A stretch of 64,000 nucleotides of DNA from Cryomorphaceae bacterium (lineage in GTDB: Bacteria; Bacteroidota; Bacteroidia; Flavobacteriales_D; Crocinitomicaceae), in contig JAIXUE010000022.1 of the NCBI GenBank assembly GCA_027483605.1, positions 106,136 through 170,135 of the forward strand. Direction: 5' to 3'. Shown piece by piece: positions 1-64,000 of this stretch; position 1 is the first letter of the stretch; every line of letters begins with the position of its first letter. The translations under genes and the position numbers were made by a program. The notes under the pieces were generated by a model, which was not told the origin of the DNA, searched no databases, and saw only the letters and a list, made by a program, of their open reading frames with translations.

Positions 1-1049
1 AGCTTAGCGCGTATGACGTCAATGTAATAGACGTAAACGATAAAGATCAGCCAAAAGCCCAATGTGTACGGAATTACTTCGTAGGGGCCTAGTTTTTCAT
101 GGAGAAAATCATTGAAGCCAATTCTGATAACGCTGCCATAAAGCAACATCATGTGGATGATAAAAATACTTAGTGTATTTTGCCCAATTTTTAGAAACAA
201 ATTATCTTTTTTAATTTGAAGCACATAGGTTTCTAAACCGAGTAATAAAGAGAGAATGACCAAAACCATTCCAAATTTATCTAGAAGCCAATCCATTTGA
301 TAGAAGGTAACATCATGAAGGCCAGGCATACTTTGAAGCCAAATTAGAAAGGGTTTGATTCCAAAGAAAATAAGTAAGCCAGCACCAAAAGTCCCAATGA
401 TGACGGGTAATGACTTGACGTAGTTTTTGTAGTGATAGAGCAACACACCTAGCATGGCGCCGTACATGGTGTAGCCCATTCTTGGCGTAATTGGAAATTC
501 AGAATGCGGACCATGGAACATGTTTTGAACAAAAGTGGGCGCATTTTCGGGCCAATAGTGCTCGCCCAAGGAGCCAAAAAACAATTGGGAGTAAAAAAGT
601 AAAGTTCCAGCTAGAAAGTAATATACCCATAGGGGTATGACTTTTATCAATCGAAATAAACCATAGAGCAGAATAATTGTCAAAATGCCGATCGCTATAC
701 ATTGTAAGACATGAAAGGCATAAAACTGTAGCAGGTAGCCCCAAAAAAGCAGTTCAACGACGCGTTTGAATCCTTTGCGAACGCGCATATTCTGCCAAAA
801 CGACTGTTGTTCGTTGCCAAGCAGGAGGTAAGTAAAAATAAGGCCGGTTACTGTTAAAAATGTAGGAGAAGTAAAGCCGCGGATGAATTTCCAGGTACGA
901 TAGGCTGGAAAAGATTCATCTACCCACTCAAGTGCGAGTGAATCATGAACAAAATGCCCTTCCAACATTAATAAGATAGCGATGGTGCGCGCAATATCAA
1001 TGAAGTAAAGGCGGTTTTTGGGTTTATTGAGGCTGATTTGGTTTTCCAT
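1..1049 (-). CDS. Membrane acyltransferase (DUF1624/HGSNAT-like), partial at window edge
   Basis: Open frame read by me on the minus strand from an ATG at 1049 to base 1 with no stop; the ORF track missed it because it leaves the window. About 349 residues are visible, starting MENQISLNKPKNRLYFIDIA. The opening RTIAILLMLEGHF matches the next gene's RSVAILMMLQGHF, and the multi-pass hydrophobic pattern fits the heparan-alpha-glucosaminide N-acetyltransferase-like/acyltransferase 3 superfamily, which moves acyl groups to or across envelope glycans. It overlaps the end of the upstream paralogue by 26 bases, so the two are probably co-transcribed and arose by tandem duplication. The acceptor is unknown. 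Confidence 0.75.
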   Translation of the reverse strand, partial: MENQISLNKPKNRLYFIDIARTIAILLMLEGHFVHDSLALEWVDESFPAYRTWKFIRGFTSPTFLTVTGLIFTYLLLGNEQQSFWQNMRVRKGFKRVVELLFWGYLLQFYAFHVLQCIAIGILTIILLYGLFRLIKVIPLWVYYFLAGTLLFYSQLFFGSLGEHYWPENAPTFVQNMFHGPHSEFPITPRMGYTMYGAMLGVLLYHYKNYVKSLPVIIGTFGAGLLIFFGIKPFLIWLQSMPGLHDVTFYQMDWLLDKFGMVLVILSLLLGLETYVLQIKKDNLFLKIGQNTLSIFIIHMMLLYGSVIRIGFNDFLHEKLGPYEVIPYTLGFWLIFIVYVYYIDVIRAK

Positions 1050-2172
1050 TTGAGATAAAAAACGTGCGAAAGGTACGAAAGAAATGACGAATCGGCTCAA
1101 GAACCTGAACCAATGCAACAAAGAAAGCCACGAATACAAATGCTCCAAAAATGGCTTCCAATGCACTTAATTTGTTTTCCAGAAAAGTCCGTAAGCTATA
1201 ACCCGTAATGGCCCCATAAAGAATAACAGCATGTAGTACGTAAATCGCAAAGGTTTCTTGACCTACAGCCATGAAATAGGGATGCCTAAGGCGCTCAAAG
1301 CCGCTGATGTAGGTAAAAAGAATCAGCAATAAAGCCACAAAAAATGCGCGGTCAAAAGCCCAGAGGTACTTGTAATGAAAATGAGTGAAATCACCGTTGT
1401 AGATAAATGTCATGATCCAGCCGACTAAATAAAAAGCTAAACCGATCCCAATCAAGTAGCGGTAAACATTCTTGTTCTTGAATCCTGTTCCGTGGATACT
1501 GAGGTAGTGGCCAAACCCAGCGCCTAAAAATACAAAGCCAATCCAAGGAAAAATCGAAAAACCTGTTTCTGGCCCTTGTATCATATTTTGGATAATTGGC
1601 GGGATGCCCACCGGGAAATATCCTGACTGAAGGCGCACAAGTGGTGTAAAACCAAAGATAAGCAGTGCCAAAAGCAGGTAAAAAATCCAGCTCAATTGTC
1701 TGATTTTGTAAAGCAGCGCACTCATCAAGAGCAATAACAGGAGGCCCACCCCGATACATTGTAGAATATGGAAACCTAAAAAATGAGGGTTGAAATGCCC
1801 GGCAAAATAGTATTTAAGGTATTTGAGGTTGAGCTGCAATACATAACCTATTACTAAAAGACTGAGCGCTCGGCGAATACCTTTCTTGACGCGGATGAGC
1901 TTCAAAAACGGAGCATGTCCTTTTTGCCATTCTTTGTGCAATAAATAAGTAAAAACGGCCCCAGAGATGGTGAAAAACAATGGCGCGGTGAGCCCCCTGA
2001 AAAATCCCCATGCACTGAACCAAAAACTACCCGATGATCCGTGCAGGCGCACTTCTGCCATAAAGGTGGGGTAACTCTCAAGGGTCATAGAAATGAAGTG
2101 ACCTTGTAACATCATGAGGATCGCTACGCTGCGACTGAAATCTAGAAAATGGATGCGCTGTTTTTGGTTCAT
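1024..2172 (-). CDS. Membrane acyltransferase (DUF1624/HGSNAT-like), tandem paralogue
   Basis: 382 residues with about ten hydrophobic helices. The N-terminus has the RSVAILMMLQGHF signature of HGSNAT_cat/DUF1624 proteins, and later segments (PLFFTISGAVFTYLL; FAIYVLHAVILYGAI) fit an acyltransferase-type membrane bundle. Such proteins are thought to acetylate sugars at the membrane; the substrate here cannot be read from sequence. Its stop lies inside the next (partial) paralogue and its start overlaps the end of the OmpA/TPR gene by 4 bases, so a short operon with the envelope genes upstream is likely. Family assignment is good, function inferred. Confidence 0.75.
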   Translation of the reverse strand: MNQKQRIHFLDFSRSVAILMMLQGHFISMTLESYPTFMAEVRLHGSSGSFWFSAWGFFRGLTAPLFFTISGAVFTYLLHKEWQKGHAPFLKLIRVKKGIRRALSLLVIGYVLQLNLKYLKYYFAGHFNPHFLGFHILQCIGVGLLLLLLMSALLYKIRQLSWIFYLLLALLIFGFTPLVRLQSGYFPVGIPPIIQNMIQGPETGFSIFPWIGFVFLGAGFGHYLSIHGTGFKNKNVYRYLIGIGLAFYLVGWIMTFIYNGDFTHFHYKYLWAFDRAFFVALLLILFTYISGFERLRHPYFMAVGQETFAIYVLHAVILYGAITGYSLRTFLENKLSALEAIFGAFVFVAFFVALVQVLEPIRHFFRTFRTFFISNGKPNQPQ

Positions 2173-4091
2173 CGAGGGGGTAGAGATTCGGTACGCAGTT
2201 CAATGATCTCAATGCGTCTTTCGAGCGAAGCATCTTTGGAATAAACTGAATTGCGTTGGTCGTAGTAGTTGTCGCTCACGTCTTTATTGGCTTTGTATTC
2301 TCCCATTGGAACTTCAATAAATTGTAAGCGAAGTGGGGTGCTCAGCATATAGGGGGCAAATTTACCACCATCTATCTCTTCAAAGTAATTTTTAATGGCA
2401 GAAATGCGTCTATTTGTCAAATGTACGTTATAATCTGATTTAGCTAGCGGACTTGCAAATCCTTGCACCATAATACTGACTTGCTGACCAGATTGAAGTG
2501 CCTCCCAAACTTGTTCTCTGAAAAGAGCAAGATTTTGCATGCCGTGGTCTACTTCTTGGTCAAAGAATGCGAGCAGGGCTTGCGCTTGTGCAGCAGCAGC
2601 CAAAGAATCACGGCCCTCTGTTACCTTTTGAAGATACAAAGGATATTGGCTTTTGTATTTAATGTAGGTTTCCTCGTAAGAGAGTTCGGTAAAATCGGCG
2701 GTGGTTTTGGGATTCGGATGGTCATTTTCAAAATACAGTCGGATCGGTAATTTGACAATTTGAATGGTCTTAGCTGCCTCCTCTACTTTTTTCGGTTGAG
2801 GACGGGCTAAATATTGATAAAAGACATCGCTGCAACAGGTTGGGTGCGATGCATAGAGACTTCCTATGCGATTAGAGCTCAGATAGGCAGTATCTTTTTG
2901 ACAAAAAAAGTAGAGTTCGTTTGCTGGACTATTGAAAGGCATACCCATATTGACAGGGGGGCCAAAACTACCATCGGTTTGGAGTGAGGCATAAAAAATA
3001 TCATAACCACCGAATCCGGCGTGCCAGGTGCTTGAAAAATAGAGTCGTTTAAAAAGTGGATCAAACCATGGCGAGACTTCATTTTCAACTGAATTGAGGC
3101 CACTTAAGTTGATCGGGTTTTGAACCGAACCATTTTTCTCTATTGTGGTGATCCAAAGATCGAGACCGCCTTTCCCAGTCGATGCTGCTGCACTATAGAT
3201 GAGTTTGAGTTGTCCATTGAGTTCAAAAAGATGCGGCATACTTTGGTAAGAGTCAATCGGGAGTGAAAGAATGGTATTGGAATCTAAGTGCCAAGAATTT
3301 CCTTGTCTGTCTATTCTCATGATGCGACATGTCAGGGAAGAGGCAGCACGCTGACACTCACTACACAACGCAAAACTGCTGTCAGGAGCAAGCGTAAAAT
3401 TGCCGTATTCAGCCCCGGGACGCAAGCCTTTGATCCATAATTGCTTTTGGGATGTCGCCGGAAATTGATAGAGTTGAATGGTGTATTGTGCACTAAATAC
3501 TTGTTCTTGGTCATTAGCAGTGGAATCTGCTCTCAAAGAGCTAAAAATCAGAGTGTCGTTTAGAAAAAGGTGTCCAAATTCGGTATCGACCGTATTGACT
3601 GGATGTTGGAGTAAGGCGGTGTTTTCCTCTGCGCTCACAAATTTGAGTTGTTTGAGCACCCAATTACAAGCAATAACTTCTTGTTCGGCCTTTAGATAAG
3701 CGCTATTTTTTTTGTCTTCAGCAAAATACTTTTTGGCTTCTTTGAACTGTGCTAAGGCTTCTTTGTATCGTCCTTGTTGCTTGAGCATGAGTGCATAATA
3801 GAGCTGTGCTTGCGGATAAGTTTGACCATCGGGGTCTTGCTCGTAAACCTTTAGAAAATAAGTTGCTGCAGTTTTGTAATCCTTGAATTGTAGATTGGTT
3901 TGGGCAATTTTCCATTGAAGTGCAATGGAATTGGGCTCGAGTTCAAGTGCTTGATCGTAATATTTAAGCGCCTCGATATAATCCAAGGCCTCTACTTGGG
4001 CATCTGCATGCGCAACAAGCTTTTGGAGTTGTTTTTGACCCCAACATTCTGCACAGAGCAGTAGCAGACATATCAAATAAAATCTGGGCAT
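2169..4091 (-). CDS. TPR-PD40-OmpA envelope protein (T9SS/gliding-associated type)
   Basis: 640 residues. An N-terminal export signal (MPRFYLICLLLLCAECWG) is followed by TPR-like repeats (roughly 25-140, e.g. IEALKYYDQALELEPNS), a PD40/WD40-like beta-propeller (roughly 200-430, with FDPLFKRLYFSSTWHAGFGG and LYFSSNR-like blades), and a C-terminal OmpA-like peptidoglycan-binding region (VQGFASPLAKSDYNVHLTNR). Proteins with this order are commonly paired with PorP/SprF proteins in Bacteroidota, and that partner lies immediately upstream with a 19-base overlap. The likely role is anchoring or assisting an outer-membrane T9SS/adhesin complex to peptidoglycan. No giant adhesin gene is beside it in this window. 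Confidence 0.75.
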   Translation of the reverse strand: MPRFYLICLLLLCAECWGQKQLQKLVAHADAQVEALDYIEALKYYDQALELEPNSIALQWKIAQTNLQFKDYKTAATYFLKVYEQDPDGQTYPQAQLYYALMLKQQGRYKEALAQFKEAKKYFAEDKKNSAYLKAEQEVIACNWVLKQLKFVSAEENTALLQHPVNTVDTEFGHLFLNDTLIFSSLRADSTANDQEQVFSAQYTIQLYQFPATSQKQLWIKGLRPGAEYGNFTLAPDSSFALCSECQRAASSLTCRIMRIDRQGNSWHLDSNTILSLPIDSYQSMPHLFELNGQLKLIYSAAASTGKGGLDLWITTIEKNGSVQNPINLSGLNSVENEVSPWFDPLFKRLYFSSTWHAGFGGYDIFYASLQTDGSFGPPVNMGMPFNSPANELYFFCQKDTAYLSSNRIGSLYASHPTCCSDVFYQYLARPQPKKVEEAAKTIQIVKLPIRLYFENDHPNPKTTADFTELSYEETYIKYKSQYPLYLQKVTEGRDSLAAAAQAQALLAFFDQEVDHGMQNLALFREQVWEALQSGQQVSIMVQGFASPLAKSDYNVHLTNRRISAIKNYFEEIDGGKFAPYMLSTPLRLQFIEVPMGEYKANKDVSDNYYDQRNSVYSKDASLERRIEIIELRTESLPPR

Positions 4092-5050
4092 ATGCGGTAT
4101 TGCAATTGAGGGGGTTGAAATTTACTAAATACATAGCGTACACTTAATTCAAAAGCTCCGCGCCCTCTACTGGCTGGCACTAGTGAAGAATAATTGAAGT
4201 CATAGGAAATTCCTGTATAAAGCGGACCACGCGCAAGGCCAAACTGTATACAAAAGGCATCTTTTGTTCGCCACCAAAGTGCTGAGCTAAGGGTTAGATT
4301 GTCTTTTAATGAGAGCAAATACGCTGCAGTTGAGCCAATTGTCAATGCACGATATGGCCCCTGTAAATTGAGCTGAAAACTAGGTTCAAAGACCAAATTA
4401 GGATTGTATTGGTAATGCAATTGGCTAAACAAATTGACTCGGATATCACGTTGGGTATTGTCTGTAAAAAAACTTTGATTGGGCCTGGTGAGATTGAAAG
4501 CACTCAAACCACTTTGTAGAGAGATTTGCTTGCTGAGCTCGAATTGATGAATTAGGCCCAGGCCCAGCATGGGTCTGGTCATTGAGGCTGTCTGGAAAAA
4601 CTCATTGGTGGGCGCATTTGGATCGAAAATGTAGCCGTTATATTGGCTATCAAAGTAAAATGCATTGCTGTTCAATTGTCTTTGATTGAATCCAAGCTGA
4701 AGGGCAGCCCTCAGTTGGTGCTGCTTGTTGAGTACAAACGGACGACACAAACTCAGCTGTAGCTCGTTGGTCTGAAACTTGCCATCGCCAACTTGGTCAT
4801 GGAAATAATTGGCTGCAAGACCCCACTTTTTCCATTTCGTATCTGCCGCAATTGCTGTGGTTTGAAAAGGAATACTGACGCTACGCCATTGTGTGCGGTA
4901 ATTGGCCGTGAGGCGGAGGTCTTCTTTGAAATTTCCTGCGTGGGCAGGGTTAAGAAAAATGGGGTTATTGTTGAATTGTGTCCAATGGATGTCTTGGGCA
5001 AATACTGGGGTTGCCACTAATAAAAATAGAATCCTGCAAAGCTGCTTCAC
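4073..5050 (-). CDS. PorP/SprF family type IX secretion membrane protein
   Basis: 325 residues starting at a GTG codon (MKQLCRILFLLVATPVFA is a signal peptide ending at AQ). The mature start DIHWTQFNNNPIFLNPAHAG is the characteristic opening of the PorP/SprF family, and the rest is alternating beta-strand sequence of an outer-membrane barrel ending in aromatic-rich strands. PorP/SprF proteins anchor secreted T9SS type B cargo or adhesins at the cell surface. Its 3' end overlaps the OmpA/TPR gene, the usual partner. A small inverted repeat (GTAAC/GTTAC) sits just before the GTG start; no SD-like site is obvious, which is common in this phylum. Confidence 0.85.
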   Translation of the reverse strand: MKQLCRILFLLVATPVFAQDIHWTQFNNNPIFLNPAHAGNFKEDLRLTANYRTQWRSVSIPFQTTAIAADTKWKKWGLAANYFHDQVGDGKFQTNELQLSLCRPFVLNKQHQLRAALQLGFNQRQLNSNAFYFDSQYNGYIFDPNAPTNEFFQTASMTRPMLGLGLIHQFELSKQISLQSGLSAFNLTRPNQSFFTDNTQRDIRVNLFSQLHYQYNPNLVFEPSFQLNLQGPYRALTIGSTAAYLLSLKDNLTLSSALWWRTKDAFCIQFGLARGPLYTGISYDFNYSSLVPASRGRGAFELSVRYVFSKFQPPQLQYRICPDFI

Positions 5051-5085
5051 GTAACGAAGTTACAAAAAAGCCTGCGGATTAGAAA

Positions 5086-5769
5086 TTATGGATTGGAACT
5101 AGAAACAGGTATAATTTTGCCATTGAAAAATGCACCACTGTTCAAGGCAAAATCGGCTATAAATTGGGCCATTTGCGCTGGTGAGGTTGGCGCCAAATAA
5201 CCAGGAAAAGCAGCAGAGAGCATTTCGGTTTGTACTGCACCTAAGCACAAACAGTTCATGCGCAATGAGGAGTCTTTGTATTCTTCGGCAAATAGTTCGG
5301 TGAAGGCACACAAGGCTGCTTTGGAAGTAGAGTAGGCGGCAAGACCTGCAAATTTAAGGCTGCCTTGAAAACCTCCCATAGAACTGATATTGACGATATG
5401 TGCTTTTGGGGCAAGTTGAGGAAGTAAGGCTTGCGTGGCCTCCATAATGCCGATGATGTTAACTTGATAACTCTCTGTAAAATCCTGGTGACTCAGTTGT
5501 TCAAAGGGTTTATTTACCAAGAGCCCTGCGTTATTGATCAAGATATCAATTGGTGCAGCTAAACCGAGCGCAGCAATTTGTTTGTGAACGTCTTTGGAAA
5601 TATCCAAGTGATGACAGAAAACATTCTTTTGTAAGAAACGACCCTTCATCTTATCTAAATTCCTTGACAAGGCAAGAACGGTGGTGTCTTCCATCTGAGC
5701 AAAATGGTCTACAAGTGCAGCCCCAATGCCTTGACTCGCGCCGAGAATAGCAACAACCCTATTCATCAA
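5086..5769 (-). CDS. Short-chain dehydrogenase/reductase
   Basis: 227 residues with the full classical SDR set: glycine-rich NAD(P) loop GASQGIGA near residue 10, NNAG near 80, catalytic Ser in NISSMGGF and the YSTSK catalytic tyrosine/lysine. It overlaps the downstream end of a paaE gene by 11 bases, so it is probably the last gene of the minus-strand paaE-paaE-SDR transcript. SDRs are too diverse to assign a substrate; a role in phenylacetate metabolism is only suggested by position, since the known Paa hydroxyacyl-CoA dehydrogenase (PaaH) is not an SDR. Confidence 0.85.
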   Translation of the reverse strand: MMNRVVAILGASQGIGAALVDHFAQMEDTTVLALSRNLDKMKGRFLQKNVFCHHLDISKDVHKQIAALGLAAPIDILINNAGLLVNKPFEQLSHQDFTESYQVNIIGIMEATQALLPQLAPKAHIVNISSMGGFQGSLKFAGLAAYSTSKAALCAFTELFAEEYKDSSLRMNCLCLGAVQTEMLSAAFPGYLAPTSPAQMAQFIADFALNSGAFFNGKIIPVSSSNP

Positions 5770-6823
5770 AACTCACAATTAGTTCGTCACTAGTGGCAAA
5801 TGCTTGACAGGTGAGGATGTAACCGTCAGCAATTTCGCTATCCGTGAGTGAATGGTTCATGCGCATGGTGGCACTGCCTTTGAGTACTTTGGCACGACAA
5901 GACGAACACACTCCGCCTCGGCAAGAGAATGGTGCATCGAGCCCAGCTTTTTCGGAAAGTTCGAGAATGCTCTTGTCTTGACCTTGCATCTCAAAAGTTG
6001 CAATTTCGCCATCTATCATGACTTTTACTTTGCTTTTTCCGGAGAAACTTGTTTCGGCCTTGGCTGTGGGTTTTTCTTCGCTTACAAAGAACAGTTCTTT
6101 GTGGATTTTCTGCGGGCTCACCCCAAAAAACGAGAGGGTTTTTTCAACACTTTCCACCATTTGTTGGGGCCCACACAAGAAAAATGCGTCGGCTTGTAGC
6201 AGGGCTAAATCGTTCTTGATTTGCGCTTTGAGCTCCACATCGTTGATGCGCCCAAAGTGCGCGCCTTCCACTTCTTTTTGGGAGTAGAAAAGGGTGGTTT
6301 CAGTGTGCTGAAGCGCAGTGATGTCATTTAAAAATAAAGCATCTTCTGGTCTTTTGTTGCCGTAGAATAGTTTAAATTGTGTTTGGCCTGTAGCCGTTTG
6401 CAACATGCTCATGATGGGTGTGATGCCAGATCCGGCGGCAATAGCTACAACCTTTTTGTAGGCAGGTTGCCATGTAAAGTTGCCCTCTGGTTCAAAAACG
6501 ATCAGCTCTTCGCCTGCTTTGATATTTTGCAGAAAATTGGATGCTTTTCCGTTTGCGATGGCCTTGACGCCGATGCTTAAACCGGCTGAAGAACTACTGC
6601 AAATTGAATAGGATCTTCTAAGTTGTTCGCCGTTGATGTCGAGTGCCAAGGTGAGGTACTGACCAGCTTGAAATTGGAAATTGGTGCTGAGGGCAGCGGG
6701 TACTGTAAAATCAATTTGTACAGCTTGGGCAGTCAATGCCTGTACACTTTTTACAGTAAGGAGATGCGCGCCTTTTGGCAGCGTCGCATTCTTGTTGGAT
6801 TTAAAACGGTCAAATAAGCCCAT
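5759..6823 (-). CDS. paaE: PaaE-type phenylacetyl-CoA epoxidase reductase, copy 1
   Basis: 354 residues. Order: FAD-binding ferredoxin-reductase domain (RRSYSICSS near residue 70), NAD-binding domain (AAGSGITPIMSML near 130), then a plant-type 2Fe-2S ferredoxin with Cys at about 301, 306, 309 and 339 (CRGGVCSSCRAKV ... LTCQA). This is the PaaE architecture: electrons pass from NAD(P)H through FAD and the cluster to the PaaA di-iron centre. It sits directly downstream of a second PaaE-like gene, separated by a single base. Which copy serves the epoxidase cannot be decided from sequence. Confidence 0.85.
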   Translation of the reverse strand: MGLFDRFKSNKNATLPKGAHLLTVKSVQALTAQAVQIDFTVPAALSTNFQFQAGQYLTLALDINGEQLRRSYSICSSSSAGLSIGVKAIANGKASNFLQNIKAGEELIVFEPEGNFTWQPAYKKVVAIAAGSGITPIMSMLQTATGQTQFKLFYGNKRPEDALFLNDITALQHTETTLFYSQKEVEGAHFGRINDVELKAQIKNDLALLQADAFFLCGPQQMVESVEKTLSFFGVSPQKIHKELFFVSEEKPTAKAETSFSGKSKVKVMIDGEIATFEMQGQDKSILELSEKAGLDAPFSCRGGVCSSCRAKVLKGSATMRMNHSLTDSEIADGYILTCQAFATSDELIVSFDE

Positions 6824-6824
6824 G

Positions 6825-7895
6825 TTAGTCGTCGAATGAAATGAGTATATCGTTACTTTTTGGATGCGCCTGGCAAGTGAGTACGTAACCTTGCTCTACT
6901 TCTTCTGGGGTGAGCGCATAATTTACATCCATGGTCACTTCGCCCCTGAGCACTTTTGCTTTGCAAGTACAGCAAACACCACCTTTACAAGCGAAAGGCG
7001 CATCGGCGCCAGCTTTGTAGGCAGCATCAAGAATGGTTGGGCCATCTGAAGATAAATAAAAATCGGTGACTTCGCCATCCATGATCAGCTCAATATGCGA
7101 TTCAAAAGCTGGTATTTTGTCTTGCTTTGCCTCCGCTGCTTTGGCAATTGGCGCGGCATGGAACAATTCAAAATGGATGTCTTTGGCATCTACTCCAAAT
7201 GTGCTCAGCTCATCTTTAACCGCTAAAATCATGTCTTGTGGGCCGCAAATGTAGGCGCCGTTGATGGTCTGATTTTTTAAAAAAGCGTTGAGCAAGTCTT
7301 TGGTGCGGGCAGCATCTATGCGGCCTTTTAGCAGCGGGACACCAATATTCTCTCTGGAGAAAACGTGTACTAAATTGAGTCGGTTCAGAAAACGGTTTTT
7401 GAGCGCTTCGAGTTCTTCTCTAAAAATAACCTCGGCAAAGCCCTTATTGCCATAAAATAAAGTGACGGAACTGAGTGGCTCGGCGTGTAAGATCGTTTTG
7501 AGAATCGAAAAAATTGGCGTAACACCACTACCAGCTGCAAATAAAACATAATGGTTTTGCGCACTCGGGTTGGGCTCAAATTTAAAATTGCCCATTGGAG
7601 CCATTACTTCAAGCGTGTCGTGCGTTTGAAGTGTGGAGTTGGCAAAGGATGAGAACTTGCCGTTTGGTATTTGTTTGATGGCTACACGCCATTCGTTTTC
7701 GTGGGGTGCACTGCACAAAGAATAGGATCTTCTGATTTCTTCACCATCGATAGTGGTTTTGAAAGTAAGGTATTGTCCTGAAGCGAAGTTAAATTGTGCT
7801 TGAAGCGTTTGAGGTACTTCAAAAGCGACTGATACACAACCTTCTGTTTCTCTTTGAAGGTCCGTGACTTTGAGGGAATGAAACTGAGTAGACAT
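6825..7895 (-). CDS. paaE: PaaE-type phenylacetyl-CoA epoxidase reductase, copy 2
   Basis: 356 residues with the same layout as copy 1: RRSYSLCSAP in the flavin domain, AAGSGVTPIFSIL in the NAD domain, and a C-terminal 2Fe-2S site at about Cys303, 308, 311 and 341 (CKGGVCCTC ... LTCQAHP). It is the promoter-proximal gene of the minus-strand transcript and lies back to back with paaA, so it is the more natural partner of the epoxidase. Start ATG at 7895 follows a Bacteroidota-type promoter. The copies differ clearly throughout, so the duplication is not recent. Confidence 0.87.
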   Translation of the reverse strand: MSTQFHSLKVTDLQRETEGCVSVAFEVPQTLQAQFNFASGQYLTFKTTIDGEEIRRSYSLCSAPHENEWRVAIKQIPNGKFSSFANSTLQTHDTLEVMAPMGNFKFEPNPSAQNHYVLFAAGSGVTPIFSILKTILHAEPLSSVTLFYGNKGFAEVIFREELEALKNRFLNRLNLVHVFSRENIGVPLLKGRIDAARTKDLLNAFLKNQTINGAYICGPQDMILAVKDELSTFGVDAKDIHFELFHAAPIAKAAEAKQDKIPAFESHIELIMDGEVTDFYLSSDGPTILDAAYKAGADAPFACKGGVCCTCKAKVLRGEVTMDVNYALTPEEVEQGYVLTCQAHPKSNDILISFDD

Positions 7896-7914
7896 AGTCG
7901 TATTTAATCAGGGT

Positions 7915-7944
7915 CAAAAGTAAGCAATAATGCGCAAGCCTCAA
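7915..7944 (-). promoter_or_regulatory. Bacteroidota-type promoter for paaE-paaE-SDR
   Basis: Read on the minus strand: TTG (complement of 7942-7944), a 19-base spacer and TACTTTTG (complement of 7915-7922), matching the TTG/TAnnTTTG consensus. Transcription would begin a few bases beyond it, leaving a leader of about 15 bases before the ATG at 7895. Confidence 0.55.
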
Positions 7945-7982
7945 CCAACATCTATCAATGAACAAACTGACGCCAATCATGT

Positions 7983-8011
7983 TTTGAAGGCGTAGTTATT
8001 TTCTATATTTG
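7983..8011 (+). promoter_or_regulatory. Bacteroidota-type promoter for paaABCD
   Basis: TTTG at 7983-7986, 17 bases, then TATATTTG at 8004-8011, a full TAnnTTTG -7 element. The TTG start proposed by the ORF track at 8009 lies inside this element, which argues for the ATG at 8033 as the true paaA start. Together with the minus-strand promoter it forms a divergent control region of about 137 bases. Confidence 0.6.
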
Positions 8012-8032
8012 TTTCATCGTAACAAAGACATT

Positions 8033-8971
8033 ATGACCCAAGCTGAAAAAGAAATCCGTTTTCAAGAGAAAATTGACCGAGAAATCAAGATTGAGCCCAA
8101 TGACTGGATGCCAGACGAATACCGCCAAACATTGGTGCGTCAGATATCGCAACACGCACATTCAGAAATAGTTGGTATGCTTCCTGAGGGCAATTGGATT
8201 ACCCGTGCTCCTAATTTGCGACGCAAGGCCGTCTTATTGGCCAAGGTACAAGACGAAGCCGGACACGGCCTTTATTTATATTCAGCAGTAGAAACCCTCG
8301 GTACGAGCCGCGAGCAAACCATTGACGATTTACACAGTGGAAAAGCTAAATATTCATCTATTTTTAATTATCCTGCACTTACTTGGGCCGATATCGGCAC
8401 AATTGGTTGGTTAGTTGATGGTGCTGCCATTATGAATCAAGTAGCGCTATGCCGCACTTCTTATGGCCCTTATGCCCGCGCAATGGTTAAGATTTGCAAA
8501 GAAGAGTCTTTTCACCAGCGTCAAGGATACGAATCACTCATGAAATTATGCAGTGGTACCCCACAACAAAAAGCGATGGCGCAAGATGCCATGAATCGTT
8601 TTTGGTGGCCAGCACTCATGATGTTTGGCCCCAGCGATGCAGATTCAACGCATTCAGATCAGTCCATCAAATGGAAGATCAAGCGTTTTACCAACGATGA
8701 ACTCCGTCAGAGTTTCGTAGATGCCACCGTAGCGCAAGCCGAAATCCTTGGCCTCACCATTCCCGATCCGAACTTGAAGTGGAACGAAGCACGCGGACAC
8801 TACGATTTTTCTGAAATCAACTGGGAAGAATTCTGGCAGGTGGTCAAAGGAAACGGCCCTTGTAATAAAGAACGCCTCGCTGCGCGTGTCAAAGCCAAAG
8901 AAGAAGGCGCTTGGGTGCGCGAAGCCGCAACCGCTTTTGCTAAAAAGCGCGCCATGAAGAAATCAGCCTAA
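8033..8971 (+). CDS. paaA: 1,2-phenylacetyl-CoA epoxidase, catalytic subunit A
   Basis: 312 residues from the ATG at 8033 ([14 protein letters not shown]). It is the di-iron oxygenase subunit of the ring-epoxidising complex: ferritin-like helical bundle with [18 protein letters not shown] and [16 protein letters not shown] near residue 70-85 supplying EAGH iron ligands, and [15 protein letters not shown] near 155 supplying ExxxH ligands. Length matches the family. The ORF-track TTG start is rejected because it falls in the promoter. First gene of paaABCD; acts in the cytoplasm on phenylacetyl-CoA with O2 and electrons from PaaE. Confidence 0.95.
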
Positions 8972-8987
8972 TTAAATTTATAAGACG

Positions 8988-9275
8988 ATGTCAACAAATG
9001 AATGGCCTCTTTGGGAGGTTTTTATCCGCAGCAAACAAGGACTCAACCACAAACACGTTGGTAGCTTGCGTGCTCCAGACGCTACACTCGCACTAGAAAA
9101 TGCACGCGATGTTTACACACGCCGCTCTGAAGGCATCAGTATTTGGGTGGTTGAATCTGTACAAATTCACGCGACAGACATAGACGAAGCCGCCTCTTTT
9201 TTCGAACCTTCTGATACCAAAATTTACCGTCACCCCACTTTTTATGAGGTGCCAGACGGCGTAAAACACATGTAA
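8988..9275 (+). CDS. paaB: 1,2-phenylacetyl-CoA epoxidase subunit B
   Basis: 95 residues, the usual size of PaaB. The opening NEWPLWEVFIRSKQGLNHKHVGSL and the segment DATLALENARDVYTRR are family hallmarks. PaaB is a small non-catalytic subunit that bridges the PaaA-PaaC heterodimers. It starts 16 bases after paaA and ends 2 bases before paaC, so it is part of the same operon. Confidence 0.95.
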   Translation: MSTNEWPLWEVFIRSKQGLNHKHVGSLRAPDATLALENARDVYTRRSEGISIWVVESVQIHATDIDEAASFFEPSDTKIYRHPTFYEVPDGVKHM

Positions 9276-9277
9276 AG

Positions 9278-10033
9278 ATGCAAGAATCAGCTCTTTTTGA
9301 ATACGTACTCCGGCTTTCCGACGACAGCCTTATTTTGGCTCAACGTTTGGGCGAGTGGTGTGGCCATGGCCCAATCCTTGAAGAAGACATCGCCCTCACC
9401 AATATTTCACTAGACCTTATTGGTCAAGCCATCAGTCTCTATGACTTTGCAGCCGACTTAGAAGGCAAGGGCCGAAACCACGACCAATTGGCTTATTTGC
9501 GCTACGAGAATGAGTACAAAAACGTACTACTTGTAGAACAACCCAACGGAGATTTTGCCATGACCATTCTTCGTCAATTTTTCTTCGATGCATTTCGTTT
9601 GCCCCTTTACGAGGCACTCATGCAAAGCCCAGAGGAACAATTAGCTGCCATCGCAGCCAAATCTGTCAAAGAAACGCGTTACCACCTCAAGCATACCTCA
9701 GAGTGGGTAATCCGCATGGGCGACGGCACCGAAGAGTCTCATCAGCGCGCACAAGCAGCAATTGATCATCTGTGGCGCTATACCCATGAGTTATTTTACG
9801 AAGACGCCCACGATCAGTCTTTACAGGCTGCTGGAAAAGTGCCGTCAATGGCTGAGATACAAGCTAAATGGATGGCTACTGTAACCAGCATTCTTCAGGA
9901 GGCCACTTTAGAGATTCCAAAAAATAACTGGAAATTCGATGGCGGACGCGAAGGACGTCATTCCGAACACATGGGCTACATTCTTTCTGATTTGCAGTAT
10001 ATGCAAAGAGCCTATCCAAATATGGAATGGTAA
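9278..10033 (+). CDS. paaC: 1,2-phenylacetyl-CoA epoxidase subunit C
   Basis: 251 residues. PaaC is the catalytically inactive ferritin-like partner of PaaA. Visible family features are ALFEYVLRLSDDSLILAQRL at the N-terminus, LTNISLDLIGQA and the ETRYHLKHTSEWVIRMGDGT block, ending GGREGRHSEHMGYILSDLQ. Length matches the family. Its 3' end overlaps paaD by 7 bases, consistent with translational coupling. Confidence 0.95.
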   Translation: MQESALFEYVLRLSDDSLILAQRLGEWCGHGPILEEDIALTNISLDLIGQAISLYDFAADLEGKGRNHDQLAYLRYENEYKNVLLVEQPNGDFAMTILRQFFFDAFRLPLYEALMQSPEEQLAAIAAKSVKETRYHLKHTSEWVIRMGDGTEESHQRAQAAIDHLWRYTHELFYEDAHDQSLQAAGKVPSMAEIQAKWMATVTSILQEATLEIPKNNWKFDGGREGRHSEHMGYILSDLQYMQRAYPNMEW

Positions 10034-10512
10034 CAGAAACTGACATTCGGACTTACTTAAACGAGGTCAGTGATCCTGAAATCCCGGTACTCACGGTGAC
10101 AGACCTTGGTGTTGTACAACAAATTTATTTGCAAGACCAAACTTGGTTTGTTGAGCTCACACCAACCTATAGTGGCTGCCCTGCCATGCAACAAATAGAA
10201 GCGGATATCCTTGCGAAGTTGAAGGAAAAAGGAATCTTTAATGCGCAAGTTAAACACGTCTTGAGCCCAGCCTGGACCACCGACTGGATTTCTGAAGAGG
10301 GCCGCCAAAAGTTGAGACTCTACGGTATTGCACCACCGGTAAATGAACCCGACAAAAGTGCGCTTTTTTCAGAACCACCTCGCGTGGCTTGTCCAAAATG
10401 CAATAGCAACAACACCCGAATGGTCAGTTTATTTGGCAGTACGGCCTGCAAAGCGCATTACCAGTGCAATGAATGCCAAGAACCCTTTGACTACTTCAAG
10501 TGCTTGAAATAG
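10027..10512 (+). CDS. paaD: PaaD, phenylacetate degradation Fe-S/metal maturation protein
   Basis: 161 residues: an N-terminal DUF59/MIP18-like domain (YLNEVSDPEIPVLTVTDLGV; PTYSGCPAMQQIEADI) and a C-terminal zinc-ribbon-like part with CPKCNSNNT and CNECQEPF. PaaD is required for a functional epoxidase and is thought to help cofactor assembly. It is the last gene before a strong terminator, so this transcript carries only paaABCD; the later pathway genes (paaG, paaZ, paaF, paaH, paaJ, paaK) are not in the window. Confidence 0.93.
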   Translation: MVTETDIRTYLNEVSDPEIPVLTVTDLGVVQQIYLQDQTWFVELTPTYSGCPAMQQIEADILAKLKEKGIFNAQVKHVLSPAWTTDWISEEGRQKLRLYGIAPPVNEPDKSALFSEPPRVACPKCNSNNTRMVSLFGSTACKAHYQCNECQEPFDYFKCLK

Positions 10513-10533
10513 TATGATATAAATATAGTATTG

Positions 10534-10558
10534 AAGCGTCTAATGAGACGCTTTTTTA
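10534..10558 (+). terminator. Rho-independent terminator after paaD
   Basis: Perfect 8-bp stem AAGCGTCT/AGACGCTT with an AATG loop, followed by TTTTTATT, 21 bases past the paaD stop. Confidence 0.85.
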
Positions 10559-10600
10559 TTTTTATAGTACTATGTAATACATAATACAATATAAAACATA

Positions 10601-10608
10601 TATCTTTG
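10601..10608 (+). promoter_or_regulatory. Probable -7 element for padR-pspC pair
   Basis: TATCTTTG matches TAnnTTTG and ends 18 bases before the ATG at 10627. No good TTG -33 element is placed upstream; the surrounding AT-rich tract may be where the PadR regulator itself binds. The TTG start in the ORF track (10606) is inside this element. Confidence 0.45.
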
Positions 10609-10626
10609 TATCAAATTGAGTTAAAG

Positions 10627-10965
10627 ATGAATGTAGAGAATACGCAAGCGCAAATGCGAAAAGGTGTTTTGGAATACTGTATTCTTGGCATCTTGCATCA
10701 AGGAGAGGCTTATCCTTCAGAAATCTTGGATAAATTGCGCAATGCACAATTATTAGTCGTGGAGGGAACGGTCTATCCTTTACTCACGCGGCTCAAGAAT
10801 TTAGAGGTGCTCACTTATCGCTGGGAAGAATCCACCTCGGGCCCGCCAAGAAAGTACTACAAAATGACCCAAAAGGGCCAGGACTTTTACCTCGAATTAG
10901 CCCGCACTTGGCAAGAATTACAACAAGCCGTTGAACAAATCAATCAAAAAAAGAACCATGAATAA
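10627..10965 (+). CDS. PadR family transcriptional regulator
   Basis: 112 residues from the ATG at 10627. The fold is a PadR winged helix: MRKGVLEYCILGILHQGEAY, EILDKLRNAQLLVVEGTVYPLLTRL, and SGPPRKYYKMTQKGQDF for the beta-wing. PadR proteins repress nearby genes, often envelope-stress or transport functions. It overlaps the PspC gene by 8 bases (ATGAATAA), a pairing that is frequent in Bacteroidota, so it probably controls that partner and itself. Confidence 0.9.
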   Translation: MNVENTQAQMRKGVLEYCILGILHQGEAYPSEILDKLRNAQLLVVEGTVYPLLTRLKNLEVLTYRWEESTSGPPRKYYKMTQKGQDFYLELARTWQELQQAVEQINQKKNHE

Positions 10966-12508
10966 AACCGTTTCTATCCATATCCAAGGATTTCCCTTTA
11001 TTCTTGAAGAACAAGCCTACCAAGTACTTCAAAACTATTTGCAGGCCCTTAAAAACGTATTGAGCAATGAGCCTGGCGCAGATGACATCCTTCAAGATGT
11101 CGAGCTGCGCATTGTTGAACTACTCCAACAAAATCAGATGGGCGCTTCACAGGTCATCCTACAAACGCGCATAGATGAGGTTATAGCGGTATTGGGGAGT
11201 CCTGAAAACTTCAGTGACAACCCAATTGAACAGCAGGCTCCTGTTCAAACAGCCCAGCAAGATCGTTCACACAAGCGTTTTTTTCGCGATTCAGATACTG
11301 CAATTCTTGGTGGTGTAGCGAGTGGTGTAGCGGCATATTTCAATATAGATGTCGTTTTTGTTCGAGTGGCTTTTGTTTTGTTTACGATGGTATTTGGATC
11401 TGGAATCCCTATTTATGTTTTACTGTGGATCATCATTCCAGTCGCCAAAACAGCGAGTGAAAAACTTCAAATGAAAGGCGTTCCAGTGAATATAGAAAGC
11501 ATCAAAACTGAATTTAAAGAAGCTACAGAACGCATTGAGAAGAACGCCAATAAATGGTCAAGTCAACTAAAGACAGGATCAGGTCTAAGTGATAGCGCGC
11601 GTCGTTTTGTTGATTTTATCCGCAAGTTAATAGGAGCCTTACTAGTTTTTTGGGGCTTAGCAAGTATGGTAAGCACTTCTATTTTCTTGTTCGTTGACCC
11701 AGAGTTGATCCCCGCTCAGGTGAATGGCGAGTTTACATCACTTGGCGAATTAGGCGCCCTCTTTTTTGAAACAAGTCAAATCAAAGATATGGTCTACTTG
11801 GGAGTTGCATTAGTCGCATTTTCAATTGCACTTTCAGCTATGTTCATTGGGTTTCGCCTGCTCTTGGTATGGAAAGGAAAGTGGTATCGGGCTACATTAG
11901 GACTTTTTGGTGCGAGCGCTTTCATAGGTCTCGTTTTGTTGATAATTAGTGGTGTATCAACAGCTAAATCTTTTGCAATTGATGGCGGAATGCGCGCTGA
12001 GGTAGGCTCTTTTGAGGGAGATTCGCTCCAACTAAACGTAACAACAGACTTGCACTTAGCCCAATTGAATGAGCGCAAGTTTCGCTTGAATAATGACTCA
12101 TTTCGTCCGAGTCGCAATCCTGATCAAGGGCTCATACTGACCGACAACGGCCGAATTTACACGAGTGGAATCGAAGTAGTTTATACGACGTCCACAGATA
12201 GTCTATATCATATTTTTGTGGAGAAAAAGGCCAATGGCACCTCGTATTTAAAAGCCAACCAACGAGCAGCTCGTATAGCTTACCCTTGTCATTTAAAGGG
12301 AAGAGAACTCCTTATTTCGAGTGGCTTTTCTTATCCTGCAAAAGACCGTATTCGCGACCAAGAAGTTGTTCTTCAGATTGCCGTACCAAGAGGCAAGGTT
12401 GTCTTACATCAAAATAAAATTGTGTTTCCTTATTATTCTACAGAAGAACCAGAGCGCGCCTCCGACCGAGCTTACATATACGGAGGTGGTACTTACTCAG
12501 CGTGGTAA
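10958..12508 (+). CDS. PspC-domain membrane protein
   Basis: 516 residues from the ATG at 10958; the earlier ORF-track start lies inside padR. Residues 1-90 form a helical cytoplasmic region (NKTVSIHIQGFPFILEEQ) typical of PspC proteins linked to PadR. A PspC domain follows at about 108-163 (FRDSDTAILGGVASGVAAYF, then GIPIYVLLWIIIPVA). Three further hydrophobic segments and a beta-rich C-terminal portion (about 330-516) come after. PspC proteins act in envelope-stress sensing; the trigger here is unknown. Its end overlaps the convergent DUF5916 gene by 12 bases. Confidence 0.85.
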   Translation: MNKTVSIHIQGFPFILEEQAYQVLQNYLQALKNVLSNEPGADDILQDVELRIVELLQQNQMGASQVILQTRIDEVIAVLGSPENFSDNPIEQQAPVQTAQQDRSHKRFFRDSDTAILGGVASGVAAYFNIDVVFVRVAFVLFTMVFGSGIPIYVLLWIIIPVAKTASEKLQMKGVPVNIESIKTEFKEATERIEKNANKWSSQLKTGSGLSDSARRFVDFIRKLIGALLVFWGLASMVSTSIFLFVDPELIPAQVNGEFTSLGELGALFFETSQIKDMVYLGVALVAFSIALSAMFIGFRLLLVWKGKWYRATLGLFGASAFIGLVLLIISGVSTAKSFAIDGGMRAEVGSFEGDSLQLNVTTDLHLAQLNERKFRLNNDSFRPSRNPDQGLILTDNGRIYTSGIEVVYTTSTDSLYHIFVEKKANGTSYLKANQRAARIAYPCHLKGRELLISSGFSYPAKDRIRDQEVVLQIAVPRGKVVLHQNKIVFPYYSTEEPERASDRAYIYGGGTYSAW

Positions 12509-14956
12509 CTTAACTTGATCTTTTTTGAGTTGTTGGGCATCTAGCCAATAAATCAATTTCATGGAAAAGCTATTGAGTGCACCTGTTTGAAGGGTATAAG
12601 AAAGGTCTTGCCAATAAGCTGCATTGACTTGCTCATTACTTGCAAAAACAGAATTTTTCCACACAATATTCAGCTCGCTTCCGGGAAAGAAAACCCAGCG
12701 GTAGACCAAATCTATGGTAAAAGCATTGTAGTTGATATCGTAGGCAGATTTACCTTCAGACGTTAGGCCATTAAAGCCCTCTAAAAGTTCAAGGCTGCCA
12801 TCTTCTTGCAAAAGCGAAAAGTGTTGATAGGTAAGGGTAGAGCGGTAGTGGCGTAAGCGCAAGCTTAAAGACATGCGATTGGTCAGGATATAATCAAAAG
12901 ATATAGCCTGGATGGTTGTATTTCGATTGCGTTGACCAAAAAGAATACCTGAGTAAGTTTGGGCAGGGCTTGCAAACGGAATGGCGTAGCCGATGCTATT
13001 GAATTGCAACTCTTTTTCAAAAGAATAAATCAAGAAAATGGCATCAGAAAGCCGAATTCTCGGATTCAAATTATAGGCATATTGTTTCCAAGGGTGCGCA
13101 AGATATTCAGTGATATTTCCACCGAAATCGATGGCGAATTTTCGTTGGTAATTTGAGGAATACCAGGCGTTCAAAAAGACAAATTGCGGGCTTGTAAATA
13201 CTTTGCCCCAAGTACGTGCCTCAAAATAGTCTTTGCTTTCTTGCAAGTTACCTCCACCACTGAAACCACAAGCATTGAATTTTTTACTCACCGTAAAGAA
13301 ATTGAGGGTGGCCATATTTGATGTGAAAGTATTTGGTTCGTATAGGTAAGCTTGAAATACATTGGCATTGATACTCCATTTCATGAGCTTTTTCCATTTC
13401 GGTGTAAAATCGCGATAGCTTGCACTTGCTTCAAATACCCTTCGGTTGTTATTGTAATTGAATCCGAGGTCGTTTGGGTCATAGGTGTCTGATTCTTCCA
13501 AATAGCCTAGGCCTGCAATGAATGAGCCGCGTTGTTTTTGAATATTGAGATTGAGGTTGTGTCCGAGGGTAGCTTCTTGGTCAAGTTGGGCAGAAAGAAT
13601 GCCTTTTCCGTTGATGTTGTAATTGTTGTCTTTGGTATTGAGGTTGAAGTTAAAAGCTGAGACGTTAGCATCGTAAAAAGAGCCAGACCGCCATACGTTG
13701 GTGTTGGTGAAGGTGATTGAAGAATTGTTTTTGAGGTTTTGGTCAAAAACAAGTACGTTGTAATTGGTGAGTGGAGAAATAAGCACCTCGCGTTTGCTCG
13801 CATCAATTGTAGATACCGCTGTTGCTATTTGTTCGGCATTAACAGCATTGAAAACACCTATGCCAAGTCCGTTACTATTGCGCCCGGAAAGCTTAGAAGC
13901 ATTGTAAAGTTGAGACGAACCAGGGACGTTTTCTAGGTACTCATCTTCTTTGAGAAGAGTTTGAGTAACTTTATTGGGCGCTTGGATACCTATCCTGCGG
14001 CTATAAAATATGCCGGCTTTGTTGAAGAGTTCCATTCCCTCTGTGAAGAACTGCCGATTTTCATTGAATTGCACTTCAAAAGGGGTGAGGTTCAGAACTT
14101 GCTGATCAAAAACGACCTGGCCAAAATCAGGCACTAAGGTCAAGTCTAAGGTAAAAGCTTCGTTCACCCCGTATTTGATGTCCATACCACCATTGAAGGA
14201 GCGCAACAGACTTTTGCTACCATCTTCATTACGTACTTCGTCGGCATAAGCCGAGACATATGGTATGAGCGCTAAACGCAATGGGGGGCTTATGTTTTTA
14301 ATGTTGGTGATGTCTCCACTTTCTAGCAACATGTTTTCAAGGTCGGGATTGACTGCTACCCAAGAAGCTTCCTCTCTGTTTCTGGCAATTTGCCGCCCAA
14401 AATTAACACCCCAGTCTTGTACTTCCTTTTGTGGAAAACGCAATGCCGAATATGGTATGCGAATTTCGGCAATCCAACCATTTTCCACAATTTGAACGGC
14501 ACTGTGCCAAACTAAATTGAGGCGGTCGTTGTAGTCATTGGCTGCAATTTTGGCGTCGAGCTGCACCCCACGGCTAGTAAGGCCAAAATAGAAACCGTTT
14601 TGGTTGTCGTTATAGGTGTCGAGAAAAATTCCGATGATGTCGCAATTAGGATTGTAGTCGTCGCGCAGAGAGAGCACATTGGAAATGGAATCTGGCGGAT
14701 CTTGGCAGAAAAAACCAAAATAAACAGCATCTTGGTCATAGAGTAATTGAACACGAGTTAGGCTTTTTGAAGGTTTGCCTGGTTCTGGCTTGATTTGAAT
14801 AAACGGGCTCAAAATAGCATCGCTAGACCACGAGCTTTCGTTGAGTATGCCGTCGATAGACATTTTTTCGGTAGTGAATTGCGCTTGGAGTTGTTTTTGA
14901 CCAAAGCCATCAAAAGAAATGAGTAAGAGTAAAAAGAGTTGCCAACGCATGGGCAA
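12497..14956 (-). CDS. DUF5916 outer-membrane protein with CBM9-like N-terminal domain
   Basis: 819 residues with a signal peptide (MPMRWQLFLLLLISFDGFG). Residues 25-210 resemble a CBM9-like domain (IDGILNESSWSSDAILSPF; WIAEIRIPYSALRFP). The remainder is the DUF5916 region, beginning FNGGMDIKYGVNEAFTLDLT and FNENRQFFTEGMELF, with alternating strands suggesting an outer-membrane barrel. This family is widespread in Bacteroidota and Proteobacteria, sometimes linked to hydrolases, but has no settled function. It stands alone, between convergent and co-directional neighbours. Confidence 0.85.
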   Translation of the reverse strand: MPMRWQLFLLLLISFDGFGQKQLQAQFTTEKMSIDGILNESSWSSDAILSPFIQIKPEPGKPSKSLTRVQLLYDQDAVYFGFFCQDPPDSISNVLSLRDDYNPNCDIIGIFLDTYNDNQNGFYFGLTSRGVQLDAKIAANDYNDRLNLVWHSAVQIVENGWIAEIRIPYSALRFPQKEVQDWGVNFGRQIARNREEASWVAVNPDLENMLLESGDITNIKNISPPLRLALIPYVSAYADEVRNEDGSKSLLRSFNGGMDIKYGVNEAFTLDLTLVPDFGQVVFDQQVLNLTPFEVQFNENRQFFTEGMELFNKAGIFYSRRIGIQAPNKVTQTLLKEDEYLENVPGSSQLYNASKLSGRNSNGLGIGVFNAVNAEQIATAVSTIDASKREVLISPLTNYNVLVFDQNLKNNSSITFTNTNVWRSGSFYDANVSAFNFNLNTKDNNYNINGKGILSAQLDQEATLGHNLNLNIQKQRGSFIAGLGYLEESDTYDPNDLGFNYNNNRRVFEASASYRDFTPKWKKLMKWSINANVFQAYLYEPNTFTSNMATLNFFTVSKKFNACGFSGGGNLQESKDYFEARTWGKVFTSPQFVFLNAWYSSNYQRKFAIDFGGNITEYLAHPWKQYAYNLNPRIRLSDAIFLIYSFEKELQFNSIGYAIPFASPAQTYSGILFGQRNRNTTIQAISFDYILTNRMSLSLRLRHYRSTLTYQHFSLLQEDGSLELLEGFNGLTSEGKSAYDINYNAFTIDLVYRWVFFPGSELNIVWKNSVFASNEQVNAAYWQDLSYTLQTGALNSFSMKLIYWLDAQQLKKDQVKLPR

Positions 14957-14965
14957 ATTTACAAC

Positions 14966-15655
14966 TTAAACCCCTTTTCTTGCAACAACATGTAGGCATT
15001 CTTCATGAACTTCATAAGTAACCCAAATTTTAATGTCTTTTTTGAAGCGCACTAAAATTTGCGAAATCAATGTTTGCAGGTACTGATTTTCGATGGGTGT
15101 CAGGGGACGATTTGCTTTGAATCGGGAAAAAGAGATGTCAAAACTATTGCCGTTTAAATGAGGACTTCTCTTGACTGCAGTGCGGTTCTTGCGGACTAAT
15201 TTAGCTACGGTGTGTTTGGTGCGGGTCATGGAGGTAACAATCAATTGACACCCTTTGAGCGGAGTTTGGGCTAAAGAATCTTGAAAAGCGCTGCCGATTT
15301 GCGTCAATATTTTTGCAGCATAAGGCGTTAAAAATGCATAGGAATAGTGGAAAGTATCTAAAACAAAGCTTTTTTGAGCTTGCACAAGCACAAGCTGCTT
15401 TGCGCGAAAGGCTTTGCGCAGCCCTTGTGTATTGGCAACTGGTTGAATGCCTTGCTTGACGGAGCGGTCCATGTATTCTACTAGCCGGTTGTTGAGTTGT
15501 GCAGTATAAACAGAAGGATCTGTTGGTGTAAGAGTGATTGCTGTACCTTCTTGTATTTTGGCGGGCCCCATTGTATCAGCTGGCTCTGACGGCCAATAAG
15601 CAAAAGCTAAAAGCACAAAACTAATGGCGAATAAAAAGAGGTGATAAAGCCGCAT
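14966..15655 (-). CDS. DUF5715 family protein (murein-peptidase-like fold)
   Basis: 229 residues from an ATG at 15655 (MRLYHLFLFAISFVLLAFAYW, a signal anchor). The ORF-track start at 15754 is rejected because it would run back through a promoter element and into the divergent DUF493 gene. The C-terminal half carries the DUF5715 signature: QLIVTSMTRTKHTVAKLVRKN followed by SPHLNGNSFDISFSRF and VHEECLHVVARKG, whose His/Asp pattern resembles D-Ala-D-Ala peptidases of the M15 type. A periplasmic peptidoglycan role is inferred from that resemblance only. Confidence 0.75.
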   Translation of the reverse strand: MRLYHLFLFAISFVLLAFAYWPSEPADTMGPAKIQEGTAITLTPTDPSVYTAQLNNRLVEYMDRSVKQGIQPVANTQGLRKAFRAKQLVLVQAQKSFVLDTFHYSYAFLTPYAAKILTQIGSAFQDSLAQTPLKGCQLIVTSMTRTKHTVAKLVRKNRTAVKRSPHLNGNSFDISFSRFKANRPLTPIENQYLQTLISQILVRFKKDIKIWVTYEVHEECLHVVARKGV

Positions 15656-15660
15656 TGAAA

Positions 15661-15668
15661 CAAATATA
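15661..15668 (-). promoter_or_regulatory. -7 element for DUF5715 gene, near-leaderless
   Basis: Minus strand TATATTTG, an exact TAnnTTTG, ends only 5 bases before the ATG at 15655. A well-spaced TTG -33 is not present. If used, transcription would begin at or next to the start codon. Confidence 0.45.
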
Positions 15669-15681
15669 AAAATTGATTGCT

Positions 15682-15708
15682 TTGGTCTAACGCAAGTTCG
15701 TAATTTTG
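15682..15708 (+). promoter_or_regulatory. Promoter for DUF493 gene, near-leaderless
   Basis: TTG at 15682-15684, 16 bases, TAATTTTG at 15701-15708 (exact TAnnTTTG), then four bases and the ATG at 15713. The placement predicts an mRNA with almost no 5' leader. Confidence 0.55.
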
Positions 15709-15712
15709 TGTC

Positions 15713-15976
15713 ATGGGAACATTTGATACACTCAGAGCACAACTCGAAGAACAAGAATGGCCAAATGTCTATTTATTCAAATTTATTGTCCCTAATGACA
15801 ACACGCATCTTGCGCAAGTAACAGCGTTATTTGATGCCAATAGTGAAATCAGTTACCATCATTCCGGAACGGGCAAGTACGTGAGCTTGAGCGCCAAAGA
15901 AGTCATGCTGTCTGCAGCAGACATCATTGCTGTTTACGAACGCGCAGCGCTTATTCCGGGTATAATCTCTTTATAA
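15713..15976 (+). CDS. DUF493 family protein (YbeD-like)
   Basis: 87 residues, the size of DUF493/YbeD proteins. The patterns YLFKFIVPNDNTHLAQVTALF and YHHSGTGKYVSLSAKEVMLSAADIIAVYERA (quoted in part) match the family: a ferredoxin-like alpha/beta fold with a conserved SxxGKYxS-like strand. Family members are small cytoplasmic proteins; a regulatory role is suspected but not established. It shares a TAATG junction with the next gene, so the two are translationally coupled. Confidence 0.75.
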   Translation: MGTFDTLRAQLEEQEWPNVYLFKFIVPNDNTHLAQVTALFDANSEISYHHSGTGKYVSLSAKEVMLSAADIIAVYERAALIPGIISL

Positions 15977-16344
15977 TGGAAGCAATTGTCCAGTTCTTAT
16001 TTGTCACATTTCTTATTTTATTGGCTATTATCGGCTACCGTGCACTACTCCGAAAATTCCAACGGGGCCAAGTTGTTCACAAAGATTTCTGCGAGTTGTA
16101 TAACCTCGATCAGGAACCTGCCGCTGGTGAATTAGCATTTTATTTCGTTTGTCCTGAATCTACCTCGGTTCGTTTTGCTATTTGGCAAAACAACCAACTT
16201 GTATTGGAGCTCGCAAACGATACCTTTGATAAAGGTGGGCATCTCTTGCGTTTTGACAGCACGCAGCTTGCCAACGGTGTTTATTATTACGGTATTGTAA
16301 CTGCTGATCAGGAGACCAAAAAACGCATGACGATCGCTAATTAA
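15976..16344 (+). CDS. Small single-pass membrane protein of unknown function
   Basis: 122 residues. One N-terminal hydrophobic helix (about 5-25, VQFLFVTFLILLAIIGYRAL) is followed by a soluble beta-rich domain with VRFAIWQNNQLVLELANDTF and LANGVYYYGIVTAD, which recalls the strand pattern of FlgD/T9SS-CTD-like Ig domains. I do not recognise a named family. Its ATG shares a base with the DUF493 stop, so it is co-expressed with that gene. It meets the convergent barrel gene with a 4-base overlap and no terminator between them. Confidence 0.6.
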   Translation: MEAIVQFLFVTFLILLAIIGYRALLRKFQRGQVVHKDFCELYNLDQEPAAGELAFYFVCPESTSVRFAIWQNNQLVLELANDTFDKGGHLLRFDSTQLANGVYYYGIVTADQETKKRMTIAN

Positions 16345-17042
16345 GACTCGTCTGTAGACTTCTCAATTTTGATGCGAGAAGGCTTTCTAGGCAATTTGTA
16401 TTTGGGTTTGTGAAAATCGCTTTTGTAGCCGTCGGTTTTTTCGATGCGATACACCAGGCCTAAGCTATACTGTGTGTAAGAGGAACTCCCTAGGATATCT
16501 ACCAAACCAAATTTATAGACGCCTTGTGCTTGCAATCCGATTTGCTTGCTAAGCCAGAACGTACAGCCTGCCGATAAATTAAGGGTCGGGCTGAGCAACG
16601 GTGCACTTTGTTTGGGATCTGCTGAACGCAGGCTAAAACCAAGCCCAGCACCTAAGTAGGGGTCAAGCGTACCACGGCCCAACTGCTTGTAAAATGAATA
16701 CTTAAGTGCAGCATCAAAATAGCCAATAAAACCATCGACACCTATTGAGTCATTGACTTTTCTTTCAGGTTTGTAAGTTTGTGCACCCAATACGGCTTCT
16801 GCACTCCATCCGTTGTAAATGTAGCGGTCGACGTACAGCCTAGAAGGGAAAGGCAACCCGTGGAGTTGGTCTATAGGCATTGGATTGAGCTCCTTACCGT
16901 CGTCATCGGTTGTGGTCCAGGCGAGCCCGAATTGCCAAAAATAGTTGTCTCGGTTGGTGATCATTTTGTCTGGCTGTGCCAGTACGGATGCCTGAATCAA
17001 GACAAAGAAAAGACTGAAAATGATGGAGAGTTGTTGGCGCAT
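16341..17042 (-). CDS. Outer-membrane beta-barrel protein, small
   Basis: 233 residues from an ATG at 17042 (MRQQLSIIFSLFFVLIQASVLA, signal peptide); the longer ORF-track start adds only an AT-rich leader. The mature part is OmpA/OprF-like eight-stranded barrel sequence with DAALKYSFYKQLGRGTLDPY and LGAGLGFSLRSA, ending in a basic tail (KPKYKLPRKPSRIKIEK) rather than the usual terminal aromatic strand. No peptidoglycan-binding domain is present. Function unknown. Confidence 0.65.
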   Translation of the reverse strand: MRQQLSIIFSLFFVLIQASVLAQPDKMITNRDNYFWQFGLAWTTTDDDGKELNPMPIDQLHGLPFPSRLYVDRYIYNGWSAEAVLGAQTYKPERKVNDSIGVDGFIGYFDAALKYSFYKQLGRGTLDPYLGAGLGFSLRSADPKQSAPLLSPTLNLSAGCTFWLSKQIGLQAQGVYKFGLVDILGSSSYTQYSLGLVYRIEKTDGYKSDFHKPKYKLPRKPSRIKIEKSTDES

Positions 17043-17163
17043 GCGTTTGTTTCTAAGTACAAATTTAATCAATATCACTACGGTAGCACTTTAAACAGAA
17101 TAAATGAATTGACAATCAATTGTTGATGTGTCGTTTGCTATTAAATCAGTAAATTTGGGACGA

Positions 17164-17592
17164 ATGGGAAAAGTTAAAAAATACGACCTCACCCTCGACG
17201 ACGAACAGCCCTTCGAAGTTTACGGAATATCTACTGCATTTGCCGATTACCGACTCACATGGGAACTCAACCAAATGCTTGGAATACGCCTAGAAAAAGA
17301 ACAACAACGCTTTGAACTCTTCATGCCAAAACTCAAGACTCAGCATGCGTTTAGTTTTTTCTCTTTCGAAGATCAGGAGCTTCTGACGCGGTTTTATTTG
17401 ATTAAAAACAAACAAGACCAGCAACTTTTACAAGCAGATCGCCCCATGATCGATTATTTTTTGGTCCTCAAAGATAACTTTTCACATGAGGCCTCTATTT
17501 TGATTGAGCAGCTCAGAAAAATAAACGGCATCGTTGCAGTGTTTAGTTTCAATTACGAAGAATTTGACATTTTAGATTACCTTACAAGTTAA
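17164..17592 (+). CDS. IPExxxVDY family protein
   Basis: 142 residues from an ATG at 17164 (MGKVKKYDLTL). The sequence YGISTAFADYRLTWELNQMLGIRL and the C-terminal NGIVAVFSFNYEEFDILDYL match the Bacteroidota-specific IPExxxVDY family, usually encoded just upstream of pyruvate kinase as here (one base between stop and ATG). The family's function is unknown. A TAAATTTG -7-like element at 17150-17157 ends 6 bases before the ATG, so this gene too may have almost no leader; the GTG start in the ORF track lies upstream of that element. Confidence 0.8.
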   Translation: MGKVKKYDLTLDDEQPFEVYGISTAFADYRLTWELNQMLGIRLEKEQQRFELFMPKLKTQHAFSFFSFEDQELLTRFYLIKNKQDQQLLQADRPMIDYFLVLKDNFSHEASILIEQLRKINGIVAVFSFNYEEFDILDYLTS

Positions 17593-17593
17593 C

Positions 17594-19012
17594 ATGAAAA
17601 GAACCAAAATAGTGGCCACAATGGGCCCTGCTTCCCTCAAAAAAGAGATCCTTGCCGACATGATGCGTGCAGGTCTAAATGTTTGCCGCCTCAATTTTTC
17701 GCACGGCAGCCATCAAGATCACGCCGGAGCAGTTACCCTTATCCGCGAGCTCAACGACGAGTTAGGTTTAAATGTGGCCATCTTAGCTGACCTTCAGGGC
17801 CCTAAAATCCGAACCCATGAAATGGAAAACAACGGCGTGCTCATCGAAGTTGGTCAGCAAATTGATGTTGTTGTAGAGAAAGTCTTGGGCAATAACCAAC
17901 GCTTTTCGATCAATTATAACTTGTTACCGCGCGATGTCAACCCAGGAGAAAAAATACTCTTAGACGACGGCAAGTTGGTTTTGGCGGTACTTGAAACTGA
18001 TCGCAAAGAAAAAATCCGCTGCGAAGTCATTCAAGGAGGTTTGCTGTGCTCCAAAAAAGGAGTCAACTTTCCAAATACCAAAATTTCTATGCCTTCACTT
18101 ACTGAGAAGGACATCGAAGACCTCAATTACGCGCTGAAACTTGGTGTAGACTGGATTGGCCTCTCCTTTGTACGAACGGCAAATTGCATCATCGATCTCA
18201 AAGAAAGAATTGCCAAAAAACGCAGCATCGCTAAAGTTGTAGCCAAAATAGAAAAACCAGAGGCCTTGGCAAACATAGATGCCATTATCGAAGAAAGTGA
18301 TGCGCTTATGGTAGCCCGCGGCGACCTCGGCGTCGAGATTCCTTATCAAAATGTGCCCCTGATCCAAAAAATGATCATCAGCAAATCCATTTCGAAGGCC
18401 AAGCCAGTCATTGTTGCTACCCAAATGATGGAATCAATGCTCAATAGCCTAACACCGAGTAGAGCTGAGGTCAATGACGTCGCTAACGCAGTACTGGACG
18501 GCGCAGACGCGGTCATGCTTTCCGGCGAAACTTCTGTGGGCCAGTATCCGGTTCAAGTGGTGCAAACGATGGCCAATATCATCTCAGAGATGGAGCAGCA
18601 CCCTAGTATGTATCATAAAGAAGAATTACCGCCAAAAGGGAATCCGCGCTTCATTTCAGATTCTATTTGCTTCAATGCTTGTCGATTGGCCCAGCGCGTA
18701 GAAGCCGATGCAATCATCACCATGACCTTCTCGGGCTATACAGCATACAAAATTGCCTCCCAAAGACCCGCCTCTCAGATTTTTGTCTTTACCAGTAACC
18801 GCAAAATCCTCACGCAGCTCAATTTAGTTTGGGGTGTGCGTGCATTTTACTATAACAAGCGGATTTCTACCGACCACACCATCGCCGACATCAAGTACAT
18901 CATGAAAGAAGGCGGTCATCTTCAGATCGGAGATGTCGTGATCAACGTGGCATCTATTCCACTAGAAGACCTCGGCGGTTCTAATATGTTAAAGCTCTCT
19001 TACGTAGATTAA
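17594..19012 (+). CDS. pyk: Pyruvate kinase
   Basis: 472 residues, full length. It converts phosphoenolpyruvate and ADP to pyruvate and ATP, the last step of glycolysis. Visible motifs: MKRTKIVATMGPAS start, CRLNFSHGSH, ADLQGPKIRTH, VAKIEKPEALANIDAIIEES and the MVARGDLGVEIP active-site block, plus ATQMMESM. The C-terminal domain is the standard effector-binding region. It follows the IPExxxVDY gene by one base, so the two are one transcription unit; recJ starts 38 bases after its stop. Confidence 0.97.
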   Translation: MKRTKIVATMGPASLKKEILADMMRAGLNVCRLNFSHGSHQDHAGAVTLIRELNDELGLNVAILADLQGPKIRTHEMENNGVLIEVGQQIDVVVEKVLGNNQRFSINYNLLPRDVNPGEKILLDDGKLVLAVLETDRKEKIRCEVIQGGLLCSKKGVNFPNTKISMPSLTEKDIEDLNYALKLGVDWIGLSFVRTANCIIDLKERIAKKRSIAKVVAKIEKPEALANIDAIIEESDALMVARGDLGVEIPYQNVPLIQKMIISKSISKAKPVIVATQMMESMLNSLTPSRAEVNDVANAVLDGADAVMLSGETSVGQYPVQVVQTMANIISEMEQHPSMYHKEELPPKGNPRFISDSICFNACRLAQRVEADAIITMTFSGYTAYKIASQRPASQIFVFTSNRKILTQLNLVWGVRAFYYNKRISTDHTIADIKYIMKEGGHLQIGDVVINVASIPLEDLGGSNMLKLSYVD

Positions 19013-19050
19013 CGGAAGGCGCGCATGCCTGATCCGTGTATTTTTACCAA

Positions 19051-20772
19051 ATGAACCTCTCTTGGAAACTCCGGGCTCAAGAGCCCACGTCTACAGTTAC
19101 TGAACTTGCTCAAGAACTCAAAATCCCAAATTTTGCCGCGCAGCTGTTATTGCAAAGAGGTGTGGATAGCCGCGAGCGTGCTGTAGCCTTTTTCAAGCCA
19201 CAACAAAATACATTGCACGATCCCTTTCTGCTGCGCAATATGCAGGTTGCTGTAAACAGACTGCAGCGAGCTATTGTAAAGCAAGAAAAAGTCCTGTTAT
19301 ACGGCGATTACGACGTCGATGGCACCACTGCGGTAGCGCTGATGGCTGAGCAGCTTTCCATATTAGGATTGCAGTGCGCCTATTACATCCCCGACCGTTA
19401 TAAAGAAGGTTATGGCGTTAGTCAAGCAGGGATCGACTACGCTATTGCTGAGCATGTTGACTTACTCCTTACGCTTGATTGCGGCATCAAAGCTCATTTA
19501 GAGCTTGCACGTGCAAAGGCGGCTTACATCGATGTCATTGTTTGTGATCACCATCAACCCGACGCAGTTTTACCAGACGCCATCATTCTCAATCCGAAGC
19601 AAAAAGGCTGCACTTATCCCTTCAAAGAGCTGCCTGGCTGCGGGGTGGCATTGAAGCTTTTGCAAGGGCTTTACCAACAACTCAATTTAGATGAATACGA
19701 GCTTTTTAAGAGTCTAGATTTAGTCGCTCTAGCAATAGGTGCAGATATTGTCGAACTACTAGACGAAAACAGAACCTTATGCGCCAGAGGCTTGGCGCAG
19801 CTCAACGCTGCGCCAAGGCCTGCATTTTTAGCTATTTTGGCGCTAGCTGCCAAAACCCCTCCGTTGTCGCTGCGCGACATCGTTTTTATATTGGCGCCGC
19901 GCATCAACGCAGCCGGCCGCATTGCCTCGGGTAAGCGGGCTGTTGATTGGATGCTCAGCACAGATCAAAAAGAAATTGAAGCACTCGCACTCGAGATCAA
20001 TAATGACAACACTACCCGCCGTGCTTTAGATCAAGAAATGACAGCCCAAGCGTTGGCACAAATTGAAGTCAATCCCTTGTTTCAAGAGCAATTTACGACC
20101 ATAGTCCATGACCCAGCTTGGCACAAAGGTGTGGTTGGCATTGTGGCCTCTCGCCTCATTGAAACGCATTACAGACCAACAATTGTTCTCACCGAGTCTA
20201 ACGGAGTACTTACGGGCTCAGCACGTTGTATGCCACCCTTGAATCTATACGAACTGCTCGAGAAATGCCACCAGCACCTCGTGCAATTTGGCGGGCATCA
20301 GTTTGCCGCCGGGCTCACACTCTTGCCAGAGCAGCTTCCTGCATTTAAGGAGACATTTGAAAATGTTGTTTCTAGAGCGCTTTCAAAGCAAAAATTGCAA
20401 AGACGCATAGACATCGATACCCAAATTGAATTCAAGGAACTAGGCGCTAATCCGCAACTACACTTTGGGCGGATACTACAAATTTTAGCTGCCTTTGAAC
20501 CCTGCGGCCCGGGTAATATGCATCCGATATTTTTAGCCAAAAACTGCATGGTGATGGAGTGCAAAGTACTCAAGGGTGCGCACCTCAAACTCAAATTGAT
20601 TCAGGAAGGCTCGCAGGTTCCAATTGATGCTATCGGATTTCAGCTCGCTTCCTATGAAAAGGATTTGGCCATTGGCGTTTTCATTGATATCGTTTTCCAA
20701 ATCAGCGCAAATACTTACCTGAATCGTACCACGCTGCAACTCGTGCTCCAAGATTTATGTATGAGCGCTTAG
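19051..20772 (+). CDS. recJ: Single-stranded-DNA-specific 5'-3' exonuclease RecJ
   Basis: 573 residues from the ATG at 19051 (MNLSWKLRAQEPTST); the ORF-track GTG adds five residues. DHH domain: LLYGDYDVDGTTAVALM near residue 85, LLTLDCGIK and VIVCDHHQP (the DHH motif). DHHA1 domain: VVGIVASRLIE, TGSARCMPPLNLYELLEKC and QFGGHQFAAGLTL. The C-terminal OB-like part is present. RecJ acts in recombination and mismatch repair. It is followed 18 bases later by riboflavin synthase on the same strand. Confidence 0.95.
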   Translation: MNLSWKLRAQEPTSTVTELAQELKIPNFAAQLLLQRGVDSRERAVAFFKPQQNTLHDPFLLRNMQVAVNRLQRAIVKQEKVLLYGDYDVDGTTAVALMAEQLSILGLQCAYYIPDRYKEGYGVSQAGIDYAIAEHVDLLLTLDCGIKAHLELARAKAAYIDVIVCDHHQPDAVLPDAIILNPKQKGCTYPFKELPGCGVALKLLQGLYQQLNLDEYELFKSLDLVALAIGADIVELLDENRTLCARGLAQLNAAPRPAFLAILALAAKTPPLSLRDIVFILAPRINAAGRIASGKRAVDWMLSTDQKEIEALALEINNDNTTRRALDQEMTAQALAQIEVNPLFQEQFTTIVHDPAWHKGVVGIVASRLIETHYRPTIVLTESNGVLTGSARCMPPLNLYELLEKCHQHLVQFGGHQFAAGLTLLPEQLPAFKETFENVVSRALSKQKLQRRIDIDTQIEFKELGANPQLHFGRILQILAAFEPCGPGNMHPIFLAKNCMVMECKVLKGAHLKLKLIQEGSQVPIDAIGFQLASYEKDLAIGVFIDIVFQISANTYLNRTTLQLVLQDLCMSA

Positions 20773-20778
20773 TTTGCG

Positions 20779-20786
20779 TAAGTTTG
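20779..20786 (+). promoter_or_regulatory. -7-like element directly before ribE
   Basis: TAAGTTTG, an exact TAnnTTTG, ends four bases before the ribE ATG at 20791, the same geometry seen before the DUF493 and IPExxxVDY genes. No well-placed TTG -33 is visible, so it may be coincidental. Confidence 0.35.
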
Positions 20787-20790
20787 CAAC

Positions 20791-21375
20791 ATGTTTACAG
20801 GAATCATCGAAGAAGTTGGCCACGTAGTAGCCATTGAAAAAGAAGCAGGTAATATACATTTTACGATTGCCTCTGGCTTGTCTGCCGGTTTTAAAATTGA
20901 TCAAAGTGTGGCGCACAATGGTTGTTGTCTCACTGTCGTTGAACAAAATGATCAACAACATGTCGTAACCGCTATTCACGAAACGCTTATTAAGACCAAT
21001 TTAGGCGCGTGGAAAATCGGCACTAAAGTGAATATGGAGCGTTGCATGCAACTCGGTGGAAGGCTCGATGGGCATATGGTTCAAGGCCATGTAGATTGCG
21101 TCGGTACTTGCACAAAAGTCTTAGATGAAAATGGTTCTTGGCGTTTTACCTTTGAACACCCAGATTCCTTTGTAACGGTAGAAAAGGGATCTATTACAGT
21201 AAATGGTACAAGTTTAACAGTTGTGGATGCACAAAAAGGACAATTCTCTGTATGCATCATTCCATATACTTATGAACATACAAATTTCAATGACATTGAA
21301 GTGGGCACAATCGTGAATCTCGAGTTTGATATCATTGGCAAATACGTAGCGCGCTACTTGAGTTTACAGCAGTAA
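20791..21375 (+). CDS. ribE: Riboflavin synthase, alpha subunit
   Basis: 194 residues with two lumazine-binding repeats: MFTGIIEEVGHVVAIEKE opening repeat 1 and MVQGHVDCVGTCTKV opening repeat 2. The SVAHNGCCLTVVE and KGSITVNGTSLTVV segments are the paired substrate-binding strands. It dismutates 6,7-dimethyl-8-ribityllumazine to riboflavin. No FMN riboswitch structure is apparent in the short gap after recJ, and no other rib genes are nearby. A strong terminator follows. Confidence 0.95.
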   Translation: MFTGIIEEVGHVVAIEKEAGNIHFTIASGLSAGFKIDQSVAHNGCCLTVVEQNDQQHVVTAIHETLIKTNLGAWKIGTKVNMERCMQLGGRLDGHMVQGHVDCVGTCTKVLDENGSWRFTFEHPDSFVTVEKGSITVNGTSLTVVDAQKGQFSVCIIPYTYEHTNFNDIEVGTIVNLEFDIIGKYVARYLSLQQ

Positions 21376-21402
21376 AGGATGCTTAGTAATATTTGATTGA
21401 AT

Positions 21403-21433
21403 AAAAATGGCGGCCCGGAGGGCCGCCATTTTT
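21403..21433. terminator. Bidirectional terminator between ribE and TPR gene
   Basis: Perfect 14-bp stem AAAAATGGCGGCCC/GGGCCGCCATTTTT with a GGA loop. Both flanks give T-runs in their own direction, so it can end ribE on the plus strand and the convergent TPR gene on the minus strand. Confidence 0.92.
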
Positions 21434-21452
21434 ATTTCAAATGAACTGATAA

Positions 21453-23114
21453 TTAGTTGCGAACTGGCGCAGCTGGTTTTGGAGTAGTGGTTGGCGCCGG
21501 AGCTGGATCTTTGATGCCAAGTGCTTTTTTAGCAACTGCATCGTTCGGCTCAATCGCTAAGATTTCTTCAAAGTATCTTTTGGCTTTGTCGAGGTCCTTG
21601 TTAGCAGACTTTGAGTAGTAATCAGCTACATAGCGGAGTGCTTCAAGAACGAACGCTTTTTTAGAGGCTTGGCTACGGTCTTCTGGTTTGACGATCTCAG
21701 TAACTTTGAAGTAGTAAGGGAAGGCTAGCCATTTTTCGTTGTTGGTGTCCATCTTGTAGTTGGAACGTCCGCGATAGATGTGTGCCGGCACATACGTAGA
21801 GTCATTTTTAATCACCACCTGGAAAATGCTATCTGCTAATTTGTAGTCATTGCGCCCAAAGTAATAAGCTTTACCTAAGTCGTACTCTTCTTGTGCCAAT
21901 AGTTTGCCATTTTTTTGGCGACGAACCTCATAAGCACTAATCACCTTTTCGTACATTTTGTTTTTGTTGTACAATTTGAGTAAGTCATTTGCGAGTTCTT
22001 TGTATGCGGCGTCGTTCATACTTGCTGCTTCTTCAAAGGCAATAATAGCAAGGCTGTCCTGACCTTTTTTCTGATAAATGGTACCTCTCAGCTTGTGATC
22101 TTGATAGTTAACTTTGTCTTTTGGAACCATAGTAAAGAAGCGGTCACTAGCACTCAAGGCTTTGTCTAGAGCCAAGCTGTCAGTTATACAATCGTTGTAA
22201 GCAAAAGCATAGAAACGTTGAATAAAATAATTATTCATATTGCCCGCGGTCAGGATATCGAGTTGCGGGATCATTTCACACCATTGTTTGCCGCCGTATA
22301 AAGCATTCACATAACGGTACCTTGACTCGAGGTTGTTGTTCAACTCGAGGTATTTTTCCCAGTTTTCAATAGCTTGTTTGTTTTTACCAAACATCATGAA
22401 GAGCTCGGCGTTCAAACGGTAAGCTGGCGCATACGTCGGATCGATTCCTTTGGCCTCGTTGTACATTTTGTTGGCTTCAGCTTCGTTGCGAGCACGTTGG
22501 TAGATGAGTGCTTTGCGCACGATGCCACGCGGAGACTTCGGATTGATGACCAAAACTTGGTTATAAGCTTTCAGCGCTTCAGATGCATCAGAAGAATTGC
22601 GGGCATAAAGTGCATCGCCTTTGAGCAAGTAGTTGTCTTCGTTGGTAGGATCTTTAAGGATCGCTTCTTCAATCAAAACGAGTGCTTCATCGAGGTTCTT
22701 TTTTGGAGCCTCCACGTAGATTTCAACGATCCCGCGAATGACTTCTGCTTTTTTGAGCTTGTCTTTTTTGGTCATCAAAAGCGCTTTGGTGAACTCAGCT
22801 TTTGCTTCAGTTTCTTTGCCTTCGAGCCACAGGACACGGCCTTGACCAACAAGTGGTAACGCACGAAGTTTGTCGACCTCAAAACCTTTTCGCCACATCA
22901 TTTTGGCAGAATCTAGTTCTTCCATTTCAAAGTAACAGTCGCCGTAGTAGAAATAGGTTTCACCGTTGATTGGGTCAGCAGCAACGAGCTTTTTAAAATC
23001 GTTGATGGCATCGCGGTAGCGCTCATTTTCTGTTTTAGCATTTGCAACTTGTAGGGTTTGTGCAAAATGCAGCCCTGAAATAAGAAGCGAACTGAGGAGT
23101 AAGATGCGTTTCAT
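21453..23114 (-). CDS. Tetratricopeptide-repeat protein, exported
   Basis: 553 residues with a signal peptide (MKRILLLSSLLISGLHFA). TPR units run along nearly the full length (YFYYGDCYFEMEELDSAKMM; ALKAYNQVLVINPKSPRG; RYFEEILAIEPNDAVAKKAL), followed by a short Ala/Pro tail (APAPTTTPKPAAPVRN). Such periplasmic TPR proteins scaffold envelope complexes. A gene of this type downstream of the ExbB/D-TonB and PstS-like genes is a recurring Bacteroidota arrangement, but here it has its own promoter. Confidence 0.85.
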   Translation of the reverse strand: MKRILLLSSLLISGLHFAQTLQVANAKTENERYRDAINDFKKLVAADPINGETYFYYGDCYFEMEELDSAKMMWRKGFEVDKLRALPLVGQGRVLWLEGKETEAKAEFTKALLMTKKDKLKKAEVIRGIVEIYVEAPKKNLDEALVLIEEAILKDPTNEDNYLLKGDALYARNSSDASEALKAYNQVLVINPKSPRGIVRKALIYQRARNEAEANKMYNEAKGIDPTYAPAYRLNAELFMMFGKNKQAIENWEKYLELNNNLESRYRYVNALYGGKQWCEMIPQLDILTAGNMNNYFIQRFYAFAYNDCITDSLALDKALSASDRFFTMVPKDKVNYQDHKLRGTIYQKKGQDSLAIIAFEEAASMNDAAYKELANDLLKLYNKNKMYEKVISAYEVRRQKNGKLLAQEEYDLGKAYYFGRNDYKLADSIFQVVIKNDSTYVPAHIYRGRSNYKMDTNNEKWLAFPYYFKVTEIVKPEDRSQASKKAFVLEALRYVADYYSKSANKDLDKAKRYFEEILAIEPNDAVAKKALGIKDPAPAPTTTPKPAAPVRN

Positions 23115-23141
23115 GTCTGTTTATTTAACTTAATTTCCGGC

Positions 23142-23170
23142 CAAAAATAGCCTAGTTTTTTGGGATACAA
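23142..23170 (-). promoter_or_regulatory. Promoter for the TPR gene
   Basis: Minus strand TTG (complement of 23168-23170), an 18-base spacer and TATTTTTG (complement of 23142-23149), matching TTG/TAnnTTTG. The ATG at 23114 follows about 27 bases downstream. Confidence 0.55.
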
Positions 23171-23197
23171 AAATTGTGCCTATTATTATTTATTGAA

Positions 23198-24106
23198 TTA
23201 TTGCAAAACGAGCCTTACTGGAGTGAGGGCAGGCACGAGTCCGGACTTCTGAATAATGAGTTGACCTTTGTCGTCTTTCTTCATGAACAATACAAAACCG
23301 GTATTTAATCCTGACCTACGTCCTTTATTAATGACCCAAATATCGCGGATGAGCGGATACTCTTTGGTATAGATAAAACCTGCATATGGTTTGCAAGCCG
23401 TTTCGGGGTCCGTCGCATAAACTGAAGCCACTCTTAGCCCATCTCTGAAAGCCATGGAGGCGGGATCTTCTTGGTCAGAGATCCAGTTGAGGCCAATGAT
23501 TCCAATGGCATTCGGATGCGTTTTGACATAATTGATGACTTCTTGGTTAGATTTTAACGCAGAAACATTTTTTCCTAATTGTTGAAGTTGTAGCATATTG
23601 GTCATGAAATTGAAATTCGCAGACCCATTTTGATCAAATACAATTTGTTTCGTTGAGGTATTGGACGGAAGTTTTGTTTGGTCTCCGCGAAGCATATTTT
23701 TTATCTGCTCCACACTTAGTATGGTGTCCGTATTGCTCGGATGCAAAATGAGAACAACTGCGTCTGTGGCGATCTTATCACTGCGATAAGATACATTTTT
23801 GCTTTTGAGGTACGCTTTCTCCTTGTCATTGAAATCTCTGGTGATGACAATTGTTTTGGATTTATTGGCATAAAACGCCTCAATAATGTCGTTTTCTGGC
23901 AAGTACTGTGCCTTCACGCGCGCTCTTGGGTACTGACTCATGAATGTTTCAATAGAGGTTTGGAAAAGCGGCTGAAACGATTGTTCTATCAAGATTTTTG
24001 CCTTTCCGCGACCATGCGCATCTTTTTGATAAACAAATGGATTATTGTTGTGATCACAAGAGGTGAAAACAAGCATTCCGGCGAGTAAAAGAAAGAAATA
24101 TTTCAT
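23198..24106 (-). CDS. Phosphate-type (PstS-like) substrate-binding lipoprotein
   Basis: 302 residues. The N-terminus is a lipoprotein signal with lipobox LVFTSC (Cys17). The body matches the PBP-like domain of PstS-type proteins: AKILIEQSFQPLFQTSIETF, IATDAVVLILHPSNTDTILS, LNWISDQED and a late RDIWVINKG segment. PstS proteins bind phosphate, but no pstCAB genes are beside it. Similar PBP-like lipoproteins occur with TonB/ExbBD operons in this phylum, so a role other than ABC import is possible. It starts 5 bases after the small membrane protein gene. Confidence 0.8.
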   Translation of the reverse strand: MKYFFLLLAGMLVFTSCDHNNNPFVYQKDAHGRGKAKILIEQSFQPLFQTSIETFMSQYPRARVKAQYLPENDIIEAFYANKSKTIVITRDFNDKEKAYLKSKNVSYRSDKIATDAVVLILHPSNTDTILSVEQIKNMLRGDQTKLPSNTSTKQIVFDQNGSANFNFMTNMLQLQQLGKNVSALKSNQEVINYVKTHPNAIGIIGLNWISDQEDPASMAFRDGLRVASVYATDPETACKPYAGFIYTKEYPLIRDIWVINKGRRSGLNTGFVLFMKKDDKGQLIIQKSGLVPALTPVRLVLQ

Positions 24107-24111
24107 GGAGT

Positions 24112-24303
24112 TTATTTTTGTATAGACTTGATTCCTTTATAAATGCGCAGTGCTCTAAACAAACCATAGCACAGAAAAACGACTACCATGAGTTGTTTGC
24201 GCCAGTTATCCATTTCAATTAATTCTGTAGTGAGTAGTATAAAGGCAAATCCAAAACACAATACTACGACCAAAATACCTAGAAAATGTTGTATGTATTT
24301 CAT
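24112..24303 (-). CDS. Small two-helix membrane protein
   Basis: 63 residues from an internal ATG at 24303 (MKYIQHFLGILVVVLCFGF); the longer ORF-track version would begin inside tonB and across the terminator. Two hydrophobic helices are visible (about 7-27 and 38-55) separated by ELIEMDNWRKQ, ending RIYKGIKSIQK. No family recognised. It sits between the tonB terminator and the PstS-like gene with 5 bases to the latter, so it is probably co-transcribed with that lipoprotein, by read-through of the terminator or a promoter I cannot see. Confidence 0.65.
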   Translation of the reverse strand: MKYIQHFLGILVVVLCFGFAFILLTTELIEMDNWRKQLMVVVFLCYGLFRALRIYKGIKSIQK

Positions 24304-24311
24304 ATTTTTTT

Positions 24312-24343
24312 GGGAAAAAAAATCCCCATCGAGATGGGGATTT
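24312..24343 (-). terminator. Terminator after tonB
   Basis: On the minus strand, stem AAATCCCCATC/GATGGGGATTT closes around a very short loop and is followed by a run of eight T. It starts 14 bases after the tonB stop. Confidence 0.85.
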
Positions 24344-24356
24344 AAATGAGCGATTG

Positions 24357-25223
24357 CTATTGGGTATCGTAGATGATTGGTACACGAACCCAAAGGCGGA
24401 CTGGTCTACCAGCATTTTTAGCTGGGGTCCAGGGCGGAAACTTGTTGATGATTGCGAGCGCTTCTTTGTTACAAGCAGGACACTCAACGATTGGACGTTC
24501 AACTGTTGCGTTGGAGATGCGACCGTCTTTTTCGACAACAAAGCGTACAACGACTTTGCCTTTCACACCGAGTTCAATAGCTTCTTCAGGGTAATCGATG
24601 GTTTCATTGATGAATGCAACCATTTTGTCATAACCACCAGGGAATACAGCATCTTCTTCGGCTACATCAACAACTTCTTCAAAAACAGGAGTGTTGTCTG
24701 CCATGGCCGGGCCGTCTTCTTGGGTATTTGGCAAACCCCAATCTAAATCACCATCGTTGGTTTCAGTTGAGATGGTAACGGTTTCTAGTTCTGCTTGCGA
24801 CACCAATTCTTCTTCGACGTAGTCGTCTTCAGCTACAGGAGCCATAAACGCCTGGGTTTGCGTCATTGGCGGCGGTGGCGGCGCAGTGGGCGGCGGCGGC
24901 GGCGGAACGTCTTCTTTGGGAGGTGCAACCGTAAAGTTGGTATCGCTTACTCTTGGCTTGCGTTTTTCCTCTTTGGGAAGATTCTTAATGATCACAGATG
25001 CAACAAAGGCAAGGGCAGCAAAAGCAACCAATCCACCCAAAATGAGTGTCATGCGTTTGTTGTAGCCACTGCGTAGTACGTATGCACCATATTCGCGATT
25101 GCGTTGGGCAAAAACGGCCTCATTTCGGCTTACAGAAGTAATGGCTTCCCAGTTGCGATTGACGTAGTAATCGAAGAGGGAGAAACCTGTTACAAGAGCG
25201 ACGATAACATAAATGACTGTCAT
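24357..25223 (-). CDS. tonB: Energy transducer TonB
   Basis: 288 residues. Features in order: an N-terminal hydrophobic helix (about 1-20), the Bacteroidota TonB opening FAQRNREYGAYVLRSGYNKR, a second helix (about 58-80), a proline stretch (DVPPPPPPTAPPPPPM), an acidic linker, and the C-terminal TonB domain (about 200-288: GGYDKMVAFINETIDYPEEA, then VKGKVVVRFVVEKDG and WTPAKNAGRPVRLWVRVP). A CPAC motif lies in that domain. It transmits proton-motive force from ExbB/ExbD to outer-membrane receptors. Last gene of the exb operon. Confidence 0.93.
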   Translation of the reverse strand: MTVIYVIVALVTGFSLFDYYVNRNWEAITSVSRNEAVFAQRNREYGAYVLRSGYNKRMTLILGGLVAFAALAFVASVIIKNLPKEEKRKPRVSDTNFTVAPPKEDVPPPPPPTAPPPPPMTQTQAFMAPVAEDDYVEEELVSQAELETVTISTETNDGDLDWGLPNTQEDGPAMADNTPVFEEVVDVAEEDAVFPGGYDKMVAFINETIDYPEEAIELGVKGKVVVRFVVEKDGRISNATVERPIVECPACNKEALAIINKFPPWTPAKNAGRPVRLWVRVPIIYDTQ

Positions 25224-25227
25224 GATC

Positions 25228-25863
25228 TTAGTTTTTAGCTTTTAACAATTCTTTCTCTCCGGCTGACAAGTCTGTTGGTGCGATCACACCAATACTTGCA
25301 ATCTTGAGTTCGTCGACTAAATCAATAAAGCTTTTGCAGAGGGCTTTGTCGTCGGTTTTGATGAGGACTTTGACAGCCTCTCTTTTCACCGTTAACGCAT
25401 TGAGCTTATTTTCGTATGTAGTATCTGCAATTTGTTTTTTGTCTAGCTTCTTATCAAGTTCAACCTTATTCTTAATAACGTATTCGTTCCAAGAAGCTAA
25501 CAATTTTCTCACACTATTTTCTCCTGATCCGAAATTAGCCTCTTCTAAGGTAGTAGGACCGTTTGGCCCTGGTTTAGATTTCGGATAGAATTCACCACGG
25601 TAAAAGTAAACTTTGTCGTCGGCCAAAATAAAAGTGGCAACGTTGTTTGCTTTAGGCGGTTTAGGGTCGGTTATTTTTGGTTTGGCGGGGTATGCGAGTG
25701 GCAATACTTTAGGTTTGCTAAAGGTGGAGGTCAAGACGAAGAACGTAAGAAGGAGGAACGCGAGGTCGACCATAGGGGTCATGTCTACGTGCGTTGAACC
25801 TTTCTTTGCTCTTTTCTTGCCTTTGCCGTGGTCGCCACCGCCGCTTTCTGCGATTTGTGCCAT
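25228..25863 (-). CDS. exbD: ExbD/TolR family biopolymer transporter, copy 2
   Basis: 211 residues, longer than classical ExbD (about 140). It has a basic cytoplasmic N-terminus (GKKRAKKGSTHVDMTP), a single transmembrane helix with the essential aspartate (MVDLAFLLLTFFVLTSTF) and a periplasmic domain containing an extended insert with YFYRGEFYPKSKPGPNGP, ending in the TolR-like KVLIKTDDKALCKSFIDLVD. It forms the proton channel stator with ExbB. Four bases separate it from tonB. Confidence 0.92.
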   Translation of the reverse strand: MAQIAESGGGDHGKGKKRAKKGSTHVDMTPMVDLAFLLLTFFVLTSTFSKPKVLPLAYPAKPKITDPKPPKANNVATFILADDKVYFYRGEFYPKSKPGPNGPTTLEEANFGSGENSVRKLLASWNEYVIKNKVELDKKLDKKQIADTTYENKLNALTVKREAVKVLIKTDDKALCKSFIDLVDELKIASIGVIAPTDLSAGEKELLKAKN

Positions 25864-25870
25864 GTGTTTG

Positions 25871-26536
25871 TTAGTTAACCGGAATTGCTTCCGCAGAGGT
25901 TACAAAATTCAAATTATTCAAATTCAATTCTCTGAATACATCGATCACAACTTGGGCATCTTTGTACAAGGTTTTGGAGTCTACACGCAAAATGAACTTA
26001 GGCTTGAAATCTTCCATTTTAGGTTCGCCGCCCTTTAGCTTGGCTTCTTCAAAAGCAGTACGCCCTGTGTTACCAGCGGCGGTTGCTGCAAATGAAAGCC
26101 AGTCTAAAAGTTCATTTTTTGTAGAATCGGTAGGGATCCCTTGGGTAGGGAAACTTGCACGTTTTGCTGCTTCGGTGTTCATGTATGCAGGAAGTTCTTG
26201 CATGGTACAACCAAAGGTTGACATAAAAGAAAACTCTTCTATTTTCTCCGCACTAAGACCAATCTTATATTTCTGGAGCATATTGTTGAGCATTTCTTTG
26301 CGGGCTTCTGGGTCAGAGAGGTTGAAGAACACGCGTCCGTCTTTATCTAGGGTGACCATCAAGATGTTTTCAGGGATAATTTTATCGCTGATACTTGAGG
26401 GTGTTTCTACGGTTACGGGTTCGGCGTTTCTGAAAGAAGCCGTCAACATAAAGAAGGTTACAAGCAAGAACGCCAAGTCCACCATAGGCGTCATGTCTAT
26501 GGAAGGAGTGCCTTTGGGCATTTTGATTTTTGGCAT
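25871..26536 (-). CDS. exbD: ExbD/TolR family biopolymer transporter, copy 1
   Basis: 221 residues. The helix MTPMVDLAFLLVTFFMLTAS carries the conserved aspartate. The periplasmic part includes a large insertion (about 95-165, with CTMQELPAYMNTEAAKRASF) before the terminal LRVDSKTLYKDAQVVIDVFREL. Tandem, unequal ExbD proteins are normal for Bacteroidota and probably form heteromeric stators. Seven bases separate it from copy 2, placing it in the same operon. Confidence 0.92.
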   Translation of the reverse strand: MPKIKMPKGTPSIDMTPMVDLAFLLVTFFMLTASFRNAEPVTVETPSSISDKIIPENILMVTLDKDGRVFFNLSDPEARKEMLNNMLQKYKIGLSAEKIEEFSFMSTFGCTMQELPAYMNTEAAKRASFPTQGIPTDSTKNELLDWLSFAATAAGNTGRTAFEEAKLKGGEPKMEDFKPKFILRVDSKTLYKDAQVVIDVFRELNLNNLNFVTSAEAIPVN

Positions 26537-26566
26537 TGCTTGAGGATTTACTTAATGAGGACTCAA

Positions 26567-27370
26567 TTAGTTGTTGGCTGCAAAATCTTGAACGATCGTG
26601 AAGCTAGCTTCGTCGATACCATAGGTCATGGCGTCGATTTTTGTAGAGAAGAAGCTGTACGCGATGATCGCGATGGTTGAACCAGCAATACCGAATGCAG
26701 TATTGATAAGGGCCTCAGAGATACCGGTAGAGAGTTCTGCTGTATCTGGCGCACCTTGTGACATCGCGGCAAATGAGCGAATCATACCAAGTACCGTTCC
26801 AATCAGACCAATAAGCGTTGAAATCGATGCAGTAGTAGAAAGAATAGGTAGGTTTTTAGAAAGCATCGGCAATTCTAAAGACGTCGCTTCTTCTAATTCT
26901 TTCTTAAGTGCTTCTAACTTTTGTTCTTTATCCATGTTGGCATCTTTGACCATCATTTGGTACTTAACCAATCCGGCACGAACAACATTGGCCAATGAAC
27001 CGCGCTGAGCATCACAAGCTTCGATAGCACCATTGAAATCTTTGGCAGCCATTAATTCTTTGATTTTTTCGATGAATTGGTTGGCTTTACCTTTACCGTT
27101 TGCAAGCAATAAAGTTACCAAACGCTCAATCGTAAAAATTAAAACGATAAGGTTGATTGCAACCAAACCTGGTACGATGAAACCACCTTTATAGATCACC
27201 CCTAAAAGGTTTCCTTCTATTGGTTCAGCCTCTGGATTTCTGTCCACGAAGTTTCCTGGGTCACCAAAAATAAATTTGTAAATCAAGATACCTGCAATGA
27301 GTGCAAGTGCAATAGCCAAGAATGCAATGATTGCTGAAAATCCCCCGGCGGTTTTTTGTTTTTTGTCCAT
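26567..27370 (-). CDS. exbB: MotA/TolQ/ExbB proton channel protein
   Basis: 267 residues from the ATG at 27370 (MDKKQKTAGGFSAIIAFLA); the ORF-track start at 27412 would fall inside the promoter. Three to four helices are visible: about 12-33, the LGVIYKGGFIVPGLVAINLI segment, and the ExbB pore pair LPILSTTASISTLIGLIGTVLGMI and EALINTAFGIAGSTIAIIAYSFF. It forms the pentameric channel of the TonB system. First gene of exbB-exbD-exbD-tonB. Confidence 0.93.
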   Translation of the reverse strand: MDKKQKTAGGFSAIIAFLAIALALIAGILIYKFIFGDPGNFVDRNPEAEPIEGNLLGVIYKGGFIVPGLVAINLIVLIFTIERLVTLLLANGKGKANQFIEKIKELMAAKDFNGAIEACDAQRGSLANVVRAGLVKYQMMVKDANMDKEQKLEALKKELEEATSLELPMLSKNLPILSTTASISTLIGLIGTVLGMIRSFAAMSQGAPDTAELSTGISEALINTAFGIAGSTIAIIAYSFFSTKIDAMTYGIDEASFTIVQDFAANN

Positions 27371-27409
27371 AATGATCGTTTTTAATTTTTCATTTTTACA
27401 ATTGAACGC

Positions 27410-27440
27410 CAAATATAAAAAAACTTTAGCCCCTTTTCAA
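27410..27440 (-). promoter_or_regulatory. Promoter of the exbB-exbD-exbD-tonB operon
   Basis: Minus strand TTG (complement of 27438-27440), a 20-base spacer and TATATTTG (complement of 27410-27417). The leader to the ATG at 27370 would be about 35 bases. Confidence 0.6.
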
Positions 27441-27579
27441 AACGAAATTTCAATGTTTCCATTAGCCTAACGCATATTTATTGTATTTCTAACACAAAGT
27501 AGGACAATTTGAATGCTTTACGCCTGCTGTTTCAAGCAGGACCGGTGAAAAGTTAATATAGATTTAACATACTTTTTTG

Positions 27580-27606
27580 AGTGCTTGTGCTGCAAATGCA
27601 AGCACT
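27580..27606. repeat. Perfect 8-bp inverted repeat upstream of the biosynthetic cluster
   Basis: AGTGCTTG ... CAAGCACT with an 11-base centre (TGCTGCAAATG). No T-run follows on either strand, so a terminator is unlikely; an operator or RNA hairpin is possible. It lies about 120 bases before the cluster's -7-like element. Confidence 0.5.
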
Positions 27607-27701
27607 TGCGAAAAACAAAACTCCTTTAAATTGCAGTTGCGAATTTCAATAATGGATAATTGCACTCAAGCAATAGATTTGCCGTTCGTGCAATCATTAA
27701 A

Positions 27702-27733
27702 TTGTGTGTTTATCGAAAAAAGTGTATCTTTTG
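27702..27733 (+). promoter_or_regulatory. Candidate promoter of the biosynthetic cluster
   Basis: TTG at 27702-27704, a 20-base gap, then TATCTTTTG at 27725-27733, which is TAnnTTTG with one extra T. The ATG of the first gene is at 27741. The imperfect -7 and long spacer suggest a weak or regulated promoter. Confidence 0.4.
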
Positions 27734-27740
27734 CTTTGCT

Positions 27741-28226
27741 ATGAGATTTTATTTAGTTGACAGAATAGAAGAAATAATCCCTGGTCAAAAGGCATCAGGA
27801 ATCAAATGTTGGACTTTATCTGAAGATTACTTTGCCGAACATTTTCCAGGTTTTCCTATCGTACCAGGGGTATTGCAAATCGAAACAATGGCCCAACTCA
27901 TGGGTATACTCATCGAGCATTCACACGCGACGGCATTTCCAGGACAAGGACGCTGTTATCCGATCTTGAGCATTGTTCAAAAAGCCAAATTTCGAGACGT
28001 GATCATACCAGGGGACCAAAGTTTCATAGAAGTAACGCTAACATCGCTCGACACCATGCGCGCAACGGGCAGCGCCAAATTACTAGTGGACGGAAAGGTA
28101 AGAGCTGAAGCCGATTTGAGTTTTACTATTTTAGAGGCAAAGCAAGCGAGTAACAATCCGTTCATTGGTCAGCGAGACGAGTATTATTTAGCCTTAAATA
28201 TCAAAGAGACGCTTAAAAAACGCTAA
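27741..28226 (+). CDS. FabZ-like 3-hydroxyacyl-ACP dehydratase
   Basis: 161 residues from the ATG at 27741 (MRFYLVDRIEEIIPGQKASG). Hot-dog fold with the FabZ active-site block FAEHFPGFPIVPGVLQIETM: catalytic His at about 34 and Glu at about 48 are both present. It should dehydrate 3-hydroxyacyl chains on an acyl carrier protein. The tail after residue 130 is longer than in housekeeping FabZ. First gene of the 13-gene cluster; its TAA shares a base with the next ATG (TAATG). Confidence 0.88.
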   Translation: MRFYLVDRIEEIIPGQKASGIKCWTLSEDYFAEHFPGFPIVPGVLQIETMAQLMGILIEHSHATAFPGQGRCYPILSIVQKAKFRDVIIPGDQSFIEVTLTSLDTMRATGSAKLLVDGKVRAEADLSFTILEAKQASNNPFIGQRDEYYLALNIKETLKKR

Positions 28227-29254
28227 TGCTCGCTACTATTTCGGCTATTGGATTTTGGGAGAGCGATGTGTTTTCTGCCGACGGAGCCTTGGGGCCGCGC
28301 GCAGCATTATCGCTTAATCAGGCAACCACTCAGCGACAGCTTCCTGATTTAGATGCGGCTTTTCGGCAACTCGTCCTCGATGCTACGCATCCGAATTATC
28401 CAAAGCTCAGCGACCTCAAAATTTTGCGAAATGATACTATTGCGGCCCTTATTCTGACTCAGCAGATGCAGGTGTTGCATCAATGGGATCAATCTTTTAA
28501 AGAAAAGGGTGCTTTATTGGTGGCCAACAGCAATTTTATTGATGACGATGTACTCGATTTTGAGTCAATCGCGCAGGCCGTGAGTCAGCTTCAAAAAGCC
28601 CATGACCCATCCACTGAGAATAAATTATTTGGCACGGGTATTTCACCTTTGTTGCCGCTGAGAACACTCACCAACGGGGCGCAGAGTTTTATTGCGCAGT
28701 ATTTAGATTTTTACGGGAGCTCAACAACCTATGGCAGTACGGCCATTGCCAGTATGCAGGCGCTACGAGATGCATGCAACTTGTTGCAGATCAAAGTATG
28801 CCCTGTCGTTTTAGTAGGTGGTTGTCATTATGCTAATTTGTTTTCATTTCTCAATAATTGTTTGCTCTTAAAAGACACGGTTGGTTATGCTGAGGCAAGT
28901 GCAGCGAGTTTTTTTATGTTGACACCATTTGACGGACAGGCAGCTGGTAAAAATTGTTTACACATCTTACATTTCTATAAGCACCTCGACGAACTTCTTG
29001 ACGAAAGTGCCGATTGGTTATTCTATGGTGGTGCATTCACACCACTTCAAGACAAGGAATTGTTAAACAGTTGCCAACAATTACAATATACAGCAGCATT
29101 TAGCTGGTTTGCCCACACGGGCAACTTAGGTGCTGCCGAACTCGGAATGCTGCTCGCAGCAGCTGCCAATTGGCTGTTAAAAGACCAAACTGCAGTAGTG
29201 GTGCTTCAAGACGCGTATGGCGTTGTTGAACTTTTTAAAGTACAGAAGGCATGA
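28226..29254 (+). CDS. Degenerate ketosynthase, chain-length-factor-like
   Basis: 342 residues, shorter than a full ketosynthase (about 410). Thiolase-fold landmarks remain: ISPLLPLRTLTNGAQSFIA, GSTAIASMQALRDACNLL before PVVLVGGCHY, and a late FAHTGNLGAAELGMLLAA resembling the GHxxGAAG strand. No Cys occupies the nucleophile region (the paralogue next door has TACSSS there) and no NAHGT motif is visible. This is what is expected of a partner subunit such as a chain length factor that dimerises with the active ketosynthase. It overlaps that gene by 4 bases (ATGA). Confidence 0.7.
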   Translation: MLATISAIGFWESDVFSADGALGPRAALSLNQATTQRQLPDLDAAFRQLVLDATHPNYPKLSDLKILRNDTIAALILTQQMQVLHQWDQSFKEKGALLVANSNFIDDDVLDFESIAQAVSQLQKAHDPSTENKLFGTGISPLLPLRTLTNGAQSFIAQYLDFYGSSTTYGSTAIASMQALRDACNLLQIKVCPVVLVGGCHYANLFSFLNNCLLLKDTVGYAEASAASFFMLTPFDGQAAGKNCLHILHFYKHLDELLDESADWLFYGGAFTPLQDKELLNSCQQLQYTAAFSWFAHTGNLGAAELGMLLAAAANWLLKDQTAVVVLQDAYGVVELFKVQKA

Positions 29255-30519
29255 GCAGGTTAAGGGCATATGTATTAGATACCCATACACTGAGTCCGCT
29301 GGGTTTGGGTAGTTCAGCACTACTAGCGTCTTTAAAAGATCAAAAATGTGCTGCTGCGCCGATCACTCAATTTGACCCAGCTGGATTGCCGCAAACGAAT
29401 GCTTGTGAGGTGAATACTGCCGATATTCATTGTATTGAGCAACTAACCGAGGCCTGGCAAATAGTTGCCACCAATGACCGAAAGTTTGCACTTTGGGCAA
29501 GTGTGTTACAAAGTAAACGAGCTGAACTTCAAGCGCTCTTTGGTAGTTGTCCAAAAGAAAGAACGGCTCTTTTTTTGGGTTTGGGTGCCAATGCTTTTCC
29601 CGTTCAGCGCATTGCGATGTCGGTCGCTGACTACTCAGCTTTTGGACTGAATGAAGCTATTGCCGAACTCAATTTTTATAATGGTAAAAAAGCTAATTCA
29701 ATCTTTAATCATGCCGATTTATATGGGACTTACTTTCACCAAGAAATTGCACCATATGGATTTTGTCGCAATTTAATGACTGCGTGTTCAAGCAGTACCC
29801 AAGCACTTGCTTTTGGGGCAGCACAAGTTATGTCGGGTCAAGCGGATTTAGTTTTGGCAGGTGGAACCGATTCAATTATCAACCAATTTGCCTACATCTC
29901 TTTTGGTAAATTAGGTGTGCTGAGCCCCGACCGCTGCAAGCCTTTTGATACTGGCCGCAATGGCACCATAGCAGGTGAATGTGCAGGATATACGCTACTC
30001 GCTTCAGAAGATTTTGTGCGCAGGCACGGCTTGCAGCCCCAAACTGCACTAATTGGTTTTGGCAATAGCATGGATGCTTATAAAATTACGGCTCCCGATC
30101 CAAGTGGGGCAGGTGTGGAACGTGCGGTGCGCAGTGCGCTGCAAATGGCTCAGCTAGCTCCCGAGGCAATAGATTACATCAATGCACACGGCACAGGAAC
30201 GCGTTCCAACGACGAAGCTGAGCTGCGTGCCATTGAACGTGTAATGGGCTCTGCAGCCGCCCAAATTGCAGTGAGTTCAACCAAAGACCGTCATGGTCAT
30301 GCCATTGCAGCTGCCGGCATTCAAGAATTCCATGTGCTAACAACCTGTATGACCAACGACCTTATTGCGGCAAACCTCAGTTGCGTCAATCCTATACAAA
30401 CAACACTGGAGTTGCCATTTGAAACAAACCGGACTAAAAAAATCAAGTATGCTCTCACTAATAATTTTGCATTTGGCGGTGTCAATTGCAGTTTAGTCCT
30501 TGAAAACTTAAGTTTATGA
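29251..30519 (+). CDS. Beta-ketoacyl synthase (KAS I/II type)
   Basis: 422 residues with an intact Cys-His-His triad: Cys179 in NLMTACSSSTQAL, His313 in NAHGTGTRSNDE and His350 in KDRHGHAIAAAG. Other landmarks are VLAGGTDSIINQFAYISFG and the terminal NNFAFGGVNCSLVL. It would extend the chain by decarboxylative condensation. Clear relationship to ketosynthases of type II fatty-acid and aryl-polyene-like systems; the pairing with a Cys-less subunit immediately upstream suggests a heterodimer. ATGA overlaps join it to genes on both sides. Confidence 0.92.
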   Translation: MSRLRAYVLDTHTLSPLGLGSSALLASLKDQKCAAAPITQFDPAGLPQTNACEVNTADIHCIEQLTEAWQIVATNDRKFALWASVLQSKRAELQALFGSCPKERTALFLGLGANAFPVQRIAMSVADYSAFGLNEAIAELNFYNGKKANSIFNHADLYGTYFHQEIAPYGFCRNLMTACSSSTQALAFGAAQVMSGQADLVLAGGTDSIINQFAYISFGKLGVLSPDRCKPFDTGRNGTIAGECAGYTLLASEDFVRRHGLQPQTALIGFGNSMDAYKITAPDPSGAGVERAVRSALQMAQLAPEAIDYINAHGTGTRSNDEAELRAIERVMGSAAAQIAVSSTKDRHGHAIAAAGIQEFHVLTTCMTNDLIAANLSCVNPIQTTLELPFETNRTKKIKYALTNNFAFGGVNCSLVLENLSL

Positions 30520-31271
30520 ATCTAGATTTAAAAGATAAAGTAGTATGTGTTACAGGTGCGTCTGGTGGCATAGGTTTGGCTATTGTCCGTGCTTTTTTGC
30601 ATGAGGGCGCGCTAGTCTGTGCAACTTATCACCGCAATCCAGATAAGATTGAACAGCTTAAGATGCAGCTAGAACCTTCGCTGCGCACGCATTTGCATGC
30701 CTATCATTTGGATCTTCAAGACAACCACAGCCACAAGACTTGTATTTCCCATATTTGTGCTGAGCAGCAACGAATTGATGTTTTGGTCAATTGTGCGGGC
30801 GCCGCTTTAGAAAAACCTTTCTTACTTTTAACGCCGGAAGAAATCACTCAGCAGATGACCACGAATTTTAGCCAACAAGCACTTTTCACCCAACAAGTAG
30901 CCAAAGTGATGCTTGCACACCGAAAGGGGAGTATTGTCAATGTTTCGAGTTTACTTGCAAAACGCTTGGGTAGAGGAGTAGCAGTTTATGCTGCTGCGAA
31001 AGCAGCTATTGACCGTTTCACACAAACCCTGGCTTTAGAAGTTGGAAAGAAAGGCATCAGGGTAAACAGTATCAATCCTGGGCTAATTGCGACAAAAATG
31101 AGTAAAAATATTCAAGCAAATATGCCAGCTGATCTCATGAATATGAGCCCAATTTCAAGACCCGGCACACCTGAAGAAATTGCAAATGCCGTCCTGTTTT
31201 TAGCCTCAGATCGAGCAGCTAGTTACATCACTGGTGTTTGTCTGTCCGTAGACGGCGGACTCAGTATTTAA
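30516..31271 (+). CDS. FabG-like 3-oxoacyl-ACP reductase (SDR)
   Basis: 251 residues, classical SDR: VCVTGASGGIGLAIVRAF cofactor loop, VLVNCAGAALEKP, catalytic Ser in VNVSSLLAKRLG and YAAAKAAIDRFTQ for Tyr-x3-Lys, ending ASYITGVCLSVDGGLSI, the FabG-type C-terminus. It would reduce the 3-oxoacyl product of the ketosynthase. Genomic position between ketosynthase and carrier protein supports the ACP-dependent role over a general SDR. Confidence 0.92.
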   Translation: MNLDLKDKVVCVTGASGGIGLAIVRAFLHEGALVCATYHRNPDKIEQLKMQLEPSLRTHLHAYHLDLQDNHSHKTCISHICAEQQRIDVLVNCAGAALEKPFLLLTPEEITQQMTTNFSQQALFTQQVAKVMLAHRKGSIVNVSSLLAKRLGRGVAVYAAAKAAIDRFTQTLALEVGKKGIRVNSINPGLIATKMSKNIQANMPADLMNMSPISRPGTPEEIANAVLFLASDRAASYITGVCLSVDGGLSI

Positions 31272-31292
31272 ATCAAATTTCATAATCTAACC

Positions 31293-31688
31293 ATGACACA
31301 AAACGAAGAAATTATCGAACAAATCAAACGCATCATCCAGCAATCTTGTGGAATAGACCCTGAGGTAATGCATGCGCATTCAACGATATTTGATGAATTG
31401 AGTATAGATTCGATTGATATGGTCGACATCTTGTTTCAGCTTGAAAGACACTATGATATAGAGCTAAAAATTTCAGAAATAGAGCAGCAGTCAAAGGTAG
31501 AAATGGGGGATGAGCCATTTGAGATCAACCAAGTCATCACTGCCAAAGGTCTAGAGGTGTTGCGTCGCCGTATGCCAGAGATAGATCCCAACGCACTCAC
31601 GGAGGGCCTTACCATGTTTGAAGTCATTAAATTGATCAATATTCAGAGTTTGGCAAATATGGTGCTGCATCAACTCGCAAAGAAATAG
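31293..31688 (+). CDS. Acyl carrier protein, long form
   Basis: 131 residues. The first 60 match an ACP: IIEQIKRIIQQSCGID then the phosphopantetheine site ELSIDSIDMVDILFQLE, with Ser40 as attachment point. Ordinary ACPs are about 78 residues; here an acidic segment (about 60-95) is inserted and a fourth-helix-like end (LTMFEVIKLINIQSLANMVL) closes the domain. The insertion may tune recognition by the cluster's own ketosynthase pair. Twenty-one bases follow fabG and four precede the next gene. Confidence 0.85.
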   Translation: MTQNEEIIEQIKRIIQQSCGIDPEVMHAHSTIFDELSIDSIDMVDILFQLERHYDIELKISEIEQQSKVEMGDEPFEINQVITAKGLEVLRRRMPEIDPNALTEGLTMFEVIKLINIQSLANMVLHQLAKK

Positions 31689-31692
31689 TACC

Positions 31693-32829
31693 ATGCAAGG
31701 AGTCGTATACCGCGTCGCTGCACAAGAAAAGCTCTACGGCTTCGGTGATTCTATTTTGGATGTTCCAATTTTGAACGAAAGTTTAGGGAACTATCAAGCC
31801 CGCATTTGTGCGCAATGTGGCTTACAAATCATTGATGTAGCCACACGAGCAGAACTGCCTAGCACAGATTTTCCGCTTTGGTATTTTGACGCCAAGATGG
31901 TTTTTACCCTAGATTTTTTGAAGTTGGCCATTCAACGAGCCAAAGATGACCCAACGTCATTTTTGCAATTTGGTTTGAAAAAGCATCCGTCTATTCAGCA
32001 ACACTCTTTACCGCTCGCTCCAAACGATAAGGATCTATTGTTTCCTTTTTTTTTCAAAGGCAGTGAATCAAAGCAAGCCACAATAATTCAATTAGAAGGC
32101 AAAGAGTATGACTGGCAAATTCACATGCCAAGTCAGGTCATGCCTGGAGGTGTTTACAGTTTGAATCAAAATGCAGTTTTTGCTACCTTGCTCTTGTCCC
32201 CATTTCATTTGCATGGCGCAAATATGGCCCTGAATTTGAACAGAGGTTTAAAGCTTCAGGCACTGCTCCCGGATTGGCTGCGGAAACGTATTTCCAAACC
32301 ATTTACCAAACTGACCTCTATTGGTTTGAAATCCATGAACCAAAAAGGGAAGAATTGTCGGATCCATCCGACTGCAGTGGTAGAGGGTTGTGTGCTCGGA
32401 GATGACGTCACCATCGGAGCCAATGCGGTATTGCGCATGAGCATGATTGGCAGTGGAACTTTTGTCGGCGATACAGCCGTGGTGAGTTTCTCTGTAATTG
32501 GCGCCAACAATTTTGTCAGTACGGGTAACCACTTGGTCAATAGCATGACTTATCCTTCTGTTTTTACAATCCACGGACCTTATCAATACAGCATTTTTGG
32601 TCAACACTCAGCGGTCTTTGCTACTATCAATTCCGATATCAGACTCGACACAAAAACAATTAAAATTCCGACGGAAGTTGGTGTCTGCGATTCAGATCAA
32701 ATTTTGCTTGGCGTGGCTTACGGACACCGATCAAAAATAGGTGGTTCGAATATCATTGCAGCTGGCCGCTTGGTGCCAAATGATTACGTGCTGAATCCGC
32801 CAAATTTCATTACCTTGAACTTTGACTGA
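31693..32829 (+). CDS. Left-handed beta-helix protein, possible degenerate nucleotidyltransferase fusion
   Basis: 378 residues. A hexapeptide-repeat region lies at about 215-290 (CRIHPTAVVEGCVLGDDVTI; IGANAVLRMSMIGSGTFVG; VVSFSVIGANNFVSTGNHL). The first 200 residues faintly resemble a sugar-nucleotidyltransferase (ILDVPILNESLGNYQARICA) but lack the GxGTRL-type nucleotide loop. Hexapeptide proteins often transfer acyl groups from ACP or CoA, which would suit a position right after the ACP gene; this is inference. No specific family recognised. The stop shares a base with the next ATG (TGATGG). Confidence 0.6.
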   Translation: MQGVVYRVAAQEKLYGFGDSILDVPILNESLGNYQARICAQCGLQIIDVATRAELPSTDFPLWYFDAKMVFTLDFLKLAIQRAKDDPTSFLQFGLKKHPSIQQHSLPLAPNDKDLLFPFFFKGSESKQATIIQLEGKEYDWQIHMPSQVMPGGVYSLNQNAVFATLLLSPFHLHGANMALNLNRGLKLQALLPDWLRKRISKPFTKLTSIGLKSMNQKGKNCRIHPTAVVEGCVLGDDVTIGANAVLRMSMIGSGTFVGDTAVVSFSVIGANNFVSTGNHLVNSMTYPSVFTIHGPYQYSIFGQHSAVFATINSDIRLDTKTIKIPTEVGVCDSDQILLGVAYGHRSKIGGSNIIAAGRLVPNDYVLNPPNFITLNFD

Positions 32830-33908
32830 TGGCAAGCACTACCTTTTTAATCGGCGCATATGGTTACACGGCAAAGCTGATTGCCGCAAAAATGGCGGAG
32901 GCCAATTTGTCATTTATTGCTGTTGGTAGAGATCAGTCGAAACTCGAGCAAGTGCTGCAGGGCTTTGCTAATTGTGTTGGAATCATAGTTGCAGACTGTC
33001 AGGATGCTGCAGATTTGGGTTTTGTGGCAGAAGGAGCAATAGTTGTGAACTGTGCGGGACCTTTTAACCTATTTGCCCCACAACTCATCAGCAAATGTAT
33101 AGAGGTTGGCGCGCATTATCTCGATATCACCGGTGAACAAGAAATTGTGCGCCAAAGTTATGAGCACTATGCAGCACTTGCTATACAAAAGCAGGTTTGT
33201 ATTGTCCATTCAATGGCTTTTGAATCTGCTCTGTCTGATTTGCTTTTGAGTCGGGCTTTACAGCAAATCAATCCTTCAGAGATAGAAGAAGTACTGTCCT
33301 ATTATCAGTTAGGGAGCCAGCAAATGAGTCCTGGAACCAAACTGACCATGAAGTTAGCGAACTATGCTCCAAATTACATAGTGGAAGACCAGTGCTTGTC
33401 GCCATTCGTGCATCAAGCTGCGCACGTTCCAGCAGGGCTGCCCTTCGAGGCGGCCAGAATTGTACCTTATCCAGAAGTCATTTTTGCATATGAACGTCTG
33501 AAACCAAAGCGCGCGGCATCACATTTTGTTGTTGAACAAGGGAGTAATCTAGCTTTTACAGGTAACTTAGCGCAAGCAGCGCCTAAGCAAAAGACACCGA
33601 TCGATTCCATCATTGATCGCTTTAAAAAGGTTGTGCATGTTGGGCCTGATGCAAACGCACGAGCGGGGCAAACATTTGATCTCTATTTGTTGGTGCGCAC
33701 CACACACAAAGACCATATGGAGTCGATTGCCGGCTCTAATATGTATGAGCTAACAGCAGCCCTAGTGGTGCTGGCGCTTCAACGCTTCGGGCTGTCAACG
33801 CTTCATTTAGGCGTACAGAGTCCTGGGCAGTTTTTGGGGCAAAGTGGCTTGAGATGGCTCGCTAACAACCCCTATTTTCAATTCAAAAACCATCAACCAA
33901 TAAAATAA
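32829..33908 (+). CDS. Saccharopine-dehydrogenase-fold NAD(P) oxidoreductase (possible trans enoyl reductase)
   Basis: 359 residues. N-terminal Rossmann loop FLIGAYGYTAKLIAAKM, then VNCAGPFNLFAPQLISKCIE and AHYLDITGEQEI, the signature of saccharopine dehydrogenase NADP-binding proteins. Mycobacterial trans-acting enoyl reductases and some polyketide-associated proteins share this fold. In this cluster it could supply the enoyl reduction otherwise missing from the KS-KR-DH set. Lysine biosynthesis is unlikely given the context. One base separates it from the next gene. Confidence 0.72.
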   Translation: MASTTFLIGAYGYTAKLIAAKMAEANLSFIAVGRDQSKLEQVLQGFANCVGIIVADCQDAADLGFVAEGAIVVNCAGPFNLFAPQLISKCIEVGAHYLDITGEQEIVRQSYEHYAALAIQKQVCIVHSMAFESALSDLLLSRALQQINPSEIEEVLSYYQLGSQQMSPGTKLTMKLANYAPNYIVEDQCLSPFVHQAAHVPAGLPFEAARIVPYPEVIFAYERLKPKRAASHFVVEQGSNLAFTGNLAQAAPKQKTPIDSIIDRFKKVVHVGPDANARAGQTFDLYLLVRTTHKDHMESIAGSNMYELTAALVVLALQRFGLSTLHLGVQSPGQFLGQSGLRWLANNPYFQFKNHQPIK

Positions 33909-33909
33909 G

Positions 33910-36636
33910 ATGCAAAAACTTAAGTTCACGATGCATTTATTGGTTTTCCCAGCCCTACAGCTATTGGTTATACTGGGTTTAATGATCTGGCCACTCTCCA
34001 CTATTGGCTCAATTGCTTTGGTTTTCCTTGCTGCGTTTTTGCTCAATTGGAATTTACACGTGAGTGTGCATCATTTAGTCCATCATCCGCCGAAAAACTT
34101 GGTCATCCGTCATTTGTGTTACCTGATTTCCTCTTTAATGTTAGGGCTCCCTTTTCATTATTATCAGCTCATTCATCGAAATCACCACGCCTATAATAAT
34201 GAACAAGGTGATTTTACCAGTACTTGGTCCATTCAAAATGGCCAATTGGTTCCTAGACCTTTCTGGACTTACGTCTTGTTCTGGTGGTTGCCCCAAGTTT
34301 CTATTGGAACACAGCTCAAAGCTGCTCGGTCTGCGGGTTGGTTGAGCCCAAAAGGTTGGCGCTTGCTTAGTTTGGAATTACTTGCAATTTTTTTGTTTTA
34401 CGGTTTGCTTTTTTTGTGCTTCGGTTGGAAAGTCCTGTTGTATGCCCTTCTTGTTTATTTGGGCTGGGTACTCATCAGTGCTCAAAATTATGGTCAGCAC
34501 TTGCCAAAAGACGTTCAGATCCAGACAACAAGTGTACACAAGAAGTGGTACAATTGGCTAACACTCAATAATGGTTTACACCACGAACACCACCAAAAAC
34601 CACAGTTAACTTATGATCGTTTGGAGAAAAATCAACAATTAGAGGTGCTTCAAACGCCACATTTAAGTGCTGGATTTTGGCCCAATAAGTGGCGAGGCAG
34701 TTTTGTACTTGCTTTATGTATTATTATAGGCCTGCTCACGCAGCTCCCAAATCTACAAATGACCGGTAGCCTTGACGGTTTTGCTGTTGGGGATACACAA
34801 GTATTTAAAGATGCACGCAACTATGATTCCATTTTTGGACAGAGTAAATATCGGTACTATTGGAGTATCACGCCTAGTGCAAACGGCAAGTTGAGTTTTC
34901 TGACTTCTTGTACTCAATTTGAACAAGATCTCAAAGAACTGGCACCTTCCCTCGAGTTCATTACCTCAGCTCGGCAATTGCGTAAATTTGCTCAGCTTCG
35001 CTTGTATTCCAAGCAAATGAGCGCACAGCAATTTTTAAAAATTGCTTCACAACACCCCCAATTAGGCAAACTCATTTCCAAAGATGGGCGATCATTTATT
35101 GTGATTGGAGACTTTAAAGGGACTTCAATTCCACTGAAAAAACTGGCTAAGTTAGAACAACAATCACGCCTGCAAATAGCGCAAATCAGAGGTTTTGGAA
35201 TTCAAGGTCTTGAGGCAGCTATCGCTAGCTCAATGCAGGACGATATCATCACTATAACTGGGCTCATTTTCATTTTGTTTGGGGCTTATCTATTCTGGCG
35301 TTACCGTCACATGAGTGCCATTCTTTACTTAGTGACGAACATGCTGTTATCTATATTGATTACGCTTTGTTTGTTTCCCCTTTTTGGTTATCAAATGACT
35401 GCAGTGAGTATTCTTGCTCTTCCTATTGTTCTGGTGCTTTCTTTGAGTGATGTCGTCCATTTACTTGGAGGCATCGCAAAGGGTCAATCGAGTACTGCTA
35501 CCATTTCAAAAATTTGGGTTCCATCTTTACTGAGCAGCCTGACGACCGCTATCGCATTTTTTAGTTTTCAATTCAATGATGCTCCTAATATGGTCCAGCT
35601 TGGAACCGTAACTGGTACCGCAGTCATACTTGAATTTTTAGTATCCGTTGCATTGGCGCAGCAATTTTTACACAAAGTGCGTTTGCGCAAGGAAGAAAGC
35701 CCAGTCATCATGAATACTAGTCATTTTTTGGAGCGTCATCAAAAAACCATTGGTTGGGGCTTGTTGGGATTGGTGTTGGTTGCCCTTTTATTGCTACCGA
35801 AGCTTCGTTTTGAAGCGACTACCGACGATTTTTTTCCGGACGGACATCCTGTAACGCAAGAGCACGCCTATTTCAAGCGCCAATTTGACGCACAAAAAGT
35901 ATTGCATTTGTGGTTTGATAAACAGCAAGATGAAGCGCAGCAGCGCAGTGAGATAGAGCTTTGGCTACAAAAACAAAAAGCCCCACAACTCATCGGTTAT
36001 GACATCCAAAGCCAAGTATCTGGCCTGCCCACAACGGTAAACATGTATTTTTCAGACATTAAGGCAATAGGGGTTTATTACAGAAGACTCGAACGAGATG
36101 GATTTTTAAAGCAAAATGACTTAGGCCTTCACGCTTACAGCACATTTGTGGTATTTGATGTAGTGAATCAGCAGGTGGCTTCTTCTTTGTTTTGGAGTTT
36201 GTTAACTGCCAGTTCTGCAATTGTTTTACTGATGTTATGGTTGACAAAAAATCCTCTTCAAGCTTTGATTGGTTTTTTGCCCAATTTAGTGCCACTTGCA
36301 GCTGTCGTAGTGGTTTTTGTGGGCTTAGATCAGGGTCTTAATATGCTCACTGCCCTCACTTTGGTGGTTTGTGTAGGCCTGCTCGACGACGACACCATAC
36401 ACGTTTTGTATCAAAAGTATGTGCTGCGCGCACCAGTTGCCCAAATGAATCCGATCATCATTCATGCGGCAGTGTTGCTTGCCTTAGGTTTTGGATGTTT
36501 TATCTTAAGTAATTTCAAGCCAACACGCCTGTTTGGTGGTGTGAGCGCATTGGTTTTTGTGGTGGGTCTCTTGGGAGAACTCACCCTATTTCAATGGATT
36601 TTAAACCAATTCAAGCAGGATAGTCATGAGCAATAA
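33910..36636 (+). CDS. Fatty-acid desaturase fused to RND/MMPL-type exporter
   Basis: 908 residues, uninterrupted. Residues 1-250 are a membrane fatty-acid desaturase/hydroxylase: histidine boxes HHLVHH (54-59), HRNHH (89-93) and HHEHH (224-228) for a di-iron centre. From about 262 a new helix begins an RND/MMPL-type permease: a loop domain to about 440, helices with LSLSDVVHLLGGI, a second loop after FEATTDDFFPDGHPV, and helices with VGLLDDDTIHVLYQK. MMPL proteins export lipids and occur in aryl polyene clusters. The fusion implies an acyl product that is desaturated or hydroxylated and exported by one polypeptide. Overlaps iorA by 11 bases. Confidence 0.82.
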   Translation: MQKLKFTMHLLVFPALQLLVILGLMIWPLSTIGSIALVFLAAFLLNWNLHVSVHHLVHHPPKNLVIRHLCYLISSLMLGLPFHYYQLIHRNHHAYNNEQGDFTSTWSIQNGQLVPRPFWTYVLFWWLPQVSIGTQLKAARSAGWLSPKGWRLLSLELLAIFLFYGLLFLCFGWKVLLYALLVYLGWVLISAQNYGQHLPKDVQIQTTSVHKKWYNWLTLNNGLHHEHHQKPQLTYDRLEKNQQLEVLQTPHLSAGFWPNKWRGSFVLALCIIIGLLTQLPNLQMTGSLDGFAVGDTQVFKDARNYDSIFGQSKYRYYWSITPSANGKLSFLTSCTQFEQDLKELAPSLEFITSARQLRKFAQLRLYSKQMSAQQFLKIASQHPQLGKLISKDGRSFIVIGDFKGTSIPLKKLAKLEQQSRLQIAQIRGFGIQGLEAAIASSMQDDIITITGLIFILFGAYLFWRYRHMSAILYLVTNMLLSILITLCLFPLFGYQMTAVSILALPIVLVLSLSDVVHLLGGIAKGQSSTATISKIWVPSLLSSLTTAIAFFSFQFNDAPNMVQLGTVTGTAVILEFLVSVALAQQFLHKVRLRKEESPVIMNTSHFLERHQKTIGWGLLGLVLVALLLLPKLRFEATTDDFFPDGHPVTQEHAYFKRQFDAQKVLHLWFDKQQDEAQQRSEIELWLQKQKAPQLIGYDIQSQVSGLPTTVNMYFSDIKAIGVYYRRLERDGFLKQNDLGLHAYSTFVVFDVVNQQVASSLFWSLLTASSAIVLLMLWLTKNPLQALIGFLPNLVPLAAVVVVFVGLDQGLNMLTALTLVVCVGLLDDDTIHVLYQKYVLRAPVAQMNPIIIHAAVLLALGFGCFILSNFKPTRLFGGVSALVFVVGLLGELTLFQWILNQFKQDSHEQ

Positions 36637-38443
36637 TAAGGTCCAATTACAAGCGCAAAAAGTTTGGGCCCTCAATGGCAATGAGGCGCTGGCTTATGGT
36701 GCACTGCATGCAGGCGTTGCTTATTTTGCGCATTATCCGGGTTCGCCGGTAAATGGAATAGAACCAGTATTGAAACAACTCAATGCACAGCATGCCGCGC
36801 AAATCACCTTTAACGATGCACTTAATGAGCATGTTGCCGCTTGTGCTGCCATGGGAGCAAGTATGGCGGGTGCACGCACGATGCTCGTTATGAAACATGT
36901 GGGGCTGAATATCGCTGCAGACCCACTCAACTATGTAGGTTACGCTGGCATTAAAGGTGGAATGTTAATAGTGGTGGGCACTGACCCAGGAGCTAATTCA
37001 AGTACCGGAGAAGAAGATGTACATTGGTATGCCAAACAATTCAACTTACCACTATTTGAACCCACCAGCCCGCAGGGGCTTTATGATTGTTGTATAGATG
37101 GCTTTGCGCTATCTGAAGAGCTCGGCTTACCTATTCTTGTTTTTGCTACTGGTCTTATCTGCCATCAAAGTACCCGAATTCAGACACGGCAAAAAGCATT
37201 TGCACCGCGTCAATATTTTTTTGAAAAGGACCGAGATCGCTATATCAATGTGGGCCAACGGGCCGTGCAAAACCACCGCTTATTGCTTGAAAAAATAGCG
37301 ACATATGCCAACACACACGCTTTTTTTGAGGTAACTGGTCCGAAATCACCTCCCTTAGCAGTCATTACCAGAGGCAATACGAGTTTACATTTTCCGGAAA
37401 TCAGAACACATATTCCCCAATTAGCCAATTGCACCTGGATTCAACTCACCGGGGTTTACCCATTGCCCACCATGGCTTTGTTACCCTTGCTTCAAGACAA
37501 AACAGAGATTATCATCATGGAGGATCAAGACGGTTTTGTGGAGTATTTACTTAAAATGGAGTTGTTCAATACCCTCAAAGCCAAAATTCAGGGGAAGAAT
37601 TTGTTTCCAGCGCATGGCGAATTGCGCGTTAATGAATTATTGGCCATTCTCTGTAAGCACTTTGAGCTCCCATATCCATATGAGGGCTTACCTAGCTTGC
37701 CCATTCCTGAGCGCCTAGGTACTTTTTGTGAGGGTTGTCCGCATACGGGAAGTTATTTTGCCATAGAGCAGGCCTTACCTGAACAAGAACGCATCATTGG
37801 AGGAGACATTGGGTGCTCTTCCTTGCCACCTTTTCGGGCAGATTGGTTACTGTGTATGAATGCCGGAGTTGGCTTAGCACAGGGCATGGCTCCATTTGTA
37901 ACTTCGCAAAAATTGGTCTCTACAGGTGGCGATGGTAGTTTTTTTCACGGTGGTTTACTTGCTGTACTCAATGCTGTTCAAAATAAAGTCAATTTGGTTC
38001 ACTTAGTTTTTGACAATAAAAGTGTCGCCATGACCGGTCACCAAGCTTCAGCATCTACCCAAGTTGCCTATGCCGATTTGCTAGAGGCTTTAGGGGTTAC
38101 TTCTTTTGCTGAGGCTAGTGCTTTTCATCCAAAGGAATTGGAGGCATTGGTAAGAGAAAAAGAACAACTCGATGGTGTTCATGTCATTTGGGTGAGTGGT
38201 GCATGCGCGCGAATTCCAGATGCCCGCGCGAACTTTAGACGTGCTACCTACGCACCGCAAATCGATGCCAGCAAATGCGCCTCATGTACCCTGTGTTATG
38301 AGGCTTTGGCTTGCCCTGCGATTGATCAAAATGATTTAGGGCAGTTTCAAATCGATTTATCGCGCTGTATGCGCTGTGGTGTGTGTCATGAAATTTGCCC
38401 GAACGATGCCATCGATTTGGGAGCTAAAAACATGAAAGCATGA
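36626..38443 (+). CDS. iorA: Indolepyruvate-type 2-oxoacid:ferredoxin oxidoreductase, alpha subunit
   Basis: 605 residues. N-terminal pyrimidine domain (NEALAYGALHAGVAYFAHYP), TPP domain with GGDIGCSSLPPFR and the GDG...N thiamine motif VSTGGDGSFFHGGLLAVLN, and a C-terminal two-[4Fe-4S] ferredoxin: Cys551/554/557/563 and Cys581/584/587/591 (CMRCGVCHEICP). It oxidatively decarboxylates 2-oxoacids to acyl-CoA with ferredoxin reduction. Classical IorA acts on aryl pyruvates; specificity here is unknown. In this cluster it could make the acyl-CoA starter. ATGA overlap with iorB. Confidence 0.9.
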   Translation: MSNNKVQLQAQKVWALNGNEALAYGALHAGVAYFAHYPGSPVNGIEPVLKQLNAQHAAQITFNDALNEHVAACAAMGASMAGARTMLVMKHVGLNIAADPLNYVGYAGIKGGMLIVVGTDPGANSSTGEEDVHWYAKQFNLPLFEPTSPQGLYDCCIDGFALSEELGLPILVFATGLICHQSTRIQTRQKAFAPRQYFFEKDRDRYINVGQRAVQNHRLLLEKIATYANTHAFFEVTGPKSPPLAVITRGNTSLHFPEIRTHIPQLANCTWIQLTGVYPLPTMALLPLLQDKTEIIIMEDQDGFVEYLLKMELFNTLKAKIQGKNLFPAHGELRVNELLAILCKHFELPYPYEGLPSLPIPERLGTFCEGCPHTGSYFAIEQALPEQERIIGGDIGCSSLPPFRADWLLCMNAGVGLAQGMAPFVTSQKLVSTGGDGSFFHGGLLAVLNAVQNKVNLVHLVFDNKSVAMTGHQASASTQVAYADLLEALGVTSFAEASAFHPKELEALVREKEQLDGVHVIWVSGACARIPDARANFRRATYAPQIDASKCASCTLCYEALACPAIDQNDLGQFQIDLSRCMRCGVCHEICPNDAIDLGAKNMKA

Positions 38444-38991
38444 GCCAAGAATTGCGCATATTGGTAGCGGGTATCGGAGGGCAGGGCATTCATGGCTTTG
38501 TACGGGTACTGCAACAAGAAATGGACGAACAAGGTTTTGAACTCATTTGTGCCCGCTATAAGGGAGGAGCACAAAGCCTAGGTTCTGTGCATGCCGAATG
38601 CAAAGTATTTTTGACAAAAGAGCAGTCCAATACGCAGCAAAGTAGTCAGTTGATACCTGGAACACTCGATATCTTGCTTGGCCTCGAACGCTGGGAAACC
38701 TTGCGTTTTTTGCCTTTTTGCCATGCCAAAACGCTCATCGTTTGCGATGCCTTCACAGAATTCCCCCCAGGAACCAAAAGACAAATAGGGCTCCCAACCA
38801 TAGACTCCTATTTTACCCAATTAGACAATCCATTGATATGCAAGGATTTTAATGCACTTGCAAAAGGAAAAGGCTTGTCTAAATCAGCGGTGCCCGTCTT
38901 GTTGTTTAATGAGGCAATTGATGCACTTGGACTGAAACAACTTATTGAACCACTTAAAACAGATACATATGAATTGGAAAGAAAGCTCTAG
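38440..38991 (+). CDS. iorB: Indolepyruvate-type 2-oxoacid:ferredoxin oxidoreductase, beta subunit
   Basis: 183 residues, the POR/IOR gamma-type domain: ILVAGIGGQGIHGFVRVLQQ glycine-rich start, ICARYKGGAQSLGSVHAECK and DILLGLERWETLRFL. It completes the IorAB enzyme with the gene just upstream (4-base overlap). The RYKGGAQS segment is close to the EVHGMAQR-like position of IorB proteins but not identical, so substrate preference may differ. Confidence 0.88.
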   Translation: MSQELRILVAGIGGQGIHGFVRVLQQEMDEQGFELICARYKGGAQSLGSVHAECKVFLTKEQSNTQQSSQLIPGTLDILLGLERWETLRFLPFCHAKTLIVCDAFTEFPPGTKRQIGLPTIDSYFTQLDNPLICKDFNALAKGKGLSKSAVPVLLFNEAIDALGLKQLIEPLKTDTYELERKL

Positions 38992-40336
38992 AGTGGCCAT
39001 GCATTGGCATCCTCATGAAAATGGCAGTAAAATTGTTTGTGACCTTTGCCCAAGACATTGTCAGACCCAAGCGGGTCAGATGGGATTTTGCAAGGTACGT
39101 GGAAACGTAGATGGTACTTTTCACACTTTTAACTTCGGTAAGTCGGTGACGGCTACCCAAGAGTGTATAGAGACCGAGGCAGTCAATCATTTTATGCCTG
39201 GCGCACGTATTTTGAGTCTTGGCAATATCGGTTGCATGATGGCTTGCTCGTATTGTCAGAATTGGCAAACTTCTCAAATTAAACACCTCAATGATGCCAA
39301 TGTCTTTGAATATACTCCAGAGCAAGTCATTGAATTAGCGGTCTCTAATGATATCAAAGTCATTTCTTGGACCTACAATGATCCGGTTGTTTGGCACGAA
39401 TTTGTATTAGAAACTTCAAAACTTGCCAAAGCAGCAGGGCTTACGACCTTATATAAATCAGCGCTCTACATTGAGCTTGAACCGCTGCGCGAATTAATTG
39501 AAGTGATTGATATCTTTTCGATTTCACTTAAATGTATGGACGATGCTATTTACCGAAAAGAAAACAAAGGTAAATTACAGCCCGTACTAGATGCCATAGA
39601 ACTGATTGCCGCCTCTGACCGCCATTTGGAAATTTCGCAATTGGTCGTAACGGGTCTCAACGACGACGGCACTGATGCCATCAAAACGGCGCGTTGGATG
39701 CGCGAAAAGCTCAGGCCGGAGGTCCCACTTCATTTGGTGGCGTATCACCCGAGTTTTAAGTATAAAAAACCGCGCACCGAATTGGCAACACTTCTGAAAT
39801 TGCGTGAACTCGTCCTCAATGAAGGATTAGAGTATGTGTACTTAGGTAACGTATATGCCGACGACATGAGCAATACGTATTGTAAATCATGTTCAAACCT
39901 CCTCGTGGAGCGCTTTGGTCTTTCTGTGCAGGTGCCCGGACTCGATGCGCATGGCAATTGTAAAAAATGCCAAACACCATCTGTCATTAAAGATGCATTG
40001 GGTGGACAACCTACAGAAAAGCCCGTTGCCACACCTTTTGTTTCTGCACAATCACAAACTTTTGAGTGGAACGATGAAATCAGGTCTGTACACATATTCT
40101 TGGACCAACCCAAAAAGGAAACCGTACGCATCAGGCTGACACGTCTGCCTAAAAATTCGGAACAATATTTAGAATTAAACGAGGGGCTCGAGCGCATTAT
40201 TTTGTCTAAAAGTAGTGCTGACGAGACACAGCTCATTATCGAAACTGCTTGTCAAACAACGCTGCATATTTTACCGGTACTCGATCGCGCGCATTTCCCT
40301 GTGATTGATGAAACAAAAGCGTCGAGTTATGCATAA
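38969..40336 (+). CDS. AmrS-like radical SAM protein with C-terminal extension
   Basis: 455 residues from the ATG at 38969, which overlaps iorB by 23 bases; the TTG in the ORF track is less likely. N-terminal cysteine set CDLCPRHCQTQAGQMGFC (Cys24, 27, 31, 41) and VRGN are the AmrS hallmark. The radical SAM cluster is Cys89-x3-Cys93-x2-Cys96 (CMMACSYCQNW). Later CKSC and CKKC pairs form a zinc-ribbon-like knuckle near 310-340. About 110 residues follow without recognisable family. Usual partners AMMECR1 and MEMO are absent nearby. Reaction unknown. Confidence 0.82.
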   Translation: MNWKESSRVAMHWHPHENGSKIVCDLCPRHCQTQAGQMGFCKVRGNVDGTFHTFNFGKSVTATQECIETEAVNHFMPGARILSLGNIGCMMACSYCQNWQTSQIKHLNDANVFEYTPEQVIELAVSNDIKVISWTYNDPVVWHEFVLETSKLAKAAGLTTLYKSALYIELEPLRELIEVIDIFSISLKCMDDAIYRKENKGKLQPVLDAIELIAASDRHLEISQLVVTGLNDDGTDAIKTARWMREKLRPEVPLHLVAYHPSFKYKKPRTELATLLKLRELVLNEGLEYVYLGNVYADDMSNTYCKSCSNLLVERFGLSVQVPGLDAHGNCKKCQTPSVIKDALGGQPTEKPVATPFVSAQSQTFEWNDEIRSVHIFLDQPKKETVRIRLTRLPKNSEQYLELNEGLERIILSKSSADETQLIIETACQTTLHILPVLDRAHFPVIDETKASSYA

Positions 40337-41447
40337 ACTGACCCAGATTTTAAAGCAACGTGTAGACACCACGAACGCAGCACCTGTGGTAACGCCCATC
40401 TACCAAAACAGTGCTTTTGAGGCGCATTCACCATTTTTTTATACCCGCAAGAACAATCCCAATGTCGAGGAATTAGAGCAAGTTTTTTGTGCTTTGGAAG
40501 AGTGTGCTCATTCGGTATGTTGTTCTACGGGAATGGCCGCTATTTCAAACACGTTGCTTTTGTTAAAACCAGGAGCTCATTTGGTGATCAACCAACTCAT
40601 TTATGGCTGTTCTTACGTTTTATTTGAAAGGTTCTGTGAACAGTATCAAATACAGCTCACGGTGCTAGACCTTTCCAGCCCTGATGGCATTAGTGCCATG
40701 CCTGAAGATGTCAGTATGGTTTTATTCGAAACACCGACCAATCCTTTTGTGCGCAGCATAGACATTGCAGCCGTTGCACAGCGTGCCAAAGCATGTAATC
40801 CAGCTTGTTTGGTGGTGGTAGACAACACTTGGGCCACGCCTTTATTTCAACAGCCGTTGCTGCACGGTGCAGATCTAGCGTTGTATTCCGCCACCAAATA
40901 CTTCTCTGGTCACAGCGATGTCATGGGCGGGGTACTCACGACCAACGATGAGGCCCTTGCCCAAAAATTGAGAGAAGCACGTTTTTACCATGGCGCCATT
41001 ATGGATCCTAATAGTGCATGGTTATTGCGTCGAAGCATGCAAACCTTTCATATCAGAATGCGTGCACATGGCCAAGCGACTACTCAAATTAGAGATTGGT
41101 TAAAGTTACAAAGTGGCGTGGAAGAAGTCTTTTATCCCAACATAGACGGACATCAGTTAACCGGTTACGCGACCTTATTGTTTTTTACGCTAGATGCCCG
41201 ATTGAGTGAACGATATGATGATTTTGTAGCAGCATTGCAACTCTTTGACACCGGAACAGGTATGGCTTGCGTCACCTCGATGGTTGCGCGCCCTTATACA
41301 GGAAGTCATGCGTCTATGAATGAGCAGCAAAAGCAGCAGATGGGCCTGAACCGTCAATTGGTTCGCCTCAGTATTGGTTTAGAAGAAGTACAAGACCTTA
41401 TTGCTGATCTGCGTCAAGCATTTGATCAAATTGGAGCTCATGATTAA
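40329..41447 (+). CDS. PLP-dependent Cys/Met metabolism (gamma-lyase/synthase type) enzyme
   Basis: 372 residues from the ATG at 40329, overlapping the radical SAM gene by 8 bases. Cys/Met-metabolism PLP fold: VVTPIYQNSAFEAHSPFFYT, PLP-phosphate-binding CCSTGMAAISNTLLLL, VVVDNTWATPLFQQPLLHGA and the Schiff-base Lys190 in LYSATKYFSGHSDVMGG. Members include cystathionine gamma-synthase, methionine gamma-lyase and relatives. In this operon it might release a 2-oxoacid (2-oxobutyrate) for IorAB; alternatively it could install sulfur or an amino-acid moiety. Specificity cannot be read with confidence. Confidence 0.85.
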   Translation: MHKLTQILKQRVDTTNAAPVVTPIYQNSAFEAHSPFFYTRKNNPNVEELEQVFCALEECAHSVCCSTGMAAISNTLLLLKPGAHLVINQLIYGCSYVLFERFCEQYQIQLTVLDLSSPDGISAMPEDVSMVLFETPTNPFVRSIDIAAVAQRAKACNPACLVVVDNTWATPLFQQPLLHGADLALYSATKYFSGHSDVMGGVLTTNDEALAQKLREARFYHGAIMDPNSAWLLRRSMQTFHIRMRAHGQATTQIRDWLKLQSGVEEVFYPNIDGHQLTGYATLLFFTLDARLSERYDDFVAALQLFDTGTGMACVTSMVARPYTGSHASMNEQQKQQMGLNRQLVRLSIGLEEVQDLIADLRQAFDQIGAHD

Positions 41448-42564
41448 TGAACTACAGGACCATCGTATTTTAACACTCAAGTCGATAGCAATTTTATCGC
41501 TGCTTATTTTACACATTGCACTTAGTTTTACTTGGATTCCTCAACTCTACGGCATTTGGCCCATTGGAACCAATACACCGAGTATCAACCTCACTGGATT
41601 AGCCTCCTTTTTAAATCTGTTTGGCCTCCTTTTGTTTTTTATTCTATCTGGATTTTCAATCAGAAAAAAAGCATTTGATCAGGAGCACTACCTCCTTGAG
41701 AAAGTGCAGCAAAATACCCGGCGATTTATTTGGTATTATGTTTTGCTTTCTCTTCTTTTCTATTTGCTTTTGTCTGCTTCAGAATGGCGCTTTTTAACAT
41801 TTTTTGAGTGTACATTTTTAACCTCGTTCTATCATTTGTGGTTCTTAGCTGCCCTTGCTTTTTTTCAGTTACTTCTCGTTTTTGCACGAAAAATTCTAGC
41901 ATCACGACTACAAAACATACGCATCCCTCTTTTTATCCCTTTATCTATTCACGCTTTAGGCCTTTTTTTTCAGGGTGGTGTTTTTCTAAAAACACCGACA
42001 CAATTGGATTCGTCTACGCTTTTAAGTATCGGTGTTTACTTCTGTTGGTTTTTTTATGGTTTTACGCTTTGCAATGGCCCTTTTCGTTTATCTAAACCTT
42101 TTTCGGCGCTCCGAATCTTGGGTGTCATGACTTTGCTGAGCCTTTATTTTATGGCCAAGACGGCGCTTTTGTTTTCTTGGACTTTTGGACTTTTCTGGCA
42201 GCTGCTTGGTTCAGTACTTGATCCTTTGGCATTTTTAGCCGCTTTACAAGTTTGTTTTTGGTTAATCGAAAAATATCATCAACAACGAACAACGCAGTCC
42301 ACAGATTATCTTCAGACTTTTTTACAGCGCTACCAGTTGCCTATTTATGTGTTTCAGATTCCTTTGATTTTTCTGCTCGTCTCTATTCTAGAAAAAATGG
42401 GTGCAGTCTTTTTAACACTTGATCAGTTGCCGCAGGCGCTACCTAACTGGGAGGAATCTTTGTCTACGTGGGGCCTGTTTTATCTGTTATTGCTCTTTTT
42501 TACTTTGGCACTTCTGCTCTTGTGGCGTTATCACCAACAAAAAACCCCTCATTCCAAAGAATAA
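41440..42564 (+). CDS. Acyltransferase 3-like integral membrane protein
   Basis: 374 residues from an ATG at 41440 overlapping the PLP gene by 8 bases. About ten helices, opening ILTLKSIAILSLLILHIALS, then LFFILSGFSIRKKAF and SFYHLWFLAALAFFQLLL, the layout of acyltransferase 3 family members. These transfer acyl groups to exported sugars or lipids. As the last gene it could attach the finished chain to an envelope acceptor. Its stop is embedded in the terminator stem. Confidence 0.75.
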   Translation: MINELQDHRILTLKSIAILSLLILHIALSFTWIPQLYGIWPIGTNTPSINLTGLASFLNLFGLLLFFILSGFSIRKKAFDQEHYLLEKVQQNTRRFIWYYVLLSLLFYLLLSASEWRFLTFFECTFLTSFYHLWFLAALAFFQLLLVFARKILASRLQNIRIPLFIPLSIHALGLFFQGGVFLKTPTQLDSSTLLSIGVYFCWFFYGFTLCNGPFRLSKPFSALRILGVMTLLSLYFMAKTALLFSWTFGLFWQLLGSVLDPLAFLAALQVCFWLIEKYHQQRTTQSTDYLQTFLQRYQLPIYVFQIPLIFLLVSILEKMGAVFLTLDQLPQALPNWEESLSTWGLFYLLLLFFTLALLLLWRYHQQKTPHSKE

Positions 42565-42572
42565 GGGGTTTT
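42541..42572 (+). terminator. Terminator at the end of the biosynthetic cluster
   Basis: Stem AAAACCCCT/AGGGGTTTT, extended by ATT/AAT inside, ending in a four-T run. The stem begins within the last codons of the acyltransferase gene. Confidence 0.75.
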
Positions 42573-42576
42573 GATG

Positions 42577-42647
42577 AGGTCTCAAGCAGATTCGAACTGC
42601 TGTAGACGGTTTTGCAGACCGGTGCCTAACCGCTCGGCCATGAGACC
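42577..42647 (-). tRNA. tRNA-Cys (anticodon GCA)
   Basis: Minus strand cloverleaf: acceptor GGTCTCA/TGAGACC, D arm GCC-GAGCGGTTA-GGC, anticodon loop CTGCAAA giving GCA, and T arm GCAG-TTCGAAT-CTGC. The discriminator base is T (U73), as expected for tRNA-Cys. CCA is not encoded in full (the sequence continues CAT). One C-T mismatch is present at the top of the anticodon stem. Confidence 0.93.
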
Positions 42648-42695
42648 ATCAGGATTGCAAAGATAAGCAAATTTAAACTTTCAAAAAAGGGTCAA

Positions 42696-44249
42696 TTAGA
42701 ACTTGATGATTTTTTTTGACAATAATTGGCCATTGACCCTTGCCGATACAAAGTAAATACCTTTTGGCAGGCCAAACCACTCATCATTTTGGGTCCCTAA
42801 ATAGAGCTGTGTGGTTCCTGTTTCAGGGGTGAGCTTCATTTTGACTTGGCCGTTGACATCATAGATGAAAATCAAATCGGTCTCGTTTAGTGATAGCGGG
42901 AAAGCCAAGGTGAGGGCCTCTTGTGTCGGATTCGGGTAGGCCAAGATGGTACTGTTGTCGTCGGGTGGGTATTCGTTCAAAGAGGCGCTGATCAGGGCTT
43001 CAAGGTCATAAGTTTCGTCGCCGGGCTGGTAGGGTAAATAATGAAAATAGGTCAAGAACATTTCGTCTGTGGTATTGAAGCCGCTATAGACATTTTGAGG
43101 CGGTGAATTGGGATTATTTGGGTTATTAGCGGTGTTGTCATAGGTGCCCTCGCTTTTGAGTTTGTAGCCGGGCGGCACTTTTTGAATAAACTTAAAAAAG
43201 TAGAAATCTTGCCACATAAAATCCCATTTAGGCACATTGACAAATTTCACGGTGTCAGCACCAGGTTTGTATGCATAAGCTTTGATGCTCGTACCGAGTA
43301 AGTGCATATGTGGAAAAACAGAAAGTACGGAAAAATTGGTAGGAATGGTTTGTGAACCCGGTGGATACGTAGCACTTAATGCCGTGATTTGCCCGGCAGG
43401 TAATACAAAACTGTTGTCGGCTAATAAGGGGCCTGCACTAATTTGCCGCACATTGGTGGTGCCAACAGGATAAAAATGCAAAATCACTTTTGTAGAATCA
43501 AAAAGCCCATACGAACCCATGGGGTAGTGCATCGCAAAGTAAATAGAAGAGCCCGGGCCAATATCTAGCCCCAGTTTAATGGGGTCTGTGGAGGGTAAAA
43601 TCATGGGTGTTGCCCCCGGTGTATAACCCGTTACTAATTTTGTGCTGGCATTGCTAGGGCTCGCGCAATTGCCACCGATGGTGTCAGTTGCCTCTATGCT
43701 GGTTGGGTCGAGGTAGATGAGGCAGTGGTGTACAATTTCTCTGTTGCCAGGTACCACCTCAACGGCTTTGATGATGCGATTTTGTGTGAGGTTGGTTGGG
43801 ATACTGAAGCAAACGTAGTCGTCTTGGGTGGTAGCCTTAGACATATATGTGGGGATCTGCACTTGTAAATCACCATTGCCGAGAAAAGTATTGGAGGTGT
43901 AGACGGGAGGAGGAGGTGTTTGGCTGGCGTTCCCCTCTGGCGCACCGTTATTGAGCCAGTTCATGATGGTGCTTTTTTCGGTAGTAGAAAGCGCGCGGTT
44001 GTGTTGGTATTGTTGGTAATTGTTGTCTGGAGGCCACGGCGGCATTTCGCCTGTATTGATGCATTGATACACCGCAGCAGCCAATGGACTTACCTCTGCG
44101 TGTGTCATGAGTGAAAAAGGTGCTGCTCCACCGGGGTGATGGCAGGCCGTACATTTGTTATAAAAAACTTGTGCGACATCACTGCTCCAAGTTTGGCCTT
44201 GGGTAGTGATGCTAGTTAGAACAAAAAGGGCAAATAAAATACTTCTCAT
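42696..44249 (-). CDS. T9SS-secreted cytochrome/copper type II monooxygenase-like protein
   Basis: 517 residues. Signal peptide, then a c-type haem site CTACHH (Cys33, Cys36, His37) in a small cytochrome-like domain (MPPWPPDNNY; IMNWLNNGAPEG). A copper type II ascorbate-dependent monooxygenase-like region follows, with NREIVHHCLIYLDP, FAMHYPMGS and FPHMHLLGTS supplying His/Met copper ligands. The end (about 440-517: AYPNPTQEALTLAFP; GIYFVSARVNGQLLSKKIIK) is a T9SS type A sorting domain. It is probably a surface or secreted redox enzyme that hydroxylates an unknown substrate. Nine bases follow the upstream esterase gene. Confidence 0.82.
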   Translation of the reverse strand: MRSILFALFVLTSITTQGQTWSSDVAQVFYNKCTACHHPGGAAPFSLMTHAEVSPLAAAVYQCINTGEMPPWPPDNNYQQYQHNRALSTTEKSTIMNWLNNGAPEGNASQTPPPPVYTSNTFLGNGDLQVQIPTYMSKATTQDDYVCFSIPTNLTQNRIIKAVEVVPGNREIVHHCLIYLDPTSIEATDTIGGNCASPSNASTKLVTGYTPGATPMILPSTDPIKLGLDIGPGSSIYFAMHYPMGSYGLFDSTKVILHFYPVGTTNVRQISAGPLLADNSFVLPAGQITALSATYPPGSQTIPTNFSVLSVFPHMHLLGTSIKAYAYKPGADTVKFVNVPKWDFMWQDFYFFKFIQKVPPGYKLKSEGTYDNTANNPNNPNSPPQNVYSGFNTTDEMFLTYFHYLPYQPGDETYDLEALISASLNEYPPDDNSTILAYPNPTQEALTLAFPLSLNETDLIFIYDVNGQVKMKLTPETGTTQLYLGTQNDEWFGLPKGIYFVSARVNGQLLSKKIIKF

Positions 44250-44257
44250 GAGGGCAT

Positions 44258-45568
44258 TTAACGTAATACTTGAATTTTGGTTCGGGCAATTTGTTGGTTT
44301 TCTGTCTCGACTTCTAAGATAAAGATGCCATTTGGTAGGGCATCTAAACTGATTTTTTGATCCAGCGTAGGGTTGGTTTTCAATTGCATGAAGATTTTCC
44401 CATCAAAGCCGTAAATTTTAATGTTAGAAAGGGTCTCGCTCGCTTGTACATGGATATCGCCCTGTGTTGGGTTTGGATAAACTTTTATTCCAATTTCTGG
44501 TGAATAATCGCTTAAGTTATTCGTTGTGCAAATTTCATTGCTTGGCGCACCATCACAATAACTCGACGGGTAAAGCACTGCTTGCTCTTGCATTTCGTTA
44601 GCCGGGAGCAAGGTACTTTGGTTGCAGCCCATGACACCGATCAGAAAGTCGCGGACAAAGCGTTCGGTGCTGTCCATATAGGCGGCGTTGCCAAGATAAG
44701 GAACGTGCGGTGCATTGTTGAAGGTGTAGAATTGATTGCTCACCCCGATAGCGCAGGCTCTTTCGTGAATCATGCGGCTACCATCAAGGTACATTAGTGG
44801 TGTCCCGGGATTGACCAATCCGCGATTGTACTTTACAGTGGCATCATTGGTGCCATGTACAGAACAAAGCGGCACATCGCCGGCCTCAAGCCAGTTGTAT
44901 CTGGCTAAAGCACCACAGCCATTAATGACCGCGTGTACTTTTGTAGAATAGCCAGGATTACCGGAGTTGCCGTCGAGCCCACCCATGTTGGCTAACGCAC
45001 TTGCATTCATGTATTCACTTAATTCACAAGCATCATTGAGATAAGCCACGTGTAGCGCTGTGATCGCGCCAGCAGAACTTCCACCGATAAAAATATGGTT
45101 GGTATCGATTTTAAACTGATTGGTCGTTTGGGCATCTTTGTAGAAATAACGGATAGCCGCCTTGAGGTCCTGAACGGCCCGCACAACTGCTTTAATGGCA
45201 TTGGTAGAATCGAAAGGAAAGAAACCTAGGCGGTAACTAATGCTCGCACAGGCATAGCCTTTGAGTGCAAATCTTTCAGAGAGCGCCTTGACATCTGGGT
45301 CTGTTTTACTCCCGCCAATAAAACTTCCACCGTGTACCCAGATGATCAATGGGCGGGCTGCTAGCGTATCGTTAGCCGGCTCATAAAAATCTAATTTTAG
45401 AGTGGTGGTGTTGTTGGCCCAGTTGCTATTTTGTCCGTAGGTGAGGTTGCTAGTGAGGTTGAATTGTGAAAAAACGGCATCTGCATAGCGCCCATTTGAA
45501 CAAGGGTCTTGTGCAAAGGCGATGTTGAAGATCAGTCCAAAAAATAAGAGTAAATAGGCGTTTTTCAT
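44258..45568 (-). CDS. T9SS-secreted carboxylesterase-like alpha/beta hydrolase
   Basis: 436 residues. Signal peptide MKNAYLLLFFGLIFNIAFA; hydrolase core with oxyanion-hole motif IIWVHGGSFIGGSKTD, nucleophile motif FIGGSSAGAITALH, an Asp in VHGTNDATVKYNRG and a late His in NNAPHVPYLG. C-terminal T9SS type A sorting domain from about 360 (VYPNPTQGDIHVQ; NGIFILEVETENQQIARTKI). It resembles BD-FAE/esterase-lipase proteins acting on esterified carbohydrates or lipids. It lies 9 bases upstream of the haem-copper protein gene, so the two are probably co-secreted. Confidence 0.87.
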   Translation of the reverse strand: MKNAYLLLFFGLIFNIAFAQDPCSNGRYADAVFSQFNLTSNLTYGQNSNWANNTTTLKLDFYEPANDTLAARPLIIWVHGGSFIGGSKTDPDVKALSERFALKGYACASISYRLGFFPFDSTNAIKAVVRAVQDLKAAIRYFYKDAQTTNQFKIDTNHIFIGGSSAGAITALHVAYLNDACELSEYMNASALANMGGLDGNSGNPGYSTKVHAVINGCGALARYNWLEAGDVPLCSVHGTNDATVKYNRGLVNPGTPLMYLDGSRMIHERACAIGVSNQFYTFNNAPHVPYLGNAAYMDSTERFVRDFLIGVMGCNQSTLLPANEMQEQAVLYPSSYCDGAPSNEICTTNNLSDYSPEIGIKVYPNPTQGDIHVQASETLSNIKIYGFDGKIFMQLKTNPTLDQKISLDALPNGIFILEVETENQQIARTKIQVLR

Positions 45569-45644
45569 AGGATAGGTTTGTACATAAAATTAAACTTTTT
45601 ATACAAATCCCACGAAAAATACTTACTTTGTCATAAACAATTTC

Positions 45645-46517
45645 ATGAAGTATATCTTTTTTATTGCTTTCATTTTCAGCATCCTATCAATAAGTGCACA
45701 AGATTTGCCAGCGTACAAAATCTACAATGCAAATGGAAAAGAAGTCACTTTCAAGTCAATGGTGAAATCGGCGAATGCTGCACAAACCGTGCTATTTGGT
45801 GAATTTCATGACAACCCAATAACACACTGGTTACAATTAGAATTGACCCAACAAATGTTTGCCGCCCATGGCAACAACTTGCAATTAGGTTTTGAGATGT
45901 TCGAACAAGACCAGCAAGGAATACTGAGTGCATATTTATCTGGAACCATTCCTTCGGAAAAGTTGAAGGACACCTTGAGGCTATGGCCCAACTATGCAAC
46001 AGACTATGCACCATTAGTTGAATTTGCGAAAGAAAAAGGCTTGAGTTGTGTGGCGTCCAATATCCAAAGAAAATATGCGAGTTTGTTGTTTAAAAAAGGA
46101 AGAGCAGCACTAGATACCTTACCTGAGGCCATTAAACAACAAATGACACCTTTGAATTTTGCATTTGACACAACGCTTTCGCAATACCAAGACATGAAAA
46201 AAATGGGCGCGCACATGGGGCCAGGAATGGGTTGGCGTATGGTAGAGGCCCAGGCCATCAAAGATGCAACAATGGCTCATTTTATACTGCATAATCCATG
46301 GCGCCAATCTAAAACGGTACATTTACATTTCAATGGCGCATATCATTCGGATTTTTACCAAGGGATCATGTGGTATTTAGCGCATGAAGTCGCTACTTTA
46401 AAGGTACTGACTATCAGTACGGTGAGTCAAGAAAACATCCAAAAATTGGAAAAAGAGCATTTGGGAAGGGCAGATTTTATCATTTGTGTGCCCAGCAACA
46501 TGACCGCTACACATTAG
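45645..46517 (+). CDS. ChaN family iron/haem-related lipoprotein-like protein
   Basis: 290 residues with a signal peptide (MKYIFFIAFIFSILSISAQ); no lipobox cysteine is visible. The ChaN domain is recognised from QTVLFGEFHDNPITHWLQLE, LQLGFEMFEQDQQGIL and HLHFNGAYHSDFYQGIMWYL. ChaN proteins bind haem in some bacteria and are often iron-regulated, acting in the envelope. It is a single gene, divergent from the T9SS esterase and convergent with the histidine kinase. Confidence 0.85.
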   Translation: MKYIFFIAFIFSILSISAQDLPAYKIYNANGKEVTFKSMVKSANAAQTVLFGEFHDNPITHWLQLELTQQMFAAHGNNLQLGFEMFEQDQQGILSAYLSGTIPSEKLKDTLRLWPNYATDYAPLVEFAKEKGLSCVASNIQRKYASLLFKKGRAALDTLPEAIKQQMTPLNFAFDTTLSQYQDMKKMGAHMGPGMGWRMVEAQAIKDATMAHFILHNPWRQSKTVHLHFNGAYHSDFYQGIMWYLAHEVATLKVLTISTVSQENIQKLEKEHLGRADFIICVPSNMTATH

Positions 46518-46518
46518 G

Positions 46519-47589
46519 CTATTTGAGCGGGATACCTCTAGAGCTGACAGGTCCTGTTGCTTTGCTTTTTTCGAGGCTAAAAGTAAAAGTAGTACCAATG
46601 CCGATGTTGCTTGTGACTTGAATTTGCTGTCCGTGTGACTCAATGATGTGCTTGACGATTGCCAGTCCTAAGCCGGAGCCACCTTCGTTGCGGTTTCGAC
46701 TTTTTTCAACGCGATAAAAACGCTCAAAAAGTCGGGGTAAGTGTTGGGGTTCAATCCCAGCGCCATCGTCTCTGAACTCGATATTGTAGGTGTTGTCAAT
46801 TTGAACAACACTTACGGTTAACTGCCCACCTTCTTTTCCGTATGAAATGGCATTGCTCGACAGATTGAGCAAGACCTGCGAAAGTTTATTTCTATCTGCA
46901 TTGACATAGCAGTATGGGTCGGAAGCTTCCACACTGAGTCTGAAATGTTTTTCTCTGGCAATGAGTTCTAGTGTTTCATATGTTTCTTTGATCAGTTCTA
47001 GAAAGTCAAAGCTTCTGATATCTAGCGGAATGCGCTCAAGTTCTAATTTGGTGAGCTGATCGAGGTCCTCTAGAATATGCGTCATGCGCTCTGTAGATTT
47101 AGAAGCGCGCTCCAAAAATGTTTTCAGTACAGTTGGGTCTTCCATACCGCCATCTAGCAAGGAGTCTATGTAGCCTTGAATAGAAAAAACGGGCGTCTTG
47201 AGTTCATGGGCTAGGTTGCCTAAAAATTCTTTTCTAAATGCCGCTTGTTCTTTGAGCTTCTCAATTTCTTGGTTGCGTTTTTGTTTCCATTCTCTTACAT
47301 CTTGCTCTCCTTGTGCAACCAGCGCATCAATAGATTGGTCTTTGCGCTGCTCACTTTCTAAAGTTTGAATACTGCGGTAAATCAGGCTCATGCGGTATTG
47401 TAAAAAGCGCTTAATGATGTAGTAAAAGATGGTATAAGCAAAAATCCCGGAAACGAGCGGGATTAAAAAGAGCAGTGTATTGCTCAGCGTGACTAATTGT
47501 AAATGGACAAATAAGGTAAAGAGAAAGGTCAGCACATAGAATAAAATGCTGCCACTTAGGATCAAGAAACTGGGTCTAGCTTTTCTCAC
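46519..47589 (-). CDS. Sensor histidine kinase, PhoR-like
   Basis: 356 residues. Two N-terminal helices (about 10-30 and 35-60) without a sizeable periplasmic domain, a coiled-coil linker, HisKA with GNLAHELKTPVFSIQGYID and an HATPase domain: NADRNKLSQVLLNLSSNAIS, RDDGAGIEPQHL, GGSGLGLAIVKHI. Fits the PhoR-type kinase of Bacteroidota that lacks an extracytoplasmic sensor. Start codon overlaps the response-regulator stop by 4 bases, a normal kinase-regulator pair. Confidence 0.93.
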   Translation of the reverse strand: MRKARPSFLILSGSILFYVLTFLFTLFVHLQLVTLSNTLLFLIPLVSGIFAYTIFYYIIKRFLQYRMSLIYRSIQTLESEQRKDQSIDALVAQGEQDVREWKQKRNQEIEKLKEQAAFRKEFLGNLAHELKTPVFSIQGYIDSLLDGGMEDPTVLKTFLERASKSTERMTHILEDLDQLTKLELERIPLDIRSFDFLELIKETYETLELIAREKHFRLSVEASDPYCYVNADRNKLSQVLLNLSSNAISYGKEGGQLTVSVVQIDNTYNIEFRDDGAGIEPQHLPRLFERFYRVEKSRNRNEGGSGLGLAIVKHIIESHGQQIQVTSNIGIGTTFTFSLEKSKATGPVSSRGIPLK

Positions 47590-48266
47590 TTGTCATTGAA
47601 GGTATATCCGACGCCTTTTATGGTACGAATATACGCATCTCCAAGCTTTTCACGCAATTTTCTAATGTGAACATCAATAGTGCGTTCGCCAACAATTGTG
47701 TCGTTACCCCACACAACGGCAAGTATTTGATCGCGGTTGAATACCTTTCCAGGTCTGCTTGCAAGTAGTTCAAGTAATTCAAATTCTTTCTTCGGAAGTT
47801 GTAATTCCTTACCAGCGAGTTCGACAACGTATCGATCGCGGTCAATGATAATATTTGAGGCCCCTTCAGCCCCCTCCTTGTTTTTGAGACGGCGCAAAAG
47901 TGATTCTATTTTGCTGATCAATAAGCGTGGCCTGATGGGTTTGTTGATGTAGTCGTCTGCACCAGCTTCAAAACCGGCAATTTGAGCGTAATCTTCTGTT
48001 CGTGCAGTCAAAAAAGCAATTACGGGTTGCACCATGTTCAGGTCTTTTCTGATGACTTGGCACGTTTCAATGCCATCCATTTTGGGCATCATGACATCCA
48101 GCAAAATAAGTGAAGGATTGATTTGTTGGACCAGTCGCAGTGCCTCTATGCCATTGTTGGCTGTAAATACTTTATAGCCTTCTTTGCGCACGTTGTACGA
48201 TAAAAACTCTAAGATATCTGGTTCGTCATCGACGATCAGTATGGTATGTCCTTTTGTGTTTTCCAT
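47586..48266 (-). CDS. OmpR/PhoB-family response regulator
   Basis: 226 residues from an ATG at 48266 (MENTKGHTILIVDDEPDILEF); the ORF-track start would run back into the preceding terminator. Receiver: acidic DDE pocket, phosphoacceptor Asp in LILLDVMMPKMDGIETC, FEAGADDYINKPIRP. Winged helix: DRDRYVVELAGKELQLPKKE, RTIDVHIRKLREKLG and YIRTIKGVGYTFN. It works with the kinase encoded next. Targets are not given by the sequence, though a TonB receptor and T9SS cargo lie upstream. Confidence 0.94.
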   Translation of the reverse strand: MENTKGHTILIVDDEPDILEFLSYNVRKEGYKVFTANNGIEALRLVQQINPSLILLDVMMPKMDGIETCQVIRKDLNMVQPVIAFLTARTEDYAQIAGFEAGADDYINKPIRPRLLISKIESLLRRLKNKEGAEGASNIIIDRDRYVVELAGKELQLPKKEFELLELLASRPGKVFNRDQILAVVWGNDTIVGERTIDVHIRKLREKLGDAYIRTIKGVGYTFNDK

Positions 48267-48280
48267 CGTTCGTAGTTTAA

Positions 48281-48313
48281 AAAAAAAAGAGGGGGCTATT
48301 GCAACCCCCTCTT
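48281..48313 (-). terminator. Terminator after the PKD/T9SS gene
   Basis: Minus strand stem AAGAGGGGG/CCCCCTCTT, 9-base loop, then a run of T. It ends the 848-residue gene and separates it from the two-component genes. Confidence 0.9.
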
Positions 48314-48326
48314 GATTTGAATTCAA

Positions 48327-50873
48327 TTAGTGGCGAATCACAAGGCGTTTTGTGCCTACTAGCGTCGCGTTAATAAGTTGAATGGTATATGTTCCAGAGG
48401 CAAGCTCATTTACATTGACAGGTACTTGGACTGCACCAATCTCGTTGATTTGTTGTGTGTAAACCAAACGACCTGTTGCATCAAGGATATTCAAAACACC
48501 TGTAGAGTTGTTTTCAAAAGCTACAACCACTTGATCAGTTGCAGGGTTAGGGAATACTGCGCAATTCAAAGCAGTGGTTTCGTCTATCCCAACTTCAATA
48601 GAAATTTCAAATGTCACGGTACTTGAGCAGTTGCCGTTGATTGCAGTTAAGACAACAGTGTAAGCCCCATTCGCAGCATAAGCATGTGCAGGTGCAGTTG
48701 CTGAAGAGTTGGTAAAGTCACCAAAATCCCATGAGTAAGAAGAAGCACCCGTAGAGGTATTGGTAAAAGTTACAACGTTTCCTGCAGTAGTGAATGAGCC
48801 AGCAGCTGTTGGTGTTGCTGTAAATGTGATGTTGGTCGTTGCAGATTGTCCAACACCATTGCATGCATTTGCATTGGTTACAATAACATATACACTTGCG
48901 TTGTCGGTAACTTGGATGCTTTGAGAAGTCTCACCAGTAGACCACAAATAGGAATCAGCTGCAGATGACGTTACCGTTACGACATCACCAGAACACGCTT
49001 GTGTACTAGATGCACTGATAGTAGGCGTTGGAGCGTTAGATACGTTCACAGAAATTGGAGCAGAAGCGCTTGCACAACCATTGGCATCTGTCACAGTTAC
49101 AGAATAGTTTCCAGTAGTTGAGACGGTGATGCTTGAGGTAGTGGCATTCGTAGACCATGTATTGCCAGTTGTTGCGCTAGAAGTAAGGTCTACAGAACCA
49201 CCCGTACAGAAAGTAGTAGAGCCACTAGCCGTAATGGTAGGTGTTGCAGGAAGCGCATTGACAACAACAGTTATAGCAGCGCGCATACTTTCGTCGTTTC
49301 CAGCATTTGCTTGAGCTACATAGTACATGTAAGTTCCTGCAGTTGTGGTGCTAGGTACTGGCGCAGTAGTAGTAAAAGTTCCACCAATTGCTTGGGTATA
49401 CCAACGTAGAGTGTTACCGGTAAGGGCAGTTGCACTTAACGCAGTTGCAGTTGCTCCTTGGCAATAAGTAAAGTTATTGGTCGCAACAACTGGCGTTGCA
49501 ACAGAGTAGAATACAGGATTCATAAATGTAGCGCCAGCGGCAGCAACAGATCCTGCCGCCAGGCGTGCATCAGGAGTCACACCTAGGGCAGTGAATAAAT
49601 TCACCCAATTCACTTGAGACAATGAAGCGGTAGAGTCGTTCCCATCAACACCCCACCATGAGTTGTACCATGCAGTAGTTGCACCGCCTGAATTCAATAC
49701 GGTATTAGTGTTGTTTGCAGACCAAGATGGTTGCGCAAAATTAGTAAGAATGTTATTTACAAATACCATGGTGTCGCCATTCAAGTTGGCTACTACAGGG
49801 GCACCTTCAATGGAAAGACCTTTTTCCCATCCGGTAACTAAAGAATTAAGAACAGACACTGCAGAGTTTCTGCGCAAACGGAAAGCTTTTTCGAATTTTT
49901 CACCAGCAGGAAGGGCGATAGTACCGTTTCCTCTAGGACCAACCAATGTGACGTTAGAGAAAACAGGACGGGTTTTTGGTTGTGCTGCAGAACCTGTTGC
50001 ATCATTGTCACATTCAAAAGCGTTGGAGTCTCCCGGAGCATCCGAAATATCTTTGTCACGAATGGAGAGCGCAAATTGAACTTTACCGCGGTAACCGAAA
50101 TCGCAGTCGAAATCGTCATCCAAACCACGGTATGCGATGAGGTGCTTAGCATTTACTGTTCCACCAAACCACTCAAAAGAATCATCGCCTGAAAGTGTAA
50201 CTTGAACGTAGTCTACTATGGTTCCGCTTCCAACAGACCCAAATGTGATGCCGTTGATTTCTTTATTGGGTTCAAGTGCAATACCGGCAAATTCAATACG
50301 AACATAACGTAAAATACCTGAATTGTCATTGTCAAAATTACCACCAAACTGAGAGTCTGTGGTAGGTACAATACCTTCTATGAATGCAACTCCACCAGGC
50401 TGGTTATTTTTGGCTAAACCTAAAAGGACCAAACCACCCCAGTCCCCTTCGTTACGTGCGCCAACTGCTTCATTCGAAGTAAATACAATTGGATTGGTAG
50501 CCGTACCGTCAGCAATGATTTTGGCACCGCGGGTAATGATCAAAGTACCTTGAGTGAGTTTGTCACCGCGGATGATAGTTCCTGGTGCAATAGTAAGCGT
50601 TGCATTGTTTTTGACGTATACTTTGTTATTCAGCCTGACTACACCACTCCAAGTTGTATTGGTGGTGATGTCTGTAGATACAGTCGTAGTAGTTGCCGGA
50701 TAAACAGTTGTTTCCGGATCAAAATTTGCCCAACCTGAGGTCCAGTCAGTGGCAGGCGTGTTGTCGGTTACTGGAAACGCACCACGGTAAGTAGTCGGCG
50801 TCCAGAATGCATCCTGAGCCAAAGCAACGGAGCCAAGGCAGAGGGCAGTTAATAGGGTGTAAACTTTTTTCAT
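48327..50873 (-). CDS. Large T9SS-targeted surface protein with PKD and Ig-like repeats
   Basis: 848 residues. Signal peptide (MKKVYTLLTALCLGSVALA); N-terminal beta-helix-like domain (about 60-400: VYVKNNATLTIAPGTIIRGD; GDWGGLVLLGLAKNNQPGGV); Ig-like repeats with TPTITASGSTTFCTGGSVDL-type openings; a PKD domain (SYSWDFGDFTNSSATAPAHA); and a T9SS type A sorting domain at the end (VFPNPATDQVVVAF; LASGTYTIQLINA). It should be secreted to the cell surface. It lies 120 bases downstream of a TonB receptor on the same strand, a pairing that suggests joint nutrient capture, substrate unknown. Confidence 0.85.
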   Translation of the reverse strand: MKKVYTLLTALCLGSVALAQDAFWTPTTYRGAFPVTDNTPATDWTSGWANFDPETTVYPATTTTVSTDITTNTTWSGVVRLNNKVYVKNNATLTIAPGTIIRGDKLTQGTLIITRGAKIIADGTATNPIVFTSNEAVGARNEGDWGGLVLLGLAKNNQPGGVAFIEGIVPTTDSQFGGNFDNDNSGILRYVRIEFAGIALEPNKEINGITFGSVGSGTIVDYVQVTLSGDDSFEWFGGTVNAKHLIAYRGLDDDFDCDFGYRGKVQFALSIRDKDISDAPGDSNAFECDNDATGSAAQPKTRPVFSNVTLVGPRGNGTIALPAGEKFEKAFRLRRNSAVSVLNSLVTGWEKGLSIEGAPVVANLNGDTMVFVNNILTNFAQPSWSANNTNTVLNSGGATTAWYNSWWGVDGNDSTASLSQVNWVNLFTALGVTPDARLAAGSVAAAGATFMNPVFYSVATPVVATNNFTYCQGATATALSATALTGNTLRWYTQAIGGTFTTTAPVPSTTTAGTYMYYVAQANAGNDESMRAAITVVVNALPATPTITASGSTTFCTGGSVDLTSSATTGNTWSTNATTSSITVSTTGNYSVTVTDANGCASASAPISVNVSNAPTPTISASSTQACSGDVVTVTSSAADSYLWSTGETSQSIQVTDNASVYVIVTNANACNGVGQSATTNITFTATPTAAGSFTTAGNVVTFTNTSTGASSYSWDFGDFTNSSATAPAHAYAANGAYTVVLTAINGNCSSTVTFEISIEVGIDETTALNCAVFPNPATDQVVVAFENNSTGVLNILDATGRLVYTQQINEIGAVQVPVNVNELASGTYTIQLINATLVGTKRLVIRH

Positions 50874-50993
50874 CTTTTTTAAATTTTAACTGTTACAAAG
50901 TTCTTGCGTTCTGAGTCGGGTCAAGTTACAGCTCCCTTAAGTTTGCTTTAAATATGTGTTAAGCATTTGGAACAATTCCTTAACATTGATAGC

Positions 50994-53843
50994 TTAGAAC
51001 TTGTATTTGAAATTCAAGGTAATGGTCTGGCCAAAAGTGATTTCTTGCCAAGCGCTGTCTACACCTTTGTCATAGCGCTTGTTTTTGTTGATGTCCTGAA
51101 AGAAAACCAAATCTTGTGCAAGTAAGTCAGCGCAATTCAGTTTAAGTTCGTATTTGTCATTCCAAGTTTTTCCGATTTGAAAATCCAGCACATGGCGGCC
51201 GTTCTCCCATACGCTGGGTTCTTGAATGTTTCCAGAGATAGCGATGCGTTGCCCCACATAGTTGTAAGAGAAATTAACAACTAGGTCTTTTTGACTCTCG
51301 TAAAAAAGGCCAACGTTCAAGATATAAGGTGATTGACCTTGGAGTGGTCTTGCTGAACCCGGATATTCTTCTAAACCAGCAATAGCGCTGAGGTCTGCAG
51401 CAGAACGGATTAAAGAGGCATTTGTATAAAAGGTAGTTCTAGAGAAAATTGAATTTGAATCTGATGGATTGACCCAGCCTAAATTCATGCGGTATTCAAG
51501 TTCAGCACCGTAGCTCCTTGCTTTGTCTATGTTATCGAAATAGAGCTCAGGTTGACCAGACGTTCCGGTGCGCAATAGTAATTCAATAGGATCGTCAAAA
51601 GTTTTATAAAAACCAGATACACTTATGATTTGACCTTTTCCTGGGAAATATTCCAAGCGGGTATCGTAGTTATTGATTGTTGCACGTTTGAGTGCCGGAT
51701 TACCCGATGCCAAGTTGTCATTGAGGAAGTTGTAGAAAGTAAATGGTGCGAGTTCCCGAAACTCCGGACGGCTCACTGTGCGTGCGGCACTTGCCCGCCA
51801 CTGAAAACGATTGGTAAATTTGTAGGTAAGGTTGAGAGATGGCAAGATGTCAAGAACTGTCGTATCTAGGTATTGATCTTCGTTTGAACCAAATTCAACG
51901 TAGTGAAACTTTTGTTGGTATGCTTCTGCACGCACACCAGTTACGACGCGGAGTTGACTAAATAATTTAGTGTCGATCATTACATACGCCGTGTTCAGCA
52001 AAGAGGAGGCGTCGTAGCTATCATCTACGTTTGTACCTTCTTCTAACTTGAAACCACCTTGGCCGTCGGCCATCAGACCGAGATTTTCGGCAGCAAAAAT
52101 TTGATCTTCGGGTAAAAGGACCAAACTGCTGTTAAAACTAGATGATCCAACAGGATCAAATTTAGAAAACCCAAGGTTTCGGGCAGCGAAGTCACGACCT
52201 CTGTACTGATGAAAGCCACCAAATTTGAGGTAATTTTTGGAGTCGTCTCCACCAACTTGCTTGCTGAAGTCGTAGCGGGCACTTGCGATGTTTTCAGTCA
52301 TGGTAGACCAAAACATATTACCCGCACCAAGGGTAGAAATGTCGTTGTTTTGCACAACAGCAAAATAAGGTAAGGTGGTATCTACTTGCTGATATACCAT
52401 GCGACGCAAAAATGGGATGTCGCGCTTGACATTGCTGTATCCTACTGTCCAATTGAATTTCCAATCGTCTTTGAAGTCATGCTTTGCTAGTAATTGCGTT
52501 GTGAGCAAGTTGTTTTGAGTATACCAAATGTTGGTAGAGCGCTCGTTGTACATAGATTCGATATCCATATCGCGTTTTCCTTGGCGAATGTTTACCTTGT
52601 CGTCAGAAGAAACCGAATAAAGTGTCTTGAGTTGTAGTTCTGTTTTTTTACCTAAGTCAAATTTCAAATTGAGCAAACCCGTATTGAGTATAGACTTTGT
52701 ATAGGCAGAGTCTTTGAGTTCATTTTTGGTAATCACGCCTGTGGTTTGTTCTTCAAATTCGCGGCGTGTGACTAAACTGAAATTATTTGCGTTACTGTAA
52801 GAATAAGCAAAAACGTAAGACAAACTCTTTTTGTCTTGGAGTTTGATTTTATTGCCTACACTATACTGAAGGCTGCCGTTTGGCAAAGCCGTACCGCGCG
52901 ATGTAGACCAATTTGAAGGAATCAGTTTAGCGTATTCCGCTTTTTGCTGTGCATTTAGCGCATTGAATTCAGCTGTACTCGGAAGCCCATCTGGAATGGC
53001 TCTGGCGTTGGTTCCAAAACCTAAAAGATCAGTAGCACCACCGTTGTAGGTTCTGAAATCTTTACCAGTGCTTATTGTGTTATATCCTACACCAATCTGA
53101 ATGCTTTGAAATTTTTCTGATCGAGGCTCAACCGTTTTGATATCGATGACGCCCCCTGCAAATTCACCAGGAAGTTCAGGCGTTGCACTTTTCATGATGA
53201 AAAGATTCTCGAGCATATTGGAAGGGAAAATATCAAACGAAAAGGCCTTGCGGTCGCTCTCAGTACTTGGCAGCGGTGCGCCGTTGATCAGCGCAAAATT
53301 GTAACGGTCAGAAAGACCGCGAACCACAACAAATTTGTTATCTTGAACACTAGCGCCACTGACGCGCTTAAATACCTGAGAAACGCGTGAGTCTGGTGTT
53401 TTGACAAACGTATTTTTGTTGATGCCGTCAACCACACCGGGTTGATTGATTTGCATTTTAGTGACTTCAAGATCACCTTTATTTTTATCGGATTTGCGCT
53501 CAATGCGCACATCGCCGGTAGTTTGAGATTTTCCTTTGAGTACTGCTTGGGTGCTTGTGGTTTGCCCTTCTGTTACAACAATATCTTCGGATTTAAAAGT
53601 TTCGAATCCAGGAGCTTTGATTTCTACAGTGTAGGTACCAGCAGCAAGCGCACTGAAAACAAAGGTGCCTTTTTCAAGGTCAATTGTGGCTTTACTGGCC
53701 AGTGATAAACGCACGGTAAATTCTTTGACGGGCTTGTTGTTGTCGTCGAGAACGGTTCCAGCAATGGCACCTGTTTGTGCCGAAGCAGAAGTTGAAAATA
53801 AGCAGATTAGTAAAGCGGTAAGGGCAAGAGAAAAATACTTCAT
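50994..53843 (-). CDS. TonB-dependent receptor with carboxypeptidase-regulatory-like N-terminal domain
   Basis: 949 residues. Signal peptide (MKYFSLALTALLICLFSTSASA), CarboxypepD_reg-like domain (about 25-110: GAIAGTVLDDNNKPVKEFTV), a plug domain (VFKRVSGASVQDNKFVVVRG; YNFALINGAPLPSTESD; ELPGEFAGGVIDIKT), then the barrel ending GQTITLNFKYKF. It imports an unknown ligand using the TonB/ExbBD system encoded at 24357-27370 or another copy. No SusD-type gene follows; the neighbour is the T9SS PKD protein. Confidence 0.92.
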   Translation of the reverse strand: MKYFSLALTALLICLFSTSASAQTGAIAGTVLDDNNKPVKEFTVRLSLASKATIDLEKGTFVFSALAAGTYTVEIKAPGFETFKSEDIVVTEGQTTSTQAVLKGKSQTTGDVRIERKSDKNKGDLEVTKMQINQPGVVDGINKNTFVKTPDSRVSQVFKRVSGASVQDNKFVVVRGLSDRYNFALINGAPLPSTESDRKAFSFDIFPSNMLENLFIMKSATPELPGEFAGGVIDIKTVEPRSEKFQSIQIGVGYNTISTGKDFRTYNGGATDLLGFGTNARAIPDGLPSTAEFNALNAQQKAEYAKLIPSNWSTSRGTALPNGSLQYSVGNKIKLQDKKSLSYVFAYSYSNANNFSLVTRREFEEQTTGVITKNELKDSAYTKSILNTGLLNLKFDLGKKTELQLKTLYSVSSDDKVNIRQGKRDMDIESMYNERSTNIWYTQNNLLTTQLLAKHDFKDDWKFNWTVGYSNVKRDIPFLRRMVYQQVDTTLPYFAVVQNNDISTLGAGNMFWSTMTENIASARYDFSKQVGGDDSKNYLKFGGFHQYRGRDFAARNLGFSKFDPVGSSSFNSSLVLLPEDQIFAAENLGLMADGQGGFKLEEGTNVDDSYDASSLLNTAYVMIDTKLFSQLRVVTGVRAEAYQQKFHYVEFGSNEDQYLDTTVLDILPSLNLTYKFTNRFQWRASAARTVSRPEFRELAPFTFYNFLNDNLASGNPALKRATINNYDTRLEYFPGKGQIISVSGFYKTFDDPIELLLRTGTSGQPELYFDNIDKARSYGAELEYRMNLGWVNPSDSNSIFSRTTFYTNASLIRSAADLSAIAGLEEYPGSARPLQGQSPYILNVGLFYESQKDLVVNFSYNYVGQRIAISGNIQEPSVWENGRHVLDFQIGKTWNDKYELKLNCADLLAQDLVFFQDINKNKRYDKGVDSAWQEITFGQTITLNFKYKF

Positions 53844-53961
53844 TTGTTGTCTTTAAATTGTAATGCAAAGGTCAAGTTGTATCTTGACGCTTACATTAAT
53901 CAAAGATTAATAAAGCATTAATAAGCCGTTCATATTTGTTAACAATGACATAACATAGAAA

Positions 53962-53988
53962 GGGAGGCTTGTGGCCTCCCATTACAAA
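53962..53988 (-). terminator. Possible terminator after the OmpA/TSP3 gene
   Basis: Minus strand stem GGGAGGC/GCCTCCC with a 5-base loop and a short TTTCT tail, about 20 bases beyond the stop. The T-run is weak. Confidence 0.5.
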
Positions 53989-54005
53989 TCAATACATTAC
54001 ACTAC

Positions 54006-56576
54006 TTATTCGAATACGATTTTCATCTCGACGCGTCGGTTCTTCTGACGGCCTTCAGGGGTGTCGTTGGTAGCGATTGGTTTGGTTTCGCCAAAGTAGA
54101 GTGTGAGCAGACGTGATGGATCAACTCCTTGACTGATCAGATATGCCTTGAGCGCCTCTGCACGTTTTTTAGAAAGGACTAGGTTGCCGTTGTCGTCGCC
54201 GACGTTATCGGTATGGCCAGAAATTTCAAGTTTCCAGGTTGTTTTCTTTTTGAGCACTTCTGCGAGCTCGTTGAGTGAAGGCTTAGAAGATTCAAAAATG
54301 ATGTCCTTGCCGGTTTCAAACTCAAGATTGTCGAAGGCTGTTTTGAGTACTTCAATAACCGCTTGCTCAATGACAGGGCAACCCTTGTTAGTTTTCGGAC
54401 CAGGCGTGTTAGGGCAGTCGTCGTCTTTATCGAGTAAGCCATCGTTGTCTGAGTCTTTGTAAGGACAGCCTTTGTTGGCTTTAGGACCAGCAAGGTTCGG
54501 ACAGTCGTCGTCTTTGTCGAGCAAGCCATCTGCGTCGGTGTCTGGCCATGGGCAACCTTGGTTTTCTTTCGGACCAGCTACGCTAGGGCAGTTGTCTACA
54601 TAATCAAACAGGCCATCATTGTCTTGGTCTGGGCAGCCTTGGTTTTCTTTCGGGCCGGCATTATCAGGACAAACGTCTTCTGCATCGGTAATGCCATCTC
54701 CATCTTTGTCAGGACAGCCTTTCAAGGTAGCCACGCCGGCCACTGTTGGGCAAGCATCTTCCGAATCGATGATTTTGTCGCCGTCCGTATCTGGGCAACC
54801 TTTGAATTCTGTGAGACCAGCTACAGTAGGGCAAGCGTCTTCGGAGTCGATGATTTTGTCGCCGTCCGTATCTGGACAACCTTTAAATTCTTTGAGGCCA
54901 GCAACGGTAACGCAGGCATCTTCTGAATCTGGAATGCCATCGTTGTCGGTATCTGGGCAGCCTAAGAAAGCCCATGTTCCAGGTACGGATTTACATTCGT
55001 CCATTTTGTCAGAAACCTTGTCTTTGTCTTTGTCTTTGACGCGGTGGTATAAAATTGGTAAGCGCAAACCAGCGTAAAAATCAACACCGCTGATGTCACC
55101 TTTTGCACGCAATAAATTCATGTCGTTCATGCCTATGATCACTGGGCCGATGCGGGTAGCTAGGCCAGTACGCAAGCCGCTATACTTATTGTAGGCAATC
55201 GGGAAATAAAGACCAAAGTAGGGGCTATCAAAGCTTGGCGTCAAAGAAAATTGACTTGCGATATTTACTTTGGTGTCTTTGTTTTTGGGAATCATGTTGA
55301 TCATTGCCGTTGCATTCACGTAGAAGTAGCTCCAGATATGGTAGTCTAGTTGCAAACTCATGGCAGTTGGGGTGCGCATACGGAAGGTTTGGGCGGGGTC
55401 TTGTAATGAAACCCATTCAGTGTTACCCGCTGCCGTAGATTCATTGATCAATGAGTCAATGACCATATCGAAAGATGTTAAATCTGTAGAGCTATCAAAG
55501 CGACGCAAATCAAAAAGCGAGCTTGAATTCACAACGAAGTTGCGGCTCAAACCTCCTTTGGTGAATTTCATGGCGCCCATGTCGAGCATTGAAAAACCTA
55601 CGCGTGCCTTGTATTTGTTTTCATTGCGCATCCAGAGGTCGGTTTTTCCATCCATGTCGTATTTGTATTTAGCATAGTTGGGACGCCATTCATAGACCGC
55701 ACCAATATCAAGACCAAAGCCAATGGAACCTGGCTTGAGGTAACTGGCAAGGTTGTTCTGATTGATATCGCCATTCACTCCTGCGGTAATAAAATCACCG
55801 ACTTCCTTAGAATAACCGTAGTCAAAAGTACCAGCGAGGTATTGGGAAGTATCTTCATTGATGAGGTTGTAACTGAAATCTTTGGTATGAACATAAGCAC
55901 TCGCAAAGCCGAGTAAAACTTTTGGGCTGATACCTATCTTTAAGAAGTGCTCTTTGTTATCGATGAGCACTTGGCTGTAATTGAAGCCGATTTCACTCCA
56001 GGTGAGGTGATTCACATTAATGAGTTCTTCGTTGAGTTGCGTATTCCACAAAGCAGGGTATTCCAAGCCTTCTTCTGACAATACGGCCAATTTAGGATCC
56101 ATGTTATCGACATTTGTAATCGAACGCAAGTTGGCATAGATACCAAGTGAGCGCTTTTCACCAATATGGAAAGCCAAATTGAATAGATCGAGCCTAAAGT
56201 TGATATTGGCGCCTAAAACACCGTCAGTTCCGGCATTGTAATTACGTACAATAAGGCGATCAATAAAAGTAGACGACGGATACGCCCAAGAATTGAGTAT
56301 CGCCGTATCTGTAAGTGATTTAGCCCACCAATAGCCGCCATTGCCTTGTTCTGTTCGCATGGCGTCGGCATTGAAGTAACCAAAATTTTGATAAGCAAAT
56401 AGGTTCATGGCCGGCAAGGCTAAGTCCATTTTGTAGCGCCCATCTACAAAAGATGCCGGATTTACTAAATTACCCATTGCGCCGGCGTAGTTACTCGTAC
56501 TTGCACCCAAATAGGCCTGTGCTTGTGCTTGGAAGGCACTGAACAGCAATAAAAATGACCAGGTTAATTTTCTCAT
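54006..56576 (-). CDS. DUF5723 / thrombospondin type 3 repeat / OmpA protein
   Basis: 856 residues. Signal peptide, a DUF5723 barrel-like half (YLGASTSNYAGAMGNLVNPA onward), then at about 520-720 an array of calcium-binding thrombospondin type 3 repeats (DTDGDKIIDSEDACPTVAG-like units, with two nearly identical), and a C-terminal OmpA peptidoglycan-binding domain (LEISGHTDNVGDDNGNLVLS; KRAEALKAYLISQGVDPSRL). It should link the outer membrane to peptidoglycan through a rigid calcium-stabilised stalk. ATGA coupling to the gene upstream marks a functional pair. Confidence 0.87.
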   Translation of the reverse strand: MRKLTWSFLLLFSAFQAQAQAYLGASTSNYAGAMGNLVNPASFVDGRYKMDLALPAMNLFAYQNFGYFNADAMRTEQGNGGYWWAKSLTDTAILNSWAYPSSTFIDRLIVRNYNAGTDGVLGANINFRLDLFNLAFHIGEKRSLGIYANLRSITNVDNMDPKLAVLSEEGLEYPALWNTQLNEELINVNHLTWSEIGFNYSQVLIDNKEHFLKIGISPKVLLGFASAYVHTKDFSYNLINEDTSQYLAGTFDYGYSKEVGDFITAGVNGDINQNNLASYLKPGSIGFGLDIGAVYEWRPNYAKYKYDMDGKTDLWMRNENKYKARVGFSMLDMGAMKFTKGGLSRNFVVNSSSLFDLRRFDSSTDLTSFDMVIDSLINESTAAGNTEWVSLQDPAQTFRMRTPTAMSLQLDYHIWSYFYVNATAMINMIPKNKDTKVNIASQFSLTPSFDSPYFGLYFPIAYNKYSGLRTGLATRIGPVIIGMNDMNLLRAKGDISGVDFYAGLRLPILYHRVKDKDKDKVSDKMDECKSVPGTWAFLGCPDTDNDGIPDSEDACVTVAGLKEFKGCPDTDGDKIIDSEDACPTVAGLTEFKGCPDTDGDKIIDSEDACPTVAGVATLKGCPDKDGDGITDAEDVCPDNAGPKENQGCPDQDNDGLFDYVDNCPSVAGPKENQGCPWPDTDADGLLDKDDDCPNLAGPKANKGCPYKDSDNDGLLDKDDDCPNTPGPKTNKGCPVIEQAVIEVLKTAFDNLEFETGKDIIFESSKPSLNELAEVLKKKTTWKLEISGHTDNVGDDNGNLVLSKKRAEALKAYLISQGVDPSRLLTLYFGETKPIATNDTPEGRQKNRRVEMKIVFE

Positions 56577-58720
56577 TGTTTGTTGTATTGAATGATATAG
56601 GTTCCTAAAAATGTGGTAATCGAATAGGCGTTGTTCCCAAAAGAACTCAGCTGAACTTCTTGCTGACCATGGCGTTTTTCGGTGTCGAGGTCTCTACATA
56701 AGTCGTCGAGCAGGTAGATTTGGTTGCCTACGGCATCTATTACACTGATGATACTTTGGTTATTGGGACCATAAAAGCTTGAAATTTGTGAAAGTTCAAC
56801 AGCAGGTATGGTCTTTTCCCAAACACGCTGCCCTTTTGAGTTGAAGGCAAAAAGGCTGTTATTGCGCTTAAAGATAAGGATTTGGTTCGATGCTTGCATA
56901 TAAGATCCGACACATTGAACGCGAGCAGGCACTTCAAATTGTTTTTGACCGTTCAAGGATAAAATTGTGGCGGTTGTTTGTGTTGTTTTGACAGCGAAAG
57001 CTGCTTGGTCATTTCCGACTAGAACATAGGTTGAGTCTACATTTTGCTTGATCGCCACCCTGCGTTTAGCCAAATCAATAATTTGTTGTTGGCCATCCGT
57101 TAAAATACTGACGTACGTTTTTCCGTTTTGTTTGTAGCTATGGAATTTGCGAACCTTACTGCCCAGATTGAATTGTTTGATCAGCCCACCGGTTTCGGAA
57201 ATCAACTGTATACTATTGGGACTGCCTGCGCATATGAATTCCTTTTTGCCTTTGTACTCGATTACCTGCATGCGTGTGCCGGCATCGTGCGTCAGGCGAT
57301 ACACCAAACGACCAGTTTTGTCAAATAATTGAGCTTCATGTTCCAATTGTACGCAAATGAGTTGTGCATAACCGCTGATTTGATACAGTTCAACTACTTC
57401 TTGACTGAGTTTCTTCTCCCATTTGCGCAAACCGTTGATATAGCCAACTAGTTGATGGTTTTCAGTGAGGGCAATCACGTTTCCACGCTCGGCAAAAGCT
57501 GCAAATTGCAAGACCCTAAAGCCCGGATTCATAACGAAATAATCTCTTATTTTATCTTGTTGCTGCAGCGTTTGAGCATTGAGTTTTTTATAACTCGTTT
57601 CGATAATTTGTGCACCCAGTAAGGAAACTGTTTTTTTCTGGTTGGCATCTACCCAGCGCGCACTGACCTTTCTTGGCATGTTTGCGTAGATTCGATTGGT
57701 CAGGGTTTCGTCCTGAGAAAGTGTTTGCCCCAAGGTGGCTGAAGCCAATGCTTGGTCAAGAAGTGTTTTACTGGGGCTCGCAAAAGCAAACTGCCCATAA
57801 GTTGCTAAATGCCAGGTTGTTTTGGTCTCGCTAATTAATACAGAAAACTGTAAGTTGTTGTAGGCAGCACTTTCGGTGTTGAGTTCTTCTCTTCTGAAGA
57901 ACTCGTTGAGGGTTTGAATTGGGTTGGCGTTTTCTAGAAAATCAAAAATGACTAAACTCGTGCTGTCTTGCTTGAGGTGTACAAAGCCGTGGCTGATGCA
58001 TTTGAACCATGGGCTTTTGGCAAAAGCGGGGTCCAATTGTTGGGCATAGGACTTGTCGTAGAAATAATAGCGCTTGAAAAAATCTGGAATGACGGCTGCG
58101 TAGAGCATTTGATCGTCTTGCTTGCGCAGGGAGGGGTTGGGGTTTTTGTATTTGAGGTAGCGGTAGTGCGCATCTTTTTTACAGTAAGTTTCGGTCAGGC
58201 GAATTTCCTTGTCTTGACCCCATTTGAGCCAGGTGTAGCTTGCCTTGGCGCTTAAACTGAATTGCAGCGGTTCGGCAGCGGGCAATTTGCCTTGGAATAG
58301 GATCAGTTGGTTGCGGTTGTATTTGCCGTGAAGCTGGCCAAATTCAAATTGCTTGAGCTTACCAAGCTGCAGTGGAAAAAGTCCGTTTGAAAAGAGGTTT
58401 TTGATATCTTTTTGTGTCCAATTGCCTTTTTTTTCGATCAGTATTTTGGTAGATTTTGCACTAAAAAAACACGTAACCGGTTCTTTAGATCTTTTGACAA
58501 CAGTGTAGTACAAACGCTGATTGAGTTCTGTGGTGACCATCCGTTCGTTATCCCAATCGAGTGCTTGGGGGTCTTGTACGATGTATACGGCTTGGTCCTT
58601 TGGGTTGAAATAAGTTCTGAAATCAACAAGGTTTTCGTTGGAAAGGAGGTCGTAAGAACTAAAGAGTACCCAGCCGAGCGCAAGAAGGCCCAGACAGATC
58701 AGAACAAGACGTTGGCGCAT
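56573..58720 (-). CDS. Large membrane-anchored protein with beta-propeller-like C-terminal half
   Basis: 715 residues from the ATG at 58720 (MRQRLVLICLGLLALGWVLFS); the ORF-track start at 58753 would overlap rnhB. One N-terminal hydrophobic anchor, a mixed domain to about 350, and from about 400 repeated strands reminiscent of a PQQ/WD-type propeller (QLFDKTGRLVYRLTHDAG; LISETGGLIKQFNLGSKVRK; LFAFNSKGQRVWEKTIPAVE). I do not recognise a named family. The 4-base overlap with the OmpA/TSP3 gene suggests the two proteins act together in the envelope. Confidence 0.65.
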   Translation of the reverse strand: MRQRLVLICLGLLALGWVLFSSYDLLSNENLVDFRTYFNPKDQAVYIVQDPQALDWDNERMVTTELNQRLYYTVVKRSKEPVTCFFSAKSTKILIEKKGNWTQKDIKNLFSNGLFPLQLGKLKQFEFGQLHGKYNRNQLILFQGKLPAAEPLQFSLSAKASYTWLKWGQDKEIRLTETYCKKDAHYRYLKYKNPNPSLRKQDDQMLYAAVIPDFFKRYYFYDKSYAQQLDPAFAKSPWFKCISHGFVHLKQDSTSLVIFDFLENANPIQTLNEFFRREELNTESAAYNNLQFSVLISETKTTWHLATYGQFAFASPSKTLLDQALASATLGQTLSQDETLTNRIYANMPRKVSARWVDANQKKTVSLLGAQIIETSYKKLNAQTLQQQDKIRDYFVMNPGFRVLQFAAFAERGNVIALTENHQLVGYINGLRKWEKKLSQEVVELYQISGYAQLICVQLEHEAQLFDKTGRLVYRLTHDAGTRMQVIEYKGKKEFICAGSPNSIQLISETGGLIKQFNLGSKVRKFHSYKQNGKTYVSILTDGQQQIIDLAKRRVAIKQNVDSTYVLVGNDQAAFAVKTTQTTATILSLNGQKQFEVPARVQCVGSYMQASNQILIFKRNNSLFAFNSKGQRVWEKTIPAVELSQISSFYGPNNQSIISVIDAVGNQIYLLDDLCRDLDTEKRHGQQEVQLSSFGNNAYSITTFLGTYIIQYNKQ

Positions 58721-58736
58721 AAGGTTTTTTTCAAAG

Positions 58737-59348
58737 TTAGTCAAAAAGGCCAAGTTGATGATCTCGGGGCAATAATTGAAAAGTCATGCGGTGGTATGGG
58801 CTCGGACCAAATTCAGCAATTGCTTTTCTATGTGCAGGGGTCGGGTAGCCTTGATTTTGCGCCCAAGCATAGTGTGGATATGCTTGATCTAATTCTGTCA
58901 TGAGTGCGTCTCTATGTGTTTTTGCGAGGATACTCGCGGCCGCAATACTCGAAAAACGGGCATCTCCTTTGATCATGCAGGCATATGGAGTTTGAGCATA
59001 TGGCTTGAACCGGTTGCCGTCCACCAATATAAATGCGGGTTGTATTCGCAACTGCTCTAAAGCTCTGTGCATAGCCAGAATACCGGCATTAAGGATATTG
59101 ATTTGGTCAATTTCATGATGATCCACGATGCCAATTCCATAACAAAGTGCTTTTTCCAAGATTTCTTCGCGGAGTGCCGTGCGTTTTTTAACGCTAAGCT
59201 TTTTAGAATCGTTGAGTGCGGCAATTGGTTTGGCTGGATCCAAAATCACTGCTGCTGCAACAACCGGCCCCGCCAAGCAGCCTCTACCGGCTTCGTCACA
59301 ACCAGCCTCCGGAACAAGATCTTGATATTGTAAGATTAAATCTACCAC
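58737..59348 (-). CDS. rnhB: Ribonuclease HII
   Basis: 203 residues starting at GTG (59348). The active-site opening CDEAGRGCLAGPVVAAAVIL gives the DEDD acidic residues with the later LNDSKKLS, ILVDGNRFKPY, KGDARFSSIAAASILAKTHRD segment. It removes ribonucleotides from DNA-RNA hybrids. Size matches the family. It lies 16 bases upstream of the 715-residue gene and divergent from the small exported protein gene. Confidence 0.95.
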   Translation of the reverse strand: MVDLILQYQDLVPEAGCDEAGRGCLAGPVVAAAVILDPAKPIAALNDSKKLSVKKRTALREEILEKALCYGIGIVDHHEIDQINILNAGILAMHRALEQLRIQPAFILVDGNRFKPYAQTPYACMIKGDARFSSIAAASILAKTHRDALMTELDQAYPHYAWAQNQGYPTPAHRKAIAEFGPSPYHRMTFQLLPRDHQLGLFD

Positions 59349-59401
59349 ACAACCAAATTATTGAAATATTTTGTAGTTTTATGCTAATCTAAATTCATCC
59401 C

Positions 59402-59770
59402 ATGAAAAAACTAACTCTTCTCGTATTGGCATTAGGTCTTAATTTGCTTGTTTTTGGTCAAAAGACACTTAGTGCATCGGCAACCAATCTCGCAGAGCTC
59501 AAAGGTGGAGTCGCTACTGGCCATATCCGACTTACTTTGCCTGCTGAAGTCACTGAAGAAAATGTCATTATGTACGCTAAGTACTATACCAACATGTTTA
59601 CCGTAGACTTCAACGCGAAGACACACGTAGCAACATTTCACATGCTCACCAATGATGCCAATTCAAGACGCGTTATTCTGCGTTTCTTAGGTGCAAATCA
59701 AATTGCCAATGTGCAGGTAGCTGAGCGCACTTATGATCTCGGTGCATTTTTTGACAATTTTTTACAATAA
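59402..59770 (+). CDS. Small exported protein of unknown function
   Basis: 122 residues with a clear signal peptide (MKKLTLLVLALGLNLLVFG, cleavage before QK). The mature part of about 100 residues is beta-rich, with GHIRLTLPAEVTEENVIMYA and FTVDFNAKTHVATFHMLT, ending FFDNFLQ. No family recognised. It precedes the DUF4920 lipoprotein gene by 21 bases on the same strand, so they are likely co-expressed. Divergent from rnhB. Confidence 0.65.
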   Translation: MKKLTLLVLALGLNLLVFGQKTLSASATNLAELKGGVATGHIRLTLPAEVTEENVIMYAKYYTNMFTVDFNAKTHVATFHMLTNDANSRRVILRFLGANQIANVQVAERTYDLGAFFDNFLQ

Positions 59771-59791
59771 ACAATTTTCGTTCTCTCCCTC

Positions 59792-60280
59792 ATGAAAATC
59801 TTTTACGTAGCTGTTGCAGCCCTTTCTTTGTCTTTAACGAGTTGCAAAAGCACTCAAATCGCCTACAAACACTACGGCCCTGTTGCGGTAGATTCTACCC
59901 AAGCACTTACCCTAGATCAAATGCTTGTTGCTTTTAAGGCCAATCCCAAAAATGATGTTTTCACTTTTTCTGCACCATTAGTTGGTGTATGTCAGAGCGC
60001 GGGTTGTTGGGTCAATGTAAAGCCTAGTAATGGAGAGCTCATTCGCGTGCGTTTCAAAGACCACTTTCTGATTCCACCCACAACAGCAATCAATTCCGTA
60101 GCTTATTTTCATGGCCGTGCCTATTACGATACACTTTCTGTAGAGCTACAAAAACACTTTTTAGAAGATGCCAAAGCGCCTCAATCAGAAATTGATCAGA
60201 TTACTGCACCTAAAATAGAATTGAATTTTGAAGCAGACGGCGTTTGGGTTAAGAAGTCTTCTTCAAAACCAAAAAAGTAA
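59792..60280 (+). CDS. DUF4920 lipoprotein
   Basis: 162 residues. Lipoprotein signal with lipobox SLTSC (Cys18). The body matches DUF4920, a small Bacteroidota family: VFTFSAPLVGVCQSAGCWVN carries two cysteines placed like a metal or redox site, followed by IRVRFKDHFLIPPTTAINS and AYFHGRAYYDTL. Function unknown; the Cys pair and the family's habit of lying near redox proteins suggest metal or sulfur handling, but nothing in this context confirms it. Confidence 0.8.
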   Translation: MKIFYVAVAALSLSLTSCKSTQIAYKHYGPVAVDSTQALTLDQMLVAFKANPKNDVFTFSAPLVGVCQSAGCWVNVKPSNGELIRVRFKDHFLIPPTTAINSVAYFHGRAYYDTLSVELQKHFLEDAKAPQSEIDQITAPKIELNFEADGVWVKKSSSKPKK

Positions 60281-60303
60281 ACACAGTAAGCCTTCCTTGG
60301 TTT

Positions 60304-60873
60304 TTATTTTCTGAAATCATAAACTCCTCCTGGGGTAAAACAGAGGTGCAGCGGTATGTCGTCCGGATGCAAATCCGCTATGGGCACAAATTCGTCAAAT
60401 AAATGTAGCCCTATAAATAAGCAATCTGGCTTACACTGCTTAAGTAGGCGGTCATAAAAACCTTTCCCGTAGCCAACGCGTTGCCCTTCTGAATTGAGTC
60501 CGAGCAAGGGTACAAATACATAATCGAGTTTATGAGCAAGCAGTGTGCGACCGTGTTTGGGCTCAGGAATGCCAAAGGAACTGATTTCGAGTTGGCTCGG
60601 ATGCTCATAGTGGTAGAGCGTCAGGCTGTGGTCACTAAAATCAGCTTTAGATAAGATGGGATGCCCGCCTTTCAAAATAATGTCCTCGAGTAAGCCATAG
60701 GTAGAAATTTCTTTTTGCCGTTCAATCGGTAAAAAGATACTCACGAATTTCGACGAAAAAGGAAGGTAATCCAGCACAAGTGCTTGTACTTGTGCTGAGA
60801 TTTTGGTGATGTCGAAAGGGCTTAGCTGAGCTCGCTTGGCTTTGTATAGCTGGCGAATTTCGGCTTTTGTCAT
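60304..60873 (-). CDS. 5-formyltetrahydrofolate cyclo-ligase
   Basis: 189 residues. The family signature YGKGFYDRLLKQCKPDCLFI near residue 130-150 and the ATP-binding opening TKAEIRQLYKAKRAQLS are present, with FVPLLGLNSEGQRVGYGKG between. It converts 5-formyl-THF to 5,10-methenyl-THF using ATP. One base follows the PpiD-like gene stop, so the two are an operon, probably by chance of gene packing rather than shared pathway. Confidence 0.92.
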   Translation of the reverse strand: MTKAEIRQLYKAKRAQLSPFDITKISAQVQALVLDYLPFSSKFVSIFLPIERQKEISTYGLLEDIILKGGHPILSKADFSDHSLTLYHYEHPSQLEISSFGIPEPKHGRTLLAHKLDYVFVPLLGLNSEGQRVGYGKGFYDRLLKQCKPDCLFIGLHLFDEFVPIADLHPDDIPLHLCFTPGGVYDFRK

Positions 60874-60874
60874 G

Positions 60875-63103
60875 TTATAAACGAACGCCGAGTTCGGAGA
60901 GCTTGCGGTTGTCTACAACAGCTGCTTTTTTGCGCAAACCACCCATTGCTTGGCCTTCAACTTGGTTGGCTAAACCTTGCATGAGTTGGTCTTTTTCTGC
61001 TTGGAAATTAGTTGTTGCAGGCGCTTTGGTGCTTGTTTTGATTTGGATCACGTAAACACCAGACTCCCCTTTAAGTGGGAGGGTGCGCTGACCTTTTTTC
61101 AAAGCTCCAGAGAATAAATTACCGATAATGGTAGGTTCGTAACCTGCATTTGAGATTTGTGGATTACCAAAGGTAACTTCTGCATCGATTACTGGTGTAT
61201 TGAATCTTTTTGAAATGGCTTGCAAAGATTTACCTGCCATTTGATTCATGAAACGTTTCGCTTTCTTTTCTTGGATGAGTTCTCTTTCCATTTGGCTGCG
61301 GACGTTTTCAAAAAGTGGCTCACCTTCCGGACGAATAGCGCTGATCATGGCAATTACGTATTTTTCTTTGTCGCGAATAGGAGAGAGGGTCATGGTACCA
61401 ACAGTAGCGTCTTCAGCATAAGCCATTTCCAAAACGCGGTCGCGGGCCATGGTGGTTGTGAAGCCATATACTTTTGGCGCTTTGTCTTCGATTTGGATGA
61501 CGCGTGGGGCATATTTTGCGCGCGTCACGATGGTATCAAAAAGAGTAGCTTTTTTGAAAGCATCTTCTTCTTTTGAGATTTTGCGATCGAGCTTCATGAG
61601 GATGCCGTTTACTTCGCTTTCCATGTTGGCGACGGTTTCGTCTGAAGGTTTGAAGGTAATTGTGATCGAAGCAAGAAGTGGGAATTTACCTGGAGCTCGG
61701 TCAAGTACTTCAATGATGTGGAAGCCAAAATCTGTCTTCACTACGCCTACCTTGCCGATAGGAGCCGTGGCACAATAGCCACCGAATTCTTTGACCATAT
61801 CGCCTTCGAGGAAATCTTCGTAAACACCACCTTTGTCTTTAGATCCGGGATCTTCTGAATATTTTTTAGCCATCGCATCCCAGTTCGTCTTGTTCAAAAC
61901 CTTAGCGATGCTGTCTGCTGTTTTCTTTTTTGCAGCAATAACTTTTTCGTCTTTGCTGCTGTTGGTAGAAATAAGAATATGGCGCGCTTTAAGGCTAGCA
62001 GGAGTAAAGCCAATGACTTTAGACAACACCATTTTTTCTTTAGATACATACGGACCAACAAGTTGACCTAATGCTGCCGTCTTGAAGATGGTATCTAGGC
62101 TCATTGGATAAGTTTGGTAGCGGTCTGCTTTTGGGTGCCCTTCCGGAACCGAGGTAGCACGTTTGTCGCTGAAGTAAACGGGTGTCTCGCTGTTTTGGGC
62201 CACAAAAGCGGAGTCGTTGGTGCTGGCTGAAAAGCCTGCACGGAGTGTATTCATTTTATTAGTAAATACAGTAGAATCGGCTTTTGATGGGCGAATATTG
62301 ACATCAAACATTTTGACGTCGCGATTTGCGTTGCGCACGAGGTATTTTTTGTCGCCTTTGTGTTCTTCGAAGTAAGTTTTCAATTCTGATTCAGAAACTT
62401 TGATGTCAGCATCAGAGATTTCAGTGTAACGACGTACCACGAAAGAAATCGTTTTCTTTTCGTTGTTGGCATAGTATTGATCTTCGGCTTCGAGGTCGGT
62501 AACGTAAACACCTTGCTTGAGTAAGCCAAAGTACTTCTCGGTTTTGCGGCGATCGGTGTGGTAGGCTTTGAAACCGTTCCATTGGTCTACAGCTTGTGCT
62601 TCTTTAGATTTTTTGAGGTTGTCAAGGGTTGCTTTGAGCTTGACACGGCCATTTTCTATGGATTGTGGTGTTTGGATACCTGTAAGGGAGTCTGTAAAAA
62701 ACTGCGCCAAATCTTGAATGACGTTGAAGCCATCTTTGGCATACCAGTAAGAATCGAGTTCGCGGTCGGTAACGGCGATACCTAATTTTTCGTATTCTTT
62801 GCTTAGAATAGTGGAGTCTACCATGAAGTTCCAGGCTTTGTCGCTGGATGCTTCCATATCTGTTTCCGTAAATTCTTTGCTATTTTGTGCAGCTTGGTTG
62901 CGCTCCTGTTCTTGGAACTTCGCACTAGCGATGCTGTAATTAGCAGGGTCTACTTTGTCACCAAAAACAAGACCAATACCATATTCACCTTCACCAATAC
63001 CAAACAAACTTTGGTAGTCATTGAGGATGAATGCCAATAAGGCAATACCAATCATTGCTACGAGTAAACCAGATTTTGCGCGAATTTTACCAATTAATGC
63101 CAT
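60875..63103 (-). CDS. ppiD: PpiD-type periplasmic peptidyl-prolyl isomerase/chaperone
   Basis: 742 residues. Short cytoplasmic N-terminus (MALIGKIRAKSG), a membrane anchor (LLVAMIGIALLAFILNDY), a SurA_N-like chaperone region (about 75-340), a single parvulin domain at about 370-480 (LKARHILISTNSSKDEK; KYSEDPGSKDKGGVYEDF; DFGFHIIEVLDRAPG), and a long C-terminal chaperone part. PpiD helps outer-membrane and secreted proteins leave the Sec translocon. Consistent with the many exported barrels in this genome. Confidence 0.9.
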   Translation of the reverse strand: MALIGKIRAKSGLLVAMIGIALLAFILNDYQSLFGIGEGEYGIGLVFGDKVDPANYSIASAKFQEQERNQAAQNSKEFTETDMEASSDKAWNFMVDSTILSKEYEKLGIAVTDRELDSYWYAKDGFNVIQDLAQFFTDSLTGIQTPQSIENGRVKLKATLDNLKKSKEAQAVDQWNGFKAYHTDRRKTEKYFGLLKQGVYVTDLEAEDQYYANNEKKTISFVVRRYTEISDADIKVSESELKTYFEEHKGDKKYLVRNANRDVKMFDVNIRPSKADSTVFTNKMNTLRAGFSASTNDSAFVAQNSETPVYFSDKRATSVPEGHPKADRYQTYPMSLDTIFKTAALGQLVGPYVSKEKMVLSKVIGFTPASLKARHILISTNSSKDEKVIAAKKKTADSIAKVLNKTNWDAMAKKYSEDPGSKDKGGVYEDFLEGDMVKEFGGYCATAPIGKVGVVKTDFGFHIIEVLDRAPGKFPLLASITITFKPSDETVANMESEVNGILMKLDRKISKEEDAFKKATLFDTIVTRAKYAPRVIQIEDKAPKVYGFTTTMARDRVLEMAYAEDATVGTMTLSPIRDKEKYVIAMISAIRPEGEPLFENVRSQMERELIQEKKAKRFMNQMAGKSLQAISKRFNTPVIDAEVTFGNPQISNAGYEPTIIGNLFSGALKKGQRTLPLKGESGVYVIQIKTSTKAPATTNFQAEKDQLMQGLANQVEGQAMGGLRKKAAVVDNRKLSELGVRL

Positions 63104-63170
63104 TTGTGTTCAATTTTAAGTTTGCGAATATAGGAAGATTTGAGCAGAGCCCCAAGTATTTGAACACAAA

Positions 63171-63191
63171 AAAGGAGGTCTAACGACCTCC
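63171..63191 (-). terminator. Terminator after the proline-rich gene
   Basis: Minus strand stem GGAGGTC/GACCTCC with a four-base loop, followed by a seven-T run. The TAG stop of the proline-rich gene lies in the loop. Confidence 0.8.
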
Positions 63192-64000
63192 TCCTTTAGT
63201 GTTTGTATTTTCATTCGTTGGTTTTGGTTTCGGAGTCGTCTCCGGAGTACTTGGTTTTGGTGCTCCAGGCTTTGGCGTGGAAGGTGCCGGTGTTGGTTTT
63301 GGCGCTGGGCTTGTTGTTGGTTTCGGCGTTACTGGCTTTGGCGTGGAAGGTGCCGGTGTTGGTTTTGGCGCCGGGTTTGTTGTTGGTTTCGGCGTCACTG
63401 GCTTTGGTGTTGTTGGCGCAGGTGACGGTTTAGGTGTCACGGGCCTTGGTGTTGTAGGTGCCGGAGCAGGTGTAGGTCTTGGTGTCACAGGTCTTGGTGT
63501 TGAAGGTGCCGGAGTTGGCGCTGGCCGAGGTGCAACTGGTTTGGGTGCAGCAGGAGCGGGTTTATTCACATTTGTTGGAGTGCTGAAGTTGTCTTGTTTT
63601 CCTTCGGATTGTTTATTTCCGTTCGGGTTGGTCATGATGCCTTCACCGCCAGATCCGTCGTAGGTCACTAAATAGGTATCGGTCAAAGTACCGCAATCAT
63701 TCGTAACGGTGATGGTGAGGTTATTGAGACCTGGAATTAGACTGACTTCAGCTAAAATATTCCCAAGGTTGTTGCTAAAGCCTGTGAGCACAACGCCATT
63801 CATGGAAAGCGTCACGGTCATGTTGGCCGTATAATTCACAATTTGAGCGTTGTAGGTAAAAATGGACTGGTTGGTAGTGTGGCCATTGGCATCCATGTTA
63901 TAAATGACTTGTGGAATGGCGCAAGGCTCGTAGCGAATTTCTCTTTGCTCTGTATCCGTTCCGCAAATGTTTGTAGCGGTAATGCTGATGTTATTGATCC
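63180..64000 (-). CDS. Proline-rich surface-type protein, C-terminal part (cut by window end)
   Basis: At least 273 residues; the frame stays open to base 64000, so the ATG at 63896 in the ORF track is internal. The visible start holds repeated Ig-like strands (ISITATNICGTDTEQREIRY; LTITVTNDCGTLTDTYLVTY) sharing an N-x-C-G-T core. From about residue 150 the chain is a low-complexity repeat of PKPVTPKPTTSPAPKPTPAP type, ending KGGGR. Such tails span peptidoglycan or coat the surface. No T9SS sorting domain is visible at this end. N-terminus and family unknown. Confidence 0.7.
   Translation of the reverse strand, partial: INNISITATNICGTDTEQREIRYEPCAIPQVIYNMDANGHTTNQSIFTYNAQIVNYTANMTVTLSMNGVVLTGFSNNLGNILAEVSLIPGLNNLTITVTNDCGTLTDTYLVTYDGSGGEGIMTNPNGNKQSEGKQDNFSTPTNVNKPAPAAPKPVAPRPAPTPAPSTPRPVTPRPTPAPAPTTPRPVTPKPSPAPTTPKPVTPKPTTNPAPKPTPAPSTPKPVTPKPTTSPAPKPTPAPSTPKPGAPKPSTPETTPKPKPTNENTNTKGGGR

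Follow-up and report, generated by a model that had tools for sequence, protein, structure and literature searches.

To our knowledge, it is an open question how RND lipid exporters are loaded with their cargo, and the question comes up here with a gene in which a membrane di-iron desaturase/hydroxylase domain and an RND permease appear to have become one protein: is this fusion real, and does it join the making of a lipid to its export? The gene lies in a window of 64,000 nucleotides from a Cryomorphaceae bacterium (Bacteroidota; contig JAIXUE010000022.1, genome G000). Translation of positions 33910-36636 yields one stop-free frame of 908 residues, just as an earlier sequence-only reading had described it, and profile and fold comparisons bear out its further claim that a desaturase and an RND-type permease share a single polypeptide. 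The fusion is genuine and conserved. That oxygen-dependent modification is thereby physically linked to export, as was also proposed, holds for the covalent joining of the two domains, whereas modification and export themselves would follow from family membership. Passed over by that reading were the surrounding operon, an unfused pair of the same genes in a relative, and the non-fused precedents of coupled synthesis and export.

Two membrane domains in one frame

Within the N-terminal domain, residues 37-243 match the Pfam family FA_desaturase (PF00487; E 5.5e-20; 72.6 bits against a cut-off of 29.7), and the three His boxes were found exactly where they had been placed from the letters alone (Table 1). 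Their metal-ligand histidines are conserved in the alignment of desaturase homologues, with H54 and H58 invariant across four homologues and two AlkB-like paralogues. A further motif, NYGQH, absent from the earlier reading, is invariant in all four homologues and lines up with the NYxEH of an AlkB-like paralogue encoded in the same genome. Folded alone, the domain gave a model of moderate confidence (pLDDT 71; low near residues 200-215 and at the junction), for which Foldseek against the PDB returned AlkB and SCD1 as matches 1, 2 and 4, with probabilities of 0.99 (AlkB, 8f6t) and 0.85 (SCD1, 6wf2/4ymk) and E-values of only 0.2-0.5. No match was obtained for the domain in NCBIfam, or in the PDB when searched by sequence with the domain alone or as a profile. 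The domain has PF00487, three His boxes and an NYxxH motif in common with AlkB and SCD1, but these are stand-alone enzymes, and the AlkB-like paralogue is only 26% identical to it (E 0.01). On these sequence features, the N-terminal domain probably desaturates or hydroxylates a fatty chain. It might instead have ceased to be an enzyme and serve the transporter as a lipid-binding, regulatory or membrane-anchor domain, which would suit its short length (about 257 residues) and its being optional beside this RND subfamily; we hold this to be very improbable, as fused and unfused copies alike retain the His-box ligands and NYGQH without change.

From about residue 262 the polypeptide had been read as a two-halved permease, and each half does consist of one TM helix, a periplasmic loop (residues ~286-437 and ~633-757) and a TM bundle. 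A structure prediction, which the sequence-only reading had suggested, was run with AlphaFold2 (pLDDT 71, pTM 0.60, from a 13-row alignment): the RND fold is complete after residue 262, and Foldseek placed MmpL4/5/3 and HpnN on top (~720-860 columns, E 1e-16 to 1e-12; best match to the RND fold E 1.5e-16, probability 1.00). In sequence, this part is matched by the HpnN profile TIGR03480 (E 9.4e-11) and by the solved HpnN structure 5khn (E 3e-8), although it misses the HpnN equivalog cut-offs (40 versus 752 bits for TIGR03480, 28 versus 1100 for NF052374). By these measures its closest relative is HpnN in sequence, and MmpL4/5/3 together with HpnN in predicted fold. The halves are assigned from fold and topology, a profile comparison between them as single sequences being not significant. 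Both LSLSDVVHLL and LLDDDTIHVL, noted previously as equivalent sites, are present and correspond to the acidic motifs of TM4 and TM10; in the alignment of relatives H517 is invariant, D514, T829 and H831 are nearly so, and DDDTIH (826-831) retains at least one acidic residue in every relative aligned. Since Pfam MMPL (PF03176) falls below threshold (E 0.01; 15.2 versus 20.5 bits), a plain Pfam scan would name the 908-residue protein a desaturase only.

Table 1. Features of the fusion gene and of the operon around it, in window coordinates.
Feature	Position	Strand	Basis or remark
FabZ/FabA-like 3-hydroxyacyl-ACP dehydratase	27660..28226	+	PF07977, E 2.5e-19
CLF-like inactive ketosynthase	28226..29254	+	TACSSS, HGTGT (active-site Cys, His motifs) lost
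Ketosynthase, FabF/ApeO-like	29251..30519	+	TACSSS, HGTGT, DRHGH intact
SDR ketoreductase	30516..31271	+	Profile, BLASTP
Acyl carrier protein (ACP), 131 aa	31293..31688	+	C-terminal extension conserved
LbH (hexapeptide) protein, acyltransferase-like	31693..32829	+	PF00132
Saccharopine-dehydrogenase-like NAD(P) protein, candidate trans-acting enoyl reductase	32829..33908	+	PF03435, E 1.1e-9
Fusion gene, 908 aa	33910..36636	+	N-terminal membrane di-iron desaturase/hydroxylase domain and C-terminal RND permease
Desaturase domain, residues 1-257	33910..34680	+	PF00487
His box 1, HHLVHH, residues 54-59	34069..34086	+	H54, H58 conserved
His box 2, HRNHH, residues 89-93	34174..34188	+	Sequence, homologue alignment
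NYGQH motif, residues 193-197	34486..34500	+	Aligns with NYxEH of AlkB-like paralogues
His box 3, HHEHH, residues 224-228	34579..34593	+	Sequence, homologue alignment
Fusion junction, about residues 251-265	34660..34704	+	Alignment with separate G644 genes
RND permease domain, residues ~261-908	34690..36633	+	Profile, alignment, topology, fold
LSLSDVVHLL, residues 510-519, TM4-equivalent acidic motif	35437..35466	+	D514, H517 conserved
LLDDDTIHVL, residues 824-833, TM10-equivalent acidic motif	36379..36408	+	Alignment of relatives
IorA-like TPP/4Fe-4S 2-oxoacid:ferredoxin oxidoreductase, alpha	36626..38443	+	TIGR03336, E 1.8e-119
IorB-like beta subunit	38440..38991	+	Profile
AmmeMemoRadiSam-type radical SAM protein	38972..40336	+	TIGR04337, 290.7 bits, cut-off 220; start codon uncertain
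Cys/Met-metabolism PLP enzyme	40329..41447	+	PF01053, E 7e-96
Membrane acyltransferase, Acyl_transf_3	41440..42564	+	PF01757, E 1.1e-8

Reality, origin and spread of the fusion

A sequencing or assembly artefact that deleted a stop between two genes had been named by the earlier reading as its own caveat, and would be in keeping with draft assemblies (G000 is in 50 contigs) and with the related genome G644, in which there are two genes. Against it, the same fused frame (900-912 residues at full length) is open in two further genomes, on JAIPCC010000007.1 (G011, 77% identity) and VHBC01000005.1 (G602, 61%), at synonymous divergence near saturation. With three independent assemblies in agreement, we rejected the artefact, whose probability is practically negligible. 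All catalytic histidines and the acidic/His motifs of the RND part are kept in the three genomes, whose frames align gap-free at the junction. Between G000 and G011, dN/dS (Nei-Gojobori) is low in the desaturase part (0.07) and the RND part (0.08) and reaches 0.19 over residues 230-270. These values are rough, as synonymous sites are near saturation, and they indicate purifying selection that acts on either domain as well as on the junction. An internal translation start giving two proteins was likewise rejected: the three fused genomes share no in-frame start in the stretch from His box 3 to the first RND helix, so that a separately initiated RND protein with its first helix is unlikely. As a side observation, VHBC01000005.1 (L023) is titled Sphingomonadales, which appears to be wrong, as G602 falls in the genus of the window and shares its exbB/exbD flank.

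In G644, of the same genus, an ancestor-like unfused arrangement is found: a desaturase of 257 and an RND protein of 699 residues are encoded by adjacent genes, of both families and in the operon order of the fusion, but as two frames with a 4-bp ATGA overlap, their products being 39% and 30% identical to the respective parts. From this colinear cluster, the fusion most likely arose from neighbouring partner genes. In the alignment, the free desaturase ends in WPHLIMAFIRKK and the free RND protein begins with MKGIIDILVRKKLLFFIIGM, and in the fused protein TPHLSAGFWPNKWRGSFVLALC leads directly into the first RND helix; as aligned, the fused form has lost the first ~12 residues of the RND protein and gained no linker domain. 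Hydropathy and the model place four main TM helices before the junction, which would give the desaturase an N-in/C-in topology with its end in the cytosol, where the RND part begins. The His boxes of the FA_desaturase family face the cytosol.

Could the joining be neutral, a lineage-specific merger of neighbouring cistrons of one pathway with no coupling beyond equal stoichiometry? Given the 4-bp overlap in G644, a small deletion or frameshift would be enough to fuse the genes; moreover, the fusion is limited to one genus and its junction is conserved less than either core. However, it has been kept between genomes only 61-77% identical in protein, under purifying selection that extends across the junction, and the loss of the RND N-terminus means that a return to separate proteins would require a new start. 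We regard the neutral explanation as a serious contender, though an unlikely one.

The fusion is rare, with three genomes found, all of one genus. A strong match to its profile was obtained in 6 of 240 genomes of the family (three fused, one unfused pair and two with RND only); matches were obtained in 15 of 399 of the order, and in 2 of 396 of the phylum, namely G000 itself and G155; these samples overlap and all lie within one phylum. Other phyla were covered by one exact-peptide scan of genome contigs, plus plasmids and viral contigs, so that more divergent copies of the fusion may occur elsewhere. The plasmid scan revealed no relatives, nor did the scan of viral contigs with only two short peptide patterns. 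In G690, G509, G682 and others no oxygenase gene adjoins that of the RND protein, and the desaturase is thus an optional partner. Its relatives in other Bacteroidia (G893, G839, G823) are stand-alone frames of 315-328 residues, with no operon genes within flanks of ~1.5 kb. G155 offers a second, independent case of the same pairing logic: there an RND gene of this subfamily shares 4 bp with the gene of another kind of di-iron enzyme (PF04116, FA_hydroxylase). Around this G155 pair (L055, 5333-11633) lie a sulfotransferase gene and, reminiscent of OleB/C/D, genes of alpha/beta hydrolase, AMP-ligase and 3-beta-HSD-like type.

The operon and its relatives

The fusion gene belongs to 13 genes (27660-42564) that are all on the plus strand and separated by -20 to +21 bp. 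Their order is fully conserved in G011 and G602, and likewise in G644, except that there an acyltransferase lies upstream instead. Using as marker the ACP, whose C-terminal extension is conserved across the aligned clusters, we located the core cluster in 9 of the 399 genomes sampled from the order. What recurs is FabZ-CLF-KS-KR-ACP-SDH (dehydratase, CLF, ketosynthase, ketoreductase, ACP and saccharopine-dehydrogenase-like protein), and the remaining genes vary. For instance, in G690 the core and the RND gene are followed by genes for CDP-OH_P_transf (CDP-alcohol phosphatidyltransferase), CTP_transf (cytidylyltransferase) and PlsC, which ties this RND protein to lipid assembly; G509 has RND with UbiA and an alpha/beta hydrolase; and G499, G542 and G475, with neither desaturase nor RND in the flanks read, carry an extra gene of ~480-494 codons, a Trp_halogenase-like flavoprotein in the two tested. 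Together, these clusters look like a family of dedicated lipid/polyketide pathways with exchangeable tailoring parts.

Several observations were made alongside. In L065, L066 and L067 the place of the desaturase-RND gene is taken by an alpha/beta hydrolase and the Trp_halogenase-like flavoprotein, the latter tested in L065 and L066, and a halogenated or epoxidised lipid is a possible product. A UbiA-like prenyltransferase recurs with a ~165-residue protein lacking a Pfam match (~60% identical) in L045, L046 and L066, and partly in L050, L065 and L067; RND, a CYTH-like protein and a ~541-residue protein also lacking a Pfam match frequently accompany the two. Downstream of the operon, at 42696-44249, the window encodes a secreted-looking protein with a CTACHH motif and a C-terminal sorting-like tail, conserved at this place in L023.

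The saccharopine-dehydrogenase-like protein, for which a PDB search gave only E 0.11, could be an enoyl reductase, in analogy to Rv2953, the trans-acting enoyl reductase of the mycobacterial PDIM pathway (PMC3089613). The IorA-like protein misses the cut-off of the IorA equivalog TIGR03336 (399.7 versus 650.9 bits).

The core set of aryl polyene (APE) clusters, KS/CLF, DH, KR, ACP and RND, is present together in the operon, which might then be an APE/flexirubin-type cluster with an ApeM-like exporter and a desaturase tailoring the chromophore. The ketosynthase is 35% identical to E. coli ApeO (E 3e-42) and the ketoreductase 31% to ApeQ, the RND gene sits inside a FAS-like cluster as in APE, some relatives have a Trp_halogenase-like gene, and the IorA/B-like genes could supply an aryl-acetyl-CoA starter, though no literature precedent was found for such a starter with an indolepyruvate oxidoreductase. 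Nevertheless, the ketosynthase scores FabF above the APE ketosynthase 6qsp, similarity of the RND part to ApeM reaches only E 0.009 and that of the CLF to ApeC is nil, and homologues of the ApeH-type ligase, LolA-like protein and thioesterase were not recognised among the 13 genes; BLASTP returned no homologue of an Ape-specific ligase, LolA/LolB-like protein, thioesterase or ApeM-type RND among the operon proteins compared. Furthermore, the operon includes a candidate enoyl reductase, an activity for which a polyene would have no use. We therefore rejected APE membership, the core being similar but the specific genes absent, and consider it improbable. Elsewhere in the window, at 5759-10033, two PaaE-like ferredoxin/flavin reductases and two PaaA-/PaaC-like phenylacetyl-CoA epoxidase genes were noted by eye; they share the window with the IorA/B-like genes, which could make arylacetyl-CoA.

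A proposed pathway and its known counterparts

We favour, as probable though far from assured, a model in which a lipid-tailoring di-iron oxygenase is fused to the RND exporter of its own pathway, within a dedicated type II fatty-acid/polyketide operon. Judging from their families, KS/CLF, KR, the FabZ-like DH and the candidate enoyl reductase would build an acyl chain on the operon's ACP, and the N-terminal domain would introduce into this chain a double bond or a hydroxyl group, with O2 and with electrons from a separate donor. Perhaps after the acyltransferases have moved it onto a lipid or another acceptor, the product would enter the RND part from the membrane and be moved, driven by protons, toward the outer membrane. 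HpnN, MmpL and ApeM are thought to move lipids in that direction. If the IorA/B-like proteins act on a 2-oxoacid, they might, as a speculation, provide both an acyl-CoA primer for the synthase and reduced ferredoxin. A bolder version, tentative and rather unlikely in our view, would make the fusion a modify-and-export machine in a single polypeptide, in which the desaturase oxidises a lipid or acyl-ACP and passes the product straight on to the fused RND part, so that oxidation commits the lipid to export, as an undescribed class of Bacteroidota type II lipid operon.

Both halves belong to known superfamilies, and no description of their covalent fusion was found: a literature search that excluded most subscription journals gave no relevant paper on a desaturase-MMPL/RND fusion, in agreement with the earlier statement that these families are known only apart. 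One protein may handle both the making and the export of a special lipid in a small group of Bacteroidota, and the fusion marks a rare lipid operon. With the unfused pair of its own genus as control, this naturally joined gene also offers a clean system for testing whether synthesis and export are coupled.

Such coupling already has precedents in MmpL7-PpsE, MmpL5-AcpM and ApeM. The PDIM pathway, too, uses an RND exporter, MmpL7. This exporter physically binds its polyketide synthase PpsE (PMC1238737), and MmpL5 has been solved with the carrier protein AcpM (by structure titles), which means that an ACP is able to bind to a transporter of this kind; both cases point to direct contact of the exporter with biosynthetic proteins. 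ApeM is an RND protein whose gene belongs to a type II FAS-like cluster, and lipid transport is the role given to it (PMC8253772). The hopanoid transporter HpnN, best sequence relative of the RND part and of the same predicted fold, differs in having no enzyme domain; the RND part scores far under its cut-off, and the 13-gene operon contains no hopanoid genes. ApeM comes with KS, CLF, DH, KR and ACP as here, but is a separate protein of marginal similarity whose cluster carries APE-specific genes that were not recognised in ours. Nearest in predicted fold are the mycobacterial lipid exporters MmpL4/5/3/7, which belong to another phylum and have no desaturase domain: there, the link between synthase and exporter is made by protein-protein contact, whereas here desaturase and exporter are covalently joined.
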